Source: Sphingopyxis sp. HIX (GTDB lineage: Bacteria > Pseudomonadota > Alphaproteobacteria > Sphingomonadales > Sphingomonadaceae). From it: DNA of 64,000 nucleotides. Within the stretch, counting starts at the first letter, position 1. Every line of letters starts with the position of its first letter. The stretch lies in contig NZ_LNSB01000001.1 of the NCBI RefSeq assembly GCF_001468285.1, positions 186,001-250,000 of the forward strand. Reading direction: 5' to 3'. The notes under the pieces are model-generated. The model was not told the origin of the DNA. It was given only the letters and a program-made list of their open reading frames with translations, and did not search any database. Positions 1-64,000 of the stretch are shown one piece after another. The translations under genes were made by a program, and so were the position numbers.

Positions 1-998
1 GCGGCCGCGAGCCCGCCGGCACCGGTGGGCATGAAATCGCCGCGGCGAAGGGATCGACGCTTGCGCGGATTCGCGCGCGCGGAACGCTCAATTGCGCAAT
101 TCATACGGGGCAGCTCGGCATGTCCTATCTCGACAAACGCGGACGCTGGCAGGGCTTCTTCGTCGATTACTGCCGGGCGCTCGCCGCTGCGGTCCTCGGC
201 GATGCCCGCAAGGTCCGGTTCATGCCGGTCGCCTCGAACAAGCGCTTCACGATCGTGCAGACGGGCGAGGCCGACGTCCTGTCGCGGACGACGACATGGA
301 CGCTGACGCGCGACACCGACCTCGGGGTGAATTTCGTCGGCACCATGTATTATGACGGGCAGAGCTTCCTGGTGCCCCGGCGATCGGGTGTGCGGCTTCC
401 GACGGATCTCGATGGCGCATCGATCTGCATCACCAAGGGGACGACCTCCGAACTCAACACCGCCGAATATTTCGAGCGCAAGGGGCTGCGTTTCCAGTCC
501 GTCGTGTTCGAGAATCCCGAGGAAGCCAAGCTCGCCTTCTTTGCCGGGCGGTGCGACGCAATGACCACCGATGCCTTCACGCTGACGGTGATCCGCCTGG
601 CCGACACCGCGCATCCCGACGATTATGTGGTGCTGCCCGAGCGGCTCACCAAAGAACCGGTCGGCCCAGTCGTGCGCAGCGACGACGAGCAATGGTACGA
701 GATCAACAAATGGGTGCTGAACGCGCTCTTCGCTGCCGAGGAAATGGGGGTCACCCGCGCGAATGCCGCGCGCATGCGGATGGCCTCGCGCGACCCTGAA
801 GTGCGCAAGATGCTCGGCGGCTTGCCCGGATTCGGCAAGTCGCTCGGCCTTGACGATGACTGGGCGTACCGGGCAATCGAGGCGACCGGCAATTATGGCG
901 AAATCTTCGACCGGCACATTACGCCGCTCGGCGTCGAACGCGGACAGAATAAGCTCTATCGGGACGGCGGGCTGATCTACCCGTTGCCGATGCGATGA
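1..998 (+). CDS. aapJ: Amino-acid ABC transporter substrate-binding protein, 5' partial
   Basis: Periplasmic binding protein of the AapJ/BztA type, which captures polar L-amino acids for an ABC importer. The frame is open from base 3 to the left edge, so the true start and signal peptide lie outside; about 331 residues are visible, close to the mature family length. The visible start carries the family pattern ARGTLNCAIHTG, then DKRGRWQGFFVDYCRA and a GDARKV segment. A start at the ATG at 120 would cut off the conserved first strand, so it is rejected. The stop overlaps the next start by four bases (ATGA), showing translational coupling to the permease. The exact ligand cannot be read from sequence. 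Confidence 0.85.
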   Translation, partial: GREPAGTGGHEIAAAKGSTLARIRARGTLNCAIHTGQLGMSYLDKRGRWQGFFVDYCRALAAAVLGDARKVRFMPVASNKRFTIVQTGEADVLSRTTTWTLTRDTDLGVNFVGTMYYDGQSFLVPRRSGVRLPTDLDGASICITKGTTSELNTAEYFERKGLRFQSVVFENPEEAKLAFFAGRCDAMTTDAFTLTVIRLADTAHPDDYVVLPERLTKEPVGPVVRSDDEQWYEINKWVLNALFAAEEMGVTRANAARMRMASRDPEVRKMLGGLPGFGKSLGLDDDWAYRAIEATGNYGEIFDRHITPLGVERGQNKLYRDGGLIYPLPMR

Positions 999-3187
999 CT
1001 CATAAACACAGGCGGCTTGCCATCGCTGCGTTACCCTGGCTGCTGATCGCGGGCGGGCTTGTGGTCGCCTACGGCCTGTTTGCGACATTGGCGGACAATC
1101 TCGCGGACCGAAACATCCGGACGGGGTTCGGTTTCCTGTTCGACCGGGCGGGTTTCGCGATTGGCGAAACGCTGATTGCTTACGCGCCGGGCGATTCCTA
1201 TGCCGCGGCGCTGGCGGTGGGTCTTCTCAACACGCTCCTGATATCGGCGCTCGGCATCATCTTCTCGACCTTGCTCGGCCTCGCGGTCTGCATGGCGCGC
1301 CTGTCGTCCAACTGGCTGCTTGCGAGGCTCTCCGGCCTTTATATCGAGCTGGTTCGCAATATTCCGCTGCTGCTCCAGATGTTCGTCTGGTACGCCGCGC
1401 TGCTGTTCGGTCTGCCCGGACCCGGCCCGGGCGCCGTCGGACCGTTCGACCTCGATAATCGGGGATTGCACCTCCCCGCGCTCTCCTTGGCCGATCCGGG
1501 ACGGCCGGTCTTTCTCATCGCGATCGTCGCCTGTGCGATCCTGCTGGGTGCCGTGCGGCGAGGAGCCGTTCGCACGCGCACTGCGCTGGCCTTCGCCGGC
1601 ATCTCCCTGGTGCCGCTCTTGCTGTGGGGCGGGATCGATCTGCCGCGGGCGGGGCGCTTCGGAACCGTCGGCGGATTGTCGCTCTCCACGGAGTTTCTGA
1701 CGCTGGTCGCCAGCCTTTCGGTCTATGCCTCGGCCTATCTGGCCGAGATATTCCGCGGCGCGATCCTCGCCGTTCCCGCAGGGCAGAGCGAGGCCGCCAA
1801 AGCGCTCGGCCTGTCGCCCGCGCAAACAATGGGACGGATCGTGATGCCGCAAGCGCTGCGCATCGCCATACCGCCGATGACGAGCTGGCATCTCAACACG
1901 ATCAAGAACAGCTCCCTGGGGGTCGCGATCGGATATCCCGAATTTGTCTCGGTGGTCGATACCGTCATCAGTCAGACAGGGCAGGCGATCGAGGGCGTCG
2001 GCCTGATCGTCGCGACCTTCCTGCTGCTTTCGCTATCCTTGTCGTTCGTCACCGGCCTCTATGCCCGCCAGTTGGGCTGGAGCGTCGCCGGGCAGCCCGG
2101 CCGGAGCATCCAGTCGGCGCCCCTCGAACCCTTTCCGCTGCGCTCGGCGACCGCCTGGCCGTCGTGGATACGGCGCAATCTGTTCAGAGGAGGACGCCAG
2201 TCGATACTCACCATCGCGATCCTCGCCATGACCGCGGCTTTCGCCGGCAAGGGGCTCTCGTGGCTGCTGTTCGACGCGACCTTCGCCGGGGGCGCGGCCG
2301 ATTGCCGTTTGGCCAGCGGTGCTTGCTGGCCATTCCTCCGCGAAAATGCGCGGCTGATATTGTTTGGCACCTATCCCGAAGCCGAGCAGTGGCGGTCCGC
2401 AGCAGCGGCGGCCGCGCTGCTTTCATGCCTTGCCTTCTCCTTCGTCCCGCGATTCTGGCGCAGCCGCCTCGGGCTTGTCTGGCTCGGCGCAATCGCCGTG
2501 GCGGTACTTCTGCTACGAGGAGGATTCGCGGGCCTTTCCTATGTCCCGATGGAGAAGTGGAGCGGCCTGCCGGTCACATTGCTGCTCGCGAGCCTTGCGG
2601 TGGTCGGCGCTTTTCCATTGGCTATACTCCTCGCGTTCGGCCGCAGGTCGGCGCGGCGCGGCATTCGCTGGCCGAGCGTCGCCTTCATCGAGCTGGTTCG
2701 CGGAACGCCGCTGATCGGAGTGCTCTTCCTCGCTGCGGTCCTGTTCCCGCTGTTCGTGCCCTCCTATCTCTCGATCGACAGCCTGCCGCGCGTCCAGCTC
2801 GCGCTCATATTCTTCACTGCCGCCTATATGGCCGAGGTCATCCGGGGCGGCCTGCTGGCGGTTCCCGTCGGGCAAGCCGAGGCCGCGCATGCTCTTGGCC
2901 TCACCAAATGGCAGGCGCGGCGCCATATCCTGTTGCCGCAGGCGCTGAAAGTCAGCGTGCCGGGGCTGGTCAACACTTCGATCAGCGAGGTCAAGAACAC
3001 GACGCTCGTCCTCATCGTCGGCGTCTTCGATTTGTTGCAGACGACCCGCCTCTCCTACGTCGAGGCGCAATGGCGACCCTATTTCGCCGAAGCCTATCTT
3101 TTTACCGGGACAATCTTTTTCCTCCTCTGTTTCTCCCTGTCCCGGCTCAGCATGAAGATCGAACGGAAACTAAACTATGCAGGATAA
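995..3187 (+). CDS. Fused amino-acid ABC transporter permease (AapQ-AapM-like)
   Basis: A 730-residue inner-membrane protein with two complete permease halves of the His/Glu/Gln/Arg/opine family. The first half spans about residues 1-365, the second about 400-730. Each half has the ATPase-contacting EAA loop: EAAKALGLSPAQ near residue 265 and EAAHALGLTKWQ near residue 630. AapQ and AapM are normally separate proteins of about 400 and 380 residues. Here they share one frame with a short polar linker (roughly 365-395) and no internal stop, so this is a genuine fusion or a sequencing error that removed a stop. The 3' end overlaps the lyase gene by 11 bases. Confidence 0.85.
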   Translation: MTHKHRRLAIAALPWLLIAGGLVVAYGLFATLADNLADRNIRTGFGFLFDRAGFAIGETLIAYAPGDSYAAALAVGLLNTLLISALGIIFSTLLGLAVCMARLSSNWLLARLSGLYIELVRNIPLLLQMFVWYAALLFGLPGPGPGAVGPFDLDNRGLHLPALSLADPGRPVFLIAIVACAILLGAVRRGAVRTRTALAFAGISLVPLLLWGGIDLPRAGRFGTVGGLSLSTEFLTLVASLSVYASAYLAEIFRGAILAVPAGQSEAAKALGLSPAQTMGRIVMPQALRIAIPPMTSWHLNTIKNSSLGVAIGYPEFVSVVDTVISQTGQAIEGVGLIVATFLLLSLSLSFVTGLYARQLGWSVAGQPGRSIQSAPLEPFPLRSATAWPSWIRRNLFRGGRQSILTIAILAMTAAFAGKGLSWLLFDATFAGGAADCRLASGACWPFLRENARLILFGTYPEAEQWRSAAAAAALLSCLAFSFVPRFWRSRLGLVWLGAIAVAVLLLRGGFAGLSYVPMEKWSGLPVTLLLASLAVVGAFPLAILLAFGRRSARRGIRWPSVAFIELVRGTPLIGVLFLAAVLFPLFVPSYLSIDSLPRVQLALIFFTAAYMAEVIRGGLLAVPVGQAEAAHALGLTKWQARRHILLPQALKVSVPGLVNTSISEVKNTTLVLIVGVFDLLQTTRLSYVEAQWRPYFAEAYLFTGTIFFLLCFSLSRLSMKIERKLNYAG

Positions 3188-4424
3188 TCACGACAGAAAA
3201 TGGCCCGGGGAGCCGGCAAGCCCGAAAGGGCACGCCTGGCAGGACCCGACGCGTGCCGTTCACGGCGGTCCCCGCCCGCGCGATCAGCGGGGCCTCATCA
3301 ATCCGCCCGTCGATCGAGCCTCCACCATTATCTACGGCAGCGTCGAGGCCTATATGGACCGGCACCAGGGTCTCTACGATGAGGTCATCTATGGCCTGTA
3401 CGGAACGCGAACGACCTTTGCGCTCGCCGAGGCCGTCAGCGAACTCGAAGGCGGCTGCGCCACCGTCATCACCTCGTCTGGAACCAGCGCGATCGCGCTA
3501 GCCCTCACGGCTTTCGTGGCCGGGGGCGATCATCTGCTCGTTGCGGATTGCGTCTATGGGCCGACCCGCAAGTTTCTGACCGACGTTCTCGCGCGCTTCG
3601 GGGTCGAGGTGGAATATTTCCGGCCCGATATCGGAGCGGAGATTGCCGGGCTGTGCCGCAGCAACACCCGGCTCATCTACATGGAGACCCCGGGCTCGCA
3701 GACATTCGATATGATCGACGTCCCCGCGATCACGGCGGTTGCACGCAGCCGGGGCATATTGACCGCTCTCGACAACACCTGGGCGACGCCGCTTTTCTTC
3801 AAACCGTTGGCCCATGGGGTCGACATCTCGCTTGCTTCGGCAACCAAATATCTCTCGGGGCACTCCGACTGTCTGCTCGGCACGATGACCGCCGCCAGCG
3901 ATGCCGTCTACCGCCAGCTCAAGGATGCGGCGGCGCGCTGGGGCAACTGCGCGAGTCCCGACAATTGCTATCTCGTCCACCGGGGCATCAGGACGCTCGA
4001 TGCCCGCCTTGAACGCCACCAGCGTACCGCGGCGACGCTGATCGAATGGTTCGCCCAGCAACCCGAAGTGGTCGCGGTCCGCTATCCGGCCCATCCTTCC
4101 GATCCCGGCCATGCGATCTGGAAGCGGGATTTCACCGGAGCGTCCGGATTGTTCGGTGTTCAGCTCGATGGTCTTACCCCTCCGGAAACCAGCGCCTTTT
4201 TCAACGAATTCTCGCTGTTCCAGCTCGGTTCGAGTTGGGGCGGCTTCGAAAGCCTCGCGGTTCCGGCGTGGCCCGCTCCGATCCGCGATTTTCCCAATGG
4301 CGAGGCAGATGGGGCGCTGATCCGTATTCACGCCGGCCTCGAAGCGCCGCAGGATCTGATCGCCGACCTCGCCGCAGCCTTCGCGCGGGTACGGGCGATA
4401 CGCGGCCGGGGGCAGGCGTCATGA
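3177..4424 (+). CDS. metC: Cystathionine beta-lyase-like PLP enzyme (MetC family)
   Basis: A 415-residue enzyme of the Cys/Met-metabolism PLP family, the group that cleaves C-S bonds of cystathionine and related thioether amino acids. The PLP lysine is Lys224 in [16 protein letters not shown]; the phosphate-site segment [11 protein letters not shown] and LDNTWATP are also present. Length matches MetC. It sits between the permease and ATPase genes of an amino-acid importer, overlapping both (11 and 4 bases), which suggests it acts on what that importer brings in. The substrate is inferred only: cystathionine, lanthionine-like or other S-conjugates are possible, and a gamma-lyase or sulfhydrylase role is not excluded. 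Confidence 0.8.
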
Positions 4425-5173
4425 CCGATGCCTCGGGCCACGCGGCCGTCAGCTTGCGGCAGGTCGACAAATATTATGGCGCCTATCATGCCCTCCGCTC
4501 GATCGACCTCGAAATCGCCCCGCGCGAGCGGATCGTGATTTGCGGCCCTTCAGGCTCCGGCAAATCGACGCTCATTCGCTGCATGAACAGGCTCGAGGTG
4601 CCCGACTCCGGTGCCGTCCTGATCGAGGGAACCAGGATAACCGACGCGTCGCGAGAGGCCGTTGCGGCGCTCCGCGCCATTGGCATGGTTTTTCAGCAGT
4701 TCAATCTGTTCCCGCACAAGACGGTGCTGGAGAATTGCACCCTCGCGCCCGTCCTGCTCGGCGGCTTGTCTCTTCCGGAGGCGGAGGCGCGCGCCATATC
4801 CTATTTGGACAAGGTGAGGATTGGCGACCAGGCGGGCAAATATCCGGGGCAGCTCTCGGGAGGGCAGCAACAGCGGGCCGCGATAGCCCGCGCTCTGGCG
4901 ATGGAGCCCCGGATTCTTCTCTTCGACGAGCCGACATCGGCGCTCGATCCCGAGATGATCAAGGAGGTACTCGATGTGATGACGTCCCTTGCCGGCGAAG
5001 GACGGACGATGGTGTGCGTGACGCACGAAATGGGATTCGCGCGCGAGGCGGCCGATCGCATGCTTTTCATGGATCAGGGCCAGATCATCGAAGACGCAAG
5101 GCCGGCAGATTTTTTCGCCGCGCCGAAAAGCGAACGCGCACGGACCTTTCTCGAACAGATACTTTCGCATTGA
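4421..5173 (+). CDS. aapP: Amino-acid ABC transporter ATP-binding protein
   Basis: A 250-residue cytoplasmic ATPase that energises the fused permease. Walker A is GPSGSGKS at residues 42-49, the signature LSGGQQQR is near 145, and Walker [13 protein letters not shown] is near 165-176, followed by the TVTHEMGF-type switch (here CVTHEMGF). The ATG at 4421 is chosen because it overlaps the upstream stop as ATGA and gives the standard family length; the same frame is open upstream but would add non-homologous sequence from inside metC. It is the last gene of the four-gene operon. Confidence 0.92.
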
Positions 5174-5401
5174 GCGGCTCAAGTCGGTCGCGCCCCCAAG
5201 CTGTGCCGACCCACTTAATCATGTCATTTCATAAGCAAGCCGAGGGAGGGGCCCGCCGGCTCCTTGCGCGAAAAGGCTCAGGCCGGAAAAAATTTCAAAA
5301 TTGATGAGGGGTAGAGCTTTGGGGTGCGTATCTAGTAGGTATCGTGCGCCCGGAATTTACTTCATAACCAATTGATATGATTCAATAAATTCCTATTGAC
5401 C

Positions 5402-5411
5402 TGTATATACA
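5402..5411. promoter_or_regulatory. Putative HutC/GntR-type operator upstream of the TonB receptor
   Basis: TGTATATACA is a perfect 10-bp palindrome containing GTATATAC, an exact match to the HutC-subfamily core GTMTAKAC. It lies in an AT-rich part of the 285-bp gap after the ABC operon, directly after a TTGAC that could be a -35 element, and 48 bases before the receptor start. A second match lies before the GntR gene at 10415-10422. Binding is inferred from the consensus. The rest of the gap (5174-5401) shows nothing else recognisable. Confidence 0.6.
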
Positions 5412-5458
5412 TTTGATGCTCTCTGAGGGGAATCAGCCAACCATCAGGGGGTTTCGCT

Positions 5459-8164
5459 ATGATGACCAGGACAATTTTGCTCGCCAGCGCCGCAGCGGTC
5501 GCGACCTTTGCAACGCCAGCGCTCGCGCAGAGCGATGCTGCGACGCAGTCACCCGCCGCGGAGGATGCTCCGAACGGATCGGACATCGTCGTGACCGGCT
5601 CGCGCATTCGTCGCCAGGATCTCGCGGGCGTCGGCCCCGCGACCGTCGTGTCGGCCGAGCAGATCGAGAACACCGGCGTCGTCAATATCGAGACGGTGCT
5701 GCAGCGCCTTCCCGCCAACGCCGGCTTCGCAGGCAACCAGACCTCCGCCTATTGGGCGAACAATGGATATGGCACGGCGCAGGTGAACCTGCGCGGTCTC
5801 GGCATCAAGCGCACGCTTGTTCTGCTCAACGGCCGCCGCCTCGTCGCGGGCGGCACCGGCGCGAACTCCTCGCCCGATCTTAACATGATCCCGGTCGCGG
5901 CGCTCGCGCGCACCGATGTGCTCAAGGACGGCGCCTCGGCGATCTATGGCGCCGACGCGATGGCGGGCGTGGTCAACCTCGTGACCCGCACTGACTATGA
6001 AGGCCTCGGCCTCAGCGTGCGCCAAGGCATCACCGAAAAGGGCGATGGCTCGGACTTCACCGCCGACCTCCTGTGGGGCGTCCGCAACGATCGCGGCGGT
6101 TTCATGGCGGCGGTCACCTATCAGAAGACGAGCGCGGTCAATATGGCAACGCGCGCGCCTTGCTCGCTTGCCGAAACCACGCCCGGCATGCTGAGCTGCG
6201 TGAACAGCGCCTCGACGATCGGCGGCCGCGCGGTGCTGCCGAACGGCCAGCAGATCAACTTCAATCAGGTGCTGGGCGGTAACGGCAACTTCTTCGAGCC
6301 GTACAGCGCTGCCAAGCACAACTTCAACTCGAACCCGTTCCTCAACGCGGTGAGCCCGGTCGAGCGCGTGAGCACGGCGTTTTTCGCCGACTATGACATC
6401 ACTGACAATATCGAGGCGTTCGGCGAATTCCTTTACACCTTCCGCAAGTCGAATCAGATCGCGACGCCCGGAACGCTGCGCAACCTCTCGATCGCGGCGA
6501 GCAATCCCACCAATCCGACGGGGCAGAATATCGTCCTCATCCAGCGCCGCCTCGCCGAGCCCGGCCCGCGCCAATTCTTCCAGGAAACCGATACCTGGCA
6601 GGGTACGTTTGGCCTCCGCGGCAAGCTCTCTAACGATTGGGGATGGGAAATCGCGGGCGCCTTCGGCCGCAACACCGCGGTCGATGGTTCGACCAACATC
6701 GCCAATCTCGAGCGAGTGGCGAATTCCCTCGATACGACCAAGTGCAGTCTTGCTGCCGGTGCCACGATCCCCTGCGCCGACTATCTCGGGTTCGGCGACC
6801 TGACCCCGGAGGTTCTCGACTATATCCTGTTCACGTCGCGCGACCGCGGCGGCAACGAGCTTGCGACGGTCACCGCCGATATCAACGGCGATCTCTTCAA
6901 GCTGCCCGCAGGCCCCGTCTCCTTCGCGGCGGGTGTCGTCTATCGCAAGGAAAAGGGTTGGCGCGATCCCGATCCGCTGACGGTGCTCGGTATTGCCAAC
7001 ACCAACCAGCAGGATCCGATCTCCGGAACGAGCACGGCGAAGGAAGCCTATCTCGAACTGTCGGTGCCCGTTCTGGCCGACACACCCTTCTTCCAGTCGC
7101 TTACCCTCGACGGCGCGGTTCGCTACTCGAACTACGACCTGTTCGGCAGCGACTGGAACTACAAGGGGAGCGTCGACTGGGTCATCAATGACAGCTTCCG
7201 CCTGCGCGGCACCTACGGCACCGGCTTTCGCATTCCGAACGTCCCCGAATTGTTCGGCGGCGTCTCCGAGGGCAATCTGACGACCACCGACCCCTGCTCG
7301 CGCTATTCGACCAGCGGCAATGCGACACTGATCGCCAATTGTCAGGCGTCGGGCGTGCCGGCCAATTATGTTCAGCTCGGTACAACGATCCTGACAACGG
7401 TCGGCGGCAACGAGAATCTGAAACCCGAAAGCTCGACGACCTGGGCCGTCGGGACGGTGATTTCACCGAAGGGACTGGTTCCGGGACTCTCGCTCACTGC
7501 CGACTGGTTCGACATCAAGATCAAGGATGCGATCCGTGCTATTCCGGGCTCGACAAAGCTCAGCATTTGTTATGCGAGCCAGAATCTTTCGCATCCCTTC
7601 TGCGAAGATTTTACCCGCAGCCCGTTGACCGGCGAGGTTACCTTCCTCTCCGCGCAACCGATCAACACGGGCCGCGAAGAAATGAACGGCCTCGATCTGG
7701 GTCTCGTTTACAACAATGACATCGGCAGCGTGAACGTCTCGCTCGACGTCAACGTGACCTATCTCAACAAATATGTGGTCCTGCCTTTCCCCGGCGGCGC
7801 GCCGATCGACTTCGACGGCTTTATCGGCGGCGGCAATGGCGGCTATCCGAAATGGCGCGGCTATGGCGTGCTGACCGCTGAAAAGGACGGGGTCAGCGCG
7901 ACCTGGTCGACCCAGTGGATCGGCAAGGCGACCGACTTCAATGCGGCCCCCGGCGACATCGGCTACAGCACGCCGAATGTCTTCTACCACAATCTCCAGG
8001 TCGCTTTCGAAATCGACGAGAAGACCCGGTTCCAGGTCGGTGTCGACAATCTTTTCGATCGCAAGGCGCCCTATATCCAGAGCTTCACCGATGCGAACAC
8101 CGACACGATGACCTATGACCTGCTCGGACGGCGTTTCTACGTCGGCTTCCGCACCGCGTTCTGA
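5459..8164 (+). CDS. TonB-dependent outer-membrane receptor
   Basis: A 901-residue receptor that would import a ligand across the outer membrane using TonB energy. The signal peptide covers about residues 1-24, ending PALAQ. The plug domain follows (DIVVTGSRIRRQD, then VNLRGLGIKRTLVLLNGRR), and the beta barrel ends in the typical aromatic terminus FYVGFRTAF. Two ATGs lie in tandem at 5459 and 5462; a GGGGG stretch 7-12 bases upstream could serve either. It starts a transcription unit with the two PepSY genes and has a HutC-type operator in its leader. Ligand unknown; a peptide, amino-acid derivative or metal chelate fits the neighbours. Confidence 0.92.
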   Translation: MMTRTILLASAAAVATFATPALAQSDAATQSPAAEDAPNGSDIVVTGSRIRRQDLAGVGPATVVSAEQIENTGVVNIETVLQRLPANAGFAGNQTSAYWANNGYGTAQVNLRGLGIKRTLVLLNGRRLVAGGTGANSSPDLNMIPVAALARTDVLKDGASAIYGADAMAGVVNLVTRTDYEGLGLSVRQGITEKGDGSDFTADLLWGVRNDRGGFMAAVTYQKTSAVNMATRAPCSLAETTPGMLSCVNSASTIGGRAVLPNGQQINFNQVLGGNGNFFEPYSAAKHNFNSNPFLNAVSPVERVSTAFFADYDITDNIEAFGEFLYTFRKSNQIATPGTLRNLSIAASNPTNPTGQNIVLIQRRLAEPGPRQFFQETDTWQGTFGLRGKLSNDWGWEIAGAFGRNTAVDGSTNIANLERVANSLDTTKCSLAAGATIPCADYLGFGDLTPEVLDYILFTSRDRGGNELATVTADINGDLFKLPAGPVSFAAGVVYRKEKGWRDPDPLTVLGIANTNQQDPISGTSTAKEAYLELSVPVLADTPFFQSLTLDGAVRYSNYDLFGSDWNYKGSVDWVINDSFRLRGTYGTGFRIPNVPELFGGVSEGNLTTTDPCSRYSTSGNATLIANCQASGVPANYVQLGTTILTTVGGNENLKPESSTTWAVGTVISPKGLVPGLSLTADWFDIKIKDAIRAIPGSTKLSICYASQNLSHPFCEDFTRSPLTGEVTFLSAQPINTGREEMNGLDLGLVYNNDIGSVNVSLDVNVTYLNKYVVLPFPGGAPIDFDGFIGGGNGGYPKWRGYGVLTAEKDGVSATWSTQWIGKATDFNAAPGDIGYSTPNVFYHNLQVAFEIDEKTRFQVGVDNLFDRKAPYIQSFTDANTDTMTYDLLGRRFYVGFRTAF

Positions 8165-8175
8165 GGGTAATCGAT

Positions 8176-8880
8176 ATGGCGATCCGTTGGCCGCTGCTCG
8201 TCCGGCGAACGCATAAATGGCTGGCCTTGGTGGTCGGCGTCCAGGCGCTGCTCTGGACGCTGACCGGCTTCTACATGGTGGTCGTGCATATCGACACCAT
8301 CCATGGCGACCATCTCGTGCGCGCGCCGATGGTTCAGCCCTTCGACCTCGCGGGCCTCGCGCCGCCGTCGCGGATCGTTGCGGCCGCGCCCGGTGCGTCC
8401 GAGGTTCGCTTGCAGCGGTTCTTCGATCGCCCCGTCTGGCGCGCTGAAACTCCCGAAGGGGCGCGGCTGTTCGATGCCCGCTCGGGTGCGCCGCTGCCTG
8501 CGCTTACCGAGTCCCAGGTCCGCGAGCAGGCGCGGCGCATCTACACCGGCGACGGCAAGATCGTGTCGGTGCGGCTGTTGACCGAAGCGCCACAGGAAAT
8601 GCAGTCGCGCAAGCCGCCCTATTGGCAGGTCGAGTTCGAGGGCTGGAACCGCCCGACGCTCTATCTGTCGCCGACGACCGGTGAGCTTATCTCGCGCCGG
8701 CACGCATTGTGGCGCGTGTTCGACTTCGCGTGGATGCTCCACATCATGGACTATGATGAGCGGACCGACGTCAACAACCCGTTGCTCCGCGTCGCGACCT
8801 GGAGCGTCTTCGCGATGGCGATCAGCGGGGCGTGGTTGCTGATCTGGTCCTTCAAACGCCGCAAGAGGAAGCAGGCATGA
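8176..8880 (+). CDS. PepSY-type inner-membrane protein 1
   Basis: A 234-residue membrane protein of the PepSY-associated type. An N-terminal helix begins RRTHKWLALVVGVQALLW, a periplasmic central part follows, and a C-terminal helix follows WMLHIMDYDERTDVNNPL. It lies 11 bases after the receptor stop and overlaps the next gene by ATGA, so the three genes form one unit. Members of this family accompany TonB receptors for siderophores and related metal ligands and are thought to act in the inner membrane, possibly in reduction or release; the reaction is not established here. It shares two framing motifs with the next gene. Confidence 0.8.
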   Translation: MAIRWPLLVRRTHKWLALVVGVQALLWTLTGFYMVVVHIDTIHGDHLVRAPMVQPFDLAGLAPPSRIVAAAPGASEVRLQRFFDRPVWRAETPEGARLFDARSGAPLPALTESQVREQARRIYTGDGKIVSVRLLTEAPQEMQSRKPPYWQVEFEGWNRPTLYLSPTTGELISRRHALWRVFDFAWMLHIMDYDERTDVNNPLLRVATWSVFAMAISGAWLLIWSFKRRKRKQA

Positions 8881-9611
8881 AACGCATCCGACTGACGCCG
8901 CTCTTCTTCCGGCGCATCCACAAATGGGTCGGGCTGATCCTGGGTCTCCAGTTCCTGCTCTGGGCGCTCAGCGGATCGGTGATGGCGCTGCTCGACAAGG
9001 ATAAGGTCGGCGGGCACGGCGGCGGGATGTCGCATGCGCATCCACTGCCACCGGGGGAATATTTCGACGTGGCGGCCCTGCCGCGCGGCGAACCTGTCAC
9101 GGGCGTGATCCTTCGCGATCTCGGAACCCGGCCGGTCTATGAAGTGCGCTCCGCAAAAGGCGTCCGTCTCGTCGACGCGACAAGCGGCGAGCACATCCGG
9201 GTCGACGAGGCCATGGCGCGCGAAGTCGCCTCCATGATGAACGAGGCGCCGATCCGAGAGGTGAGCGTAATCGCCAAGCCGAACCTCGAATCGCGCGATC
9301 ATGAGGGGGCGATGTGGCGCGTCGATTTCGCGGACGACGAGAACAGCAGCGCCTATGTCTCGCTCGATACCGCCCGCTTTCTCGTGATGCGCGGCGATAC
9401 CTGGCGCACATGGGACTTCTTCTGGATGCTCCACAATATGGACTATATCAACCGGTCGAGCTTCAACCACCCGCTGATCATCTTCGTCGCCTTCGGTGTA
9501 CTATGGCTGTCGGGAACCGGCTTCTACCTGCTGTTCAAAAGCTTCAGCAAAGCCGACTTCCGTTGGCTGCGCCGGCGCCGCAAGCCGGTCGTGGTCACCC
9601 GCACCGGCTGA
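8877..9611 (+). CDS. PepSY-type inner-membrane protein 2
   Basis: A 244-residue paralogue of the preceding protein. Both start R(T/I)HKW followed by GVQ/GLQ and LLW, and both end WMLH(I/N)MDY with an N-x-PL turn before the last helix, so a tandem duplication is likely. This copy has a histidine-rich segment, GGHGGGMSHAHPLPPG, after the first helix, which could bind metal. The start at 8877 is chosen because it overlaps the previous stop (ATGA) and aligns with the paralogue. It ends six bases before the convergent GntR gene. Confidence 0.8.
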   Translation: MKRIRLTPLFFRRIHKWVGLILGLQFLLWALSGSVMALLDKDKVGGHGGGMSHAHPLPPGEYFDVAALPRGEPVTGVILRDLGTRPVYEVRSAKGVRLVDATSGEHIRVDEAMAREVASMMNEAPIREVSVIAKPNLESRDHEGAMWRVDFADDENSSAYVSLDTARFLVMRGDTWRTWDFFWMLHNMDYINRSSFNHPLIIFVAFGVLWLSGTGFYLLFKSFSKADFRWLRRRRKPVVVTRTG

Positions 9612-9617
9612 CCGGCC

Positions 9618-10319
9618 TCAATCGTCGATCGAAAAGGCGGCTGACAGCTCGAAGCGTGTTCCGGGGTGTGTCAGCCAGGCATGCGACACAAGGCGCGAGC
9701 GGCTCCAAGTCCGGCGCGTCATCTGGAGCACCGGTTCGCCGTCGGACAATCCCAGCATGCCGCGCATCCGCTCGTCGGGCATCGTCGAGCAAACGCGATG
9801 CTCGACCCGTTCGAGCGGTGCAATGCGCGTCAGATATTCATTTGGTGTCATCCGCGTGAAGTCGAGCGTGCCATAGTCGGGGGCGATCGACGCGAGAACG
9901 AACCTCTCTTCTATCTGTATCGGAAATTCGGCTTCGTGATGGACGATGATCGAATGGAACAATTTCGTGCCCACGGACACCTCGAGCAGCGGCGCCGTCT
10001 CTACATTGGCGCGCTCTTCGCGGTTCTGGATCACGCGGGCGCGGTACGCATGACCGCGCTCCCGGATTTCCTCGGCGATGTTGCGGATTTCAATCATCTG
10101 GCCGATCGGCTTTGGCTCTGCGATGAACGATCCGCTGCCGGCGCGCCGCACGACGACGCCCGCCGCCTGCAACTCGCGTAGAGCGCGGTTCGCGGTCATC
10201 CGCGAAACGTCGAACTGCTGAACCAGCTCCGCTTCCGACGGCACCCGGTCTCCTGGGTTGAGGCGGCCGTCCCGCACTGCATCGCAAATGCTTTGCTTGA
10301 TGGCGACGTACCGGGGCAT
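9618..10319 (-). CDS. GntR-family transcriptional regulator, HutC subfamily
   Basis: A 233-residue repressor-type protein. The N-terminal winged helix-turn-helix (about residues 5-70) has PSEAELVQQFDVSRMTANRALREL, shown here as PSEAELVQQF then VSRMTANRALREL; the C-terminal UTRA ligand domain starts near residue 95. The ATG at 10319 is preferred over the far ATG at 10424 because GGAG stands upstream and the family starts about there. HutC itself binds urocanate, but no hut genes are nearby, so the effector is unknown. A GTMTAKAC site lies in its own leader and another before the TonB receptor, which points to control of both. Confidence 0.85.
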   Translation of the reverse strand: MPRYVAIKQSICDAVRDGRLNPGDRVPSEAELVQQFDVSRMTANRALRELQAAGVVVRRAGSGSFIAEPKPIGQMIEIRNIAEEIRERGHAYRARVIQNREERANVETAPLLEVSVGTKLFHSIIVHHEAEFPIQIEERFVLASIAPDYGTLDFTRMTPNEYLTRIAPLERVEHRVCSTMPDERMRGMLGLSDGEPVLQMTRRTWSRSRLVSHAWLTHPGTRFELSAAFSIDD

Positions 10320-10414
10320 CACCTCGCCTCCCGTCTCTTCGGGCGGCCGGGTTGCCTCGCGGGGCCGAGATTCTGAAGCGGGGGATTTTCGAGTGAGCGA
10401 AGGGTTCATAAGTC

Positions 10415-10422
10415 GTCTATAC
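10415..10422. promoter_or_regulatory. Putative HutC/GntR operator before the regulator gene
   Basis: GTCTATAC matches the HutC-subfamily core GTMTAKAC exactly and is flanked by the imperfect dyad AGTCGTCTATACAACT. It lies about 95 bases upstream of the chosen start of the GntR gene, where an autoregulatory site is expected. This is a consensus match only; eight-base matches can occur by chance, but the paired occurrence with 5402-5411 adds weight. Confidence 0.5.
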
Positions 10423-10515
10423 AACTTCGCCGACTCCCAGCTAGGTAAAACAGAATGTCACGCGCCGATTGCGCAAAAACTTGCGCGCCAAGCCACTCTC
10501 GGTGAGAGCGGGAGA

Positions 10516-11286
10516 CTAATTGTCTCGATTCCGCTTGCGATCGGGAAAGTAGCGTGCCGGCGTTACACCGGTCAGTTCGCGAAACGAGCGGATAAAGTTA
10601 CTCGCCGTCCCAAAACCGAGTTCGAGCGCGATCGATGTGACCGCCTCGCCCTGCGCCAGCCGCAAGAGCGCGGCCTTGAGCCGAATCTGGTTCCGAAACG
10701 CGGTAAAGCCTGTTCCGGTATCGCGTTGGAACAGCCGCGCAAGGCTTCGGCTCGAGATATGGAGTTGCTCCGACCAGGCTTCGAGGCTCCTCCGGTCGCC
10801 GGGATTGCGATCGAGTGCCGCGGCGATTTGCGCGATACGGGGCGCTGTGACCGACGGGATCGTCAGGGCAGGCGATATTTTCAACGCCATCTCGTCGGCG
10901 AAGAGGAAGGCCAGATGCCGCTGACGCGCCCCTGCGCCCGTGCCTGCGGCCGCAAAAATGATCTCGCGCATCAAGGGGCTCACGGAAGTTAGCCCGGCTT
11001 CTTTCGGCAGCCTCCGTAGAATGCTGCCGAAACAATATATGCTGTACATCTCGAAACCGCCCGAGGTCTCGACGCGATGCTCATGGTCCGCGGGCAGCCA
11101 AACGCCCTGCTGGGGCGGAACGACCCATTGTCCCTCACGGGTGTGCAATATCATGACCCCCCTGCTCGGGTATATCAGTTGGACTACTGGGTGCCGGTGC
11201 CACTCCCCGATGCTTCGTGCATGGAATGTGGCTCGTTCCACCTCGATCGAGACCGAAGGAGCATTCTTGTCGGATAGTGAATTCAT
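10516..11286 (-). CDS. AraC-family transcriptional regulator with cupin sensor
   Basis: A 256-residue regulator. The N-terminal half is a cupin-like sensor (EWHRHPVVQLIYPSRGVM, then GVWLPADHEHRVE). The C-terminal half holds the double helix-turn-helix: RSLARLFQRDTGTGF and LRLAQGEAVTSIALELGFG, ending in SFRELTGVTPARYF. It is divergent from the methyltransferase gene, with a 71-bp shared promoter region that holds a 7-bp inverted repeat. The target is unknown; its location in the island suggests a local role. Confidence 0.88.
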   Translation of the reverse strand: MNSLSDKNAPSVSIEVERATFHARSIGEWHRHPVVQLIYPSRGVMILHTREGQWVVPPQQGVWLPADHEHRVETSGGFEMYSIYCFGSILRRLPKEAGLTSVSPLMREIIFAAAGTGAGARQRHLAFLFADEMALKISPALTIPSVTAPRIAQIAAALDRNPGDRRSLEAWSEQLHISSRSLARLFQRDTGTGFTAFRNQIRLKAALLRLAQGEAVTSIALELGFGTASNFIRSFRELTGVTPARYFPDRKRNRDN

Positions 11287-11314
11287 TATGTCCTGATATC
11301 ATCTATCGGACATA
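11287..11314. promoter_or_regulatory. Inverted repeat in the araC-type/methyltransferase divergent promoter
   Basis: TATGTCC at 11287-11293 and GGACATA at 11308-11314 form a perfect 7-bp inverted repeat around TGATATCA, itself a palindrome. It begins at the base next to the AraC-type start codon and lies in the only space between two divergent genes, so it could be an operator or a leader hairpin. No protein can be assigned to it from sequence. Confidence 0.4.
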
Positions 11315-11357
11315 GTCTCCAACGCTCAGCATCGTCTTCGCAATCGACGGAGACCTT

Positions 11358-11831
11358 ATGCGCCTACCCATGATGATCCAGTCCACGAAGCGTTCGTCCG
11401 CCGCCCGTCCCCATGGGGAATATAAGCGCCAATTGCTCGACGAAATTGTCGCTCTCAAGCCGGCAACCTTACTCGACGTCGGATGCGGCACGGGCGATCT
11501 TCTCGTCGCAGCGCGCGAAGCGGGCATCGCCCGCACTGTCGGGATCGAGCCGGAAACCCAAGCTTGCGTCCGCGCGCGATCCCGGGGTTTGGACGTCATT
11601 TCATGTCGTGCCGAAGCGCTGCCATTCGAAGACCGCAGTTTCGACGTCGTGACGCTCGATTATGTCGCACATCATACGGAGAATTTGCCGAGAGCATTGC
11701 GCGAGGCGTCGCGCGTCGCGCGCTGCGCCGTGCTCATCCTGGATTGCTGGTTCGACGACATCCGCTGGTTCGGCGGCGAGCGCGATGAGCGCACCCTCGG
11801 CCTGCTCAGCCGCGACGACAGCATGCCGTGA
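11358..11831 (+). CDS. Short class I SAM-dependent methyltransferase
   Basis: A 157-residue protein with a Rossmann methyltransferase core. Motif I is LLDVGCGTGDLL (about residues 38-49), followed by the acidic GIEPE after strand 2 and SFDVVTLDYVAHH as motif IV. It belongs to the Methyltransf_11 type. It is short for the family (usually 200-270 residues) and stops soon after the core strands, just before a cytochrome b561 remnant on the other strand. It may be C-terminally truncated by the rearrangement that formed this junction. Substrate unknown. Confidence 0.7.
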   Translation: MRLPMMIQSTKRSSAARPHGEYKRQLLDEIVALKPATLLDVGCGTGDLLVAAREAGIARTVGIEPETQACVRARSRGLDVISCRAEALPFEDRSFDVVTLDYVAHHTENLPRALREASRVARCAVLILDCWFDDIRWFGGERDERTLGLLSRDDSMP

Positions 11832-11843
11832 CGCCGACGCGTG

Positions 11844-12029
11844 TCAGCCGCGCGGATTGCGAAACAGCGGCAGCATCCGGTGGAGCACTTCGTCCTTGTC
11901 GAAAAAATGATGCTTGAGCGCGCCGAGAACATGCAGCGCGAGCACGACGTAAATGGCCTTCACCATCAGCTTGTGTATGTCGCCGAGCTCTTCGGCGAGA
12001 TCCTCGTTCATAGCCAATTCCTGCTTCTC
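11844..12029 (-). pseudogene. C-terminal remnant of a cytochrome b561
   Basis: On the minus strand an open segment of about 62 codons reads GDIHKLMVKAIYVVLALHVL followed by GALKHHFFDKDEVLHRMLP. This matches the last transmembrane helix and tail of bacterial cytochrome b561, including the haem-ligand region LHVLGALKHHF. An in-frame stop at 12030-12032 cuts it off, and the three preceding helices (over 100 residues) are not found upstream. The first in-frame ATG is at 12009-12011. It is probably dead DNA left by the event that placed the unknown gene and integrase here. Confidence 0.75.
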
Positions 12030-12038
12030 TCAACGCTG

Positions 12039-12869
12039 ATGCTCGTCGCGACCTCACTCGCCGACCGGCAAAAAATATCTCTGGAGAAGCTTTTTCGGGA
12101 AGAATCACTCCTTGAGCGCGTCAGCGCCGCAGTCGCGAGTTCGAACAGCCGCATCCGGGCGATGAACAGTCCAGCGTCGCGACTGACGGATTGGAACGAG
12201 CTATCGCTCGAGCGGTTTCCGCCGAAGGCCGACCGGCCGGTAATTGTAAGGGTGCCAGAGGCTGATCCCGAAGAAGAAACAATCAGCGAGCGATACGCGA
12301 CTGGCGATCACCGCAGCGTCGAAGTGCGCTCGATCTTGGACATTCCGCAATGGGAGCAGGCCCGCTGGATCGGCGTGATGCTCGGTCTGCAGCATGATCT
12401 CCCGATCGTCGGATTGCACTTTGAGGATCGCGAGGCGGGACGCCAAATTTTCGAGCGTTGGCGCGAACGGTTCGGCGCACGAGATGCCAAAGGGGCTATC
12501 CACATCGCGATCTTGCGCGAACTACCTGGTCGGCCCCCGTCCCACTATGCGGTGCTATTGATGGCGGGAACTGAGCCAGGGGATTTCGCTGGTACGCTGG
12601 TGAGCATGCCGAGCCGCCTCAAGCTGCTCGAACCTGCCGCCGACACGAATCTGAGGTTCTTTCTCGATAACTATCCCGCGGGTGGCTCGTTCATTCTGGT
12701 TCCCACTTACGTGAAGGAGAATGGCGAGCCCGATCTGATGATGGACCTTGCCATACTAAAGCATGACCTCTCGATCCGGAGAGTTGCCGATATCGGCAAG
12801 TCCGATTTGGAAATCATCGGAGTGCAGCTTCTCGAGCAAATGGAGGCGCGCGACGGTTCGCCGCCTTGA
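12039..12869 (+). CDS. Protein of unknown function beside the integrase
   Basis: A protein of up to 276 residues with no recognised domain. The frame stays open further upstream, but that part is antisense to the cytochrome b561 remnant, so the ATG at 12039 is chosen; the ATG at 12162 (MNSPASRLTDW) is an alternative, and neither has a clear ribosome site. The most structured part reads WIGVMLGLQHDLPIVGLHFE, then IFERWRERFG. Two pieces, a dehydrogenase-like hydrophobic strand and a charged helix, suggest a compact soluble domain. It converges on the integrase gene with no spacing and shares a terminator hairpin with it, so it is likely island cargo. Confidence 0.55.
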   Translation: MLVATSLADRQKISLEKLFREESLLERVSAAVASSNSRIRAMNSPASRLTDWNELSLERFPPKADRPVIVRVPEADPEEETISERYATGDHRSVEVRSILDIPQWEQARWIGVMLGLQHDLPIVGLHFEDREAGRQIFERWRERFGARDAKGAIHIAILRELPGRPPSHYAVLLMAGTEPGDFAGTLVSMPSRLKLLEPAADTNLRFFLDNYPAGGSFILVPTYVKENGEPDLMMDLAILKHDLSIRRVADIGKSDLEIIGVQLLEQMEARDGSPP

Positions 12870-12881
12870 TCAGGCGGCGAA
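12857..12881. terminator. Bidirectional hairpin spanning two convergent stop codons
   Basis: TTCGCCGCCT (12857-12866) pairs perfectly with AGGCGGCGAA (12872-12881) around the loop TGATC. The stop of the unknown gene (12867-12869) and the integrase stop (12870-12872) lie in the loop and its edge, so both genes end inside the same 10-bp stem. No strong T-tract follows on either side. Confidence 0.6.
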
Positions 12882-14153
12882 CTTCATCTTTGCCGCCTTC
12901 CGCACGCCAGTCTCAAGATGTTTTGCGATCTCGTCCGAAGTGCGGCTGACCGCCAGCTTCACGGCTTCATCGATATGAACATAGTCCTGCGTCACACTTT
13001 GCGACGCGTGGCCTAGCATCGCGCGGATCGTGAGCTCGGAGAAGCCGAGTTCGCCCGCCATGCTGCCGAAGGTGTGGCGCAGCGTATGCGGCGTTACGCC
13101 CTCAATGCCGGCCGAGCGGCATAGTCGGGCCAAGCAGTCGCTGACGGCGGTAAACGGGCCTTCGCCATTCGACGCGGGAAAGACGTAGGGGCAGCCGGCT
13201 ATTTCGGGTTGAGCGACGACGATCTTGATCGCCTCGGGTCCGATCGCCCGAAATTGTGCATCGCTCTTCGTGTCGGGGAACGCGACGTAGCCGCCCATGG
13301 GGTTAACCCACTGCCGCTGCAGCGCCTGCGCCTCTTCGCGCCGATAGCCGGTCAGAAGGAGCGTCCTGACAATTGCGAGCGCAACGGGGTTCTCGGAACC
13401 CAGTTCGGCCCGGCCGATCGCCCGACCCAGCAGCTCGATCTCGGCGATGCTGAGACGCCGGGTCCTTTTCTTGGTCGCGAGCTTCTTCGCGCCCTTCGTA
13501 GGATGTTCCGCAATCAGTCCCTTGTGCTTTGCATGGCCTAGGATGGCCTGGAGGGTGCCGAGGCTCCTCCCGGCAACGCCGGCACCGCCCGTCGGGCGGC
13601 CGCCGCGCCCGCCCGAAGGAGGCTTTCGGGTCTGACCGGTTGCAATGTCATTTTGCATTGCCTCGACGTCGGCGATCGTCAGCTTCCGCACGAGGCGTTT
13701 GCCCATCAGCGGGATGATATGCGTCAGGATGCGGCTCTCATCCATGTTGAGCGAGGTGTCCTTGATCGGGCGGTTCTTCCGTCCAAGAATGCGGCCGGCT
13801 CGCGCTTCGACGAGATACCATTCGCACATCTCGGCGACATTGAGATCCTTCCGGACCCGGCGCGACTCCTCTGCGGGATCTTCGCCAGAGGCGACCTTGC
13901 CCAACTGAATCTTCGCGAGCTCGCGGGCTTGCTCGACCGTCATCACGCCGAAGCGCCCGATCTTCACTCGCCGAACCCGGCCTTCCTCATTCATATACTG
14001 GATGACGAAGGTTTTCGTCCCGGTTGCGCCGACACGGACACCGAAACCTTTGATCTCGGTATCCCAAAGAAATGCCTGGCCTGTCGCTGGTGCAGCCAGC
14101 GCATCGACCGTCCGCTTATTGAGCTTCGCAAGCGCCACAAGTTCCTCCATCAT
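12870..14153 (-). CDS. Tyrosine-type site-specific integrase
   Basis: A 427-residue integrase of the phage/island type. The N-terminal arm-binding domain covers about residues 1-95 (FLWDTEIKGFGVRVGATGTK), then comes a core-binding domain, and the catalytic domain lies in the C-terminal half. The catalytic residues visible are Arg in LLTGYRREEA, His-x-x-Arg in TPHTLRHTFG, the His of MLGHAS and the Tyr of TQDYVHID. All look intact. Two adjacent ATGs can start it. Its 5' end faces a tRNA-Gly fragment 163 bases away, the usual placement beside an attachment site. Confidence 0.92.
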   Translation of the reverse strand: MMEELVALAKLNKRTVDALAAPATGQAFLWDTEIKGFGVRVGATGTKTFVIQYMNEEGRVRRVKIGRFGVMTVEQARELAKIQLGKVASGEDPAEESRRVRKDLNVAEMCEWYLVEARAGRILGRKNRPIKDTSLNMDESRILTHIIPLMGKRLVRKLTIADVEAMQNDIATGQTRKPPSGGRGGRPTGGAGVAGRSLGTLQAILGHAKHKGLIAEHPTKGAKKLATKKRTRRLSIAEIELLGRAIGRAELGSENPVALAIVRTLLLTGYRREEAQALQRQWVNPMGGYVAFPDTKSDAQFRAIGPEAIKIVVAQPEIAGCPYVFPASNGEGPFTAVSDCLARLCRSAGIEGVTPHTLRHTFGSMAGELGFSELTIRAMLGHASQSVTQDYVHIDEAVKLAVSRTSDEIAKHLETGVRKAAKMKFAA

Positions 14154-14316
14154 ATTACGCGAGGGTGGCCGATTCGAAAAGTAATGAGGACGTAATAGAA
14201 AATCACCGCTTCGCAGGGTAGGGCTAGGATAAATTATCGTAGGCCGAAGTCAACAAATGCTTGGATTTTCGTACCTTGGCGTAGAAAAAGAAGCTCTGGG
14301 GTATTTGCAGTAATTT

Positions 14317-14362
14317 CTTGCCAAGGTTGGGGTCGAGGGTTCGAATCCCTTCGCCCGCTCCA
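14317..14362 (+). other. 3' fragment of tRNA-Gly(GCC), putative att site
   Basis: The segment runs from the anticodon arm CTTGCCAAG (anticodon GCC at 14320-14322) through the T arm GGGTTCGAATCCC to acceptor strand CGCCCGC, U73 and CCA. CGCCCGC would pair with GCGGGCG, the usual tRNA-Gly 5' end, but no such 5' half, D arm or acceptor strand precedes it: the upstream sequence is AT-rich and unrelated. It is therefore a half tRNA, as left by integrases that cross over in the anticodon loop. A short T run follows. Confidence 0.85.
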
Positions 14363-14447
14363 GTTTTTCCAAAGAAAACCGAATCTTGTGACGCGCCGGT
14401 CGGCACGGCCCGCCGGCTTTTGTGATCGGCGGCGGCCCGCAACGACA

Positions 14448-14475
14448 AAGGGCCGACCCTTTCGGGACGGCCCTT
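14448..14475 (-). terminator. Rho-independent terminator after the 23-aa ORF
   Basis: AAGGGCCG (14448-14455) and CGGCCCTT (14468-14475) form an 8-bp stem with a 12-base loop. Read on the minus strand the stem ends in CCCTTTGTCG, a short T run, 24 bases after the stop of the small ORF at 14499-14570. Confidence 0.65.
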
Positions 14476-14498
14476 CCATTGTCTTGGCGTTTGCGGCC

Positions 14499-14570
14499 TT
14501 AGCCGAGCGCGGCCTCCACGCGGACGGTCGGGCTCGATTCTGCCGCGTGCGGCATGGGACAATGAGACAT
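14499..14570 (-). CDS. 23-residue small protein of unknown function
   Basis: A 24-codon ORF encoding MSHCPMPHAAESSPTVRVEA plus ALG. A perfect AGGAGG (complement at 14578-14583) stands seven bases before the ATG, and a clear terminator follows the stop, so it has the full layout of an expressed gene despite its size. It has no signal peptide or membrane segment; one Cys and two His lie near the N-terminus. It is not an attenuator of the usual kind, since it has no run of one amino acid. No function can be given. Confidence 0.6.
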   Translation of the reverse strand: MSHCPMPHAAESSPTVRVEAALG

Positions 14571-14649
14571 TCGACCACCTCCTTTCGCTTGTTGACGATA
14601 GGAGGAATATGGGCGCCCCGCCCGCGGCTTGCAAGGGGGGGGCGCCGCC

Positions 14650-16101
14650 TCAGAACAGCCCTGGCAGCTCACGCTGCGCCGCGCTCGGCGTCGGGGTCGC
14701 GAGCATCTCGCCTTCGGCGGCGAGCGCTGGCGCGATACGCTTGGCGGCGCTGGTGATCTGCGCCCCGCAGCTGCGCCCGGCGAGGAAGTCGAGCGCGGCG
14801 CGCAGCGACGGCTCGTTCGGGTCGCCGAGCTGGAACGATAGGCTGTCGCCCGCCGCGCAGCTGTTGGCGATCTTGGGCGCGAGGCCGTCATAATAGTCGC
14901 TCTGTCCCGCCGCATTGCCCGTCGCGAAGGCGACGACGCGCATGCGGTCGTCACATTCGGCCTTGTCGAGCGCGATCTGGCCGACGGGCTTGCCGAAGGT
15001 GTCGCTGCCGACGAGCGTCATGTTGGTGCCGAGATAGGGCAGCATGCCGTTGATCACGAGCTCGCTCGCCGAGGCGGTCGATCCGGTGGCGATGAAGGCG
15101 ATGCGCGTCGGGGCGATCGATTCGGGCTGGCTGGTGAAGAAATGCCGGTCGTTCTCGGCGGCTTTCGACGGGCGGAAATCGGTGCGCGAAAAAAGTTCGC
15201 TCGACGTCCGGTTGCGGCCGAGCAGATCGCCCATCAGTTCGGCGGTGCTGACGAGGCCGCCGCCATTGTAGCGGAAGTCGATGACGATATCGGTCACCCC
15301 CTGCGCGCGGAAATTGGCGAAGGCGGCGCGCAGCTGCGGGTTCGCCGAGCTGATGAAGGTGCGCAGGTTGAGGTAGCCGTAGCTCTTCCCGCCCTCGGTG
15401 ATGATCTTGGCGCCATAGCGGTCCGACACCGGGTCGATGTCGTAATTGGCCTTGGTCACGGTGACGTCGCGCGTGCTCCCGCCGTCGACGATGCGCAGGA
15501 TGCGCGTGACGCCCGGATCGTCGGGCCCGAGCGCGCTGATGATGCCGTTGACGCCGCTCGTCGCGACGATGTCGGCGACCGGGCGGATGTTCGCGGCGCT
15601 GGTCCCGATGCCGGTAATCTGCGTGCCGCGGTCGATCCCTGCGGCCAGCGCCGGTGCGCCTTCATAGGCTTCGGCGATCACCACGCGCTGCGTGCCGCTA
15701 TTATAGGTCAGCCGCACGCCGAGCCCCGCGCTCGACCCGCTCGAGAAAAAGGCATTCTCCTCGGCGATCGAGGTGATGTAGGTGAAGAAGCGATCCTTTC
15801 GCGCGAGGCGCGCGGGCGCGACGAGCGCGTCGATATAGGATTGCACGTCGCTATGCGCCGCCTTGTTGGCCCCCGTCGCGACGTCGGCGGGGAACAGATA
15901 CCATTCGTCGATCACCGCCTTCGCAAAATCCTGCCGCGCCGACAGGCCGCAGTTCGCCGTGGGGGTCGGGGTGGGCGTCGGTGTCGGCGCTACCACCACC
16001 GGGCCGCCGCCGCCTCCACCGCCACCCCCGCCGCCGCAGCCGGCGAGGACGAACGCCGACATCGTCAGCAGGGCGACGGATTTTCGCAAGTTACGGCGCA
16101 T
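14650..16101 (-). CDS. S41-family peptidase lipoprotein (C-terminal processing type)
   Basis: A 483-residue exported serine protease. The start at 16101 gives MRRNLRKSVALLTMSAFVLA followed by the lipobox cysteine, so the protein is likely lipid-anchored. After the Cys come eleven glycines and a Thr-Pro repeat as a flexible linker. A PDZ-like part (SSGSSAGLGVRLTY, IDRGTQITGIG) precedes the S41 core (GYLNLRTF, DIVIDFRYNGGG). The catalytic Ser is in TGSTASASELVING. The frame is open far upstream, but the lipoprotein signal fixes the start. It likely degrades or processes envelope proteins. Confidence 0.88.
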   Translation of the reverse strand: MRRNLRKSVALLTMSAFVLAGCGGGGGGGGGGGPVVVAPTPTPTPTPTANCGLSARQDFAKAVIDEWYLFPADVATGANKAAHSDVQSYIDALVAPARLARKDRFFTYITSIAEENAFFSSGSSAGLGVRLTYNSGTQRVVIAEAYEGAPALAAGIDRGTQITGIGTSAANIRPVADIVATSGVNGIISALGPDDPGVTRILRIVDGGSTRDVTVTKANYDIDPVSDRYGAKIITEGGKSYGYLNLRTFISSANPQLRAAFANFRAQGVTDIVIDFRYNGGGLVSTAELMGDLLGRNRTSSELFSRTDFRPSKAAENDRHFFTSQPESIAPTRIAFIATGSTASASELVINGMLPYLGTNMTLVGSDTFGKPVGQIALDKAECDDRMRVVAFATGNAAGQSDYYDGLAPKIANSCAAGDSLSFQLGDPNEPSLRAALDFLAGRSCGAQITSAAKRIAPALAAEGEMLATPTPSAAQRELPGLF

Positions 16102-16253
16102 GGATTTTCCCCGGTTGTTCGGACGCATCGCGGCGACCGGCACCGTGTCTGCGACCCGCCACATGTATCGACGATGAAAAGATGCGGCAATGATCTGGAT
16201 CATAGCGATGCGACGGACGGAATGGCGATGTTGGGGTGGGGAGCAGCCCCTAT

Positions 16254-16331
16254 GTGATCCCAGGCGAAGGCCGGTGTCCAGGATGCGGGGGCGGTGCTTG
16301 CCCTCTGGACCCCGGCTTTCGCCGGGGAGCG
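16254..16331. repeat. Degenerate inverted palindromic repeat in the S41/hydrolase promoter region
   Basis: GATCCCAGGCGAAGGCC on the left and GGACCCCGGCTTTCGCCGGG on the right face each other as imperfect inverted copies of a GC-rich unit, also seen once at 29634-29659. It lies in the 346-bp gap between two divergent genes (16102-16447), which otherwise holds only presumed promoters. Confidence 0.5.
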
Positions 16332-16447
16332 GCGAGATTCGCCCGATACCAGCGCCGATACGCCTTGCGACACACGCACGACAATCCGGCAAAGCCGCGC
16401 GACAAAGCGGCGCTAGCGCCGCTCCCCAGACCGACAGGGGAGACAAA

Positions 16448-17881
16448 ATGACCTTTCGCCCGACCGCGCGCCTGTTTGGCGCCACCGCATTGTGCCTTGC
16501 CCAGCCCGCCGCAGCAGAGCCCGCACCCGACGCGCCCGCGATCGCGCAGCGCCTGCTCGACACGCTGCGCGAGACCACCGCCGTGCCCGGCATGGGCGCC
16601 GCGGTGTGGCGCGACGGGCACATCGTCTGGGAAGGATCGAGCGGAATGCGCGATGTCGAGCGCGGGCTGCCGGTCACCCCCGACACCCTGTTCCGCCTCG
16701 CGAGCGTATCGAAGCTCTTCACCGCCACCGCGGCCGCGAAGCTTGCTGAGCAGGGCAAGCTCGACCTCGATGCGCCGGTACAGGCGCAACTCCCCTGGCT
16801 CGGCAATCGCTGGCCCGCGATCACCCCGCGCCAGCTCGCCGCGCACAGCTCGGGGCTGCCGCATTACCGGCCGGGCGACGAAACGCTCGGGCAGCGCCAC
16901 TATGCCACCGGACGCGACGCGGTCGCGATCTTCGCCGACCGCCCGCTGCTCGCGCCGCCGGGCACGGCCTATCGCTACAGCAGCTGGGGTTACACTTTGC
17001 TCGGCACGCTCGTCGAGGAGCGCACGGGCGAGCCCTTCACCGACCATGTCGTGCGCATGGTCCCCGGCCTCGCGATCCGCGCCGATGCAACGCACAGCGG
17101 CGACACGAATGCGTCGCGCGCTTATGCCTTCGCGGGCGGCGCCCTCGTCGAGGCCCCCGCCAACGACTTCAGCTACACATGGGGCGGCGGCGGCCTCGGC
17201 GGCACCCCCGGCGCGGTCGCCAGCTTCGGCGGGCGGATGATCGAAGGCGCGATCGTCGCGCCCGCGACTTTCGACGCGATGCTCGTGCCGACGAAGCTCG
17301 GCGACGGCAGCCCCGCGGGCGAGCGCGACTATCGCGTCGGTTTCGGCTGGCGCAGCGGGACCGACGCCGACGGTGCCGCCTATGTGCACCACAGCGGCAT
17401 CACCGCGGGCGCGCGCAGCACGCTGGGGCTGTGGCGCGAAGAGCGCATCGCGGTCAGCCTGCTCTCGAACGCCGAATGGGTGTCGCGCATCGAACCGACC
17501 GCGCAGATGCTCGCCGCGCCCTTCCGCGCGGCGCCCGCCGGGCTGGTGCCCGCGGCGTGCCCCGTCGGTGCATCGCGCTACACCGGCCGCTTCGGCGACA
17601 AGCCGGTCGAGGGTGCCGCCACCTTTCGTTTCGAAAGGGGCCTGTGCATCGGTACGCTGGTCCAGCACGAAGCGATGCGCGCGACCTTCGGGACGGCGAT
17701 GCAGCGCAGCGACGCGCCGCTGACATTGGTGGGGCTCGATTCGGCCGGCGGGCTGGCCCGCGCTGGGCTGGTGAACCCCTATGGCATCGCCGACCTGCGC
17801 GCCAAAACCGACGGCAGCTTTGCCGCCGCCATCACGACGGCGCTAAAGATCGAGCTACGCTTCGATCAGCCGGCCAGATAG
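16448..17881 (+). CDS. Beta-lactamase-fold serine hydrolase, exported
   Basis: A 477-residue protein of the class C beta-lactamase/DD-peptidase fold. The signal peptide covers about residues 1-23 (TALCLAQPAAAE). The catalytic SxxK is SVSK in FRLASVSKLFTATAA; the second motif is YSS in YRYSSWGYTLLG, with Ser where many have Asn; the third is HSG in YVHHSGITAG. A C-terminal 150-residue extension follows the catalytic domain. The ATG at 16448 begins the signal peptide, while the upstream open frame is non-coding. It may be an esterase or peptidase; true beta-lactamase activity cannot be told from sequence. It overlaps the convergent HAD gene by 16 bases. Confidence 0.88.
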   Translation: MTFRPTARLFGATALCLAQPAAAEPAPDAPAIAQRLLDTLRETTAVPGMGAAVWRDGHIVWEGSSGMRDVERGLPVTPDTLFRLASVSKLFTATAAAKLAEQGKLDLDAPVQAQLPWLGNRWPAITPRQLAAHSSGLPHYRPGDETLGQRHYATGRDAVAIFADRPLLAPPGTAYRYSSWGYTLLGTLVEERTGEPFTDHVVRMVPGLAIRADATHSGDTNASRAYAFAGGALVEAPANDFSYTWGGGGLGGTPGAVASFGGRMIEGAIVAPATFDAMLVPTKLGDGSPAGERDYRVGFGWRSGTDADGAAYVHHSGITAGARSTLGLWREERIAVSLLSNAEWVSRIEPTAQMLAAPFRAAPAGLVPAACPVGASRYTGRFGDKPVEGAATFRFERGLCIGTLVQHEAMRATFGTAMQRSDAPLTLVGLDSAGGLARAGLVNPYGIADLRAKTDGSFAAAITTALKIELRFDQPAR

Positions 17882-18477
17882 CCGCGCACGACCAGTTCGC
17901 GCTCCAGCGTCTCCGCATCGACGAACTGATGGCCCCCGATTCCCGCCGATTCGGCGCCCGCGACATTTTTGGCGACATCGTCGATGAACAGCGCCCCCGC
18001 GGGATCGATGCCGAATCGCGCGATCGCGAGGGCGTAGATCGCGGGGTCGGGTTTCATCAATTTCTCGGTGCCCGAGACGATCACGTCGCGGAACCGCTCG
18101 AACACCGGCTGGGTCGGGCGAAACGCCTCCCAGAAATCATGGCCGAAATTGGTGATCGCGAAAAGCGGCACGCCCGCGGCGTCGAGCCGCTCGACGAGTT
18201 CGAGGCTGCCCGGCACCGGTCCGGGGATCGTCTCGTTGAAGCGCGTGCCATAGGCGTCGATCAGCGCGGCATGTTCCGGAAATTCGGCCTTGCGCTCGGC
18301 GATCATCTCGGCGGCGGGGCGACCCGCATCGTGCTGGAAATGCCACTGCGGGGTGATGACGTTCCCGACGAACCATTCGAGCTCGCCCGGATCCGCGATC
18401 AGCTTGCCGAACAGGTACCGCAGGTCCCAGTCGAACAGCACCTTGCCGACGTCGAAGATCACGCACCGGTCGATCAT
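17866..18477 (-). CDS. HAD-superfamily hydrolase
   Basis: A 203-residue soluble phosphatase-like enzyme of the HAD-IA group. Motif I is FDVGKVLFDWD near residue 8, with Gly at the position often held by the second Asp, as in YihX-type sugar phosphatases. Motif II is the Thr of AITNFG, motif III the Lys of KLMKPDP, and motif IV is FIDDVAKN. The start MIDRCVIFDVG at 18477 is preferred over an ATG five codons upstream because it sits at the family start. Substrate unknown; sugar phosphates are plausible. Confidence 0.85.
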   Translation of the reverse strand: MIDRCVIFDVGKVLFDWDLRYLFGKLIADPGELEWFVGNVITPQWHFQHDAGRPAAEMIAERKAEFPEHAALIDAYGTRFNETIPGPVPGSLELVERLDAAGVPLFAITNFGHDFWEAFRPTQPVFERFRDVIVSGTEKLMKPDPAIYALAIARFGIDPAGALFIDDVAKNVAGAESAGIGGHQFVDAETLERELVVRGYLAG

Positions 18478-18547
18478 GCGGCCCCCGGACACGCGAAAGC
18501 GCCGCCGGAAGGGTCCGACGGCGCTGTGCTATTCAGCAAAAGCAAAC

Positions 18548-18563
18548 GGGGCAGATTTGCCCC
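18548..18563 (-). terminator. Terminator after rpmJ
   Basis: GGGGCA (18548-18553) and TGCCCC (18558-18563) form a short GC stem with a four-base loop. On the minus strand the stem is followed by GTTTGCTTTT, a good T-rich tail, 11 bases after the rpmJ stop. Confidence 0.7.
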
Positions 18564-18574
18564 GCGCAGGGGCA

Positions 18575-18700
18575 TCAGCCCTGGCGCGCCTTGAAGCGGC
18601 GGTTGGTCTTGTTGATCACATAGGTCCGGCCGCGACGGCGGATCACGCGGTTGTCCCGGTGGCGGTCCTTCAGCGACTTCAGGCTGTTGCGAATCTTCAT
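18575..18700 (-). CDS. rpmJ: 50S ribosomal protein L36
   Basis: A 41-residue ribosomal protein of the large subunit. The sequence begins [18 protein letters not shown] and ends [10 protein letters not shown]; the middle is [11 protein letters not shown]. It is the zinc-ligand-poor long form of L36, common in alphaproteobacteria: the Cys and His ligands of the zinc-ribbon form are absent. It stands alone with its own terminator, as this gene often does in sphingomonads. Confidence 0.95.
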
Positions 18701-18818
18701 TGCTTTGTTCCGTAAAATTCTGGCGTTGCACGCGAAGCGGCGCACCTATGGCCAAGCGGCCTGAAAGTCAACCGCGATTGGCGGGGCTTGATGCCGATAT
18801 GCCGCGCCGTTGAATGGG

Positions 18819-18979
18819 TTCACGCGAAGGCGCGGAGACGGGGAGAGAAAAAATGCGCGCAGAGGCGCAGAGATCGCAGAGGAGAAAGAAAGAGGGCGGC
18901 AAAGCCGCCAGGCTTCTTCCTTTTCAGCGTCTCCGCGTGAACAAAAAATCTCCGCGTCCTCTGCGCCTCTGCGCGAATC
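18819..18979. repeat. Dispersed intergenic repeat, copy A
   Basis: The element starts with TTCACGCGAAGGCGCGGAGA and contains CGCAGAGGCGCAGAGA on its left side; the right side is their inverse (GTCTCCGCGTGAAC and TCTGCGCCTCTGCGCG). The arms could fold into a long hairpin. Related elements lie at 26080, 46918 and 49571. It fills most of the 284-bp gap between rpmJ and galE. Confidence 0.75.
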
Positions 18980-18984
18980 CTGAA

Positions 18985-20001
18985 TCAGGCCGCGAGGCGG
19001 CGTTCGACCAGCGCACGTTCCCACGCCAGCGCGTGCGCGACGATCGTGTCGAGATCGGCGTAGCGCGGCTGCCAGCCGAAGGCTGCGCGAATCGCGCCAT
19101 TATCGGCGATCAGCGCGTCGGGATCGCCGAGGCGGCGCTCGCCGAGGCGACGCTCGATCTTGCGATTCGTCGCGCGGTCGACCGCATCGAGCACTTCGAG
19201 CACCGAAAAGCCGCGGCCGTAACCGCAGTTGAGTTTGTGGCTGACATCGGGCGCGGCGATCAGCGCATCGAGCGCGAGCAGGTGCGCCGCGGCCAAGTCG
19301 CTGACATGGATATAGTCGCGCACCCCGGTGCCATCGGCGGTGGCGAAGTCGGTGCCGAAGACGTCGACATGGGGGCGGCGGCCGAGCGCGGCCTCGACCG
19401 CGACCTTGATCAGATGCGTCGCGCCCGCGGTCGACTGGCCGCTGCGCGCCTCGGGATCGGCGCCCGCGACATTGAAATAGCGCAGCGCGCAATAGTTGAA
19501 GTCGTGCGCCGCGGCGACGTCGCCCAGCATCGCTTCGGTCATCAGCTTCGACATGCCATAGGGATTGATCGGCCGCTGCGGCGCATCCTCGCGCACCGGG
19601 ATCGCCTCGGGGATCCCGTAAGTGGCGGCGGTCGAGGAAAAGATGAAGTGGCGTACCCCGGCGTGCACCGCGGTGTCGATCAACGACCGGCTGCGCGACG
19701 AATTATTGTCGTAATATTTGAGCGGGTTGGTCACCGATTCGGGGACCACGACCGACCCCGCGAAATGCATGATCGCACCGACGTCCTGCTCGGCGACGAT
19801 CCGCGTGACGAGCGCCGCGTCGGCGATATCGCCCTCGTAGAAGGCCGCGCCCTTCGGCACTGCCCAGCGAAAGCCGGTGACGAGGTTATCGAGCACCGCG
19901 ACGCGCCATCCGGCGTCGAGCAATGCGAGCACCGCATGGCTGCCGATATAGCCGGCGCCGCCGGTCACGAGGACGGTGAAGGGATGCGGCTGTGCGGTCA
20001 C
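18985..20001 (-). CDS. galE: UDP-glucose 4-epimerase
   Basis: A 338-residue NAD-dependent SDR enzyme that interconverts UDP-glucose and UDP-galactose for envelope polysaccharides. The NAD site is VTGGAGYIGSHA (about residues 11-22). The catalytic pair is Tyr and Lys of NPYGMSK, with Ser/Thr in FSSTAATYG. The segment RYFNVAGADPEARSG and the C-terminal GWQPRY are typical of GalE. It is convergent with nothing; the region to its left is repeat A. Confidence 0.93.
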   Translation of the reverse strand: MTAQPHPFTVLVTGGAGYIGSHAVLALLDAGWRVAVLDNLVTGFRWAVPKGAAFYEGDIADAALVTRIVAEQDVGAIMHFAGSVVVPESVTNPLKYYDNNSSRSRSLIDTAVHAGVRHFIFSSTAATYGIPEAIPVREDAPQRPINPYGMSKLMTEAMLGDVAAAHDFNYCALRYFNVAGADPEARSGQSTAGATHLIKVAVEAALGRRPHVDVFGTDFATADGTGVRDYIHVSDLAAAHLLALDALIAAPDVSHKLNCGYGRGFSVLEVLDAVDRATNRKIERRLGERRLGDPDALIADNGAIRAAFGWQPRYADLDTIVAHALAWERALVERRLAA

Positions 20002-20069
20002 GCGGTCGGCTCCTTTGGCCGAAACGCTAGACGCGACGTGGTTAGGAAATGGTTAGCGGACGCCGGAAA

Positions 20070-21524
20070 CTAACCCGCCAGCGCCTTCTGCCGCCGCCTC
20101 TGCACCGACGAGCCATAGCCCATCGCCTCGCGATATTTCACCACCGTGCGCCGCGCGATGTCGTGCCCCTCGGCCGAGAGCTTCTGCGCGATCGTCTCGT
20201 CGGACAGGATCGCCTTGGCATCCTCGCCCTCGATCATCGCCTTGATCCGGCTCTTCACCGCCTCGGCCGACACCGCGCCGTCGCCCTCGACCGCCGAAAT
20301 GCCGCTCGAGAAGAAATATTTGAGCTCGAACAGCCCGCGCGCGCAGCTCAAATATTTGTTGCTCGTCACGCGGCTGACGGTCGATTCGTGCATGCCGATT
20401 TCCTCGGCGACCTGGCGCAGCGTCAGCGGGCGCATATGCGCGACGCCGTGGAGGAAGAAGCCCTCCTGCTGCTTGACGATCGCGCTCGCGACCTTGACGA
20501 TCGTGCGCTGGCGCTGGTCGAGCGCGCGTACCAGCCAATTCGCGCCCGCGAGCTGTTCGGAGAGCCACGCCTTGCTCTTCGCCGCCGCGCCCTGCGCAAG
20601 CTCGCTATAATAGCGCCGGTTGACAAGCAGCCGCGGCAGCGTGCCGCTGTTGATCTCGACCGCCCAGCCCTTCGCGGTCTGACGCACATAGAGGTCGGGC
20701 ACGACCGCCTGCGTCGTGCCGCCGCCGAAGCGCAGCCCGGGCTTGGGATCGTAACCACGCAGCTCGCGGATCATGTCGGCGAGATCCTCGTCGTCGACCC
20801 CGCAGATGCGTTTCAGCTGCGGGAAGGCGCCTTTGGCGACGAGGTCGAGGTGCGCGATCATCGTCGCCATCGCGGGGTCGTAGCGGTCGGCCTCGCGCGC
20901 CTGGATCGCGATACATTCGGCGAGGTCGCGCCCGCCGACCCCCGAGGGGTCGAAACATTGCACCCCCGCGAGCACGTTCTCGACGAGTGCAAGCGGCACG
21001 CCGAGCCGTTGCGCGAGTTCGGAGAGGTCGGCGCGGAGATAGCCCGCCTCGTCGATCATCGCGATGAGCTGCTCGGCGATCAACGCCTCGAGCCCCGAGA
21101 AACGCTCGCCGACCTGCGCCAGCAGATGTTCGTAGAGGCTGTCCGATTCCTCGGCGAAGCTGTCGAAATCGATGCCTTCGCTGTCACCCGACAGCCCGAC
21201 GCTGTCGCTCGCGCTGTCGTGGTGGAAGCTTTCGGCGCCGAGGTCGACGTCGAGGTCATCGCTGGCGCCGCCGTCGGCCGCGAGCGCCTGGTCTGCGTCG
21301 AGGCTCGCCGCCTCGGCGGCGGGGGCTTCGGGCGCGGGGTCTTCGGGACCGGCGTCGCTGTCGCCCGACGCGGTATCGAGCAGCGGATTGCCCTCGAGCG
21401 CCTCGGCCAGATAGGCGTCGAGTTCGAGGTTCGACAGCGCGAGCAGCTTGATCGCCTGCTGCAGCTGCGGCGTCATCACCAGCGATTGCGACTGGCGGAG
21501 ATCGAGGCGCGGACCCAACGCCAT
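20070..21524 (-). CDS. rpoN: RNA polymerase sigma-54 factor
   Basis: A 484-residue alternative sigma factor for -24/-12 promoters. The N-terminal activator-interacting region has LRQSQSLVMTPQLQQAIKLL, then an acidic region II (about residues 55-130). The core-binding part follows. The C-terminal DNA-binding part holds the helix-turn-helix VAEEIGMHESTVSRVTSNKY and the RpoN box, here ARRTVVKYREAMG. It lies 15 bases downstream of lptB on the same strand, the usual alphaproteobacterial order, so the two are probably co-transcribed. Confidence 0.95.
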   Translation of the reverse strand: MALGPRLDLRQSQSLVMTPQLQQAIKLLALSNLELDAYLAEALEGNPLLDTASGDSDAGPEDPAPEAPAAEAASLDADQALAADGGASDDLDVDLGAESFHHDSASDSVGLSGDSEGIDFDSFAEESDSLYEHLLAQVGERFSGLEALIAEQLIAMIDEAGYLRADLSELAQRLGVPLALVENVLAGVQCFDPSGVGGRDLAECIAIQAREADRYDPAMATMIAHLDLVAKGAFPQLKRICGVDDEDLADMIRELRGYDPKPGLRFGGGTTQAVVPDLYVRQTAKGWAVEINSGTLPRLLVNRRYYSELAQGAAAKSKAWLSEQLAGANWLVRALDQRQRTIVKVASAIVKQQEGFFLHGVAHMRPLTLRQVAEEIGMHESTVSRVTSNKYLSCARGLFELKYFFSSGISAVEGDGAVSAEAVKSRIKAMIEGEDAKAILSDETIAQKLSAEGHDIARRTVVKYREAMGYGSSVQRRRQKALAG

Positions 21525-21539
21525 CAGCGGCTCATGCCA

Positions 21540-22355
21540 TTACAAGGAGAAACCCTCGCCGAGGTAGAGGCGGCGCACCTCGGGGTCGGCGACGAGTTCG
21601 GCCGGCGAGCCCGCGAGCAACACCTTGCCGTCATAGATGATGCACGCGCGGTCGACGAGGTCGAGCGTCTCGCGGACATTATGGTCGGTGATCAGCACCC
21701 CGATGCCGCGCGTCTTGAGGTCCGCGACGAGGTCGCGGATATCCGAAATCGACAAGGGGTCGATGCCCGCAAAGGGCTCGTCGAGCAGCATGATCGACGG
21801 GTTGGCGGCGAGCGCGCGAGCGATCTCCGCGCGGCGGCGTTCGCCGCCCGACAGCGCCATCGCCGCCGACGCGCGCAGCCGCGTCAGGCCGAATTCGTCG
21901 AGCAGTTCCTCGAGCCGCCGCTCGCGCGATATGCGGTCGGGCTCGGCGAGTTCGAGCACCGCGCTGATATTCTGCTCGACGGTCATGCCGCGGAAGATCG
22001 AGGTTTCCTGCGGCAGGTAACCGAGGCCCAGGATCGCGCGGCGGTACATCGGCAGCGCGGTGATGTCGGCGCCGTCGAGCATGATGCGCCCGGCGTCGGG
22101 CTTCACCAGCCCCATGATCGAATAGAAGCAGGTCGTCTTGCCCGCGCCGTTCGGGCCGAGCAGCCCGACGACCTCGCCCTTGCCCACCGACAGCGACACG
22201 TCGGAGAGGACGACGCGCTTGTCGTAGCTTTTGGCGATCGAAATGACCGCGAGCCCGTTGCCCGCCGCGGCGTCCTCCTGGACGTGCGCGACATGGTCGG
22301 CGACGCCATGGTCGCCTGCGGCAGGGGGGGTCGCGAGGGAAGAGTCGTCGGTCAT
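21540..22355 (-). CDS. lptB: LPS export ABC transporter ATP-binding protein
   Basis: A 271-residue cytoplasmic ATPase of the Lpt machine that moves lipopolysaccharide to the cell surface with LptFG and LptC. Walker A is GPNGAGKTT, the signature is LSGGERRRAEIARAL and Walker B is IMLLDEPFAGIDP, followed by the H-loop in ITDHNVRETL. An N-terminal extension of about 30 residues precedes the ABC core; a later start is possible. lptA and lptC, which often stand just upstream, are not present here. Confidence 0.93.
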   Translation of the reverse strand: MTDDSSLATPPAAGDHGVADHVAHVQEDAAAGNGLAVISIAKSYDKRVVLSDVSLSVGKGEVVGLLGPNGAGKTTCFYSIMGLVKPDAGRIMLDGADITALPMYRRAILGLGYLPQETSIFRGMTVEQNISAVLELAEPDRISRERRLEELLDEFGLTRLRASAAMALSGGERRRAEIARALAANPSIMLLDEPFAGIDPLSISDIRDLVADLKTRGIGVLITDHNVRETLDLVDRACIIYDGKVLLAGSPAELVADPEVRRLYLGEGFSL

Positions 22356-22441
22356 GTCGCGGTCGTCGCCTTCAAACTATGGCCCGGCACTAACCTAACG
22401 GCGCGGCCGAGGTCAATCTGGCAAGATTTTTGCAGGGGCAA

Positions 22442-23830
22442 TCAGTGCCCGGCTTGCGGCCCACGCACAACTCCCGACAGCGCCAGCTGCTCGTCGATCG
22501 CCGCCATCAGCCGGCCGAGCGCCGCTTCGTCCTTCGCCTCGGCGCGCGCGACGAGGACGTCCTGCGTGTTCGACGCGCGGAGCAGCCACCAGCCGTCGTC
22601 GGTCAGCACGCGCGCGCCGTCGGTGCGGTCGACTTTGGCCCCGGTGGCGGCGAGCCGCGCCAGAACCTCGTCCACAATGGCGAATTTGCGGACCTCGTCG
22701 ACCTGGAAGCGCAGCTCGGGGGTGTTGACCATCGGCGCCATGCCGCTGCGCAGGTCGGTGACGCTCTGCCCGAGCTTCGTCGCCGCCTCGATCAGCCGGA
22801 TCGCGGCATAAGGCGCATCGTCATAACCATAATAGCGGTCGGCGAAGAAGATATGGCCGCTCATCTCGCCCGCGAGGGGGCTGCCGGTTTCCTTCATCTT
22901 CGCCTTGATCAGGCTGTGCCCGGTCTTCCACATCAAGGGCTGGCCGCCCAGCTCGGCGACGCGGTCGAACAGCGCCTGGCTCGCCTTCACATCGGCGATC
23001 ACCGTCGCGCCGGGCCGGTCCTCGAGCACCGCGGCGGCGTAGATCTGCAGCAGCTGGTCGCCCCAGATCACCCGCCCTTCACCGTCGATCGCGCCGATGC
23101 GGTCGCCGTCTCCATCGAAAGCGACGCCGAAATCGAGGTTCCTCTCGGCGACGAGCTTGCGCAGATCCGCCAGATTCTTCTCTTCGGTCGGATCGGGATG
23201 GTGGTTCGGGAAATGGCCGTCGATGTCGGTAAACAACAGGAAATGCTCGCCCGGCAGCTTCGCGGTGAGTTTTTCGATGACGGTGCCCGCGGCGCCGTTG
23301 CCGGCGTCCCAGCCGATGCGGAAGGCGCTGCCGGCGAAACCCTCGACCAGCCGGTCGACATAGGCATCGACGATGTCGATGGTCTCAGCCGATCCCTGAC
23401 CGCTGTCCCAGTCGCCCGCGGTCGCCATCGCGCCGATCGCCTGGATGTCGGCGCCGAAGAACGGACGCCCCTGAAACACCATCTTGAAGCCGTTATAGTC
23501 GGGGGGATTGTGGCTGCCGGTTATCTGTATGCCGCCGTCCACCTCCTCAGTTGACGCGGCATAATAGAGCATCGGGGTCGGCCCCAGCCCGACGTTGAGC
23601 GCGTCGACCCCCGCCTCGTTGATCCCGCGGATCAGCGCCTCGGCGAGCATCGGCGACGACAGCCGCCCGTCGTAGCCGACCGCGACCGACTTGCCGCCCG
23701 CGCGGGCGATCATCGTCGCGAAGCTGCGCCCGATGGCATAGGCGTCGGCGTCCGACAGCGTGTCGCCGACGACGCCGCGGATGTCATATTCGCGCAGCAT
23801 CGTCGGGTGGAAGACGTGAGTCCGGGTCAT
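22442..23830 (-). CDS. Phosphomannomutase/phosphoglucomutase
   Basis: A 462-residue alpha-D-phosphohexomutase that moves phosphate between C1 and C6 of hexoses for nucleotide-sugar and polysaccharide synthesis. The four domains are in order: the phosphoserine loop [13 protein letters not shown] near residue 100, the metal loop [13 protein letters not shown] near 245, the sugar-binding GEMSGHIFF near 330, and the C-terminal phosphate-binding domain with [16 protein letters not shown], shown as [16 protein letters not shown]. Length and loops fit the AlgC/ManB group. Specificity for glucose or mannose cannot be fixed. Confidence 0.93.
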
Positions 23831-23859
23831 GATCGATCCTCTTGGGGAGAGAAGAGAGG

Positions 23860-24669
23860 TCAGGCGGCGGCGAACAGGTCGCCGTCGGGGTGCAACCGCT
23901 GGCGCACGGGAAGGTTCAATCCCGCCATCGCTTCGCGCAATTCCTGCCGCGCGACGACATGGCCGATGCCCATGCCGCCGAGATGCGCCTTGTCGAGCAG
24001 GGTCAGCCCGGCGGGAAAGAGCTCGCGATAGATCACGCGCTCGCCCAGTCCCGGGATGACGCGGAAACCGACGCGGCGCGACAACTGGGTCAGCGCCTCG
24101 CCGACGCGGCGCATATTGTGCGCGTCGACATGCTGGAGGCGATTGCGCAGGATGATCCAGTCGATGGTACGCCCATCGGTCTTGGCGCGCGCCTTGCGTG
24201 CGTCCCAGATGAGTTCCGAATAGAAGCTGGGGCGCGTGACCTGGAACGTCTCAGGATCGACTTGGCCGATCAGGTCGAAATCGATGAAGCTGTCGTTGAT
24301 CGGGGTGATGAGCGTGTCGGCGCCGGTCGCGAGGTGGCGCGCGAAAACATCGTCGCGGCCCGGGGTGTCGGCGACGAAATAATCGGCGCCCGCGGAAAGG
24401 CGCGCGACCTGCTCGTCGAGCTCCGCGATCGTAGAGCCGGTGAACACCTCGAATTCGGGGGTCGGCAGGTCGATGCCGCGGCGCTTTTCGGTCGCCAGGC
24501 GGTTCTCGAGATAGCGGTGAAAGGTGCGCTGGCGCGGGTCGAGATCGAGCCCCGCCACCTTCCAGCCCTGCGCCGCCAGCGCGACCGCAAAATGCACGGC
24601 GCAGGTCGATTTCCCGGTCCCGCCCTTTTCATTGGCAAAGATGATGCGGTGCGGCGCGGGGGTCGTCAT
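23860..24669 (-). CDS. mipZ: Division-plane positioning ATPase MipZ
   Basis: A 269-residue ParA-like ATPase that in alphaproteobacteria forms a polar gradient and keeps FtsZ at midcell. The deviant Walker A is [10 protein letters not shown] near residue 12, the switch is DLDPRQRTF, and ADTPGRDD follows with the conserved Asp; [10 protein letters not shown] and [10 protein letters not shown] are typical of MipZ. The start at 24669 gives the family length; the frame is open further upstream but lacks homology. It is divergent from panC, a neighbour pairing common in this class. Confidence 0.93.
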
Positions 24670-24751
24670 GGGCGTTGCGATTTTCCTGTCGGCGGCGCAT
24701 GGGAGCCGCGTGGGTGGCGTTTCAGCCGCCATTATCGGAGGCGGGGCAGCC

Positions 24752-25591
24752 GTGCAAATCATCCGTGACATCGCGATGCTCCGCCGTGCCGTTTCGGCAC
24801 TGCAACAGGGCGGCAAGAGCGTCGCGCTGGTCCCGACGATGGGCGCGCTGCACGACGGGCATATGTCGCTGGTCCAGATGGGAAAGCGCGTCGCCGACCA
24901 TGTGATCGTGTCGATCTTCGTCAACCCGACGCAGTTCGGCCCCAACGAGGATTTCGCCTCCTATCCCCGGGACGAGGCGCGCGACGCCGCGCTGCTTGCG
25001 CAGGAGGGCGTCGCCTTGCTTTGGGCACCCGATGTTTCGACGATGTACCCCGGCGGCCACAGCACGCATATCGAAGTCGCCGAGCTCGGCAGCGACTATT
25101 GCGGCGCCGCGCGGCCCGGCCATTTCGACGGGGTTGCGACCGTCGTCGCCAAATTGTTCAACCAGGTGCGGCCCGACGTCGCGATCTTCGGCGAGAAGGA
25201 CTGGCAGCAGCTCGCGATCATCCGCCGCATGGCGCGCGACCTCGACTTCGCGCTCGACATATTGGGCGCGCCGATCGCGCGCGACGGCGACGGCCTCGCG
25301 CTGTCGTCGCGCAACGCCTATCTGACGGAGGCAGAGCGCGCCGCCGCCACCGCCTTTCCCGACGCACTGAAGGCTGCGGCCGCGGCGATCGCCAGCGGCG
25401 GCGACGTTACCGAAACGCTGACGGCGGCTGAAAAGGCGATCATGGCCGGCGGCTTCGACAGCGTCGATTATGTCGCGCTGGCCGATGCCGACAGCCTCGA
25501 ACGGTTGCAGGAATTTCGCGCCCCGGCCCGCCTGCTCGCGGCGGCGCGAATCGGAAAAACGCGGCTGATCGACAATTATCCGGTCGGCTGA
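24752..25591 (+). CDS. panC: Pantothenate synthetase
   Basis: A 279-residue enzyme that joins pantoate and beta-alanine using ATP, the last step of pantothenate synthesis. The adenylate motifs are PTMGALHDGHMSL, with the HxGH signature, IFVNPTQFGPNED and FGEKDWQQL; SSRNAYLTEAE is the second conserved ATP loop. The GTG at 24752 is chosen because GGAGG stands ten bases upstream and the protein begins QIIRDIAMLR as in the family; an upstream ATG would add unrelated residues. The gap to mipZ is 82 bases. Confidence 0.93.
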   Translation: MQIIRDIAMLRRAVSALQQGGKSVALVPTMGALHDGHMSLVQMGKRVADHVIVSIFVNPTQFGPNEDFASYPRDEARDAALLAQEGVALLWAPDVSTMYPGGHSTHIEVAELGSDYCGAARPGHFDGVATVVAKLFNQVRPDVAIFGEKDWQQLAIIRRMARDLDFALDILGAPIARDGDGLALSSRNAYLTEAERAAATAFPDALKAAAAAIASGGDVTETLTAAEKAIMAGGFDSVDYVALADADSLERLQEFRAPARLLAAARIGKTRLIDNYPVG

Positions 25592-25732
25592 TTAATGGGC
25601 GAAGTCGCGGATTTTCGCGCGTTCCAACGTTTATCCCCGAAAAAGTCGCATCGCCGTTAACGCTTTGTTGACCATGATCCGCAAGGTTCGAACCCGAAGC
25701 TTCTCGGTGGGGAGAGGCGACAGGGGGTTATC

Positions 25733-26047
25733 ATGGCCAACAGTTTGAAGTCCGCTCAATATCTGATCGAAAGCCGGCTGCTCGATGCCGCGCGCGGCGA
25801 CGCCAATGCCTATTTCGATCTCGGCATCGCCTTTTCGACCGGGAGCGGCGGGGTCGATGTCGACCTGATCCAGGCGCATAAATGGTTCAATCTCGCGGCG
25901 CTCGGCGGCAACAAGGAAGGCCAGCAATGCCGCGCCGACCTGTCCGACGAAATGACCCGCGAGGAAATCGCCGAAGCGCAGCGCCAGGCGCGCGCCTGGC
26001 TCGACGAAACCGCGCGCCGCCCGGCCGCGCGGCGGTTTGCAGCCTGA
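25733..26047 (+). CDS. Small Sel1-like repeat protein
   Basis: A 104-residue soluble protein. The central part, DANAYFDLGIAFSTGSGGVD followed by LIQAHKWFNLAALGGNKEG, is one Sel1/TPR-like repeat of about 36 residues, preceded by a helix. There is no signal peptide. An 11-Arg/Ala tail ends it. Sel1 repeats usually bind protein partners; none can be named. The 5' gap contains GGGGAGAGGCGACAGGGGG, so ribosome binding is plausible. Confidence 0.75.
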   Translation: MANSLKSAQYLIESRLLDAARGDANAYFDLGIAFSTGSGGVDVDLIQAHKWFNLAALGGNKEGQQCRADLSDEMTREEIAEAQRQARAWLDETARRPAARRFAA

Positions 26048-26079
26048 ACGGAGCATTTCCGGCAGCGGTGTGAATTTTG

Positions 26080-26230
26080 TTTCACGCGAAGACGCGAAGG
26101 CGCGAAGAAGTTGGCTCGGGGCCGATAGGCCCATTTCTCCATCACCGCGCAATTTGTCGCGACGCTGAAGGAAGAAAGCCGCTTCGCGGCGAACACGACC
26201 TCTTCGCGCCTTCGCGTCTTCGCGTGAAAT
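26080..26230. repeat. Dispersed intergenic repeat, copy B
   Basis: The left arm TTCACGCGAAGACGCGAAGG is mirrored by the right arm CTTCGCGTCTTCGCGTGAAA, with about 110 bases between. It belongs to the same family as copies at 18819, 46918 and 49571. It fills the gap between the convergent Sel1-like and GNAT genes and may act as a terminator. Confidence 0.75.
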
Positions 26231-26248
26231 TCTTTATCCGGCTGCGGT

Positions 26249-27400
26249 TTAATCCGCCCGCCGGAAGGGCATATGCCCTTCGAGCCAGTCCATTTCGGCT
26301 TCCTCGGCGCGGCGTTCGGTTTCCAGATAGTCGGCGACCGCGCGCCGGAAACCCGGGTCGGCGATGAAATGCGCCGACCAAGTCGCGACGGGGCCATAGC
26401 CGCGCGCGAGCTTGTGCCCGCCCTGCGCGCCCGCCTCGACCCGCCCCAGGCCGCGCGCGATCGCGATATCGATCGCGCGGTAATAGCATAATTCGAAATG
26501 CAGATAGGGGATGTCGATCAGGCAACCCCAGTAGCGCCCGTAGAGCGTGTCGGCCCCGACGAAATGCATCGCGCCCGCGACCGCGCGCCCGTCGCCATCG
26601 AAGGCGAGGACGAGGATGATATCCTCCGCCATCGTCTGCCCCATCAGGTCGAACGCCTCGCGCGTCAGATACGGCTGCCCCCATTTGCGCGCGCCGGTGT
26701 CCTGATAGAAGAGCCACATCGCGTCCCAATGCTCGGGCTTGATCGCCGCACCGCTTAGCTCCTCGATCCGGAGCCCTTCGACGGCGCGCGCGCGCTCCTT
26801 GCGCAGCTGCTTGCGCTTCATCGAGGTCAGGGTGGCGAGGAAATCGTCGAAGCTTTGATAACCCGCATTGGCGAAATGGAACTGGATGTCGCGCCGGACG
26901 AGCCAGCCCGCCTCCTCAAACAGCGGCATCTGCTCGGGCGCGACGAAAGTCGCGTGCGCCGACGACAGCCCGTTCTGGCGCACCACCGCCTCCGCGGCGC
27001 GGAGCAGCAGGATCGCGTCGTCGTGGCTGTTCGCGAGGAGCCGCGGCCCCGGCACGGGAGTAAAAGGAGCGGCAATCTGCAGCTTGGGATAATAATCGCC
27101 GCCCGCGCGCGCCCAGGCATCGGCCCAGGCGTGGTCGAAGACATATTCACCCTGGCTGTGCGATTTGAGGTAAGCGGGCGCCGCGGCGACGAGCGTCCCC
27201 GCCTCGTCCTCGATTAGCAGCGGCGCGGCCTGCCAGCCGGTCCCCGGCCCCACGCTGCCCGATCGTTCGAGCAGCGACAGGAAGCGGTGCGAGACGAAGG
27301 GATTGCCGCCGTCGTGCAGCGCGTCCCACGCCGCCGCGTCGATCGCATCGACGCCGGTGCCGAGCGAAATACTGCGCGCGGGCGGGTCGGCCTCGGCCAC
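26249..27400 (-). CDS. GNAT-family N-acyltransferase (FemAB-like/DUF482)
   Basis: A 383-residue soluble protein of the peptidogalycan-biosynthesis/DUF482 family, with a GNAT fold. Typical parts are NPFVSHRFLSLLERSGSVG near the N-terminus, MKRKQLRKERA in the middle, and the long C-terminal segment YWGCLIDIPYLHFELCYYRA with GHKLARGYGP. The GTG at 27400, seven bases after the RidA stop, is used as start; the ATG-started frame at 27505 overlaps RidA entirely in its first part. Substrate unknown. Confidence 0.85.
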   Translation of the reverse strand: MAEADPPARSISLGTGVDAIDAAAWDALHDGGNPFVSHRFLSLLERSGSVGPGTGWQAAPLLIEDEAGTLVAAAPAYLKSHSQGEYVFDHAWADAWARAGGDYYPKLQIAAPFTPVPGPRLLANSHDDAILLLRAAEAVVRQNGLSSAHATFVAPEQMPLFEEAGWLVRRDIQFHFANAGYQSFDDFLATLTSMKRKQLRKERARAVEGLRIEELSGAAIKPEHWDAMWLFYQDTGARKWGQPYLTREAFDLMGQTMAEDIILVLAFDGDGRAVAGAMHFVGADTLYGRYWGCLIDIPYLHFELCYYRAIDIAIARGLGRVEAGAQGGHKLARGYGPVATWSAHFIADPGFRRAVADYLETERRAEEAEMDWLEGHMPFRRAD

Positions 27401-27407
27401 CAGCGTC

Positions 27408-27872
27408 CTAGGCCGGCCGCACCGCGACGATCGCGTCGGCTTCGACCGCGGCGCCGAGCGGCAGCACCGCGACGCCGACCGCGGCGCGCGCGTGGCGCCC
27501 CGCATCGCCGAACAGCGATTCGAACAATTCGGACGCGCCGTTGGCGACCTTGGCCTGGTCGGTGAAATCGGGCGTGCTGTTCACGAAGACGCCCAGCTTC
27601 ACGACTTTCGCGACCCGCGACCAGTCGCCGTCCAGCGCGTTGCCGATCTGTGCGAGCAGCATCAGCGCGCAGCGGCGCGCGGCGTCGTAGCCGCCCGCGA
27701 CATCGACATCGGCGCCGAGCCGGCCGGTGACGACTTGGCCGTCACGGAAGGGCAGCTGGCCGCTGACATAGAGCATGCCGCCCTGTTCGACGACGGGCAC
27801 ATAAGCGGCGACGGGCGCCGCGGCCTTGGGCAGTTCGAGGCCGAGATCGGCGAGCTTGGCGGCGATATCCAT
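27408..27872 (-). CDS. RidA-family protein
   Basis: A 154-residue member of the Rid family, whose best-known members hydrolyse reactive enamine/imine intermediates from PLP enzymes. Visible family segments are YVSGQLPFRDGQV, ARRCALMLLAQIGNAL and the C-terminal VAVLPLGAAVEADAIVAV. In the GAAVEADA end, the arginine of the active RidA motif (usually before AS.LP) is not obvious, so it may be a Rid2-7 type with a different role. It precedes the GNAT gene by seven bases and follows the HAD gene by 25. Confidence 0.85.
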   Translation of the reverse strand: MDIAAKLADLGLELPKAAAPVAAYVPVVEQGGMLYVSGQLPFRDGQVVTGRLGADVDVAGGYDAARRCALMLLAQIGNALDGDWSRVAKVVKLGVFVNSTPDFTDQAKVANGASELFESLFGDAGRHARAAVGVAVLPLGAAVEADAIVAVRPA

Positions 27873-27897
27873 GAGGGTTTCCTTATACGGTGACGGG

Positions 27898-28539
27898 TTA
27901 GCCCAAAACAGGCAAGGGCGCGGGGATGTTTTCGGTGAGGCGCGCCAATATCCAGTCCTGCGCCTCGGCCCAGGTGTCGATCCGCGCATGCGCATGCTTC
28001 GACGGCGCGATCTTTTCGGCGATCGCGGGTTCGCCGACGAGGTGGAGCCGCCAGACCTCGGGCGCTTCCTGCGCAACCGATGTGTGGTGGCCCGCCAGGT
28101 CGTCGATGAACACCGCGACCGAGGGCCGATACTCTTCGATCAGCCGGCGCACCGGCTCGCCCTTGCCGCCGCGGCTGCCGATCACCGGCGCGTGGAAATC
28201 ATGGAGTGCGAGCTGCTCGATCCGGCGCTGCTGATGCTCGGGCCCGACATTGGTGAGCACGACGATGTCGGCGTGCTTCGCGATCTCGGCCATCGCCGCG
28301 AGCGCGCCGGGGATCGGATATTGGCGCGTCATCTGGCTGGTGAAGAAGCCGTCGAGCAACGGCCAGACCTCGGCCGCCTCCAAGGGCGTGCCGCATTCCT
28401 TGCGCTTCAAGGCACCCGCGAAACTCGCATCCTCGATGCGGAACAGCACGCCATGTTCGGCGTCGACCCACTCGGCAAAGGGCACGACCATGTGCATCAG
28501 CACCTCGTCGCAATCGGTGATGACGAGCGGTCGGTTCAT
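27898..28539 (-). CDS. HAD-like hydrolase
   Basis: A 213-residue HAD-fold protein. Motif I is ITDCDEVLMHM near residue 8 with the DxD pair, motif II is the Thr of VVLTNVG, the Lys is in GKGEPVRRL, and motif IV is VFIDDLAGH. The cap is small. It overlaps the DUF3572 gene by four bases (ATGA) and so is translated with it. The substrate cannot be inferred. Confidence 0.82.
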   Translation of the reverse strand: MNRPLVITDCDEVLMHMVVPFAEWVDAEHGVLFRIEDASFAGALKRKECGTPLEAAEVWPLLDGFFTSQMTRQYPIPGALAAMAEIAKHADIVVLTNVGPEHQQRRIEQLALHDFHAPVIGSRGGKGEPVRRLIEEYRPSVAVFIDDLAGHHTSVAQEAPEVWRLHLVGEPAIAEKIAPSKHAHARIDTWAEAQDWILARLTENIPAPLPVLG

Positions 28540-28808
28540 GTCTCGATCCTTTCGTCGCCGGACAGGCGATGGGCGGCGGCAGCGATATCTTCGGGTTTGA
28601 TGTCGAGCCCCACCGCGCAGGCGACCAAGTCGGCTTCATGCGCGGTCAGGAAGGCGAGAATCGCCGCGAGCGTCCCGCGCTCGCCGAGCGATTCGCGCAG
28701 GGTCTCGGGCGCGAGCCCGGTGAGCGCGAGCAGCCGTTCGGCGCGCGGCTCGTCGGTCAGGATCCAGCCCAGCGCGTTCAGCGCCAGCGCTTCGTCGGCA
28801 TCGTGCAA
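28536..28808 (-). CDS. DUF3572 family protein
   Basis: A 90-residue small protein of the alphaproteobacterial DUF3572 family: LALNALGWILTDEPRAERLL at the start and ILAFLTAHEADLVACA near the middle. It is predicted all-helical and soluble. It is the first gene of a four-gene minus-strand run (DUF3572, HAD, RidA, GNAT), divergent from divK by 89 bases. No function is known. Confidence 0.85.
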   Translation of the reverse strand: MHDADEALALNALGWILTDEPRAERLLALTGLAPETLRESLGERGTLAAILAFLTAHEADLVACAVGLDIKPEDIAAAAHRLSGDERIET

Positions 28809-28897
28809 GGGCGCGTCCTTCTTCCCGCGAGGCGATTGTTTCCGCGGGCCGCTTCGCCTAAACGGGCCGCAGATACAAGGTGGGGAAGCGATTAATC

Positions 28898-29260
28898 ATG
28901 GGCAAGACCATATTGGTGGTCGAGGATAATGAACTCAACCTGCGCCTGTTCTGCGACCTGCTCAACGCCCATGGCTATAGCGCGCATCCGGTGCGCGACG
29001 GGCGGGACGCGCTGGACAAGGCGCGCGAGCTGACCCCCGACCTGATCATCATGGACATCCAGCTGCCGCACGTCAGCGGGCTCGAGCTGATCGGCCAGAT
29101 GAAGGCCGACCCGATGCTGCGCGAGGTGCCGATCATGGCGGTCACCGCCTATGCCGGCAAGGGCGACGAGGACCAGATCCGCGCCGCCGGGGCCGAGGCC
29201 TATGTCTCGAAACCGATTTCGGTGATCAAGTTCATCGAGAGCGTCGGGGCTTTTGCCTGA
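28898..29260 (+). CDS. divK: Single-domain response regulator DivK
   Basis: A 120-residue receiver domain with no output domain. The acidic pocket is VVEDNE near residue 8, the phosphorylated Asp is in LIIMDIQLPH near residue 53, Thr is in MAVTAYA and Lys in VSKPIS. In alphaproteobacteria DivK links the kinases PleC and DivJ to CtrA control of the cell cycle. The start at 28898 gives MGKTILVVEDNE; an ATG six codons upstream is less likely. Confidence 0.9.
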   Translation: MGKTILVVEDNELNLRLFCDLLNAHGYSAHPVRDGRDALDKARELTPDLIIMDIQLPHVSGLELIGQMKADPMLREVPIMAVTAYAGKGDEDQIRAAGAEAYVSKPISVIKFIESVGAFA

Positions 29261-29500
29261 GGTGTGCCGTTGCTCGATGAGCGGCCATGCTGCCGGTCGT
29301 TGAATGGCGGGTTTCGGGCGGAAGTTGACTAAGTTGACGCCCCATCGCGCGCGGGAACAAGGGGTTAGCGGCAATCGCAGTGAGCGCGTGACGCTACGGA
29401 TGGACATAAGCCTCATCCGGCAGGGTAGACCATGGCGCGATTTATTAGGAAAGCGGTTTTTGCTGGGGCGGTTTTCGGGCGGGAGCGGCCATTCCCCGAT

Positions 29501-29575
29501 CGTCACCCCGGGCTTGACCCGGGGTCCCGCTTGACGGCGGTGAATAGCGGGACCCCGGGTCAAGCCCGGGGTGAC
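29501..29575. repeat. GC-rich palindromic repeat (CCCGGGCTTGACCCGGG type)
   Basis: CGTCACCCCGGGCTTGACCC and its inverse GGGTCAAGCCCGGGGTGACG flank a short centre. The same unit occurs at 50144-50220. The 448-bp stretch 29261-29708 that contains it holds no convincing gene. Confidence 0.7.
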
Positions 29576-29633
29576 GCAGCTTGAGAAACGCGAAGTTTGA
29601 GTTGGCCCTGATGGCTAGCGCGGCCTCGTTCCC

Positions 29634-29659
29634 ATGGGCCCCGGCTTTCGCCGGGGATC
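29634..29659. repeat. Short palindromic repeat (CCCCGGCTTTCGCCGGGG type)
   Basis: CCCCGGCTTTCGCCGGGG forms a 7-bp stem with a short loop and matches the right arm of the repeat at 16254-16331. Confidence 0.5.
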
Positions 29660-29708
29660 ACGAAGAGCAGCTCCCCACCCCAAACCGGCCGGCCAGACCA
29701 ATCTGCAA

Positions 29709-29849
29709 TCAGGCGCGACGGTTGGCGCGCCCGCTCGGGACGCGCTGCCACGGCGCGTTATAGTGGACCGCGACGGCGGCCGCCGAGGCTTCGATCAGTG
29801 CGGCATAGAGCCGGCCGATCCAGGTCGTTTCGCTACGGGCATGGGTCAT
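29709..29849 (-). CDS. 46-residue small protein of unknown function
   Basis: A 47-codon ORF beginning MTHARSETTWIGRLYAALIE and ending GRANRRA. AGGAGAT stands five bases before the ATG, a strong ribosome site. The middle, LYAALIEASAAAVAV, may form an amphipathic or membrane-associated helix, and the tail is basic. It is divergent from the Lrp-type regulator gene 136 bases away, the classic position of a regulated target. A longer frame of 80 residues exists upstream but has no ribosome site. Confidence 0.55.
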   Translation of the reverse strand: MTHARSETTWIGRLYAALIEASAAAVAVHYNAPWQRVPSGRANRRA

Positions 29850-29985
29850 GGGACATCTCCTGTGTCCGGGCCGGCAAGGGACGGGGGAGAGCGGCCCGGA
29901 CGCGATCCTTCTACGTCCGCGCATCCGGCGATTGGCGCCTATAATCGCCATATGAACGAATAATTTTCGCGTTATATTCGCCTTT

Positions 29986-30471
29986 ATGCGAAAAATACCC
30001 GACCTCGACGACTTCGACCGCCGCCTGCTCGCGCTGGTGCGCGAGGATAATCAGCAGCCCGCGCGGGTGCTCGCCGACAAGGTCGGGCTGTCGCTCTCGG
30101 CGGTGCTGCGCCGCCTGCGGCGGCTGCGCGACGAGAAGGTGATCGTCGCCGACATCGCGGTGGTCCATCCGGCGCTGACCGGATCGGCGCTGACCATGCA
30201 TGTGCTGGTCCGCATGCAGCAAGCGGGACCGCAGACGATGGACCATTTCGCGCGCGAGATCGTCCGCCATCCCGAAATCACCGGCGCCTGGGACGTCACC
30301 GGCGAAGATGATTTCCTGCTCAAGGTGCAGGTCGGCACGATGGAGGATTACGACCGCTTCACCCGCCGCGTGCTGGGCGAGGACAAGGGCGTGCACAGCT
30401 TCACGACGATGATCGCGATCCGCAACATCATCGAAAACGACGTCGCGCGGCGGCCGCTGCGCGACGGGTGA
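29986..30471 (+). CDS. Lrp/AsnC-family transcriptional regulator
   Basis: A 161-residue regulator. The N-terminal helix-turn-helix has DDFDRRLLALVREDNQQPA and LADKVGLSLSAVLRRLRRL. The C-terminal RAM ligand domain contains GAWDVTGEDDFLLKV and ends with the VHSFTTMIAIRNI segment. Lrp-type proteins sense amino acids and often control a divergent gene; here that is the 46-residue ORF. Its ligand is not evident. Confidence 0.9.
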   Translation: MRKIPDLDDFDRRLLALVREDNQQPARVLADKVGLSLSAVLRRLRRLRDEKVIVADIAVVHPALTGSALTMHVLVRMQQAGPQTMDHFAREIVRHPEITGAWDVTGEDDFLLKVQVGTMEDYDRFTRRVLGEDKGVHSFTTMIAIRNIIENDVARRPLRDG

Positions 30472-30500
30472 CGCGCGGCCGCTTTCGGGCGAAACAAGCC

Positions 30501-30528
30501 GTCGCCCCCCGCGAAGGCGGGGGCGACG
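30501..30528. repeat. Palindromic repeat/terminator between convergent genes
   Basis: GTCGCCCCC and GGGGGCGAC flank CGCGAAGGCG, giving a long GC hairpin between the convergent Lrp-type and CorC/TlyC-type genes. The same unit, CCCCCGCGAAGGCGGGGG, occurs at 52971-53049. Confidence 0.65.
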
Positions 30529-30566
30529 ATTTAGGCAACGTCCGCTCCCCACCCCAAAGTTGACGG

Positions 30567-31892
30567 CTATTCCTCTTCGCCCTCGCCGCCCGGCCTGCTC
30601 ATCTCGCTCACCAGCAATTTGTCGATCTTGCGCCCGTCCATGTCGACGATTTCGAAGCGCCAGCCGCGGTCGCGGAACACCTCGCCCTCCTTGGGCAGAT
30701 GCTTCAGGATCGCCAGCGCATGGCCCGCGGCGGTCGCATAGTCGCGATCTTCGCCGAGCTCGATGCCCAGCCGTTCGGCCATCTGGTCGGCCGGCATCGA
30801 CCCCGCGATCAGCAGGCTGCCGTCCTCGCGCTCAACGACGAAGGGCTCGCTGCCGATATCCTGGTCCGACGCGAATTCGCCGGCAATCGCCGACAAGAGG
30901 TCGGCGGGCGTCACCAGCCCTTCGAAATGGCCATATTCGTCGTGGACGAGCAGCACCGGCACCTCGGCGGCGCGCAGGCTTTCGAGCGCGTCCATCGCGT
31001 CGATCTGGTCGTGGATCACCGCCGCGCGGCGGGTGAGCTGTTCGAGGTCGAGCGTCTCGCCGCGGAACAGCGCGCCCGCGATGTCGCGCGCCTGCACCAC
31101 GCCGATAATGTCGTCGACCGAGCCGCGCGCGACGGGCAGGCGCGTGTGCGGGCTTTCGAGCAATTTGGCGCGCACCGCGTCGGCGTCCGACGCGATGTCG
31201 ATCCAGTCGACTTCGATCCGCGGGGTCATCACCTCGCGCACCGGACGGTCGGCGAGGCGCACGACGCCCGAGATGATTGCGCGCTCGCTTTCCTCAATCA
31301 CCCCCGATTTCGACGCCTCGGCGACGATCAGGTGGAGCTCCTCGGCGGTCACCCGGTCCTCCGATTCGCGACTGAGACCGAGCAGGCGGAAGACGAGCCC
31401 CGAGCTCGCGTCGAGCAGCCAGACGAGCGGCGCTGCGATGCGCGACAGCCACAGCATCGGCACCGCCATGACGATCGCGATGCGTTCGGGCGCGCGCAGC
31501 GCGAACTGCTTGGGCACCAGCTCGCCCGCGATCAGCGAGAAATAGGTGGTCACCGCGATCACGATCGCAAAGCCGAAATTTTCGGCGTTTTCGGGGTCGA
31601 GCCCGACATAGGCCTCGAGCCGCTGCGCGACCGGGCCACCAAGGCTCGCGCCCGAATAGGCGCCGGTGAGCACGCCGATCAGCGTGATGCCGACCTGCAC
31701 GGTCGAGAGGAAGCGGCCGGGGTCGGCGGCGAGCTGGCGCGCGATCGCGGCGCCGCGGCTGCCGCGCTTCTCGGCCGCCTGCAGCCGCGGGTCGCGCGAC
31801 GAGACGATGGCCAGTTCGGACATGGCGAAAACGCCGTTGAGAAGGACGAGGATCGCGATGATCACGACGTCGCCCCATGGGAAAGGGCTCAT
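30567..31892 (-). CDS. HlyC/CorC (TlyC) family membrane protein
   Basis: A 441-residue inner-membrane protein of the hemolysin-C/CorC group, linked to magnesium or other ion efflux. The DUF21/CNNM membrane domain is about residues 1-190 (LVLLNGVFAMSELAIVSSRD). Then come two CBS domains (TPRIEVDWIDI, VLLVHDEYGHFEGLVTPADL) and the CorC_HlyC C-terminal domain (about 345-430). An acidic tail, PGGEGEEE, ends it. Haemolysin is a historical name only. Confidence 0.9.
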   Translation of the reverse strand: MSPFPWGDVVIIAILVLLNGVFAMSELAIVSSRDPRLQAAEKRGSRGAAIARQLAADPGRFLSTVQVGITLIGVLTGAYSGASLGGPVAQRLEAYVGLDPENAENFGFAIVIAVTTYFSLIAGELVPKQFALRAPERIAIVMAVPMLWLSRIAAPLVWLLDASSGLVFRLLGLSRESEDRVTAEELHLIVAEASKSGVIEESERAIISGVVRLADRPVREVMTPRIEVDWIDIASDADAVRAKLLESPHTRLPVARGSVDDIIGVVQARDIAGALFRGETLDLEQLTRRAAVIHDQIDAMDALESLRAAEVPVLLVHDEYGHFEGLVTPADLLSAIAGEFASDQDIGSEPFVVEREDGSLLIAGSMPADQMAERLGIELGEDRDYATAAGHALAILKHLPKEGEVFRDRGWRFEIVDMDGRKIDKLLVSEMSRPGGEGEEE

Positions 31893-32116
31893 CGGGCGGT
31901 TGGACGGCGCATCGGCGCCCGGCCCCTGTCGGTCTGGGTCATGCCTTCCTATAAGCGAAAGATCGTGCGCCGCACAATGGCGACGACGGACGAAAGGACG
32001 GGGGATCGCTCAGGAGGCGTTCAGGCAATGGATGGAACCAGAGCGGCAGCCGGATGTTATCGGCACATTGCATGCGCGGCCGGGACCAGCCGGCCGAAAC
32101 AAAAAGGGAGCGCACC

Positions 32117-32806
32117 ATGAAGACCGCATCGATCAAAATCGCCGCGCTGGCGGGCATCGCCGCTTTGGGCCTGTCGGCCTGCGTCACCGATCCAGTGACC
32201 GGCGAGAAGAAGATTTCGAAGGCCGCGATCGGCGGCGTCGGCGGCGCGCTCGGCGGCTATCTGCTCGGCGACCTGATCGGCGGCAAGAACAGCCGCACCG
32301 AGGAGATCGTCGGCGCGGGCATCGGCGCGGTCGCGGGCGCGGGCGTCGGCTATTATATGGACCAGCAGGAAAAGAAACTGCGCGAACGCACCGCGGGCAC
32401 CGGCATCGACGTCGAGCGCCAGGGCGACCAGCTGGTGCTCAACATGCCCGGCGACGTGACCTTCGACTATAACAGCGCGCTGGTGAAATCGCAGTTCCGC
32501 AGCGCGCTCGACAATGTCGCCGCGACGCTCGCCGAATATCCCAGCACCTATATCGACGTTTACGGCCACACCGATTCGACGGGCAGCGACAGCTATAACC
32601 AGGGACTGTCCGAGCGCCGCGCCTCGTCGGTCGCCGACTATCTCGCGGGCCGCGGCATCCAGCGCGCGCGCGTCGCGACGATGGGCTTCGGCGAATCGCA
32701 GCTCAAATGCTCGCCCGAGCGCGGCGAAGCCGATTACCAATGCAACCGCCGCGTCGAGATCCGCATCGCGCCGGTGACGCAGAACGACGTCAACGCCGCG
32801 CGGTAA
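32117..32806 (+). CDS. OmpA-family lipoprotein with glycine-zipper domain
   Basis: A 229-residue outer-membrane lipoprotein. The lipobox is GLSAC at residues 18-22, then a glycine-zipper region (IGGVGGALGGYLLGDLIGG, IGAVAGAGVGYY) spans about 35-90. The OmpA C-terminal peptidoglycan-binding domain follows, with VYGHTDSTGSDSYNQGLSER and NRRVEIRI. The start at 32117 has AAAGGGAG eight bases upstream. It likely ties the outer membrane to the cell wall. The gap before it (31893-32116) shows only the presumed promoter. Confidence 0.92.
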   Translation: MKTASIKIAALAGIAALGLSACVTDPVTGEKKISKAAIGGVGGALGGYLLGDLIGGKNSRTEEIVGAGIGAVAGAGVGYYMDQQEKKLRERTAGTGIDVERQGDQLVLNMPGDVTFDYNSALVKSQFRSALDNVAATLAEYPSTYIDVYGHTDSTGSDSYNQGLSERRASSVADYLAGRGIQRARVATMGFGESQLKCSPERGEADYQCNRRVEIRIAPVTQNDVNAAR

Positions 32807-32830
32807 AGCTATTTTCCGGCTGACGCCGGA

Positions 32831-32922
32831 AGCGGCACCGGCCCGCTCCCCCACCCGGCCTCCCATAGGGTACTATGTTCGGGAGGCCGGATTGGGGAGC
32901 GGGCCGGTGCCGCCGCTTTCCG
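32831..32922. terminator. Long inverted repeat between convergent genes
   Basis: GCGGCACCGGCCCGCTCCCC and, 30 bases on, GGGGAGCGGGCCGGTGCCGC are exact inverse copies, with the inner pair CGGCCTCCC/GGGAGGCCG as well. It lies between the convergent OmpA-lipoprotein and MarC genes and could end transcription from both sides. It may also be a dispersed repeat. Confidence 0.65.
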
Positions 32923-32938
32923 CAAAGCGGAAAGCCGA

Positions 32939-33565
32939 TCAAGCCAGGTTGAAACTCGCCTTGATCCCGTCGATGACGAATTGCGCCGCGAGCGCGGCGA
33001 GCAGCACGCCGAGCAGGCGGGTGATGACCGCTTCGCCCTTGTTGCCGATCAGCCGCATCAGCGGCCCGGCGGCGAGCAGCGCGGCGAGCGTGAGGAGCAG
33101 CACGAGCAGCAATGCGCCGAAGATCACGAAGGCGCGGTCGAGCCCATTGTTCTGCGACACGAGCAGCATCACCGACGCGATCGAACCCGGACCCGCCAGC
33201 ATCGGCATCGCCATCGGAAACACCGAGACATCCTCGACCTCGGGGGTCGCCTTGACCTTTTCGGCGCGCTGTTCGCGGCGCTCGGTGCGCTTTTCGAACA
33301 CCATGTCGATCGCGATGATGAACAGCATCAGCCCGCCCGCGATGCGGAAGCTGTCGAGGTCGATGTGGAGGAAGCTGAGCAGGGCTTCGCCGAACATCGC
33401 GAAAAAGACGAGGATGCCGCCCGCGATGATCGTCGCGCGGATCGCCATCGATCGCCGCTGCGCCGCGCTGGCGCCCGTCGTCAGGCTGGCATAGATCGGC
33501 GCGCAGCCCGGCGGGTCGATCACCACGAAGAGCGTGACGAAGGCCGAGATGAACAGGTCGATCAC
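32939..33565 (-). CDS. MarC-family membrane protein
   Basis: A 208-residue inner-membrane protein with about six helices. It starts IDLFISAFVTLFVVIDPPGC and ends with the VLLAALAAQFVIDGI helix. MarC/UPF0056 proteins have no firmly proven function and are not true multidrug pumps. The GTG at 33565 is used; it overlaps the upstream lipoprotein stop as GTGA. It is the last gene of the yggT-folD-lipoprotein-marC run. Confidence 0.88.
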   Translation of the reverse strand: MIDLFISAFVTLFVVIDPPGCAPIYASLTTGASAAQRRSMAIRATIIAGGILVFFAMFGEALLSFLHIDLDSFRIAGGLMLFIIAIDMVFEKRTERREQRAEKVKATPEVEDVSVFPMAMPMLAGPGSIASVMLLVSQNNGLDRAFVIFGALLLVLLLTLAALLAAGPLMRLIGNKGEAVITRLLGVLLAALAAQFVIDGIKASFNLA

Positions 33566-34233
33566 GGCTTTTTGGGCGCCGCGACCCGGTCGTCGATCAC
33601 CGGCTGCATCGCGCTGCCGTCCCAGAGGCGGATGGTGATCCGCCGTGCGCCATCGGGCTGGACGACCGAGGTCCAGCTCAAACTCTGGTCGGGCGACAGG
33701 CCGACCGCGCGGTCCTCGCCCTCGGCGCCCGCGTCGAGCGCGACGCCGGGCCGCGTGCCGCAGACCGCCTGCTTCGAATCGATGAAGTCGGGCGCTTCGC
33801 GCGGTGTCGTCAGTTCGTCGCCATGGTCGAGCGTCCAGAGCGTCTTGCCGCTCTTGGGATCGCGCAGCCACACGGTGGTAAAATAGCCGTTCGCCGGGCC
33901 CTTCTGCCACGCGCCGGTGGTGACGCCGACATTGCCGTCGCAGCTGACATAGACCGCGTGCGGCTGCCACTTGACCGCTTCGGCGGGGTCCTTTTGCGAC
34001 CGCAGCCAGTCGCGCGCCTTCACGCGCTGCGGCACGAACATCACGGCGTCGGGCGCCGACGTCTCGCGGAACGCCGTCCACTGTCCCTTTTCCTGCGCGA
34101 GCCGCGCGAAGCCGATCTCGGCGGCGACGAAGCCGCTGGGATTGGGGCCGAGCGGGCGGTTGCGGATATCGTCGGGTTGGCCCGCACAGCCCGCCAGTGC
34201 GAGAACGAGCGGGGCGGCGAGCAGCAGGCGCAT
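33562..34233 (-). CDS. Hypothetical lipoprotein
   Basis: A 223-residue exported protein with the lipobox LALAGC at residues 11-16. The rest is soluble, with YVSCDGNVGVTTGAWQKG, a repeated pattern of the SnoaL/DUF4440-like NTF2 fold, and a tail CGTRPGVALDAGAEGED. The start overlaps the folD stop by one base (TGATG), so translation is coupled. It is probably anchored to a membrane in the periplasm; no role can be named. Confidence 0.7.
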   Translation of the reverse strand: MRLLLAAPLVLALAGCAGQPDDIRNRPLGPNPSGFVAAEIGFARLAQEKGQWTAFRETSAPDAVMFVPQRVKARDWLRSQKDPAEAVKWQPHAVYVSCDGNVGVTTGAWQKGPANGYFTTVWLRDPKSGKTLWTLDHGDELTTPREAPDFIDSKQAVCGTRPGVALDAGAEGEDRAVGLSPDQSLSWTSVVQPDGARRITIRLWDGSAMQPVIDDRVAAPKKP

Positions 34234-35129
34234 CAGAAACCCTCCGGATCGGCAAGCCCGGCGCGGCGATGCGCGGCGACGAGCGTATTACGCAGCAGGC
34301 AGGCGATGGTCATCGGCCCGACCCCGCCCGGCACCGGCGTGATCGCCGAGGCGAGCGGCAGCACCGACGCATAATCGACGTCGCCGACCAGCCGGCCCTT
34401 CGCTTCGCCGTCGGCGGGCGCGAGCCGGTTGATGCCGACATCGATGACGACCGCGCCCGGCTTGATCCAGTCGCCCTTGACCATCTCGGCACGCCCGACC
34501 GCGGCGACGACGATATCGGCGCGGCGGACGAGATCAGGGAGATCCCTCGTCCGGCTGTGCGCCATGGTGACGGTCGCATTGGCGCCGAGCAGCAGCGCCG
34601 CCATCGGCTTGCCGACGAGGATCGAGCGGCCGATCACCACCGCCTCCTTGCCCGACAGGTCGCCGAGCCGGTCCTGGAGCAGCAGCAGGCAGCCATAGGG
34701 GGTGCAGGGCACCATGCCCGCAATGCCGAGCGCGAGGCGCCCGGCGCTGACCGGGGTCAGCCCGTCGACATCCTTGTCGGGATCGATCGTCGCGACCGCC
34801 GCCTGCTCGTCGAGATGGCCGGGGAGCGGAAGCTGGAGCAATATGCCGTCGACCGCCTCGTCGGCGTTGAGCGTGGCGAGCAGGCTCTCGACCTCGTCCT
34901 GCGTCGCGCTGGCGGGCAGGCGGTGCTCGAAGCTCGCCATGCCGGCGGCCACGGTCGCCTTGCCCTTCGAGCCGACATAGACCGCGCTCGCCGGATCGTC
35001 GCCGACGAGCACCACCGCGAGCCCGGGCACCCGCCCGGTCACGGCCCCGAAGGCGGGGACCGCGCCGGCGATTCGTTCGCGCAGCCCCGCGGCGAAGGCC
35101 TTGCCGTCGATGACATGCGCATCGCTCAT
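34233..35129 (-). CDS. folD: Methylenetetrahydrofolate dehydrogenase/cyclohydrolase
   Basis: A 298-residue bifunctional cytosolic enzyme that converts 5,10-methylene- to 10-formyl-tetrahydrofolate. Recognisable parts are [27 protein letters not shown] with the catalytic Lys, [28 protein letters not shown] for NADP and [12 protein letters not shown] near the end. Length is typical. It follows yggT by four bases. Confidence 0.95.
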
Positions 35130-35133
35130 CGGA

Positions 35134-35442
35134 TCAGAGCATCCCCGAATTGAGGCCGAGGGTGTAGAGGTAGCGCAGCACCGGGCCCTGGAGGATCGCG
35201 ATCAGGATCAGCACGACGATCGGGGTCAGGTCGATACCGCCGAAGTCGGGCATGATGCGCCGGATCGGGCGATAGAGCGGTTCGGTGATGCGTTCGAGCA
35301 CGAACCACAGCTGGCGGACGAATTCATTGTGGGTGTTGATCACGTTGAACGCAAGCAGCCACGACATCACCGCCTGGACGATGATGATCCACCACAGGAT
35401 GTTGAGGAGCATCGAGAGGATCTGCAGGACCATCAAATACAT
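35134..35442 (-). CDS. yggT: YggT-family membrane protein
   Basis: A 102-residue inner-membrane protein with two hydrophobic segments: [16 protein letters not shown] near the N-terminus, and a second helix around [20 protein letters not shown], joined by [20 protein letters not shown], the family hallmark. Its function is not firmly known; a role in membrane or osmotic homeostasis has been suggested. It begins the minus-strand run that continues with folD. Confidence 0.9.
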
Positions 35443-35474
35443 TGGGAACTCCGGCCGAAAGGTCGAGGGATAGC

Positions 35475-36371
35475 TTAGCGATGAATGAGCGTGCCCGCAC
35501 CCCGTGCGGTGAAAATTTCGAGCAGCATGGCATGCGGGATACGCCCGTCGAGGATGACCGCGGCCTCGACCCCGGCATCGACCGCGGCGACGCAGGTCTC
35601 GACCTTGGGGATCATGCCACCGGTGATCGTCTCGTCGGCCTTGAGCGCGTCGATCGCCGCGCGGTCGAGGTCGGTCAGGAGATTCTTGTCCTTGTCGAGC
35701 ACCCCCGCGACGTCGGTGAGCAGGAAGAAGCGCTTCGCCCCCAGCGCGCCCGCGATCGCCCCGGCCATCGTGTCGGCGTTGATATTGTAGGTCGCGCCGT
35801 CGGCGCCGAGCGCGACCGGCGCGACGACGGGGATAAAATTGTCGTCGGTGAGATTCTTGAGGATCGTCGGGTCGACCGCGACGGGTTCGCCGACGAAACC
35901 CAGGTCGACGTGGCGCTCGATCCCCGAATTGGGGTCGGGCTCGGTGCGGGCGACCTTTTCGGCGAGGACGAGGTTGGCGTCCTTGCCCGAAATGCCCACC
36001 GCGCGGCCGCCGAGCGCCGCGATCCAGCTGACGATTTCCTTGTTGATCTTGCCCGCCAAAACCATTTCGGCGACCTCGGCGGTCGCGGCGTCGGTGACGC
36101 GGAGCCCCCCGACGAAGGTCGATTCGATCCCGAGCTGCTTCAGCATCGCGCCGATCTGCGGCCCGCCGCCATGGACGACCACCGGGTTGATGCCGACCGC
36201 CTTCAAGAGCACGACATCCTCGGCGAAATCGCGCTGCGCCTCGGGGTCGCCCATCGCATGGCCGCCATATTTGATCACGAAGGTCTGGCCGGCATAGCGC
36301 TGCAGATAGGGCAAGGCCTCGACGAGCGTCTCGGCCTTCGCCAGCATCGCGGGATCGGGGGCGTGGCTCAT
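35475..36371 (-). CDS. argB: Acetylglutamate kinase
   Basis: A 298-residue amino-acid kinase, the second step of arginine synthesis. The ATP/phosphate segment is [12 protein letters not shown] near residue 32, the substrate loop is [14 protein letters not shown], and the C-terminal part has [20 protein letters not shown], the arginine-sensitive form's usual pattern. It overlaps the upstream transporter gene by ATGA. Confidence 0.95.
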
Positions 36372-37048
36372 GCGGCCTTTTCCTTCGCGTCGAGGCTGCG
36401 GCCGAGCGCGACGAGCCCGGTGATCACGAAGGGAATGACGAGGATCGAAAGCACGACCTTCGCCAGCATCTGCCCGCCCATCAGATTGGCGATGGGGAAG
36501 ACGCCGTAGAAGGCGATGGTGACGAAGAGCAGCGTGTCGACGATCTGGCTGAGCGCACTGGCGATCGCGCCGCGGATCGCGAGCCAGGTCGACCCCGTGC
36601 CGCTGCCTTCGCGCCCGCGCAGCTTCGAAAAGATCGTGACGTTGAGGAATTGCGACGTGCCGTAAGCCACGATGCCCGCCGCCATCAGCCGCGGCCCCTG
36701 CCCCAGGATCAGGTCGAACGCCGCCAGCCGGTCGGGCTGCATCTCGGGCGAGGCGGGCAGCGCGAGCACGAGCGAGATCAGCAGGATCGACAGGATCAGC
36801 GGCACGAATCCCCAGAGCACCAGCCGGTTCGCCGTCCCCTGCCCATGGAGTTCGGACACGCTGCTCGACAGCGCGACGAGCAGCAGGAAAGGAAAGATCC
36901 CCGCCTCGACCGCGAGCCAGCCGCCGAGCGCGACCTGCTTGTTGCCGAGCACCCCGGCGAGCACGACCATGCCGCCATAGATGATCGTGAACAGGAAGAG
37001 CGAGGGCGAGAGCGTGCGCGGCAGCGCCGTCGATGAGGTGTCGGTCAT
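36368..37048 (-). CDS. VUT-family (YhhQ-type) queuosine-precursor transporter
   Basis: A 226-residue inner-membrane protein of the DUF165/VUT family with about six helices. Typical parts are [40 protein letters not shown] and [20 protein letters not shown]. Members import queuosine precursors such as preQ0. The gene overlaps argB and is translated with it. No queuosine genes are close by, so the transported precursor is by family inference. Confidence 0.88.
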
Positions 37049-37091
37049 CGACGCGCGATAGTCGCTTTTGCGGGGATAGGAAAGATGGTGG

Positions 37092-39038
37092 TCAATCGGG
37101 CGGGTTGTGCCTGGCGAGAAAGCTCTCGATCGACGTCAGCAGCGTCAACCGGTCGGCCTCGCGCGTGAAATAATGGTCGGCGAGCGGGATCGAGACGAAT
37201 TCGGTTTTTTTGCCCGCTTTGGTCATCGCACTGTACATCTTCGCCGACTGGACATGGTCGACGGTGACGTCCTTCTTGCCGTGGACGAGCAGCAGCGGCG
37301 TCTTGATGCGATCCACCGCGTTGATCGGCGACACCGCGGCGAAGTCCGGCGTCATCTTCTGCCACTGGTCGCGGTAGAGGCGCGAGCGGAAGCTGTTCCC
37401 GAAATCATTGACCTCGCGGCGCAGGTTCGACACGCCGTTGATCGATATCGCGCAGCGATAGAGATCGGGGTCCTTCGCGATCCCCCACATGGCCGCATAG
37501 CCGCCGTAGGAGGCGCCGACGATGCACACGCGCTTCGGATCGGCGATCCCCTCGGCCACGGCCCACTTCACCCCGTCGGTGACATCGTCCTGCATCGCGA
37601 AGCCCATCTGGCCCTGCCCCGCCTTCAGGAATGCCTCGCCATAGCCGGTCGAACCGCGGAAATTGGGCTGGAGCACCGCATAGCCGCGCTCGGCGAGCAA
37701 CTGCGTCCAATAATCATAGGTGAGCGTGTCGTGGCCCCAAGGGCCGCCGTGCGGCATGACGATGAAGGGCAGATTCCTGGGGTCGCGCCCGCGCGGCAAG
37801 GTGAGCACGCCCTCGATCTCGAGCCCGTCGCGCGCCTTGTACTGGACCAGTTTCGCGCGCGACAGCCGTTTGCTGCCGATCGCCTCATTGGCCGACGCCA
37901 GCTTCGACAAGGTGCCCGTGCCGGCATCATAATGGAAATAGAGCCCCGGATTGTCGGGCGTGCTGACCAGCACCAGCAGCTTCGAAAGATCCTGGCTGAA
38001 GCTGACGATCCGGACCCGCGATTTGGGCGACGTCGCGTCGAGCGTCGCCTGATGTCCGGCCATGACGGGGTCGATCCAGCGGACCGGCTGGGCATCGTCG
38101 GAGGTGTGGAAGCCGAGCAGGCGCGACTTGTCGAGCGAGCGGATCGCGCCCTCGATATCGGCCTTTTCCAGTTCGTGCGCGATCCGCACCTTGCGCCCCG
38201 TCGGCAGGTCGATCTCGGCGATCACCGTCCGCCCGTCGTCGGTCTCGTCATAGACCAGCCCATGGTCGGTGTCGGGGGTGAAGACGAAGGGGATCGAAAG
38301 GCTTTCGTCGTCGCGGAGCGAGGCGCTGTTGATCGAGCGGAAGGAGGATTTGCCGTCGCTGCGATAGATCAAGGTCGATTTCATCGCCTGGTCGCGGTAG
38401 CCGATGCCATAGCGCACCCGGCCGAGATGGTCGGCGCCCCAGTCCATGATGCTGTCGCGGCCGTTGACCTCGGTCCGCTTGCGCCCCGTCACGACGTTGA
38501 CGCGGTAGACGGCGGGCCAGAAATCCACCCCCGAATAGATCGAATTCTGCCCGGCGACGAGAATCTCGGTACTGCCGTCGGTCGGGACCCAGACGACGTC
38601 CGCGGTATCCTGGCCCCCGAGGTCCCAGAGCAGCCGCGTCACCTTGCCCGTCGAGCGGTTGATGGCGATCAGCCGCTGGATGTACCAATTGTCGGTCTCG
38701 ACGGGCAGCAGCGCGCGCAGCCCGACGATGATATTGTCGTCGCCGACCCATTGCAGCCAGTCGATCTCGGTCTGGTCGGGCACCGCGATGATCGTCGGCT
38801 TGGCGCCGCCGCGCACCGCGATCATCGCGATGGCCTGCTGTCCCTGGATGCCGAACAGCCCCGCGACATGCTCGCCGTCGGGCGACAGCTCGGGCCTTTC
38901 CATGAAGGGCAGCCGGGCGAAAGCGGCGGTCGGAAGCCGGTCGGACGCCGCCGGTGCGGCCGGAGCGCCGCCCGCTTCCTGGGCAAGCGCGGGCCGCGAA
39001 AAGGCGAGCAAGACGCCCACCAGAAAAATGCGAAACAT
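37092..39038 (-). CDS. S9-family prolyl-oligopeptidase-like peptidase, exported
   Basis: A 648-residue secreted peptidase. The signal peptide is MFRIFLVGVLLAFSRPALAQ. A beta-propeller part covers about residues 40-390. The alpha/beta-hydrolase domain follows: HGGPWGHDTLTYD, then the nucleophile Ser510 in GASYGGYAAMWG, the Asp in HGKKDVTVDH and His622 in LADHYF. The start at 39038 fits the signal peptide; the upstream frame is non-coding. It likely trims oligopeptides in the periplasm for nutrition. Confidence 0.93.
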   Translation of the reverse strand: MFRIFLVGVLLAFSRPALAQEAGGAPAAPAASDRLPTAAFARLPFMERPELSPDGEHVAGLFGIQGQQAIAMIAVRGGAKPTIIAVPDQTEIDWLQWVGDDNIIVGLRALLPVETDNWYIQRLIAINRSTGKVTRLLWDLGGQDTADVVWVPTDGSTEILVAGQNSIYSGVDFWPAVYRVNVVTGRKRTEVNGRDSIMDWGADHLGRVRYGIGYRDQAMKSTLIYRSDGKSSFRSINSASLRDDESLSIPFVFTPDTDHGLVYDETDDGRTVIAEIDLPTGRKVRIAHELEKADIEGAIRSLDKSRLLGFHTSDDAQPVRWIDPVMAGHQATLDATSPKSRVRIVSFSQDLSKLLVLVSTPDNPGLYFHYDAGTGTLSKLASANEAIGSKRLSRAKLVQYKARDGLEIEGVLTLPRGRDPRNLPFIVMPHGGPWGHDTLTYDYWTQLLAERGYAVLQPNFRGSTGYGEAFLKAGQGQMGFAMQDDVTDGVKWAVAEGIADPKRVCIVGASYGGYAAMWGIAKDPDLYRCAISINGVSNLRREVNDFGNSFRSRLYRDQWQKMTPDFAAVSPINAVDRIKTPLLLVHGKKDVTVDHVQSAKMYSAMTKAGKKTEFVSIPLADHYFTREADRLTLLTSIESFLARHNPPD

Positions 39039-39189
39039 GCGACCCCCAAAAGCAACGCCCTTGTCTATAAAGGAAAATGGCCTCCGCCAAGCCGCTTCGT
39101 TCCACCGCACGCCTGGGCGACCGCCCCTTGCCCCGCCGCCAAAGCCCGCTAGACAGGCGCAATATATTTGCGGGGGACGCACAGAAATT

Positions 39190-40572
39190 ATGGAAAGCCT
39201 GATCGGTCTGCTCGGCATCGTCGCATTGCTTGCGATCGCCGTGCTGTTTTCGTCGAACCGCCGCTGGATACGCCCGCGCGTCGTCGTGCCCGCCTTCCTG
39301 CTGCAGGCGGGGTTCGCCATCCTGGTGCTCGGCACGCCATGGGGCCGCGTCGTCATCGGGGCGATGTCGACCGGCGTCTCGAACCTTTTGAGCTATGCCG
39401 ACGAAGGCACGAAATTCCTGTTCGGCGAAGTGCTGACCCAGCCGCCCTATGGCAAGGCGGTGTTCGCGATCGGCGCGCTGCCGGTGATCGTCTTCTTCGC
39501 GTCGCTGATCTCGGTCCTCTATTATCTGGGCGTGATGCAGCAGATCATCAAATGGGTCGGCGGCGGCATCCAGAAGATCACCGGGGTGACCAAGGTCGAA
39601 AGCCTGGGCGCCGCGGCGAACATCTTCGTCGGGCAGAGCGAAAGCCCGCTGGTCATCCGACCCTATCTGGCGGGGCTGACCCCGTCACAGCTCTTCACGA
39701 TCATGACCGTCGGCATGGCGGGGGTCGCGGGCACCATCCTCGGCGCTTATGCGGGGATGATCGGCGAGCACCTGCTCCCCTATCTGCTCGCCGCGAGCTT
39801 CATGTCGGCGCCGGGCGGCATCCTGATGGCCAAGATCATGATGCCCGACGATCCCAAGGATATCGGCATCGAGCCGATCGTCATGCCCGAGGCGAGCCAC
39901 GACGAGGAAAAGCCCGCGAACATCATCATGGCGGCGGCGCAGGGCGCCCAGACCGGCGTCAAGCTGGCGGTCGCAGTCGGCGCCATGGTGCTGGCCTTCG
40001 TCGCACTGGTCGCGCTCGCCAACGGCCTGCTCGCCGGGATCGGCGGCTGGTTCGATATCGAGGGGCTGTCGTTCCAGTCGATCATCGGCCAGATCTTCCG
40101 CCCGGTGATGTGGCTGATGGGGGTGCCCTGGTCGGAATCGGACGCGGTCGGCGCACTGTTCGGCAGCAAGATCGTGCTCAACGAATTCGTCGCCTTCATC
40201 GACCTCGGCAATATGCAGAAGGCGGGCGGGCTGTCGCCGGCGTCGATCGCTATCGGCACCTTCGCGCTCTGCGGTTTCGCCAATTTCAGCTCGATCGCGA
40301 TCCAGATGGCGGTCACCGGCAGCCTCGCGCCGAACCAGCGGCCGATGATCGCCAAGCTGGGGCTGAAGGCGCTGCTCGCGGGCAGCCTGTCGAACCTGAT
40401 GTCGGCGGCGCTCGCGGGGCTGATCCTGAGCGTGACGCCGCCGCTGACGACGCCGGAGGACAAGGCGCCGGTCGCGGCCCCCGCGGCCGCGCCTGCCGCC
40501 GCTCCGCCTGCGGTCGAACCGGCACCAGCCGCCCCCGCGGATGCCGCTCCGGTCGCGCCGAAACAGCCCTAA
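39190..40572 (+). CDS. Concentrative nucleoside transporter (CNT/NupC family)
   Basis: A 460-residue inner-membrane symporter of about ten helices. The family signatures are GQSESPLVIRPYL near residue 140, and SKIVLNEFVAFIDLG and GFANFSSIAIQMAVTGSLAP in the second half. A low-complexity Ala/Pro tail covers about residues 425-460, an unusual addition to the usual CNT core. The ATG at 39190 gives the expected short periplasmic N-terminus. It brings nucleosides in with sodium or protons. Confidence 0.92.
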   Translation: MESLIGLLGIVALLAIAVLFSSNRRWIRPRVVVPAFLLQAGFAILVLGTPWGRVVIGAMSTGVSNLLSYADEGTKFLFGEVLTQPPYGKAVFAIGALPVIVFFASLISVLYYLGVMQQIIKWVGGGIQKITGVTKVESLGAAANIFVGQSESPLVIRPYLAGLTPSQLFTIMTVGMAGVAGTILGAYAGMIGEHLLPYLLAASFMSAPGGILMAKIMMPDDPKDIGIEPIVMPEASHDEEKPANIIMAAAQGAQTGVKLAVAVGAMVLAFVALVALANGLLAGIGGWFDIEGLSFQSIIGQIFRPVMWLMGVPWSESDAVGALFGSKIVLNEFVAFIDLGNMQKAGGLSPASIAIGTFALCGFANFSSIAIQMAVTGSLAPNQRPMIAKLGLKALLAGSLSNLMSAALAGLILSVTPPLTTPEDKAPVAAPAAAPAAAPPAVEPAPAAPADAAPVAPKQP

Positions 40573-40673
40573 TCCACGGCCGCCTGGGCCGATGCAATTT
40601 GCGCGCTTTCCCCGCATGCGGTAAACTCGGCTCCAGCAACGAGTCTCCGGGTCGCAGCAACAGGGAGAGCGTT

Positions 40674-41291
40674 ATGAAAGCCGTCCATCGTCTGTCCATC
40701 GCCGGCGCCCTCGCGGCGTCGCTGACCGGGGGGCTGCTCGCCGTCTCGGCCGCGCAAACCCCCGAAGACCGGCTGTACCGCCCGCCCGAGGCGACCATCT
40801 ATCGCGACGCGGGATATCGCGGTCCCGCGGTCTTCGTCGGCGAGGCCAAGACCAACCTCGGACTCGCCTGGCCGGTCAATTCGGTCCGCGTCGCGAGCGG
40901 CCGCTGGGAACTGTGCGAACGGACGCGCTATCGCGGCCAGTGCCGCACCGTCGACCGCGATACGCCGATGCTGGGCAGCGTGCTGCGCGGCATGACCGTC
41001 CAGTCGATGCGCCCCGTCGGCGGCGGCGGGGGCGGCGGATGGCAGCCGCCGATCGCCAACGACCAGGTCGCACGCGGCAATTTCGCCGAATTCCACACCC
41101 AGCCAAGCACGAGCCGCTACCGCCTGCACTGGCGGGTCGGCGACCGCCGCCTGCGCGGCGCGCAGTGCCGACAGCTGGTGCCGCGCCGCCGGCTGGAACG
41201 GGTCGGCGCGCGAGCATATGGAAACGGTCAACGGCCGCGTCTATCTCGCCGACGTTCTCTGCGTCCGGTCGGGCTATTGAGGCAGCGCTAG
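40674..41291 (+). CDS. Beta/gamma-crystallin-like exported protein, probably frameshifted
   Basis: Up to 205 residues with a signal peptide (LAASLTGGLLAVSAAQT). A crystallin-like half follows: ATIYRDAGYRGPAVFVGEAK, RVASGRWELCERTRYRGQC. A glycine run (about residues 116-123) leads to a tail that looks out of frame: RRLRGAQCRQLVPRRRLERV. In another frame the same DNA reads SADSWCRAAGWNGSAREHME and VYLADVLCVRSGY with a stop at 41278-41280, a pattern that fits this protein type. A one- or two-base change around 41105-41135 is likely, either real or an error. Confidence 0.65.
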   Translation: MKAVHRLSIAGALAASLTGGLLAVSAAQTPEDRLYRPPEATIYRDAGYRGPAVFVGEAKTNLGLAWPVNSVRVASGRWELCERTRYRGQCRTVDRDTPMLGSVLRGMTVQSMRPVGGGGGGGWQPPIANDQVARGNFAEFHTQPSTSRYRLHWRVGDRRLRGAQCRQLVPRRRLERVGARAYGNGQRPRLSRRRSLRPVGLLRQR

Positions 41292-42430
41292 AGCGTCATC
41301 GCGGCGAAGGCGGCACGGACCTCGCGGGCGAACAGCTCGGGCTGTTCCCACGCGGCGAAATGGCCGCCTTTGTCGAGGGTGTTCCAGTAGACGATATTCT
41401 TGTAGCGCCCCTCGGCCCAGCGGCGCGACAGGCGCATGATCTCGTTCGGGAAGAGGCTGCACCCCGTCGGCACATGGACTTCGCCGAAACCGAATTGCGC
41501 GAAACTGTGCCAGTAGAGCCGCGCCGAGGAGGCCGCGCTGTTGGTGAGCCAGTAGAGGCTGACGGTGTCGAGCATCGCGTCGCGGCTCAGCGCCTTTTCG
41601 GGGTGGCCGCCGATCGACTGGCCGCCGGGCTGGTGGCCGCAATCGGTCCAGCCGTGGCATTTCTCGACGATCCAGCACATCTGCCCGACGGGCGAGTCGG
41701 CGAGCGCGTAACCGATCGTCTGCGGCCGCGTCGCCTGCTGCGTCGAATAGCCATTGTCCTTGGCGCGGTACCAGCCGAAGCGCGCGAGATAGGCTTTTTC
41801 ATCGTCGGTGAGGTCGGACATCGTCGCGGGGTCGGGCTGGCCGACGATCATGTTGACGTGGATTCCCGCGCAGCGATCGGCGTGGTTGCCGCCGATCGCG
41901 CAGGTGACGGCGCTGCCCCAGTCGCCGCCCTGCGCAAAATAGCGCGGATAGCCAAGCACGGCCATCAGCGCGTCCCATGCCGCGGCGATATGCTCGACGC
42001 TCCACTTGGCCTCGGTGGGCTTGCCCGAAAAGCCGTAGCCGGGGAGCGAGGGGATCACGAGATGATAGTCGGCCGAAAGGGGCTCGATCACATCGAGGAA
42101 TTCGAGCACCGACCCCGGCCAGCCGTGGGTCAGTATCAGCGGCCGCGCGTCAGGATTGGGTGAGCGGATGTGGAGGAAATGGATGTCGAGGCCGTCGATG
42201 GCCGCGAGGAAATTGGGGTGGGCGTTGAGCCGCGCCTCGATGCGGCGCCAGTCGTAATGATCGTGCCAATAAGCCGCGAGTTCCTGTGCATAGGCGAGCG
42301 GGACGCCCTGGTCCCAGTCGTCGACGGTTTCCTTTTCGGGCCAGCGCGCGTTCGCGAGGCGGGCCTTCAAGTCATCGAGCGCCACCTGCGGCACCGCGAT
42401 TTCGAAGGCGCGGATATTGTCGATCTGCAT
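41288..42430 (-). CDS. Epoxide hydrolase
   Basis: A 380-residue soluble alpha/beta hydrolase of the microsomal type. An N-terminal EHN domain (residues 1-110, with LKARLANARWPEKET) precedes the core. The oxyanion loop is LTHGWPGSVLEF, the nucleophile Asp is in GGDWGSAVTC, and the catalytic His is in GGHFAAWEQPELF near the end. It opens epoxides to diols; the natural substrate is unknown. Its 3' end overlaps the convergent upstream gene by four bases. Confidence 0.9.
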   Translation of the reverse strand: MQIDNIRAFEIAVPQVALDDLKARLANARWPEKETVDDWDQGVPLAYAQELAAYWHDHYDWRRIEARLNAHPNFLAAIDGLDIHFLHIRSPNPDARPLILTHGWPGSVLEFLDVIEPLSADYHLVIPSLPGYGFSGKPTEAKWSVEHIAAAWDALMAVLGYPRYFAQGGDWGSAVTCAIGGNHADRCAGIHVNMIVGQPDPATMSDLTDDEKAYLARFGWYRAKDNGYSTQQATRPQTIGYALADSPVGQMCWIVEKCHGWTDCGHQPGGQSIGGHPEKALSRDAMLDTVSLYWLTNSAASSARLYWHSFAQFGFGEVHVPTGCSLFPNEIMRLSRRWAEGRYKNIVYWNTLDKGGHFAAWEQPELFAREVRAAFAAMTL

Positions 42431-42449
42431 GCCCCTCCCCTTCTATCGT

Positions 42450-42938
42450 CTACGGCCGCGCGGGCGCCTTGCAGCCGCGTTCGAGCCCGACGCCCTTCAG
42501 GAAACCGCGGCGTACCGTGCCGGCGTAGACCGCGACGGCGTAGCGGCGGCGTTCGGCGTTGGCACCGGTGACCTCGCCGATCAGCCCGCCGAAGGGGATG
42601 AACGAGCCAGCGATCGTGCCCGCGACGCGGCCCGCGGTCTTTTCGCGCTTCTTGGCCTCGCTCGCCTCGACGCGCTGGTTGATGTCGGGGCCGAGCACCG
42701 TGTCGAGCTCGTTCACCTCCGCGATGATCGCCGAACATTTGCCGAGCCCGGCGAGCGAATAGGGATCGTCCTGGATCGCGAGCAATTTGGGCGGGACCTC
42801 CTTGCCGTCGAAGGGTTCGGTCACCGAATTGGCGGTTTCCTTGATCGTCGATTCCTCGGGCGATCCCTGCTGCGCGTGAAGCGGCGGGGCGGACGCGAGC
42901 AGAAGAAGCGAAAACAGACCGGCGAATTTGCGATTCAT
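42450..42938 (-). CDS. Hypothetical exported protein with glycine-zipper segment
   Basis: A 162-residue protein with a signal peptide (MNRKFAGLFSLLLLASAPPL, ending HAQQ). Residues about 95-130 hold AGRVAGTIAGSFIPFGGLIG, a glycine-zipper-like hydrophobic stretch after a charged coil (RVEASEAKKREKTA). The ATG at 42938 is preferred because CAGGAG stands seven bases upstream. Two cysteines (near 68 and 157) may pair. No function is known. Confidence 0.65.
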   Translation of the reverse strand: MNRKFAGLFSLLLLASAPPLHAQQGSPEESTIKETANSVTEPFDGKEVPPKLLAIQDDPYSLAGLGKCSAIIAEVNELDTVLGPDINQRVEASEAKKREKTAGRVAGTIAGSFIPFGGLIGEVTGANAERRRYAVAVYAGTVRRGFLKGVGLERGCKAPARP

Positions 42939-42996
42939 GGCGGGCTCCTGTTGCGGCGGCGATGGCGCCTTCATCTTGCTAACGTCGTTCGGCGAT

Positions 42997-43551
42997 TTAG
43001 GCTCCCCCGTAATTGCCTAGCGCGAGCAGGATTGCCGCGAGCAGCGCGGCGGCGGTGGGATAGAAGGTCAGGCCGAAGCCGAAGGCGCGCGCCGGCCCGC
43101 CGCGCGCATAGCCGAGCGTGAAGGCGATGCGGCCGGCGACGAACAGCAGGACGAGTGCCGCGATCACGCCCATGCGGTCGGGCGGCAGCAGCGTCGCGAG
43201 CGCCAGATGCACCGGCAGCGCGAGCACGACCTGTTCGAGCGTGTTCTGGAGCTGCGCGCGGCGTTCGCGGATGAAGGCGCTTTCGGTCGGCGCGGCACCC
43301 GCGCCGATATCCTCGGCCGAGGCGAAACGGCCGTTGGCGACGCGGCCGATCGCGACGACGAGGCAGAAGAGCAAAGCGAGATCGAGGCGCAGCGCGAGCA
43401 GCAGCCGCGCCAGTGGATCGTCGCTGCGTGCGACGATCGTGTCGGCCGAAAGCCAGCCGGCGAGGACGACGATCAGGCAGGTGGCGGCCGCAAGCGCCGC
43501 GCCGCGGACGACGCCGCGCTGCTCGCGCTCGAGGTCGACCGGCTCGCTCAC
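42997..43551 (-). CDS. MAPEG-family membrane protein
   Basis: A 184-residue inner-membrane protein of four helices. The MAPEG signature is in RERRAQLQNTLEQVVLALPV, with the conserved Arg, Asn and Glu. The GTG at 43551 overlaps the upstream 3-hydroxyacyl-CoA dehydrogenase stop as GTGA. Eukaryotic MAPEG proteins conjugate glutathione; bacterial ones of this group are poorly known. Confidence 0.82.
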   Translation of the reverse strand: MSEPVDLEREQRGVVRGAALAAATCLIVVLAGWLSADTIVARSDDPLARLLLALRLDLALLFCLVVAIGRVANGRFASAEDIGAGAAPTESAFIRERRAQLQNTLEQVVLALPVHLALATLLPPDRMGVIAALVLLFVAGRIAFTLGYARGGPARAFGFGLTFYPTAAALLAAILLALGNYGGA

Positions 43552-44414
43552 CGTGTCGGCACGGGCGCCTCGCCCGTCCAGTCGTAGAAGCCGCGGCCGG
43601 CCTTCTTGCCGACCCAGCCCGCCTCGACATATTTGACCAGAAGCGGCGCGGGGCGGAATTTGGGATCGCCGGTGCCCGACTGCAGCACGCGGATGATTTC
43701 GAGGCAGGTGTCGAGCCCGATGAAGTCGGCGAGGGTGATCGGGCCCATCGGATGGTTGAGCCCGAGGCGGCAGCCGGCGTCGATGTCCTGCATCGTCGCG
43801 ACGCCCTCGCCCAAGGCAAAGATCGCTTCGTTGATCAGCGGCATCAGCACGCGGTTGACGATGAAGCCGGGGGCGTCGTTGGCGTGGACGATTTCCTTGC
43901 CGAGCCCGCGGCCATAGGCCTCCACCGTTGCCAATGTGTCGTCGCTGGTCGCGAGGCCGCGGATCAGTTCGATGAGCCCCATCACCGGCACGGGATTGAA
44001 GAAATGCACGCCGATGAAGCGCGCCGGATCGGGCGCGGCCTGCGCCAGGCGGGTGATCGGGATCGAGCTGGTGTTCGACGCGAGGATCGCGGTGCCTGAG
44101 AGATGCCGGCCGACGCTGGCGAAGATCGCGCGCTTGATCTCCTCGCGCTCGGTCGCGGCCTCGATGACGAGGTCGGCGGGGGCGAAGGCGCTGTGGTCGG
44201 CGACGGGGGTGATGCGGCCGAGCAGCGCGTCGGCGCCCTCCTGGCTCATCTTTTCCTTGGCGACGAGGCGGCCGAGCGCCTTGGCGATGCCGGCCTTGCC
44301 CGCTTCGGCGCGGGCGAGGTCGATGTCGGAGAGGAGGACGTCGTGGCCCGCGCCCGCCGAGACCTGCGCGATGCCCGCGCCCATTTGCCCTGCCCCGATG
44401 ACGCCGACGATCAT
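43548..44414 (-). CDS. 3-hydroxybutyryl-CoA dehydrogenase
   Basis: A 288-residue NAD-dependent dehydrogenase. The Rossmann site is GVIGAGQMGAGIAQVSAGAG at residues 4-23. The catalytic His is in FIGVHFFNPVPVM, and the C-terminal domain has PGFIVNRVLMPLINEA. It oxidises 3-hydroxyacyl-CoA to 3-ketoacyl-CoA; short chains are most likely. It is coupled to the MAPEG gene. Confidence 0.93.
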   Translation of the reverse strand: MIVGVIGAGQMGAGIAQVSAGAGHDVLLSDIDLARAEAGKAGIAKALGRLVAKEKMSQEGADALLGRITPVADHSAFAPADLVIEAATEREEIKRAIFASVGRHLSGTAILASNTSSIPITRLAQAAPDPARFIGVHFFNPVPVMGLIELIRGLATSDDTLATVEAYGRGLGKEIVHANDAPGFIVNRVLMPLINEAIFALGEGVATMQDIDAGCRLGLNHPMGPITLADFIGLDTCLEIIRVLQSGTGDPKFRPAPLLVKYVEAGWVGKKAGRGFYDWTGEAPVPTR

Positions 44415-44494
44415 ATGCTGCCCTTTCGCTATAGCCTGCCCGTGCCCCTACGGCTTGGGGCCAAAGCGTCAAGGGTCAGCATCAAGGGTGCGCG

Positions 44495-45487
44495 TCAGGG
44501 GGCCGAGCGGAACTCGGTCGCCTGCGCGAGGATCAGCGCGAATTCGGGGTCGGCGTCGTCCCAGGTCGCGAGCGGGGTCCAGCCGCCCGCACGGAGCAGC
44601 AGATTGGCGTCGCGCGGGCCATATTTGTGGCTGTTCTCGCTGTGGATCGTCTCGCCCTTCGCCATATGATAGCTGCGGCCGTCGACGGTGAAGTCCATGT
44701 CGCACGCCGCGACGAGATGCATTTCGATGCGCGCATGGACGTCGTCCCACACCGCCTCGTGCTCGAAATTGTCGACGGGGATCGTGCCGCCGAGCTCGCG
44801 GTTGATGCGGGCGAGGAGGTTGAGATTGAACGCCGCGGTGACCCCGGCGGGATCGTCATAGGCGAGCTCGAGGGTGCCGATATCCTTGATCCGGTCGATG
44901 CCGATCAAGAGCAGCGAGCCGTCGCCGAGCGCCTCGCGCCAGTTGCGCAAGAGGTCGACCGCGGTGCGCGCGACCATATTGCCGATCGTCGAGCCGGGGA
45001 AGAAGCCGAGCTTGGGCAAAGGACAGATCTCGCGCGGCAGCGCGACGCGCTGGGTGAAGTCGGCCTCGACCGGATAGATGGCGAGATCGGGAAAGCGCGC
45101 CGAGAGCGCGAGCGCGCTGTCGCGGAGGAAATCGCCCGAGATATCGACAGGGACATAGGCGGCGGGCGCGATCGCCCCCAGCAGCAACGGCGTCTTGGTC
45201 GAGCTGCCCGAGCCGAGTTCGACGACCGCGCGGCCGGGGCCGATCGCGGCGGCGATATCGGCGGCGTGGCGCTTCAGCAGGTCGGTTTCGCTGCGCGTCG
45301 GATAATATTCGGGGAGCGCGGTGATATCCTCGAACAGCGCCGAGCCGGTCGCGTCGTAGAACCAGCGCGCGGGAATGGCCTTTTGCCGCTGCGACAGCCC
45401 GGCGTGGACGTCGGCGCGGAAGGCGATGTCGACGCCGCTATCGTCCGCCGAAACTTGGCGAAGGTTGCGCACAACACCCATGGTCAC
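44495..45487 (-). CDS. egtD: L-histidine N-alpha-methyltransferase
   Basis: A 330-residue methyltransferase that makes hercynine from histidine, the first step of ergothioneine synthesis. The SAM site is VVELGSGSSTKTPLLL, and LPKLGFFPGSTIGN and YDDPAGVTAAFN are typical of EgtD. It overlaps the egtB stop by ATGA, so both are made from one message. Length is close to the family's 320. Confidence 0.94.
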   Translation of the reverse strand: MTMGVVRNLRQVSADDSGVDIAFRADVHAGLSQRQKAIPARWFYDATGSALFEDITALPEYYPTRSETDLLKRHAADIAAAIGPGRAVVELGSGSSTKTPLLLGAIAPAAYVPVDISGDFLRDSALALSARFPDLAIYPVEADFTQRVALPREICPLPKLGFFPGSTIGNMVARTAVDLLRNWREALGDGSLLLIGIDRIKDIGTLELAYDDPAGVTAAFNLNLLARINRELGGTIPVDNFEHEAVWDDVHARIEMHLVAACDMDFTVDGRSYHMAKGETIHSENSHKYGPRDANLLLRAGGWTPLATWDDADPEFALILAQATEFRSAP

Positions 45488-46782
45488 AGATCCTTTGCGA
45501 GGCGGACGCCGGTGAATTGCCAGCGCTGGTGGGGGTAGAAGAAATTGCGGTAGGAGGCGCGCATATGGCCGCGCGGGGTCGCGACGCTGCCGCCGCGCAG
45601 GACGAACTGGCCGCTCATGAACTTGCCATTATATTCGCCGACCGCGCCGGGCGCGGCGCGGAAGCCGGGATAGGGGCGATAGGCGCTGCCGGTCCATTCC
45701 CACACGCTGCCGAACATCTGTTGCGGTTCGGTGTCGCCAGCGAGCGCGGCGGGCTGAACGGGGCCGGCGGCGTCGAGCTGGGCGCCGCCGTGCGGGTCGA
45801 GCGATGCCGCGGCCGATTCCCATTCGAACTCGGTCGGCAGCCGCGCGCCGGCCCAGCTGGCGAAGGCGTCGGCCTCGAAGAAGCTGATATGCGTCACCGG
45901 CGCAGCCAAGTCGATATCCTGCCAGCCCGCGAGGGTGAACTGCCGACCCTCGCGCCAATAGGCAGGCGCCTGTACGTCCTGATCCTGCACCCACGCCCAT
46001 CCGTCGCTGAGCCAGAGCGAGGGGGTGTGATAGCCGCCGTCGGCGATGAATTGCTGCCATTCGCCGTTGGTCACCGGGCGGCTGGCGAGCGCGTGCGGGG
46101 CGAGAAGCGCGGAAAACCGCGGAAGTTCACAGTCGAATGCGAAATCCTCGCCCGCATGGCCGATCTGTACGACGCCCTCGGCGCCGCGGATCCAGCACAT
46201 CGGGCCGGCATCGGCCGAAACCGCGGAAATCTGCGCAACTTCATTCGCGATTGCAGTTTTTTCCCACACCGCGGGGCCGAGCGGGTTCTGCGCGAAAAGA
46301 TGCTTCAAATCGGTGAGCAACAATTCCTGATGCTGCTGCTCGTGATGGATGCCGAGGGTGACGAGTGCGCGCGCGGCGCGCGGCAGGTCGGGGATCGCGC
46401 TCTGCACCGCGGCGTCGACATGGGCGCGCCAGACACACACTTCGCCCAGCGAAGGACGCGTGAGCAACCCGCGCTGCGGGCGCGCGTGGCGCGGCCCCTC
46501 GGCCTCGTAATAGCTGTTGAAGAGGAAGGGGTAGCGCGCGTCGAACAGCTGGTAGCCCGGCACATGGTCGCGCAGCACGAAGGTTTCGAAGAACCAGGTG
46601 GTGTGCGCGAGATGCCATTTGGCGGGCGAGGCATCGGGCATCGACTGCGCGCTGGCGTCGGCGTCCGACAGGGTCGCGACGAGATCGAGCGTCAGGCGGC
46701 GCGTCGCGGCGAAGCGGCTGGCCAGCGCGAGCGCGTCGTCGGTGCCGGCGGTGAGGGGCGAAGCATCAGTCTGGCTGGCCAT
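45484..46782 (-). CDS. egtB: Ergothioneine sulfoxide synthase EgtB
   Basis: A 432-residue non-haem iron enzyme that adds sulfur to hercynine. The N-terminal DinB-like part holds the iron ligands in IHHEQQHQELLLTD (HxxxHxE), and a third His in WHLAHTTWFFE. The C-terminal formylglycine-generating-enzyme-like domain has VWEWTGSAYRPYPG and VLRGGSVATPRGHMR. The start at 46782 is the first in the conserved part; an earlier ATG has no homology. Neither egtA, egtC nor egtE is present here, so the sulfur donor (cysteine or glutamylcysteine) is open. Confidence 0.93.
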   Translation of the reverse strand: MASQTDASPLTAGTDDALALASRFAATRRLTLDLVATLSDADASAQSMPDASPAKWHLAHTTWFFETFVLRDHVPGYQLFDARYPFLFNSYYEAEGPRHARPQRGLLTRPSLGEVCVWRAHVDAAVQSAIPDLPRAARALVTLGIHHEQQHQELLLTDLKHLFAQNPLGPAVWEKTAIANEVAQISAVSADAGPMCWIRGAEGVVQIGHAGEDFAFDCELPRFSALLAPHALASRPVTNGEWQQFIADGGYHTPSLWLSDGWAWVQDQDVQAPAYWREGRQFTLAGWQDIDLAAPVTHISFFEADAFASWAGARLPTEFEWESAAASLDPHGGAQLDAAGPVQPAALAGDTEPQQMFGSVWEWTGSAYRPYPGFRAAPGAVGEYNGKFMSGQFVLRGGSVATPRGHMRASYRNFFYPHQRWQFTGVRLAKDL

Positions 46783-46917
46783 AAAAGGATAATCCCCCGA
46801 GGTCCGATTCGGTTTCGCGGTCGAGGGGATTATGGTTACGGCGCGGGGGCTTGTCCAGAACATTTCGGGAACGAAGCGTTGTCGTTCGAAGCAGGCTTGC
46901 CCAGCGGCGTGGAAGGG

Positions 46918-47050
46918 ATTCGCGCAGAGGCGCAGAGAGCGCAGAGATTTTTTTGGTTCACGCGGAGGCGCGGAGACGCGGAGCGATAAGATGAGCGGCT
47001 TCGCCGCCGATCCTTTTCTTTCTCTGCAATCTCTGCCCCTCTGCGCGCAT
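46918..47050. repeat. Dispersed intergenic repeat, copy C
   Basis: TTCGCGCAGAGGCGCAGAGA and GGTTCACGCGGAGGCGCGGA stand on the left, and TCTCTGCCCCTCTGCGCGCA on the right as the inverse. It is the same family as 18819, 26080 and 49571. It lies in the 282-bp gap between egtB and the adenosyltransferase gene. Confidence 0.75.
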
Positions 47051-47064
47051 ATTCTTTTTCGCCG

Positions 47065-47646
47065 TCAGCGCGTCGCGCCGGGTTTCCAGAGGATGTCGCC
47101 GTCCGCCGCGGCGTTGAGGTGGCGCGTCAGCACGAAGAGATGGTCCGACAGGCGATTGAGGTAGGCGAGCGCGATCGGGTTGAGCTCACGCTCCGCCGCA
47201 GCGGTCACCGCGGCGCGTTCGGCGCGGCGCGTCACCGCGCGCGCGATATGGAGCTGCGCCGCGGCTTCGGTGCCGCCGGGGAGGATGAAGCTCTTGAGCG
47301 GCTCGAGCCCCGCGTTCATCGCGTCGATCTCGTCCTCGAGCCGCGACACCTGGCTCGGCACGATGCGCAGCGCCATGTCGTGCGGGCCGAAACCGAACTG
47401 GATGTCGGGCGGGGTCGCGAGGTCGGCGCCGAGGTCGAACAGCTCGTTCTGGATGCGCGACAGCATCGCCGCGGGATCGCTGCCGGCGGCGAGCGACACG
47501 ACCGCGACGCCGATCGCGCTGTTCGCTTCGTCGACGTCGCCGATCGCCGCCATCAGCGGCGCGGACTTCGCAATGCGCGAGCCGTCGACGAGCCCGGTCG
47601 TGCCGTCGTCGCCGGTGCGCGTGTAGATCTTGTTGAGTTTGACCAC
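47065..47646 (-). CDS. Cob(I)yrinic acid a,c-diamide adenosyltransferase, PduO type
   Basis: A 193-residue enzyme that attaches the adenosyl group to cobalamin. The N-terminus has YTRTGDDGTTGLVDG, the ATP-binding segment, and the C-terminal helix bundle holds RAVTRRAERAAV and LNRLSDHLFVLTRHLN, both family hallmarks. Its presence implies adenosylcobalamin use in the cell. Confidence 0.94.
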   Translation of the reverse strand: MVKLNKIYTRTGDDGTTGLVDGSRIAKSAPLMAAIGDVDEANSAIGVAVVSLAAGSDPAAMLSRIQNELFDLGADLATPPDIQFGFGPHDMALRIVPSQVSRLEDEIDAMNAGLEPLKSFILPGGTEAAAQLHIARAVTRRAERAAVTAAAERELNPIALAYLNRLSDHLFVLTRHLNAAADGDILWKPGATR

Positions 47647-47662
47647 GGAAATGCGCGGCCGC

Positions 47663-47887
47663 TTATTTGCCGGCGGCGACGAAGCCGATCAGCACGAGCA
47701 GGATGATCGTGATCGCCTGCCATTTGACGCGCGCCATCATCATCTTGTTCTGCATCACCTGATTTTCCTGGACCGTGCCCTCGACCTGCGCGCGGTGTCC
47801 CTGCGAGAAGTAGAAGAGACCCCGCGCGAGCGAGAAGAGGACGAAGCCGGCGGCGACCACGACGCCAAGGACAAGCAGGATTTCCAT
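47663..47887 (-). CDS. HIG1-domain membrane protein
   Basis: A 74-residue protein with two transmembrane helices: ILLVLGVVVAAGFVLFSLAR and ITIILLVLIGFVAAGK, joined by a basic/polar loop with NKMMMARVKWQ. It fits the HIG1 domain, whose members assist respiratory complexes. It lies between gluQ and the PduO-type gene on the same strand. Confidence 0.82.
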   Translation of the reverse strand: MEILLVLGVVVAAGFVLFSLARGLFYFSQGHRAQVEGTVQENQVMQNKMMMARVKWQAITIILLVLIGFVAAGK

Positions 47888-47896
47888 GCCCCCTAT

Positions 47897-48748
47897 TTAG
47901 GGCATTTTTAGCGAATATCCAGTGGGAAGCCGGTTCGCGAGCAGATCGGCGGCGAGCGCGGCCCCGTCGGTTCCGGCCGCGCGCAGCGACGCGAGCGAGG
48001 CCGCGGCATCGCGCTTCGCCAGCCGCTTGCCGTCGGGGCCGCAGACGAGCGCGTGGTGGCGGTAGAGCGGCACGGGCAGGCCGAGCAGGGCCTGGAGCAG
48101 GCGGTGGACGTCGGTCGAGGCGGTGAGGTCGGCGCCGCGGATGACATGCGTCACCCCCATCGCGGCGTCGTCGAGCGTGCTCGCGAGATGGTAGGAGGCG
48201 GGCGCGTCCTTGCGCGCGAGCACGACGTCGCCATGCGCGGCGGGATCGGCGCGGCGAAGCCCCTGCCCCTGCTCCTCCCAGTCGAGATCGCCGGCGATCG
48301 CGGTCGCCTGTGCCATGTCGAGGCGCCAGCAATGCGGTTCGGTGGCGATGCGGCGCCGGCGTTCGGCTTCGCTCAGGTGGCGGCAGGTGCCGGGGTAGAT
48401 CCCGCCGGATGGGCCGTGCGGCGCGGCGAGGCTCGCGGCGATGTCGGCGCGAGTGCAGAAGCAGGGATAGACGAGCCCGCGGGCGTCGAGGTCGTCGAGC
48501 GCGGCCTGGTAGCTGCCCAGCCTTTGCGACTGACGCACGGGGGCGCCCTCCCAGTCGATGCCGAGCCAGGCGAGGTCGGTCAGCGATGCCGCGAGATACT
48601 CCTCGCGCGAGCGGCTGCCGTCGATATCGTCGATGCGCAGCACGAAGCGCCCGCCCGCGCGGCGCGCGGCGTCGTGCGCGAGCAAGGCGCTATAGGCGTG
48701 GCCGAGGTGGAGCTCGCCGGTCGGGCTGGGCGCGAAGCGGGTCAGCAT
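47897..48748 (-). CDS. gluQ: Glutamyl-Q tRNA(Asp) synthetase
   Basis: A 283-residue enzyme that charges queuosine-tRNA(Asp) with glutamate. The HIGH-type motif is APSPTGELHLGHAYSALL, and the KMSKS-type loop is GKRLAKRDAAASL. It lacks the anticodon-binding domain, which sets it apart from GltX. The ATG at 48748 begins MLTRFAPSPTG; the upstream ATG adds no homology. It fits the presence of a queuosine-precursor transporter elsewhere in the window. Confidence 0.93.
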   Translation of the reverse strand: MLTRFAPSPTGELHLGHAYSALLAHDAARRAGGRFVLRIDDIDGSRSREEYLAASLTDLAWLGIDWEGAPVRQSQRLGSYQAALDDLDARGLVYPCFCTRADIAASLAAPHGPSGGIYPGTCRHLSEAERRRRIATEPHCWRLDMAQATAIAGDLDWEEQGQGLRRADPAAHGDVVLARKDAPASYHLASTLDDAAMGVTHVIRGADLTASTDVHRLLQALLGLPVPLYRHHALVCGPDGKRLAKRDAAASLASLRAAGTDGAALAADLLANRLPTGYSLKMP

Positions 48749-48918
48749 GAGCGCGATTTCGAATCCACATGCTGTGGGAGTCGCTCGCGAATCTTCCCAC
48801 ATATTGCGGCAGATGCCCCCTTGACGCCAGATTCTGATGCGTCATGTAATGACCCTGTCACTTGGGTAAGGCAGTGGCGCGCCAACCCGCGCAGCATAGG
48901 GGGCAGCGTCCAAAAGCC

Positions 48919-49485
48919 ATGTTCCATCCCGATCTTGCCCGGCATCCCGATTCCTGTCCGGCCCTCGTCCTCAACGCCGACTATACGCCGCTCAGCTATT
49001 ACCCGCTCAGCCTGTGGCCTTGGCAGACCGCGGTCAAGGCGGTGTTCCTCGACCGCGTGACGATCGTCGAGAATTACGAGCGCGAAATCCATTCGCCGAC
49101 GCGCACGATGCCGATCCCGAGCGTCATTGCGCTGCGCCAATATGTGAAGCCGTCGCAATATCCGGCCTTCACGCGCTTCAACCTGTTCCTTCGCGACCGT
49201 TTTTCGTGCCAATATTGCGGGTCGGGCAAGGACCTGACTTTCGATCATGTGGTGCCGCGCCGGCTCGGCGGGCGCACGACGTGGGAGAATGTCACCACCG
49301 CCTGCGCGCCGTGCAACCTCAAGAAGGGCGGGCGCACGCCGCAGCAGGCGCATATGCCGATCCACCGCCAGCCGTGGCGGCCGACGTCGTGGCAGTTGCA
49401 GGACAATGGCCGTTGTTTCCCGCCCGGCTATCTGCACGAAAGCTGGATCGACTGGCTGTACTGGGACGTCGAGCTGGAGGGGTAG
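48919..49485 (+). CDS. HNH endonuclease family protein
   Basis: A 188-residue protein with an N-terminal domain (VLNADYTPLSYYPLSLWPW) and a C-terminal HNH domain. The zinc/metal core is RFSCQYCGSGKDLTFDHVVP, with CACNLK-type pair in ACAPCNLKKGG. The first segment marks the widespread chromosomal HNH family of unclear role, often a housekeeping gene in alphaproteobacteria and not part of a restriction system here. The start at 48919 removes a non-homologous leader. Confidence 0.88.
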   Translation: MFHPDLARHPDSCPALVLNADYTPLSYYPLSLWPWQTAVKAVFLDRVTIVENYEREIHSPTRTMPIPSVIALRQYVKPSQYPAFTRFNLFLRDRFSCQYCGSGKDLTFDHVVPRRLGGRTTWENVTTACAPCNLKKGGRTPQQAHMPIHRQPWRPTSWQLQDNGRCFPPGYLHESWIDWLYWDVELEG

Positions 49486-49570
49486 ACGTAAAGCCCCTCC
49501 TACCCCTTCGCCCTTCTCGCGTAGGGCGCGGAAAGGCACGCGACTTTCCAAGCAATCCTGCTTTCTTCTT

Positions 49571-49640
49571 CGTGCCTTTGCGCCTTTGCGTGAGACCCTT
49601 CTTTTTTGTTTCGCGCAAAGACGCAAAGGCGCAAAGATAG
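49571..49640. repeat. Dispersed intergenic repeat, copy D
   Basis: GTGCCTTTGCGCCTTTGCGT and CGCAAAGACGCAAAGGCGCA are inverse arms around a T-rich centre. It is a diverged member of the family with copies at 18819, 26080 and 46918. Confidence 0.7.
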
Positions 49641-49698
49641 GGGGCAGAAAGACGCTGGATTCCCGCATGCGCGGGAACGACGAGCGTAGGAGATGACC

Positions 49699-50136
49699 AT
49701 GCTTCGTTTCGCTGCGGCGTTGTTGATCGCCCTGCCCCTCGCGTCCTGCGCACCGATGGAGGCGCCCGGTGAGGACAGCGGCGAAGCCGCGAACCAGTGG
49801 GTGACGGTCAGCGGCAGCATCGCCTATCGCGAGCGGATCGCGCTGCCGCCCGATGCCGAGATCGAGGTGCGCGTCGACGACGTCAGCCTGGCCGACGCGC
49901 CGTCGAAGACGATCGCGCGGCAGGCCTTTGCCGCCGACGGGCAGCAGGTGCCGATCGCCTTCCTGATCCGCTTCGACCGCGCCGCGATCGAACCCCTCCA
50001 CAGCTATGCCGTCGCGGCGCGGATCGCCGGCGCCGACGGGCGGCTGATGTTCATCACCGACACCCGGCACAGCCTGACGCTGGGCGCGGCGCCGGAGGTC
50101 GACATGGGGACGCTGAACCTCGTCAAGACGCGCTGA
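49699..50136 (+). CDS. YbaY-family lipoprotein
   Basis: A 145-residue exported lipoprotein. The lipobox is PLASC near residue 18, and the mature part has VTVSGSIAYRERIALPPDAE, the YbaY beta-sandwich signature, with ARQAFAADGQQVPIAFLI and TDTRHSL following. The second ATG at 49699 is chosen because AGGAG lies six bases upstream of it but abuts the first ATG at 49693. Function unknown; probably envelope-related. Confidence 0.87.
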   Translation: MLRFAAALLIALPLASCAPMEAPGEDSGEAANQWVTVSGSIAYRERIALPPDAEIEVRVDDVSLADAPSKTIARQAFAADGQQVPIAFLIRFDRAAIEPLHSYAVAARIAGADGRLMFITDTRHSLTLGAAPEVDMGTLNLVKTR

Positions 50137-50143
50137 ATTCCCT

Positions 50144-50220
50144 CCGTCACCCCGGGCTTGACCCGGGGCCTGCCTTGTCTTGAAGAAAAAAGGCGGGTCC
50201 CGGGTCAAGCCCGGGATGAC
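50144..50220. repeat. GC-rich palindromic repeat (CCCGGGCTTGACCCGGG type)
   Basis: CGTCACCCCGGGCTTGACCC and CCGGGTCAAGCCCGGGATGA face each other. It is the same unit as at 29501-29575, here between two genes on the same strand, seven bases after the YbaY stop. Confidence 0.7.
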
Positions 50221-50288
50221 GCGGGTGGAGGAAGGCATAGCTATGCGCCGCTTGACGCTGCGCCTTCGCAGGTGCAGCAAGCCGGCTC

Positions 50289-52967
50289 ATGGGCCCACCG
50301 ATCCAGATCTCGCAAAATCCCGACATCCGCTATCTCGGGCGGATCCTGGGCGATGTCATCCGTGCCTATGGCGGCGAGAAGCTCTATCGCCAGACCGAAT
50401 ATATCCGCTCGGTCAGCGTCGACCGGCACCGCGGGATCGACGGGGCGGAAGCAATCGACACCGGGCTCGATGCGCTGAGCCTCGACGACACCATCGCCTT
50501 CGTGCGCGGGTTCATGCTGTTTTCGATGCTCGCCAACCTCGCCGAAGACCGGCAGGGGGTGGCGGCCGAGCCCGAGGCGACGGTCGCGGCGGCGCTGGCG
50601 CGGCTGAAAAGCGACGGGATCGACGGCGATGCGGTGGCGTCGCTGATGAGCGCGGCGCTGGTCGCGCCGGTGCTGACCGCGCACCCGACCGAGGTGCGGC
50701 GCAAGTCGATGCTCGACCACAAGAACCGCATCGCCGAGCTGATGCTGCTGCGCGACGCGGGGGCCGAGGAAACCCCCGAGGGCGATGTGGTCGAGGATGC
50801 GATCCGGCGGCAGATCGTGCTGTTGTGGCAGACGCGGCCGCTGCGCATGGAGAAGCTCTTCGTCGCCGACGAGATCGACAATGCGCTGACATACCTGCGC
50901 GACGTCTTCCTGCCCGTGGTGCCCAAGCTCTATGCGCGCTGGGAAAAGGAGTTGGGGCGGCGCCCCGCGAGCTTCCTGCGCGTCGGCAGCTGGATCGGCG
51001 GCGACCGCGACGGCAATCCCTTCGTCACCGCCGAGACGCTGACGATGGCCACCAGCCGCAACGCCGCGGCGGTGCTCGGCCATTATATCGACGCGGTGCA
51101 CGCGCTGGGCGCCGAGCTGTCGGTGTCGGCGGGGCTCGCGCCGGTCCCCGAGGCGGTCGAGGCGCTGGCCGAGGCGAGCGGCGACAATGCGCCGAGCCGC
51201 CGCGACGAACCCTATCGCCGCGCCTTGTCGGGCCTCTATGCGCGGCTGACCGCGACCTATGCGGCGATCACCGGCAAAGCGGCGCCGCGGCCGTCGGCGC
51301 TGAAGGGCGCGCCCTATAAGACGCCGGCCGAATTCCGGCGCGACCTGGTGACGCTGGCCGACGGGTTGGCGGCGAGCGGCGAGGGCCAGCTGGCCGGGGT
51401 CGGCGCGCTCGGGCGGCTGATCCGCGCCGTGGAAGTGTTCGGCTTCCATCTCGCGACATTGGACATGCGCCAGAACAGCGCGGTACACGAGCGCGTGATC
51501 GCCGAGGTGCTGCGCGTCGCGGGGGTGTGCGACGATTATGCCGCGCTGGGCGAGGAGGAACGCATCGCGCTGCTGACGCGCGAGCTGGCGAGCGACCGGC
51601 CGCTCGCGGTGGCGTGGCACGCGTGGAGCGAAGAGACGGCGGGCGAGCTCGCGATCGTCCGCGCCGCCGCCGACGTCCGCGCGCGGCTGGGGCCCGATGC
51701 GATCTGCCAGTGGATCATCAGCATGGCGCAGACGCTGTCCGACCTGCTCGAAGTGCATATACTCGCGCGCGAGGCGGGGCTGTGGCGGAGCGGCGATGCC
51801 GCGGGCCGATCGAACCTGATGGTCGTGCCGCTGTTCGAGACGATCGCCGACCTCGACAAGGCGCCCGCGATCATGGCGCGTTATTTCGCGATGCCCGCGA
51901 TCGGCCCGCAGGTGGCCTTGCGCGGACATCAGGAAGTGATGATCGGCTATTCGGATTCGAACAAGGACGGCGGCTATCTGACCTCGACCTGGGGGCTGCA
52001 CCAGGCGTCGCAGGCCTTGACCCCGGTGTTCGCCGCGGCGGGGCCGTCGATGCAATTGTTCCACGGCCGCGGCGGCGCGGTCGGGCGCGGCGGCGGCAGC
52101 GCCTTTGCCGCGATCCGTGCGCAGCCCGCGGGCACCGTGCAGGGGCGCATCCGCATCACCGAACAGGGCGAGGTGATCGGCGCGAAATACGGCACCGCGG
52201 ACAGTGCGGCGACCAACCTCGAGGCGATGGTATCGGCGAGCCTGCTCGCGAGCCTCGAGCCCGAGGCGCTGGGCGCGGCCGACTGCGTGCGCTTCACGGC
52301 GGCGATGGACGCGCTGTCGGACCGCGCCTTCGCGGCCTATCGCGGGCTGGTCTACGACACGCCGGCGTTCAAGGACTTCTTCCGCGCGATGACGCCGATC
52401 GCCGAGATCGCGACGCTGAAGATCGGGTCGCGGCCGTCGAGCCGCACCAAGTCGACCGCGATCGAGGATCTGCGCGCGATCCCCTGGGTGTTCAGCTGGG
52501 CGCAGTCGCGCACGATGCTGCCCGGCTGGTACGGCACGGGCGAAGCTTTTGCCGGGTTCGCCGATAAGGCCTTGCTGGCGGACATGGCCGCGAGCTGGCC
52601 CTTCTTTGCCGCGCTGCTCGGCAATATGGAGATGGTGCTCGCCAAGTCGGACATGGGGATCGCGGCGCGCTATGCGGGGCTCGCGGGGCAGGTCGAGGGG
52701 CATGACGCGATCTTCGGGCGGATCAAGGACGGCTGGAACCGCGCGCACGACGGGCTGCTCGAGATCAGCGGACAAACAAGATTGCTCGAGAACAACCCCG
52801 CGCTCGAGGCGTCGATCCGGCTGCGGCTGCCCTATATCGAACCGCTCAACCTGCTGCAGATCGAGCTGATGAAGCGCCACCGCGCGGGCGAGACCGACGC
52901 ACGCATCGCCGAGGGCATCCAGCTGACGATCAACGCGATCGCGACGGCACTGCGGAATAGCGGCTGA
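50289..52967 (+). CDS. ppc: Phosphoenolpyruvate carboxylase
   Basis: A 892-residue enzyme that makes oxaloacetate from PEP and bicarbonate to refill the TCA cycle. The first catalytic site is LTAHPTEVRRKS near residue 130, and the second is LFHGRGGAVGRGGG near 590. The C-terminus NAIATALRNSG matches the usual NG(I/L)AAG(L/M)RNTG end. Length is typical of bacterial PEPC. It ends before a palindromic repeat. Confidence 0.96.
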   Translation: MGPPIQISQNPDIRYLGRILGDVIRAYGGEKLYRQTEYIRSVSVDRHRGIDGAEAIDTGLDALSLDDTIAFVRGFMLFSMLANLAEDRQGVAAEPEATVAAALARLKSDGIDGDAVASLMSAALVAPVLTAHPTEVRRKSMLDHKNRIAELMLLRDAGAEETPEGDVVEDAIRRQIVLLWQTRPLRMEKLFVADEIDNALTYLRDVFLPVVPKLYARWEKELGRRPASFLRVGSWIGGDRDGNPFVTAETLTMATSRNAAAVLGHYIDAVHALGAELSVSAGLAPVPEAVEALAEASGDNAPSRRDEPYRRALSGLYARLTATYAAITGKAAPRPSALKGAPYKTPAEFRRDLVTLADGLAASGEGQLAGVGALGRLIRAVEVFGFHLATLDMRQNSAVHERVIAEVLRVAGVCDDYAALGEEERIALLTRELASDRPLAVAWHAWSEETAGELAIVRAAADVRARLGPDAICQWIISMAQTLSDLLEVHILAREAGLWRSGDAAGRSNLMVVPLFETIADLDKAPAIMARYFAMPAIGPQVALRGHQEVMIGYSDSNKDGGYLTSTWGLHQASQALTPVFAAAGPSMQLFHGRGGAVGRGGGSAFAAIRAQPAGTVQGRIRITEQGEVIGAKYGTADSAATNLEAMVSASLLASLEPEALGAADCVRFTAAMDALSDRAFAAYRGLVYDTPAFKDFFRAMTPIAEIATLKIGSRPSSRTKSTAIEDLRAIPWVFSWAQSRTMLPGWYGTGEAFAGFADKALLADMAASWPFFAALLGNMEMVLAKSDMGIAARYAGLAGQVEGHDAIFGRIKDGWNRAHDGLLEISGQTRLLENNPALEASIRLRLPYIEPLNLLQIELMKRHRAGETDARIAEGIQLTINAIATALRNSG

Positions 52968-52970
52968 TCC

Positions 52971-53049
52971 CGTCACCCCCGCGAAGGCGGGGGCCGCTGG
53001 CAGCCTTGCGCGACCCCTCTTACGGCCCCCGCCTTCGCGGGGGCGACGA
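52971..53049. repeat. Palindromic repeat pair between convergent genes
   Basis: CCCCCGCGAAGGCGGGGGCC and GGCCCCCGCCTTCGCGGGGG are inverse copies about 30 bases apart, between the convergent ppc and lipoprotein genes. The same unit is at 30501-30528. It may serve as a two-way terminator. Confidence 0.7.
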
Positions 53050-53568
53050 TCAGCTCTTGGTAATCAGCACCTCGCCCTTGCTGTTGGCGCCATGCGGCCC
53101 GAATTTGATCGTGAAGTCTGCGCCGTCCTTGTCCTTGCCCGCGAGCGTGTCGCCGGTACGGGTGACCTTGATCGATTTTTTGGCGAATTCGCCCGCCATC
53201 CAGTCGGCGGCCTTGGCGGGCGCGGCGGGCGAGATGAAGCCGAGTTTGACCACCGCCTTGTCGGCGCCGTTCTTGTCGGTCGCGTCGACATTGACCGTCG
53301 TCACCTGGCTGCCCGGATAGAGCTTGACCCCGTCGATGTCGAAATCGCCGGTGACGTCGAAATCGACGAAGTCGGGGACTTCGATGTCGATATCGACCCC
53401 GTCGCCGCCGATCTTGACCTTGCCGCCGCCGTCCTTGCTCGAGCTGATCTGGACGCCGCCATGCTCGTCGCCGGCGTTGATCGAGATTTCGGGGCCGGCC
53501 TTTTTCTCTTCCTCCTGTCCGCAGGCGGCGAGGAGGAGGATCGGGGGGAGCAGATAAGCGAAGCGCAT
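53050..53568 (-). CDS. Hypothetical lipoprotein, acidic
   Basis: A 172-residue exported protein with the lipobox LLLAAC near residue 15. The mature part is very acidic in its first half (DGVDIDIEVPDFVDFDVTG), then basic. AAGGAG stands seven bases before the ATG at 53568, which decides the start. No domain was recognised; alternating short strands suggest a beta-rich fold. Confidence 0.7.
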   Translation of the reverse strand: MRFAYLLPPILLLAACGQEEEKKAGPEISINAGDEHGGVQISSSKDGGGKVKIGGDGVDIDIEVPDFVDFDVTGDFDIDGVKLYPGSQVTTVNVDATDKNGADKAVVKLGFISPAAPAKAADWMAGEFAKKSIKVTRTGDTLAGKDKDGADFTIKFGPHGANSKGEVLITKS

Positions 53569-53660
53569 GGGCTTTCTCCTTGGTGCATTAGTTTGATAAT
53601 ACACCTTGGAGAGAGCCGAGTCAAATCCTGTCCGCCCTCCCTGAAGGGGAGGAGCTTAGG

Positions 53661-54464
53661 TCAGGCGTCGATGCTGGTCTTCAGATCGCCGTGGACGAGC
53701 CCGCCGTCGACGGTGATCGTGTCGCCGACGACATAGTCGCCCGCCTTCGACGCGAGGAAGATCGCGGCGCCGGCCATGTCCTCGGGGACGCCGATGCGCT
53801 TCGTGGGAATGCTGAGCGCGACCGCATCGCCATGGTCGCGCGCGGCCTTGTTCATGTCCGACTGGAAAGCGCCCGGGGCGATCGCGGTGACGATGATGTT
53901 ATCGCTGACCAGCCGCGCCGCCATGCGCTTGGTAAGGTAGAGGATCGCGGCCTTCGACGCGTGGTAGCTGTAGGTTTCCCACGGGTTGAGGCGCATGCCG
54001 TCGATCGAGCCGATGTTGATCACCTTTGCCGGGCGCGCGGCGGAGCCGCCGGCCTTGAGCAGCCCGTGGAGCGCCTGCGTCAGGAAGAAGGGCGATTTGA
54101 CGTTGATGTCCATCACCTTGTCCCAGCCCGCCTCGGGGAAACCCTCGAAGGGTTCGCCCCATGCGGCGCCGGCATTATTGACGAGGATGTCGAGGCGTTC
54201 TTCGCGCGCTTCGAGCTCCTTGGCGAGCGCGCGGCAGCCCTCGACCGTCGCGAGATCGACGGGCAGGCCGATGACCTTGCCCGGGTAGCGCGTCTCGAAA
54301 TCGGCAACCGCGGCCTCGATCTGCGCCGACTTGCGCGCCGAGATATAGACGCGCGCGCAGCCCGCGGCGAGATAGCCCTCGACGATCATCTGGCCGATGC
54401 CGCGCGAGCCGCCGGTGACGAGCGCGATGCGGCCGTCGAGGCCGAACATGTCAGTGAGGTTCAT
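53661..54464 (-). CDS. SDR-family oxidoreductase
   Basis: A 267-residue short-chain dehydrogenase. The NAD(P) site is ALVTGGSRGIGQMI near residue 15, NNAGAAWGEP follows, and the catalytic Tyr-x-x-x-Lys is YSYHASK with Ser in NIGSIDG. It is of the FabG-like type; the substrate is probably a hydroxyacyl or alcohol of the catabolic cluster that follows. Confidence 0.88.
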   Translation of the reverse strand: MNLTDMFGLDGRIALVTGGSRGIGQMIVEGYLAAGCARVYISARKSAQIEAAVADFETRYPGKVIGLPVDLATVEGCRALAKELEAREERLDILVNNAGAAWGEPFEGFPEAGWDKVMDINVKSPFFLTQALHGLLKAGGSAARPAKVINIGSIDGMRLNPWETYSYHASKAAILYLTKRMAARLVSDNIIVTAIAPGAFQSDMNKAARDHGDAVALSIPTKRIGVPEDMAGAAIFLASKAGDYVVGDTITVDGGLVHGDLKTSIDA

Positions 54465-54480
54465 TGGTTGGACTCCAATA

Positions 54481-54560
54481 AATAGGGACAGTCCCTATTT
54501 TTCGTTCACGTTGTTTGCGGCGTCCGGGCCCGTCCGGAAAAATAGGGACTGTCCCTATTT
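54481..54560. repeat. Paired 20-bp palindromes after the acyl-CoA dehydrogenase operon
   Basis: AATAGGGACAGTCCCTATTT (54481-54500) and AATAGGGACTGTCCCTATTT (54541-54560) are near-identical, each a 9-bp stem with a single central base. The right one, with T-rich tails, could end the minus-strand ACAD transcripts. Confidence 0.65.
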
Positions 54561-54572
54561 ATTCGCTCGGCC

Positions 54573-55691
54573 TCAGTAGCCGTTCATCCGCGCGACCTGG
54601 TCGATGTGATAATGCACGTCGCCCATATATTCGGCGAGCGCGCGGTCGCGCTTCATATAGAGGCCGATGTCATATTCGTCGGTCATGCCGATGCCGCCGT
54701 GCATCTGCACGCCCTCGCGCACGGCGAGGTTGGCGGCGCGGCCGGCCTTGGCCTTGGCGACCGAGACCATCAGCTTGGCGCCCGGATTGCCCTCGTCGAG
54801 CAATTGCTGCGCCTTCATCACGGTCGCACGCGCGACTTCCATCTCGCCATAGAGATGCGCGGCGCGGTGCTGGAGGCCCTGGAACTCGCCGATCAGCTTG
54901 CCGAACTGCTTGCGTTCCTTGAGGTAGGTGACGGTCATGTCCATCGCGCCCTGCCCGACGCCGACCATTTCGGCGGCGGCACCGGTGCGGGTGGCGGCGA
55001 GCAGCGCGTCGAGGATCTCGCCGCCGGCATCGACCTCGCCGATCACGGCGTCGGCGTCGAGTTCGACACCGTCGAGGGTGACATGGCTCGCGAGGCTGGA
55101 ATCGACGAGGCGCCGCGGGTCGGCGGTGACGCCCTTCGCGTCCTTGGGCACCGCGAACAGGGTGATCCCGCCGTCGGTCTTCGCCGCGACGATGCTCATG
55201 TCGGCGACATGGCCGTGGAGCACGAAGCTCTTCTTGCCGTCGAGGCGGAAGCCGTTGCCGCTACGCGTCGCGGTCGCCGCGATGCGGTCGGGGCGGTGCT
55301 TCGCGCCCTCGTCGATCGCGAGCGCGACGATCGCTTCGCCCGATGCGATCGCGGGGAGCCAGCGACCCGCCTGCGTGCCGCCCGCCTTCGCGAGCGCGGC
55401 GACGGCGCCGACGCTGGTCGCGAGGAAGGGCGACGGGGTCAGGTTGCGGCCAATTTCCTCGAGCACGATGCCCGCCTCCATATGCCCCATGCCGAGCCCG
55501 CCATGCGCCTCCGGCACGAGCATGCCGGGCAGCCCCATTTCGGTGAACTGCGCCCAGAGGTCGCGCGAGAAGCCGGTGGCGTCGGCACTGTCGCGCAGCT
55601 TGCGGAGGTGCGAGACAGGGGCCTGTTCGGCCACGAAGGGCGCGACGCTGTCCTTGAGCATCGCCTGGTCGTCATTGTGATAGAGCGGCAT
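54573..55691 (-). CDS. Acyl-CoA dehydrogenase, putative non-catalytic partner
   Basis: A 372-residue FAD enzyme-fold protein. Family parts seen are LPGMLVPEAHGGLGMGHMEA, RKQFGKLIGEFQGLQH and REGVQMHGGIGMTDEYDIGL. The C-terminal part where most ACADs have the EGT segment reads ALAEYMGDVHYHIDQ and lacks it. The gene lies three bases after a second ACAD that keeps the segment. Such pairs form mixed tetramers in which only one partner is active, as in steroid side-chain enzymes. That role is inferred. Confidence 0.85.
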   Translation of the reverse strand: MPLYHNDDQAMLKDSVAPFVAEQAPVSHLRKLRDSADATGFSRDLWAQFTEMGLPGMLVPEAHGGLGMGHMEAGIVLEEIGRNLTPSPFLATSVGAVAALAKAGGTQAGRWLPAIASGEAIVALAIDEGAKHRPDRIAATATRSGNGFRLDGKKSFVLHGHVADMSIVAAKTDGGITLFAVPKDAKGVTADPRRLVDSSLASHVTLDGVELDADAVIGEVDAGGEILDALLAATRTGAAAEMVGVGQGAMDMTVTYLKERKQFGKLIGEFQGLQHRAAHLYGEMEVARATVMKAQQLLDEGNPGAKLMVSVAKAKAGRAANLAVREGVQMHGGIGMTDEYDIGLYMKRDRALAEYMGDVHYHIDQVARMNGY

Positions 55692-55694
55692 GGG

Positions 55695-56876
55695 TCAGGC
55701 TCCGGGCAGGTCGAGGATACGCTTGGCGATGACGTTGAGCATGACTTCGCTCGTCCCGCCTTCGATCGAATTGGCCTTGGTGCGGAGCCAGCCGCGCGCG
55801 CGGGCGCCGCCCTTGGTCTCTTCGCTGTCCCATTCGAGCGCTTCGCTGCCGCCGCCCGACATGACGAGCTCGTGGCGGCGCTTGTTGAGCTCGGTCCCGA
55901 CATATTTCATCATGTTCGAGCTGGCCGGATGCGCACGCCCGGTCTTCCACATGTCCATGAAGCGCTCGCCCATCGCGCGATAGGCAAACACATCGACGTC
56001 GAAGGCCGCCATTTCGGCGCGCAGGATCGGGTCGTCGAGTTCGCCCGCGGCGTTCTTGCCGAAGGCCTTGGCGAAGGCGCCGCCGATGCTGACCATATCG
56101 CCGCCCGCGCCGCCGCCCGAGATCATCTCGCGCTCGTGGCCGAGCAGATATTTGGCGACGTCCCAGCCGCGATTGATCTCTCCGATGAACTGCGTCTTCG
56201 GCACCGCGACATCGTCGAAGAAGGTTTCGCAGAAGGGCGAGTTGCCGCTGATCAGCAGGATCGGCTTGGTCGTGACGCCCTTGCTCTCCATGTCGAAGAG
56301 CATGAAGGTGATGCCCTGATATTTGTTCGTCTTGTCGGTGCGGACGAGGCAGAAGATCCAGTCGGCCTTGTCGGCGTAGCTGGTCCAGATCTTCGAGCCG
56401 TTGACGACCCAATGGTCGCCCTTGTCCTCGCCGAAGGTCTGGAGCGAGACGAGGTCGCTGCCCGAACCGGGCTCGCTATAGCCTTGGCACCAGCGGATCT
56501 CGCCGCGCGCGATTTCGCCCAGATAATGGACCTTCTGCTCTTCGGTGCCGAATTGCAGCAGCGCGGGGCCGAGCATCCAGATGCCGAAACTCTGGAGCGG
56601 CGGGCGGGCATTGATGCGCGCCATTTCTTGGCGGAAAACCTTGGCCTGTTCGGGGTTGAGGCCCGCGCCGCCATAGGCCTTGGGCCAGTCGGGCACGGTA
56701 TAGCCCTTGGCGACGCAGCGTTCGAGCCACAGCTTCTGCGCGTCGTTCTTGAAGACCATCTTGCGCCCGCCCCAGCAGACATCGTCCTCGTCGCGGACGG
56801 GTTCGCGCATTTCGGGGGGGCAATTTTCTTCCAACCAGGCGCGCACTTCGGCGCGGAAAGCGTCCAGATCGCTCAT
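55695..56876 (-). CDS. Acyl-CoA dehydrogenase
   Basis: A 393-residue FAD enzyme that makes the alpha-beta double bond of acyl-CoA. The FAD segments are CQGYSEPGSGSDLVSLQT and WVVNGSKIWTSYADKADWIF, and the C-terminal IEGGTSEVMLNVIAKRIL holds the typical active-site segment missing from its neighbour. The start MSDLDAFRAEV at 56876 is preferred over an upstream ATG. The two ACAD genes are three bases apart and surely co-expressed. Confidence 0.9.
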   Translation of the reverse strand: MSDLDAFRAEVRAWLEENCPPEMREPVRDEDDVCWGGRKMVFKNDAQKLWLERCVAKGYTVPDWPKAYGGAGLNPEQAKVFRQEMARINARPPLQSFGIWMLGPALLQFGTEEQKVHYLGEIARGEIRWCQGYSEPGSGSDLVSLQTFGEDKGDHWVVNGSKIWTSYADKADWIFCLVRTDKTNKYQGITFMLFDMESKGVTTKPILLISGNSPFCETFFDDVAVPKTQFIGEINRGWDVAKYLLGHEREMISGGGAGGDMVSIGGAFAKAFGKNAAGELDDPILRAEMAAFDVDVFAYRAMGERFMDMWKTGRAHPASSNMMKYVGTELNKRRHELVMSGGGSEALEWDSEETKGGARARGWLRTKANSIEGGTSEVMLNVIAKRILDLPGA

Positions 56877-57048
56877 CGCAGGGGCTCCTCTTCCGGCGGG
56901 CAAATTAGGGGGAGTCGGCTGCTTTACGCAAGCGTCAACTTGGGAAGGCCGACCTGCCGTTACGGCGCCGTAGCGTCGGATTGCGGGCCGTTGACGCGGC
57001 TTCCGGCGCGCCTAAGCTAGGTCGCAAAAGAAAACGGGAGCAGAGGAT

Positions 57049-57906
57049 ATGCGATTCGCAGGCAAGGTCGCCGTGGTCACCGGCGCGGCATCGGGCATCG
57101 GCAAGGCGACGGTCTTGAAACTGGCGAGCGAGGGCGCGCATGTCTTCGCCGCCGACATCGACCTCGCGGGCGGGCAGGCGCTCGCCGCTTCGTCGAACGG
57201 CAAGATCGACTTCGTCCCGTGCGACGTGACGCGCCCCGCCGATATCGAGATATTGATGGACACCGCCGCGGCGAAGGGCGGCGGGATCGACATCCTGTTC
57301 AACAATGCCGCCGCGGGCGGCGACCGCGCGCCGATCGACGAGATCAGCCCCGAGGGATGGGACCGGACGATGGACCTGGTGCTGAAGTCCGTGGCGATGG
57401 GCATCCGCTACGCCGCACCGCATATGAAGCATCGGCCGGGCGCGAGCATCGTCAACACCGCGAGCGTCGCGGCGCTCGGCGCGGGCTATTCGCCGATCGC
57501 CTATGCCGTCGCCAAGGCAGGGGTGCTGCACCTGTCGAAGGTCGCCGCGACCGACCTCGCGCAATACGGCATCCGCGTGAACGCGATCTGCCCTGGCTTC
57601 ATCAACACCAATATCTTCACCGCGTCGCTCGAGGTGCCCGACGCGATGAAGGCGCAGGCGAACGAGATCATTGCCGGCATGAGCGCGCAGGCGCAGCCCG
57701 TCGCGCGCGGCGGCCAGCCCGAGGATATCGCCAATGCGGTCGCCTATCTCGCGAGCGAGGAGTCGAGCTTCATGACCGGCACGCACCTGCTGGTCGACGG
57801 CGGGCTGACGATCGGCCAGCGCCACGCCTGGGACAAGGAGAGCCCGGGCATGTTCGACGCGCTGACCCAGATGGAGGAGGCGGCGAAGGCGGGAGCCGCG
57901 GCGTGA
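57049..57906 (+). CDS. SDR-family oxidoreductase
   Basis: A 285-residue short-chain dehydrogenase. The nucleotide site is VVTGAASGIGKATV, NNAAAGGDRAP follows, and the catalytic Tyr/Lys is in YSPIAYAVAKAGVLHLSK. The C-terminus GTHLLVDGGLTIGQRHAWDK and a 30-residue tail are typical of the classical type. It is coupled (GTGA) to the MFS gene, so both likely serve one substrate. Confidence 0.88.
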   Translation: MRFAGKVAVVTGAASGIGKATVLKLASEGAHVFAADIDLAGGQALAASSNGKIDFVPCDVTRPADIEILMDTAAAKGGGIDILFNNAAAGGDRAPIDEISPEGWDRTMDLVLKSVAMGIRYAAPHMKHRPGASIVNTASVAALGAGYSPIAYAVAKAGVLHLSKVAATDLAQYGIRVNAICPGFINTNIFTASLEVPDAMKAQANEIIAGMSAQAQPVARGGQPEDIANAVAYLASEESSFMTGTHLLVDGGLTIGQRHAWDKESPGMFDALTQMEEAAKAGAAA

Positions 57907-59363
57907 CCGCCGCCGCCAAGGCCGTGCCCGACGCGCGGCGGCTGCCCGTCTGGCTCAAGGCCACCCACGGGCTGGGCAGCATCGCCTATGGCGTCAAGGA
58001 CAATGGTTTCGCGACCTTCCTGCTGCTGTTCTACAACCAGGTCATCGGGCTCGACGCGGGCGTCGTCGGCGCCGCGATCATGGTCGCGCTGTTTGCCGAC
58101 GCGCTGGTCGATCCGATCATCGGCGAGCTGACCGACCGCACGCGCAGCCGCTGGGGGCGCCGCCTGCCCTGGCTTTACGGCGCGCCGATTCCGCTCGCGA
58201 TCATGTGGATGCTGCTGTGGAGCCCGCCCGAGATGAGCGACGCCGCGACGATCGGCTGGCTGATCGCCTTTGCGATCATCGTGCGCGCGCTGGTGTCGAT
58301 GTGCGAGGTGCCGTCGGTCGCGATCGTGCCCGAGCTGACCGCCGATTATGACGAGCGCACGGTAGTGATGCGCTATCGCTTCCTGTTCGGCTGGGGCGGC
58401 GGCCTCCTGATCCTGCTGCTCGCTTATGGCGTGTTCTTCGGCGGGCCGAAGGGGCTCGTCGATCCCGACGGCTATTTCCCCTATGCGCTGACCGGGGCGC
58501 TGATGATGGCGGGCGCGGTGATGATCTCCGCCGCGGGACAGCACAAGCGGATCGCGGTGTCGAACCTGGCCGATGCGAAGCCGGCGGGCAGCATCGGCGA
58601 TATATTGCGCGAGATGAAGAAGACGCTGTCGAACCGCGCCTTCCTGTGGCTGATCTTCGCCGCGCTGTTCGGCTTCATCAACCAGGGCATCACCTTCTCG
58701 ATGACCAATTATATGCTCGGATTTTTCTGGAAGCTCGATCAGGGCGAGATGATCACATACGTCTTCCTGCTGTTCGGGACGATGATCGCGGCCTTTCTGC
58801 TCGTCGCCCCGCTGTCGCGGGCGCTCGGCAAGCGCGAGGGGGCGATCGCCGCGGGGGCGATCACGCTGACCGTCAACACGGCGATGTATTTCACCTGGAT
58901 CCAGGGGGTCTTCCCCGGCCTGCCCGGCAAGCCCGCGGTCGAGGCGATGTTCGCGCTGGTCTTCGTCTCGAACACCTTCGCGATCATCCTGATGATCCTG
59001 TCCTCGTCGATGATGGCCGACGTCGTCGAAGCCTCGCAGAGCGAGACCGGGCGGCGGTCCGAGGGGCTGTTCTTCGCGGGCTATTTCTTCATGCAGAAAT
59101 GCGCGACGGGCATCGGCATCTTCATCGCGGGGCAGATATTGTCCTACGCCGCCTTCCCCGCCGCGGCGAAGCCCGGCGAGGTCGGCGATGCGGTGCTCAC
59201 CGACCTCGCCTGGGGCTATATGCTCGCGGTGCTGGTGATCGGGCTGATGGGGCTGATCGTGACGCGGCAATTCCCGATCTCGCGCGCCGATCACGAGGCG
59301 CGGCTGGCGTTGCTCGACGATGCGGCGCGCGCCGAGCCCGACGCGAGCGGCGCGCATCCGTAA
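57903..59363 (+). CDS. MFS transporter, GPH (MelB-like) family
   Basis: A 486-residue membrane protein of twelve helices. The GPH hallmarks are [20 protein letters not shown] at the start and [20 protein letters not shown] after helix 2, with TYV and [11 protein letters not shown] later. The GTG at 57903 overlaps the SDR stop. Members carry glycosides, but sphingomonad homologues often sit in catabolic clusters, so the substrate may be a hydrophobic acid or alcohol. Confidence 0.87.
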
Positions 59364-59473
59364 CGGAAAAATGCGCCGCGCGGCGAAAGGGTGTAATTTT
59401 AGGGCTGCAAGGCTTGGCAGCGCGGACGAATCGGTCCAAGGGCTTACGTGAACGTAAAGGGAAAGGAACACAG

Positions 59474-60763
59474 ATGGATTTCGACCTCACCGAACGGCAG
59501 CAATATTGGCAGGGCCGCGTGCGCGAATTCATCGATCGCAAGATCCGCCCCGCGGTGCCGACCTATTATGAGCAGGACGCCGCCGGCGACCGCTGGAAAG
59601 TGATCCAGATCGTCGAGGATCTGAAGGCCGAGGCGAAGGCCGCGGGCATCTGGAACCTGTTCATGCCGCCGCGGAGCGCCGCGCACCACCATGTCGACGA
59701 GACCTTCGAGTTCGAGGGGCCCGGCCTCACCAACCTCGAATATGCGCTCTGCGCCGAGGAGATGGGGCGCGTCGGCTTCGCGAGCGAAGTGTTCAACTGC
59801 TCGGCGCCCGATACCGGCAATATGGAAGTGTTCCATCGTTACGGCACGCGCGCGCAGAAGGAAAAATATCTCGGCCGCCTGATGAATGGCGAGATCCGCT
59901 CGGCCTTCCTGATGACCGAGCCCGCGGTCGCTTCGTCCGACGCGACCAACATCGAGACGCGGATCGAGCGCGACGGCGACGACTATGTCATCAACGGCAC
60001 CAAATGGTGGTCGTCGGGCGCGGGCGACCCGCGCTGCGAGATCGCGATCGTGATGGGCAAGACCGACTTCGGCGCCAAGCGCCACCAGCAGCAGTCGATG
60101 GTGCTGATGCCGCTGAATTCGCCGGGGGTGAACATCAAGCGCCACCTGCCCGTCTTCGGCTATGACGACGCGCCGCACGGCCATATGGAAATCGAGCTGA
60201 AGGACGTGCGCGTCAACGCCGAGGAAGCGATGCTGCTGGGCGAAGGCCGCGGCTTCGAGATCGCGCAGGGACGCCTCGGGCCGGGCCGCATCCATCACTG
60301 CATGCGCACGATCGGTGTTGCGGAAGAGGCGATTTCGAAGATGGCGAAGCGGCTGCAGTCGCGCGTCGCCTTCGGCAAGAAGATCGCCGAATACAGCATC
60401 TGGGAGCATCGCATCGCGCGCGCGCGCATCGATATCGAGATGACGCGCCTGCTGTGCCTCAAGGCCGCCGACATGATGGACAAGGTCGGCAACAAGTCGG
60501 CCGCGGCCGAAATCGCGATGATCAAGGTACAGGCGCCGAACATGGCGCTGTCGATCATCGACGACGCGATCCAGGCGCACGGCGCCGGCGGCGTGTCGGA
60601 GGATTTCGGGCTGGCCAAGGCCTATGCGCACCAGCGCACGCTGCGCCTGGCCGACGGTCCCGACGAGGTCCACGAACGCGCGATCGCGCGGATCGAATTC
60701 GCCAAGCACAGCGAAGCGAGCGAGCCGGGCTTTTCGTCGGGCGACATCGGCGTTTCGCGCTAA
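59474..60763 (+). CDS. ACAD10/11-type acyl-CoA dehydrogenase
   Basis: A 429-residue FAD enzyme. Its segments match the dehydrogenase part of animal ACAD10/ACAD11 closely: [63 protein letters not shown] and [20 protein letters not shown], with [13 protein letters not shown] at the end. The animal proteins fuse it to an APH kinase; here the kinase is a separate gene at 62110. GAAAGGAA stands upstream of the ATG at 59474. It likely works on 4-hydroxyacyl-CoA by family inference. Confidence 0.93.
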
Positions 60764-60771
60764 AGCATAAT

Positions 60772-60853
60772 CCGTTCGTGCCGAGCTTGTCGAAGCACCG
60801 TCCTTCCTTGTCCCGAAGAAAGAACGGCCCTTCGACAGGCTCAGGGCGAACGG
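60772..60853. repeat. Palindromic repeat between two catabolic genes
   Basis: CCGTTCGTGCCGAGCTTGTCG on its left, shortened here as CCGTTCGTGCCGAGCTTGTC, and GCCCTTCGACAGGCTCAGGG with GCGAACGG on its right are imperfect inverse arms. This TTCGACAGGCTCAGGGCGAA unit is a common dispersed type in related genomes. It stands between the ACAD and alcohol dehydrogenase genes on the same strand. Confidence 0.65.
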
Positions 60854-60869
60854 CCTGAGAGGACAGTTC

Positions 60870-61961
60870 ATGACCAAAGCCGCCATCCTGATCGAAGCCG
60901 GCCAGCCGCTGTCGATCGAGACCGTCCAGATCGCCGATTGCGGCCCGCACGAGGTGCGCATCCGCACCGCGGCCTGCGGCCTGTGCCATTCGGACCTGCA
61001 TTTCATCGACGGCGCCTATCCGCATCCCCTTCCGGCGATCCCGGGCCATGAGGCGGCGGGGATCGTCGAGGCGGTGGGCAGCGAGGTGCGTATGGTCAAG
61101 GTCGGCGACGCGGTGGTGACCTGCCTCAGCGCCTTCTGCGGCCACTGCGAATTCTGCGTTTCGGGCCGCATGTCCTTGTGCATGGGCGGCGACACGCGCC
61201 GCGCGCCCGGCCAGCCGCCGCGCATCACGCGCCCCGACGGCAGCGTGGTCAACCAGATGCTCAACCTCAGCGCCTTTGCCGAGACGATGCTGGTGCACGA
61301 ACATGCCTGCGTGCGCATCGACCCCGACATGCCGCTCGACCGCGCCGCGGTGATCGGCTGCGCGGTGACCACCGGCGCGGGAACGATCTTCAACGCGTGC
61401 AAGGTGACCCCGGGCGAGACCGTCGCGGTGGTCGGCTGCGGCGGCGTGGGCCTCGCGACGATCAACGCCGCGAAGATCGCCGGCGCGGGGCGCATCATCG
61501 CCGCCGACCCGGTGCCCGAGAAGCGCGAACTCGCGAAGAAGCTCGGCGCGACCGACGTCGTCGATGCGCTGTCCGACGATGCCGCGAAGCAAATCCTCGA
61601 AATCTCGAAGGGCGGGGTCGATCATGCGATCGAGGCCGTGGGACGTCCCGCCTCGGCGAGCCTCGCGGTTGCGTCGCTGCGCCGCGGCGGCACCGCGACG
61701 ATCCTGGGCATGATGCCTTTGTCCGAAAAGGTCGGCCTGTCGGCGATGGACCTGCTCAGCGGCAAGAAATTGCAGGGCGCGATCATGGGGGGCAACCGCT
61801 TCCCCGTCGATATCCCGCGGCTCGTCGATTTTTACCTGCGCGGGCTGCTCGACCTCGACAGCATCGTCGCCGAGACGATCCCGCTCGAAAAGGTCAACGA
61901 AGGGTTCGAAGCCATGAAGAAGGGCGATGCCGCGCGGTCGGTGATCGTGTTCGACCAGTGA
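60870..61961 (+). CDS. Zinc-dependent alcohol dehydrogenase
   Basis: A 363-residue MDR-family enzyme. The catalytic zinc ligands are Cys in CGLCHSDLHF and GHEAAGIVEAVGS, and the structural-zinc cysteines are CGHCEFCVSGRMSLC. The NAD site is VVGCGGVGLATINAAKIAGA. It is class III/aryl-alcohol-like and could oxidise an alcohol of the same pathway. It follows the ACAD by 106 bases with a repeat between. Confidence 0.92.
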   Translation: MTKAAILIEAGQPLSIETVQIADCGPHEVRIRTAACGLCHSDLHFIDGAYPHPLPAIPGHEAAGIVEAVGSEVRMVKVGDAVVTCLSAFCGHCEFCVSGRMSLCMGGDTRRAPGQPPRITRPDGSVVNQMLNLSAFAETMLVHEHACVRIDPDMPLDRAAVIGCAVTTGAGTIFNACKVTPGETVAVVGCGGVGLATINAAKIAGAGRIIAADPVPEKRELAKKLGATDVVDALSDDAAKQILEISKGGVDHAIEAVGRPASASLAVASLRRGGTATILGMMPLSEKVGLSAMDLLSGKKLQGAIMGGNRFPVDIPRLVDFYLRGLLDLDSIVAETIPLEKVNEGFEAMKKGDAARSVIVFDQ

Positions 61962-61978
61962 CGCGCGCGATGATCATT

Positions 61979-62106
61979 CACACCCTCCCCTTCAGGGGAG
62001 GGCAGCGAGACTTGGGAACTTGTTCCCTAGTCGCAGCGGGTGGGGGCCGTCGGCCTCGCGCAAGGCCGATGGCCCCCACCCCAACCCCTCCCCTGAAGGG
62101 GAGGGG
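61979..62106. repeat. Long inverted repeat inside the catabolic cluster
   Basis: CACCCTCCCCTTCAGGGGAG on the left and CCCCTCCCCTGAAGGGGAGG on the right are inverse arms; inner parts GGGGGCCGTCGGCC and GGCCGATGGCCCCC also pair. It ends four bases before the phosphotransferase ATG, so its last GGGGAGGGG may double as the ribosome site. Confidence 0.65.
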
Positions 62107-62109
62107 CTT

Positions 62110-63177
62110 ATGACCTTGGACGCGCAAAAGGCCTTCAGCGGCACCGTCGCGCCCGAGGGCGCCGACGTGCTCGACGAGGCGAAGCTGACCGCGTGGATGG
62201 AAGCCAATGTCGAGGGGTTCGAGGGACCGCTGACGCAGGGCAAGTTCGCCGGCGGCCAGTCGAACCCGACCTACAAGATCTCGGCGCCGTCGGGCCATTA
62301 TGTCCTCCGCCGCAAGCCCTTCGGCCCGTTGCTTCCCTCGGCGCATGCGGTCGACCGCGAATATAAGGTGCAGGCGGGTCTGTATAAGACGGGCTTTCCC
62401 GTCGCGCGCCAGTACGGCCTCTGCACCGACGACAGCGTCGTCGGCAGCTGGTTCTATGTCATGGGCATGGTCGACGGGCAGACGATCTGGGACGGCGCGA
62501 TGCCGGGATCGACCCCCGAGAATCGCCGCGCAACCTATGAAGCGATGATCGATACGCTGGCGGCGCTGCACAATGTCGATGTCGAGGCCGCGGGGCTTTC
62601 GGACTATGGCAAGCCCGGCAATTATTTCGGTCGCCAGGTCGACCGCTGGACCAAGCAGTACCGCCTCTCCGAAACCGAGACGATGGACGAGATGGAACAG
62701 CTGATCGCCTGGTTGCCCGCGACCTTGCCCGAGCAGACGCGCACCAGCGTCGTCCACGGCGATTACCGCATCGACAATATGATCTTTGCGAAAGACCGGC
62801 CGCAAGTGCTCGCGGTGCTCGACTGGGAATTGTCGACGCTGGGCGATCCGCTCGCCGATTTCACTTACGTGGCAATGGCGTGGGTGACCGAAAATGGCGG
62901 GCGTTCGGGGGTCGAGGATCTCGATCGCAAGGCGCTGGGCATTCCCGAGCTCGACGAGATGGTCGCGCGTTATTGCGCCGCCACCGGGCGCACCGGCGTG
63001 CCCGACATGAACTGGTATTTCGCCTATAATTTCTTCCGCCTCGCGGGGATCATCCAGGGGATCAAGAAGCGCGTGATCGACGGCACCGCCTCGTCGCAGC
63101 ATGCGCGCGACATGTCCGAACGCGTCCGCCCGCTCGCCGAAAAGGCATGGGCCTTTGCGAAGAAGGCGGGCGCATGA
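62110..63177 (+). CDS. APH-fold phosphotransferase (ACAD10/11 kinase-domain type)
   Basis: A 355-residue protein of the phosphotransferase/aminoglycoside-kinase-like family. Segments are GGQSNPTYKI, YVLRRKPFGPLLPSAHAV and the catalytic loop VVHGDYRIDNMIF, with the metal DWELSTLGDPLADF. The catalytic Asp is in HGDYRIDN. It matches the N-terminal kinase domain of ACAD10/11, which phosphorylates 4-hydroxyacyl-CoA. The stop overlaps the next SDR start by ATGA. This is not an antibiotic-resistance gene on this evidence. Confidence 0.92.
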   Translation: MTLDAQKAFSGTVAPEGADVLDEAKLTAWMEANVEGFEGPLTQGKFAGGQSNPTYKISAPSGHYVLRRKPFGPLLPSAHAVDREYKVQAGLYKTGFPVARQYGLCTDDSVVGSWFYVMGMVDGQTIWDGAMPGSTPENRRATYEAMIDTLAALHNVDVEAAGLSDYGKPGNYFGRQVDRWTKQYRLSETETMDEMEQLIAWLPATLPEQTRTSVVHGDYRIDNMIFAKDRPQVLAVLDWELSTLGDPLADFTYVAMAWVTENGGRSGVEDLDRKALGIPELDEMVARYCAATGRTGVPDMNWYFAYNFFRLAGIIQGIKKRVIDGTASSQHARDMSERVRPLAEKAWAFAKKAGA

Positions 63178-63935
63178 GCCTGTTCGACCTGAACGGCAAG
63201 GTGGCGATCGTCACCGGATCGTCGCGCGGCATCGGGCGCGCGATCGCCGAGGAATATGCCGATCATGGCGCCAAGGTGGTGATCACCAGCCGCAACCTCG
63301 AACCCTGCGAAGAGGTCGCCGCGGCGATCAACGCCAAACACCCCGGCCATGCCATCGCGATATCGTCGAGCCTGTCTTCGAAGGAATCGCTGCAGGCGAT
63401 GGTCGACGCCGGGCGCGCCGCCTTCGGTCCGATCGACATCCTCGTCTGCAACGCCGCGTCGAACCCGCATTACGGCCCGATGGAGACGATCAGCGACGAG
63501 GCGCTGCGCAAGACGCTCGACCATAATATCGTCGCGCAGCACTGGCTGATCACGATGGTGGTGCCGGGCATGCGCGAGCGCAAAGCAGGATCGATCATCC
63601 TCGTCTCGTCGATCGGGGGGCTGCGCGGCACGCCGATCATCGGCACCTATGCGATCACCAAGGCCGCCGACATCCAGATGGTCAAGAATCTGGCGCGCGA
63701 GTTCGGGCCGTCGAACATCCGCATCAACGCGATCGCGCCGGGGCTGGTGAAGACCGATTTCGCGAAAGCGCTGTGGGAAAATCCCGACAATCTGAAGGCG
63801 TCGGTGTCGAACGCCTGCCTCGGCCGCATCGGCGAGCCGCGCGAGATCGCGGGCGCGGCGGTGTTCCTGGGATCCGAGGCGGCGAGTTTCATGACCGGGC
63901 AGACGGTCGTGCTGGATGGAGGTGTGGTGGTATGA
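63174..63935 (+). CDS. SDR-family oxidoreductase
   Basis: A 253-residue short-chain dehydrogenase. The nucleotide site is IVTGSSRGIGRAIAEEYADH near residue 12, VCNAASNPHYGPM follows, and the catalytic Tyr/Lys is GTYAITKAADIQM with Ser in LVSSIGGL. The stop overlaps the next SDR by ATGA. It is likely the dehydrogenase of the hydroxyacyl intermediate after the ACAD/kinase pair. Confidence 0.88.
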   Translation: MSLFDLNGKVAIVTGSSRGIGRAIAEEYADHGAKVVITSRNLEPCEEVAAAINAKHPGHAIAISSSLSSKESLQAMVDAGRAAFGPIDILVCNAASNPHYGPMETISDEALRKTLDHNIVAQHWLITMVVPGMRERKAGSIILVSSIGGLRGTPIIGTYAITKAADIQMVKNLAREFGPSNIRINAIAPGLVKTDFAKALWENPDNLKASVSNACLGRIGEPREIAGAAVFLGSEAASFMTGQTVVLDGGVVV

Positions 63936-64000
63936 GCGGAGCATTGGACGGCAAGGTCGCGATCATCACCGGCGCGGGCAGCGGCATCGGCCGCGCGAGC
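63932..64000 (+). CDS. SDR-family oxidoreductase, 3' partial
   Basis: Only 23 residues are visible before the window ends: MSGALDGKVAIITGAGSGIG then RAS. The TGAGSGIG nucleotide site marks another short-chain dehydrogenase. It overlaps the previous stop by ATGA, so the operon continues. Confidence 0.8.
   Translation, partial: MSGALDGKVAIITGAGSGIGRAS

Follow-up and report, generated by a model that had tools for sequence, protein, structure and literature searches.

In the available passages of three accounts, the systems closest to the one described here share a tRNA gene as insertion site. Among the tRNA islands collected with Islander, 2083 of 3919 have an anticodon-centred crossover (PMC4383910). 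ICEMlSymR7A inserts in a phe-tRNA gene, and FseA, a RovC-related protein with DUF2285, activates rdfS (PMC10359603). Mesorhizobium ICEs other than the symbiosis ICEs carry a DUF2840 gene between rdfS and traF, and tRNA-Gly is among the ICE sites (PMC8627217). Within Sphingopyxis, the accessible part of one account notes putative ICEs in S. granuli and describes the 25-kb heavy-metal region 1 of strain TFA, which is 95% identical to four Sphingopyxis genomes, LC363 included (PMC4741004).

Here we analyse a 64,000-bp stretch of the Sphingopyxis sp. HIX genome (hereafter the window; G000:C1:186001-250000), together with a set of 80 Sphingopyxis genomes, one per species and HIX included, which are designated by G codes. 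The window holds half of a tRNA-Gly(GCC) gene beside an integrase gene. We conclude with high confidence that this half is the attR of a 72.4-kb island inserted in the anticodon-loop region of tRNA-Gly(GCC), and that this island arose by deletions from a 148-kb ICE that has recently spread among Sphingopyxis species.

The attachment sites, the integrase and the insertion site

A sequence-only reading of the window had described a 46-bp 3' half of tRNA-Gly(GCC), lacking its 5' half, next to an intact tyrosine integrase, and the sequence reads exactly so. The half (window 14317..14362, plus strand) extends from the anticodon stem to the CCA end; no 5' half precedes position 14317, no whole tRNA was found anywhere in the window by ARAGORN, and Rfam gave no match at gathering score anywhere in the window. 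That reading also expected the intact gene within about 100 kb to the left of base 1. Indeed, ARAGORN calls a complete tRNA-Gly(GCC) at C1:127909-127983, 58 kb to the left on the same contig and the same (plus) strand, and no other tRNA in C1:86001-206000. Bases 30-75 of this gene are identical to window 14317-14362 over 46 bp. The identity thus starts within the anticodon stem, at tRNA base 30, and the identical run reaches 51 bp when the five bases after CCA are counted (C1:127938-127988 on the side of the intact copy). A 121-bp query around the half gave 4 matches in the HIX genome at E <= 0.001: the half, the intact gene, and two minor ones of 29-30 bp at 93%, located at a tRNA-Leu and a tRNA-Gly(CCC). 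The intact gene and the half are 72,379 bp apart. The half therefore does mark the edge of an island, as had been proposed, but the extent then given to it (1-14316) was too short: at 72.4 kb the island is five times longer, and the window contains its last 14.3 kb. Its G+C content is 63.8%, versus 67.3% in the 42 kb of left flank.

The integrase (427 aa; window 12870..14153, minus strand) lies 163 bp from the half and reads away from it. Its frame is open from end to end, the Pfam models Arm-DNA-bind_3 and Phage_integrase match above their cut-offs, and the motifs TGYRREE, HTLRHTF and GHASQSVTQDY are present; we take R271, H356, R359, H382 and Y391 to be the catalytic residues. An integrase at least 95% identical to it occurs in 18 of the 80 genomes, HIX included (identity rounds to 100% in 8), and the 1284-bp gene is base-for-base identical in 7 other species. 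In 17 of these 18 copies, 163-164 bp separate the start of the gene from a tRNA-Gly half; in the exception, G076, the contig stops ~350 bp past the integrase match and the half was not found there. The association extends to more distant integrases: of those at 60-75% identity, 17 or more out of 33 lie beside a half, as do at least 3 of 4 at 50-55% and at least 4 of 23 at 40% or below. The copy in G062 has an orientation that does not fit its own tRNA-Gly simply. A second integrase, 38% identical, is located past the right end of the window (G000:C1:280859-282064).

Two CGTAATA words near the right end of the island are putative arm-type integrase sites: GCGTAATA at window 14153..14160 (minus strand) and ACGTAATA at 14190..14197 (plus strand). 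Partner words follow the intact tRNA closely on its right side, at C1:128022, 128061 and 128072, and five of the seven CGTAATA words of the 72-kb island fall within 250 bp of its ends, three on the left and two on the right. As a control, the 41.9-kb left flank contains 2 such words and the 5.6-kb right flank contains 1. In G009 the left end has diverged, yet all three left words are retained, as would be expected for integrase arm sites.

With the ends fixed by the sequence, we infer that the adjacent integrase would insert the element at the anticodon-loop region of tRNA-Gly(GCC). The identical 3' half carried by the element would replace that of the tRNA, leaving the gene whole and displacing the old half to the far end.

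The site itself was sought in the 80 genomes with a 1551-bp left flank that includes the tRNA and a 1789-bp right flank that includes an S41 peptidase gene (window 14650..16104, minus strand). In 31 of the 80 genomes, the two flank matches could be placed by hand on a single contig with order and orientation preserved, at distances ranging from 0.08 kb (G034) to 283 kb (G006), with a median of 52 kb. In the other 49, the flank matches were on different contigs, rearranged, very far apart, or without a usable match; left out of the pairs were G012 (same contig and strand, ~1.8 Mb apart, right match at 68%) and eight genomes with opposite or reversed match order. The shortest distance corresponds to an empty site. 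In G034, ~80 bp lie between the tRNA match and the peptidase-gene match, and the tRNA is followed by GTTTTTCCA, which matches the HIX right flank, and soon afterward by the peptidase gene. This one genome provides the known empty site, and its tRNA-peptidase spacer is shorter than that of HIX. The two sides of the locus are thus joined in a relative, as the sequence-only reading had anticipated, and the arrangement that would have spoken against it, the cargo at this place without the integrase, was not seen among the part of the 80 genomes read at the site. The locus therefore comprises an intact tRNA, a 3' fragment in the same orientation, an integrase between the two, and an empty site in one relative (G034), as in a tRNA-targeted island.

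The tRNA also separates two patterns of similarity. To its right, aligned segments are 100% identical to those of HIX in G039, G077, G037, G022, G028 and G050, and 92-100% identical in G031; upstream of it, the same seven genomes are 30-96% identical. Between the half and the peptidase gene, window 14437-14599 (minus strand) holds a small ORF whose product starts with MSHCP and, after it, a terminator-like hairpin. Many Sphingopyxis genomes have this segment at 74-86% conservation, in most cases apart from the S41 peptidase gene; in G033 and G041 it stays beside that gene.

The full element and the two deletions

The genome of another Sphingopyxis species (G039), with its chromosome in one contig, carries a 148,382-bp element at the same tRNA site. 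HIX C1:127984-197760 differs from it by 6 mismatches in 69,777 positions, with no gap, and from G077 by 4 mismatches over 69,777 bp (megablast). G039 then has a further 76 kb before its right end, and its integrase end is identical to that of HIX over the final 2,354 bp, which run to CCA (G039 444301-446654). Within the 3.2 kb of G039 chromosome just left of the tRNA, two pieces align, at 79% (2,553 bp) and 88% (548 bp). Since ~70 kb are near-identical between species whose chromosomes next to the site differ by ~12-21%, transfer was very recent.

Removing two stretches of 39,401 and 36,602 bp from the G039 element gives 148,382 - 39,401 - 36,602 = 72,379, which is exactly the repeat distance in HIX. 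Thus, the HIX island is a shortened form. Between the two deletions lies a scar (window 11761..12008) equal to G039 C1:407449-407700 when shared junction letters are counted; because the 2-bp word CA is common to both sides of each junction, the edges can be placed only to within 2 bp. By comparison with G039, the first junction cuts a methyltransferase gene (window 11358..11760, plus strand; 248 aa in G039), and the end of a 145-aa gene (G039 407084-407521) follows in frame at 11761..11831 (plus strand). Next come the C-terminal end of a cytochrome b561 (11844..12008, minus strand; 185 aa in G039) and then, at 12009..12869 (plus strand), the last 286 codons and the stop of a 1068-aa protein that is whole in G039 (C1:441955-445161) and directly adjoins the integrase in the full element. 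This protein had no Pfam, NCBIfam or PADLOC match. The comparison identifies the HIX island as a deletion derivative of a conjugative element, which the sequence-only reading had missed.

We also considered that a small mobile cassette with the integrase might end at position 12009, an idea based on 2.36 kb to its right that are near-identical in many species while the left side seemingly differs. It was rejected because the 12 other genomes examined there share the longer gene and only the HIX copy is cut. In five genomes (G009, G030, G073, G076 and G062), the match to G039 is not regained until the integrase or its immediate surroundings.

Part of the genes in the 76 kb of G039 were scanned. 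They include DUF736, RovC_DNA-bd (PF10074), an 80-aa HTH_17 protein, DUF2840, an S26 peptidase and a lytic transglycosylase, followed in our list by the transfer genes: a DUF3363 relaxase, TraG, a T2SSE-type ATPase, TrbC, VirB3, VirB4, TrbL, VirB8, CagX and TrbI. A ParB-like protein, a TonB receptor and an ImpB-type polymerase are also present, and two further proteins weakly match models of defence nucleases and AAA proteins. TraG scores above the cut-off of NCBIfam NF010450. The relaxase is assigned by DUF3363 (288 bits), its score against PF03432 Relaxase being 23.8 bits versus a cut-off of 24.6 and that against the RlxS model NF041267 being 527.6 bits versus 850. The RovC_DNA-bd and HTH_17 matches are above their cut-offs, and neither protein has an NCBIfam match; we take PF10074 to be the former DUF2285. 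From its HTH_17 match and the gene order, the 80-aa protein is probably RdfS-like. The VirD4 and VirB4 matches of G039 fall within the element. The G039 element thus combines a relaxase (by DUF3363), a coupling protein, a type IV secretion system, an integrase and attachment sites, the components of an ICE. The HIX island lacks the first three: among its 59 predicted proteins, no Pfam match to a relaxase, a coupling protein or type IV secretion genes was found, and the VirD4 and VirB4 matches of the HIX genome sit on contigs other than that of the island, together on C24 and on C2.

Two later deletions in the HIX genome would therefore account for the loss of these 76 kb, including the relaxase, the coupling protein, the type IV secretion genes and the putative RdfS-like excision factor, and would have left the cargo, both attachment sites and the integrase. 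Because of this loss, the HIX island should be unable to transfer itself and should excise poorly, except where another element in the cell provides what it lacks.

It is useful to weigh this history against three others. First, the deletions could be an assembly artefact, with the strain truly carrying the full ICE. Both junctions rest on one draft assembly of 90 contigs, and the assemblies of G022, G028 and G031 break at one common position in the region. However, the HIX contig is continuous through both junctions, and these lie away from the shared break. Moreover, when the HIX genome was searched with 15 kb of the missing region (G039 415001-430000), the matches found were only 66-87% identical, chiefly on C24 and C2, and none was near-identical. 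We therefore regard an artefact as very improbable. Second, a 72-kb non-conjugative island could be ancestral, the 76-kb transfer region having been gained later in G039 and others. The short form does possess the integrase and the two ends, and further short forms exist in G077, G062, G052 and G053. However, the four predicted genes cut at the HIX junctions are longer and apparently whole in G039, the 1068-aa gene is continuous over the position of the HIX junction in diverged copies (85-91%) in G014, G031 and G048, and a ~250-bp piece from the middle of the 76 kb persists in the HIX island. Such a late gain is thus very improbable. Finally, we can set aside almost entirely the proposal that there is no island and that the half tRNA arose by chance or is an unrelated fragment, given the 51-bp identity and its orientation, the constant spacing beside near-identical integrases (17 of 18), the identical left ends and the empty site; on sequence grounds, a chance origin is excluded for a 46-bp exact repeat in the same orientation that encloses an integrase.

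Cargo and carriers of the element

From the tRNA to the half, 59 genes were predicted in the HIX island with a simple codon model, and all 59 were scanned with Pfam. Metal-resistance genes account for much of the island beyond the ABC, TonB and PepSY genes: two P-type ATPases (one of them copper-type by NCBIfam), a multicopper oxidase, CopB, CopC, CopD and CusF, with two cation-efflux proteins, three MerR regulators, an FTR1-cytochrome protein and TonB receptors alongside. Of four RND pump permeases, one is CusA/CzcA by an NCBIfam match above cut-off, and another (C1:145786-148965) is nearer to multidrug models, though below their cut-offs. The cargo within the window (1..11760) consists of an ABC amino-acid transporter, a cystathionine beta-lyase-like PLP enzyme (TIGR01324, above cut-off), a TonB receptor, two PepSY proteins, GntR and AraC regulators, and the cut methyltransferase.

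The ABC, TonB and PepSY genes had been interpreted as island cargo, and their distribution bears this out. All or nearly all of window 1-11763 recurs at 96-100% DNA identity in G039, G022, G077, G037, G062 (1-11366), G006 and G076, with matches over the whole length at 100%, as rounded, in the first three. In contrast, the main matches to the 1.5-kb left chromosomal flank have 81-86% identity in G039, G022, G077, G037 and G006. More broadly, the 1-11763 query has a match at E <= 1e-100 in 55 of the 80 genomes; many of these matches cover the TonB-PepSY-GntR part only, at 66-87%, and some represent a second copy. Bases 1 to ~10316 are found at 88-97% in 22 genomes, including G031, G009 and G014, and several of these blocks have an integrase of another clade within ~7 kb (as in G069, G038, G015 and G033), so other elements carry this cargo as well. 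In G033, the closest relative by flank (94%), bases 1-10316 are located ~420 kb from the site, and another integrase is 3 kb away from them. In the 22 genomes, the ABC/lyase/TonB/PepSY/GntR block stops within a few bases of one position (10314-10317), as if it were an independent travelling cargo unit.

A plasmid origin of the cargo was also considered and rejected. A megablast search with window 1-14300 returned 66 plasmid records, none with 80% coverage or more and none with 90% identity or more. The best match was Sphingopyxis indica plasmid NZ_CP076395.1 (37% coverage at 84.5%), and 10 of the next listed plasmids matched only in the TonB-PepSY-GntR part, at 79-81%. Extending the query to the half tRNA gave 96 records, 26 of them at >=99%; we took these 26 as matches to the tRNA half, since they were gone once the half was left out. 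In that search the S. indica plasmid matched in TonB-PepSY-GntR cargo, integrase and tRNA-Gly half, as if such an element also resided on a plasmid.

VirD4 and VirB4 were sought in 15 genomes, HIX included, and placed by contig and position relative to the tRNA, the halves, the cargo and the integrase. They lie inside the element in seven (G039, G006, G022, G028, G031, G009 and G014). In five others (HIX, G077, G062, G052 and G053), no VirD4 or VirB4 was found between the retained pieces on the integrase contig, and the breakpoints relative to G039 differ among these five. G052 has 8.4 kb of unmatched DNA in place of the transfer region, and G062 keeps small pieces of that region. As for the remaining three, G050 has VirD4 and VirB4 on a contig not tied to the element, G037 has VirD4 at the edge of the contig bearing the left end, and G030 was assigned to neither group.

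Several carriers have features of their own. The G006 element is the second of a tandem pair, flanked by two tRNA-Gly halves, and is 99.97-99.99% identical over the parts compared, its first 22 kb and last 36 kb. G062 has 30.5 kb in common with HIX at 99.99%, with an IS-like insert of ~1.27 kb (G062 C1:3854425-3855691); a 4-bp overlap at HIX C1:166908-166911 resembles a target duplication. The contigs of G022, G028 and G031 all start at position C1:435503 of the G039 element, a shared break that is probably an assembly fault at a G+C-rich hairpin, and contig C12 of G028 has mirrored, fold-back-like matches (~142 kb).

Significance and comparison with described systems

The presence of one element in several species has a direct consequence, in that resistance to copper and other metals moves between Sphingopyxis species as one block. 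One carrier, strain H115, was isolated from a drinking-water system simulator, according to the available part of its description (PMC4816621). The interest of this element lies in the completeness of its record and in the repeated absence of transfer genes, rather than in a new mechanism. Since the full form, several shortened forms and the empty site are all known, the loss of transfer genes and the possible rescue of stranded copies are directly testable.

We tentatively raise a wider reading, which may well prove too broad. The anticodon loop of tRNA-Gly(GCC) may be a genus-wide Sphingopyxis landing hub for stacked elements of related integrases (34-100% identical), at which one ICE would repeatedly lose its transfer block by separate deletions while keeping the integrase, the attachment sites and the metal cargo, the stranded copies perhaps being cross-mobilised by other systems in the cell. 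If so, copies would become stranded again and again, perhaps not irreversibly; in HIX both C24 and C2 hold VirD4 and VirB4 matches.

The closest described relatives of the full element are ICEs of the ICEMlSymR7A type, with RlxS, RdfS, TraG and trb genes. They share with G039 a single stretch that contains DUF736, RovC_DNA-bd, HTH_17, DUF2840, a TraF-like S26 peptidase, a DUF3363 relaxase, TraG and trb/virB genes. Unlike these ICEs, the Sphingopyxis element has its integrase at the end distal to the intact tRNA and carries metal-resistance cargo, and the HIX copy is without the transfer block. ICEclc-like elements of Pseudomonas also target tRNA-Gly, the same tRNA isotype; they occur in a different host class and have their integrase beside the intact tRNA. 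The order rdfS-DUF2840-traF reported for non-symbiosis Mesorhizobium ICEs is also that of the G039 element, with the probable RdfS-like protein in first place, as far as the available part of that account goes (PMC8627217). ICEMlSymR7A, in the corresponding part of its own account, occupies a phe-tRNA gene (PMC10359603), unlike the Sphingopyxis element, which occupies tRNA-Gly(GCC). Within the genus, heavy-metal region 1 of S. granuli TFA is common to LC363, a carrier of the Sphingopyxis element; the accessible part of its account gives no element, tRNA site or integrase, and the two are likened by description only (PMC4741004).

A description of the Sphingopyxis element was not found in the freely available literature searched. 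Its kind, an ICE at a tRNA gene with a remnant, is already known. Overall, the HIX locus resembles the islands of the Islander type, which likewise have an intact tRNA, a downstream 3' fragment in the same orientation, an internal integrase and a length of 2-200 kb, and from these, as the available part of their account presents them, it does not differ in principle (PMC4383910).
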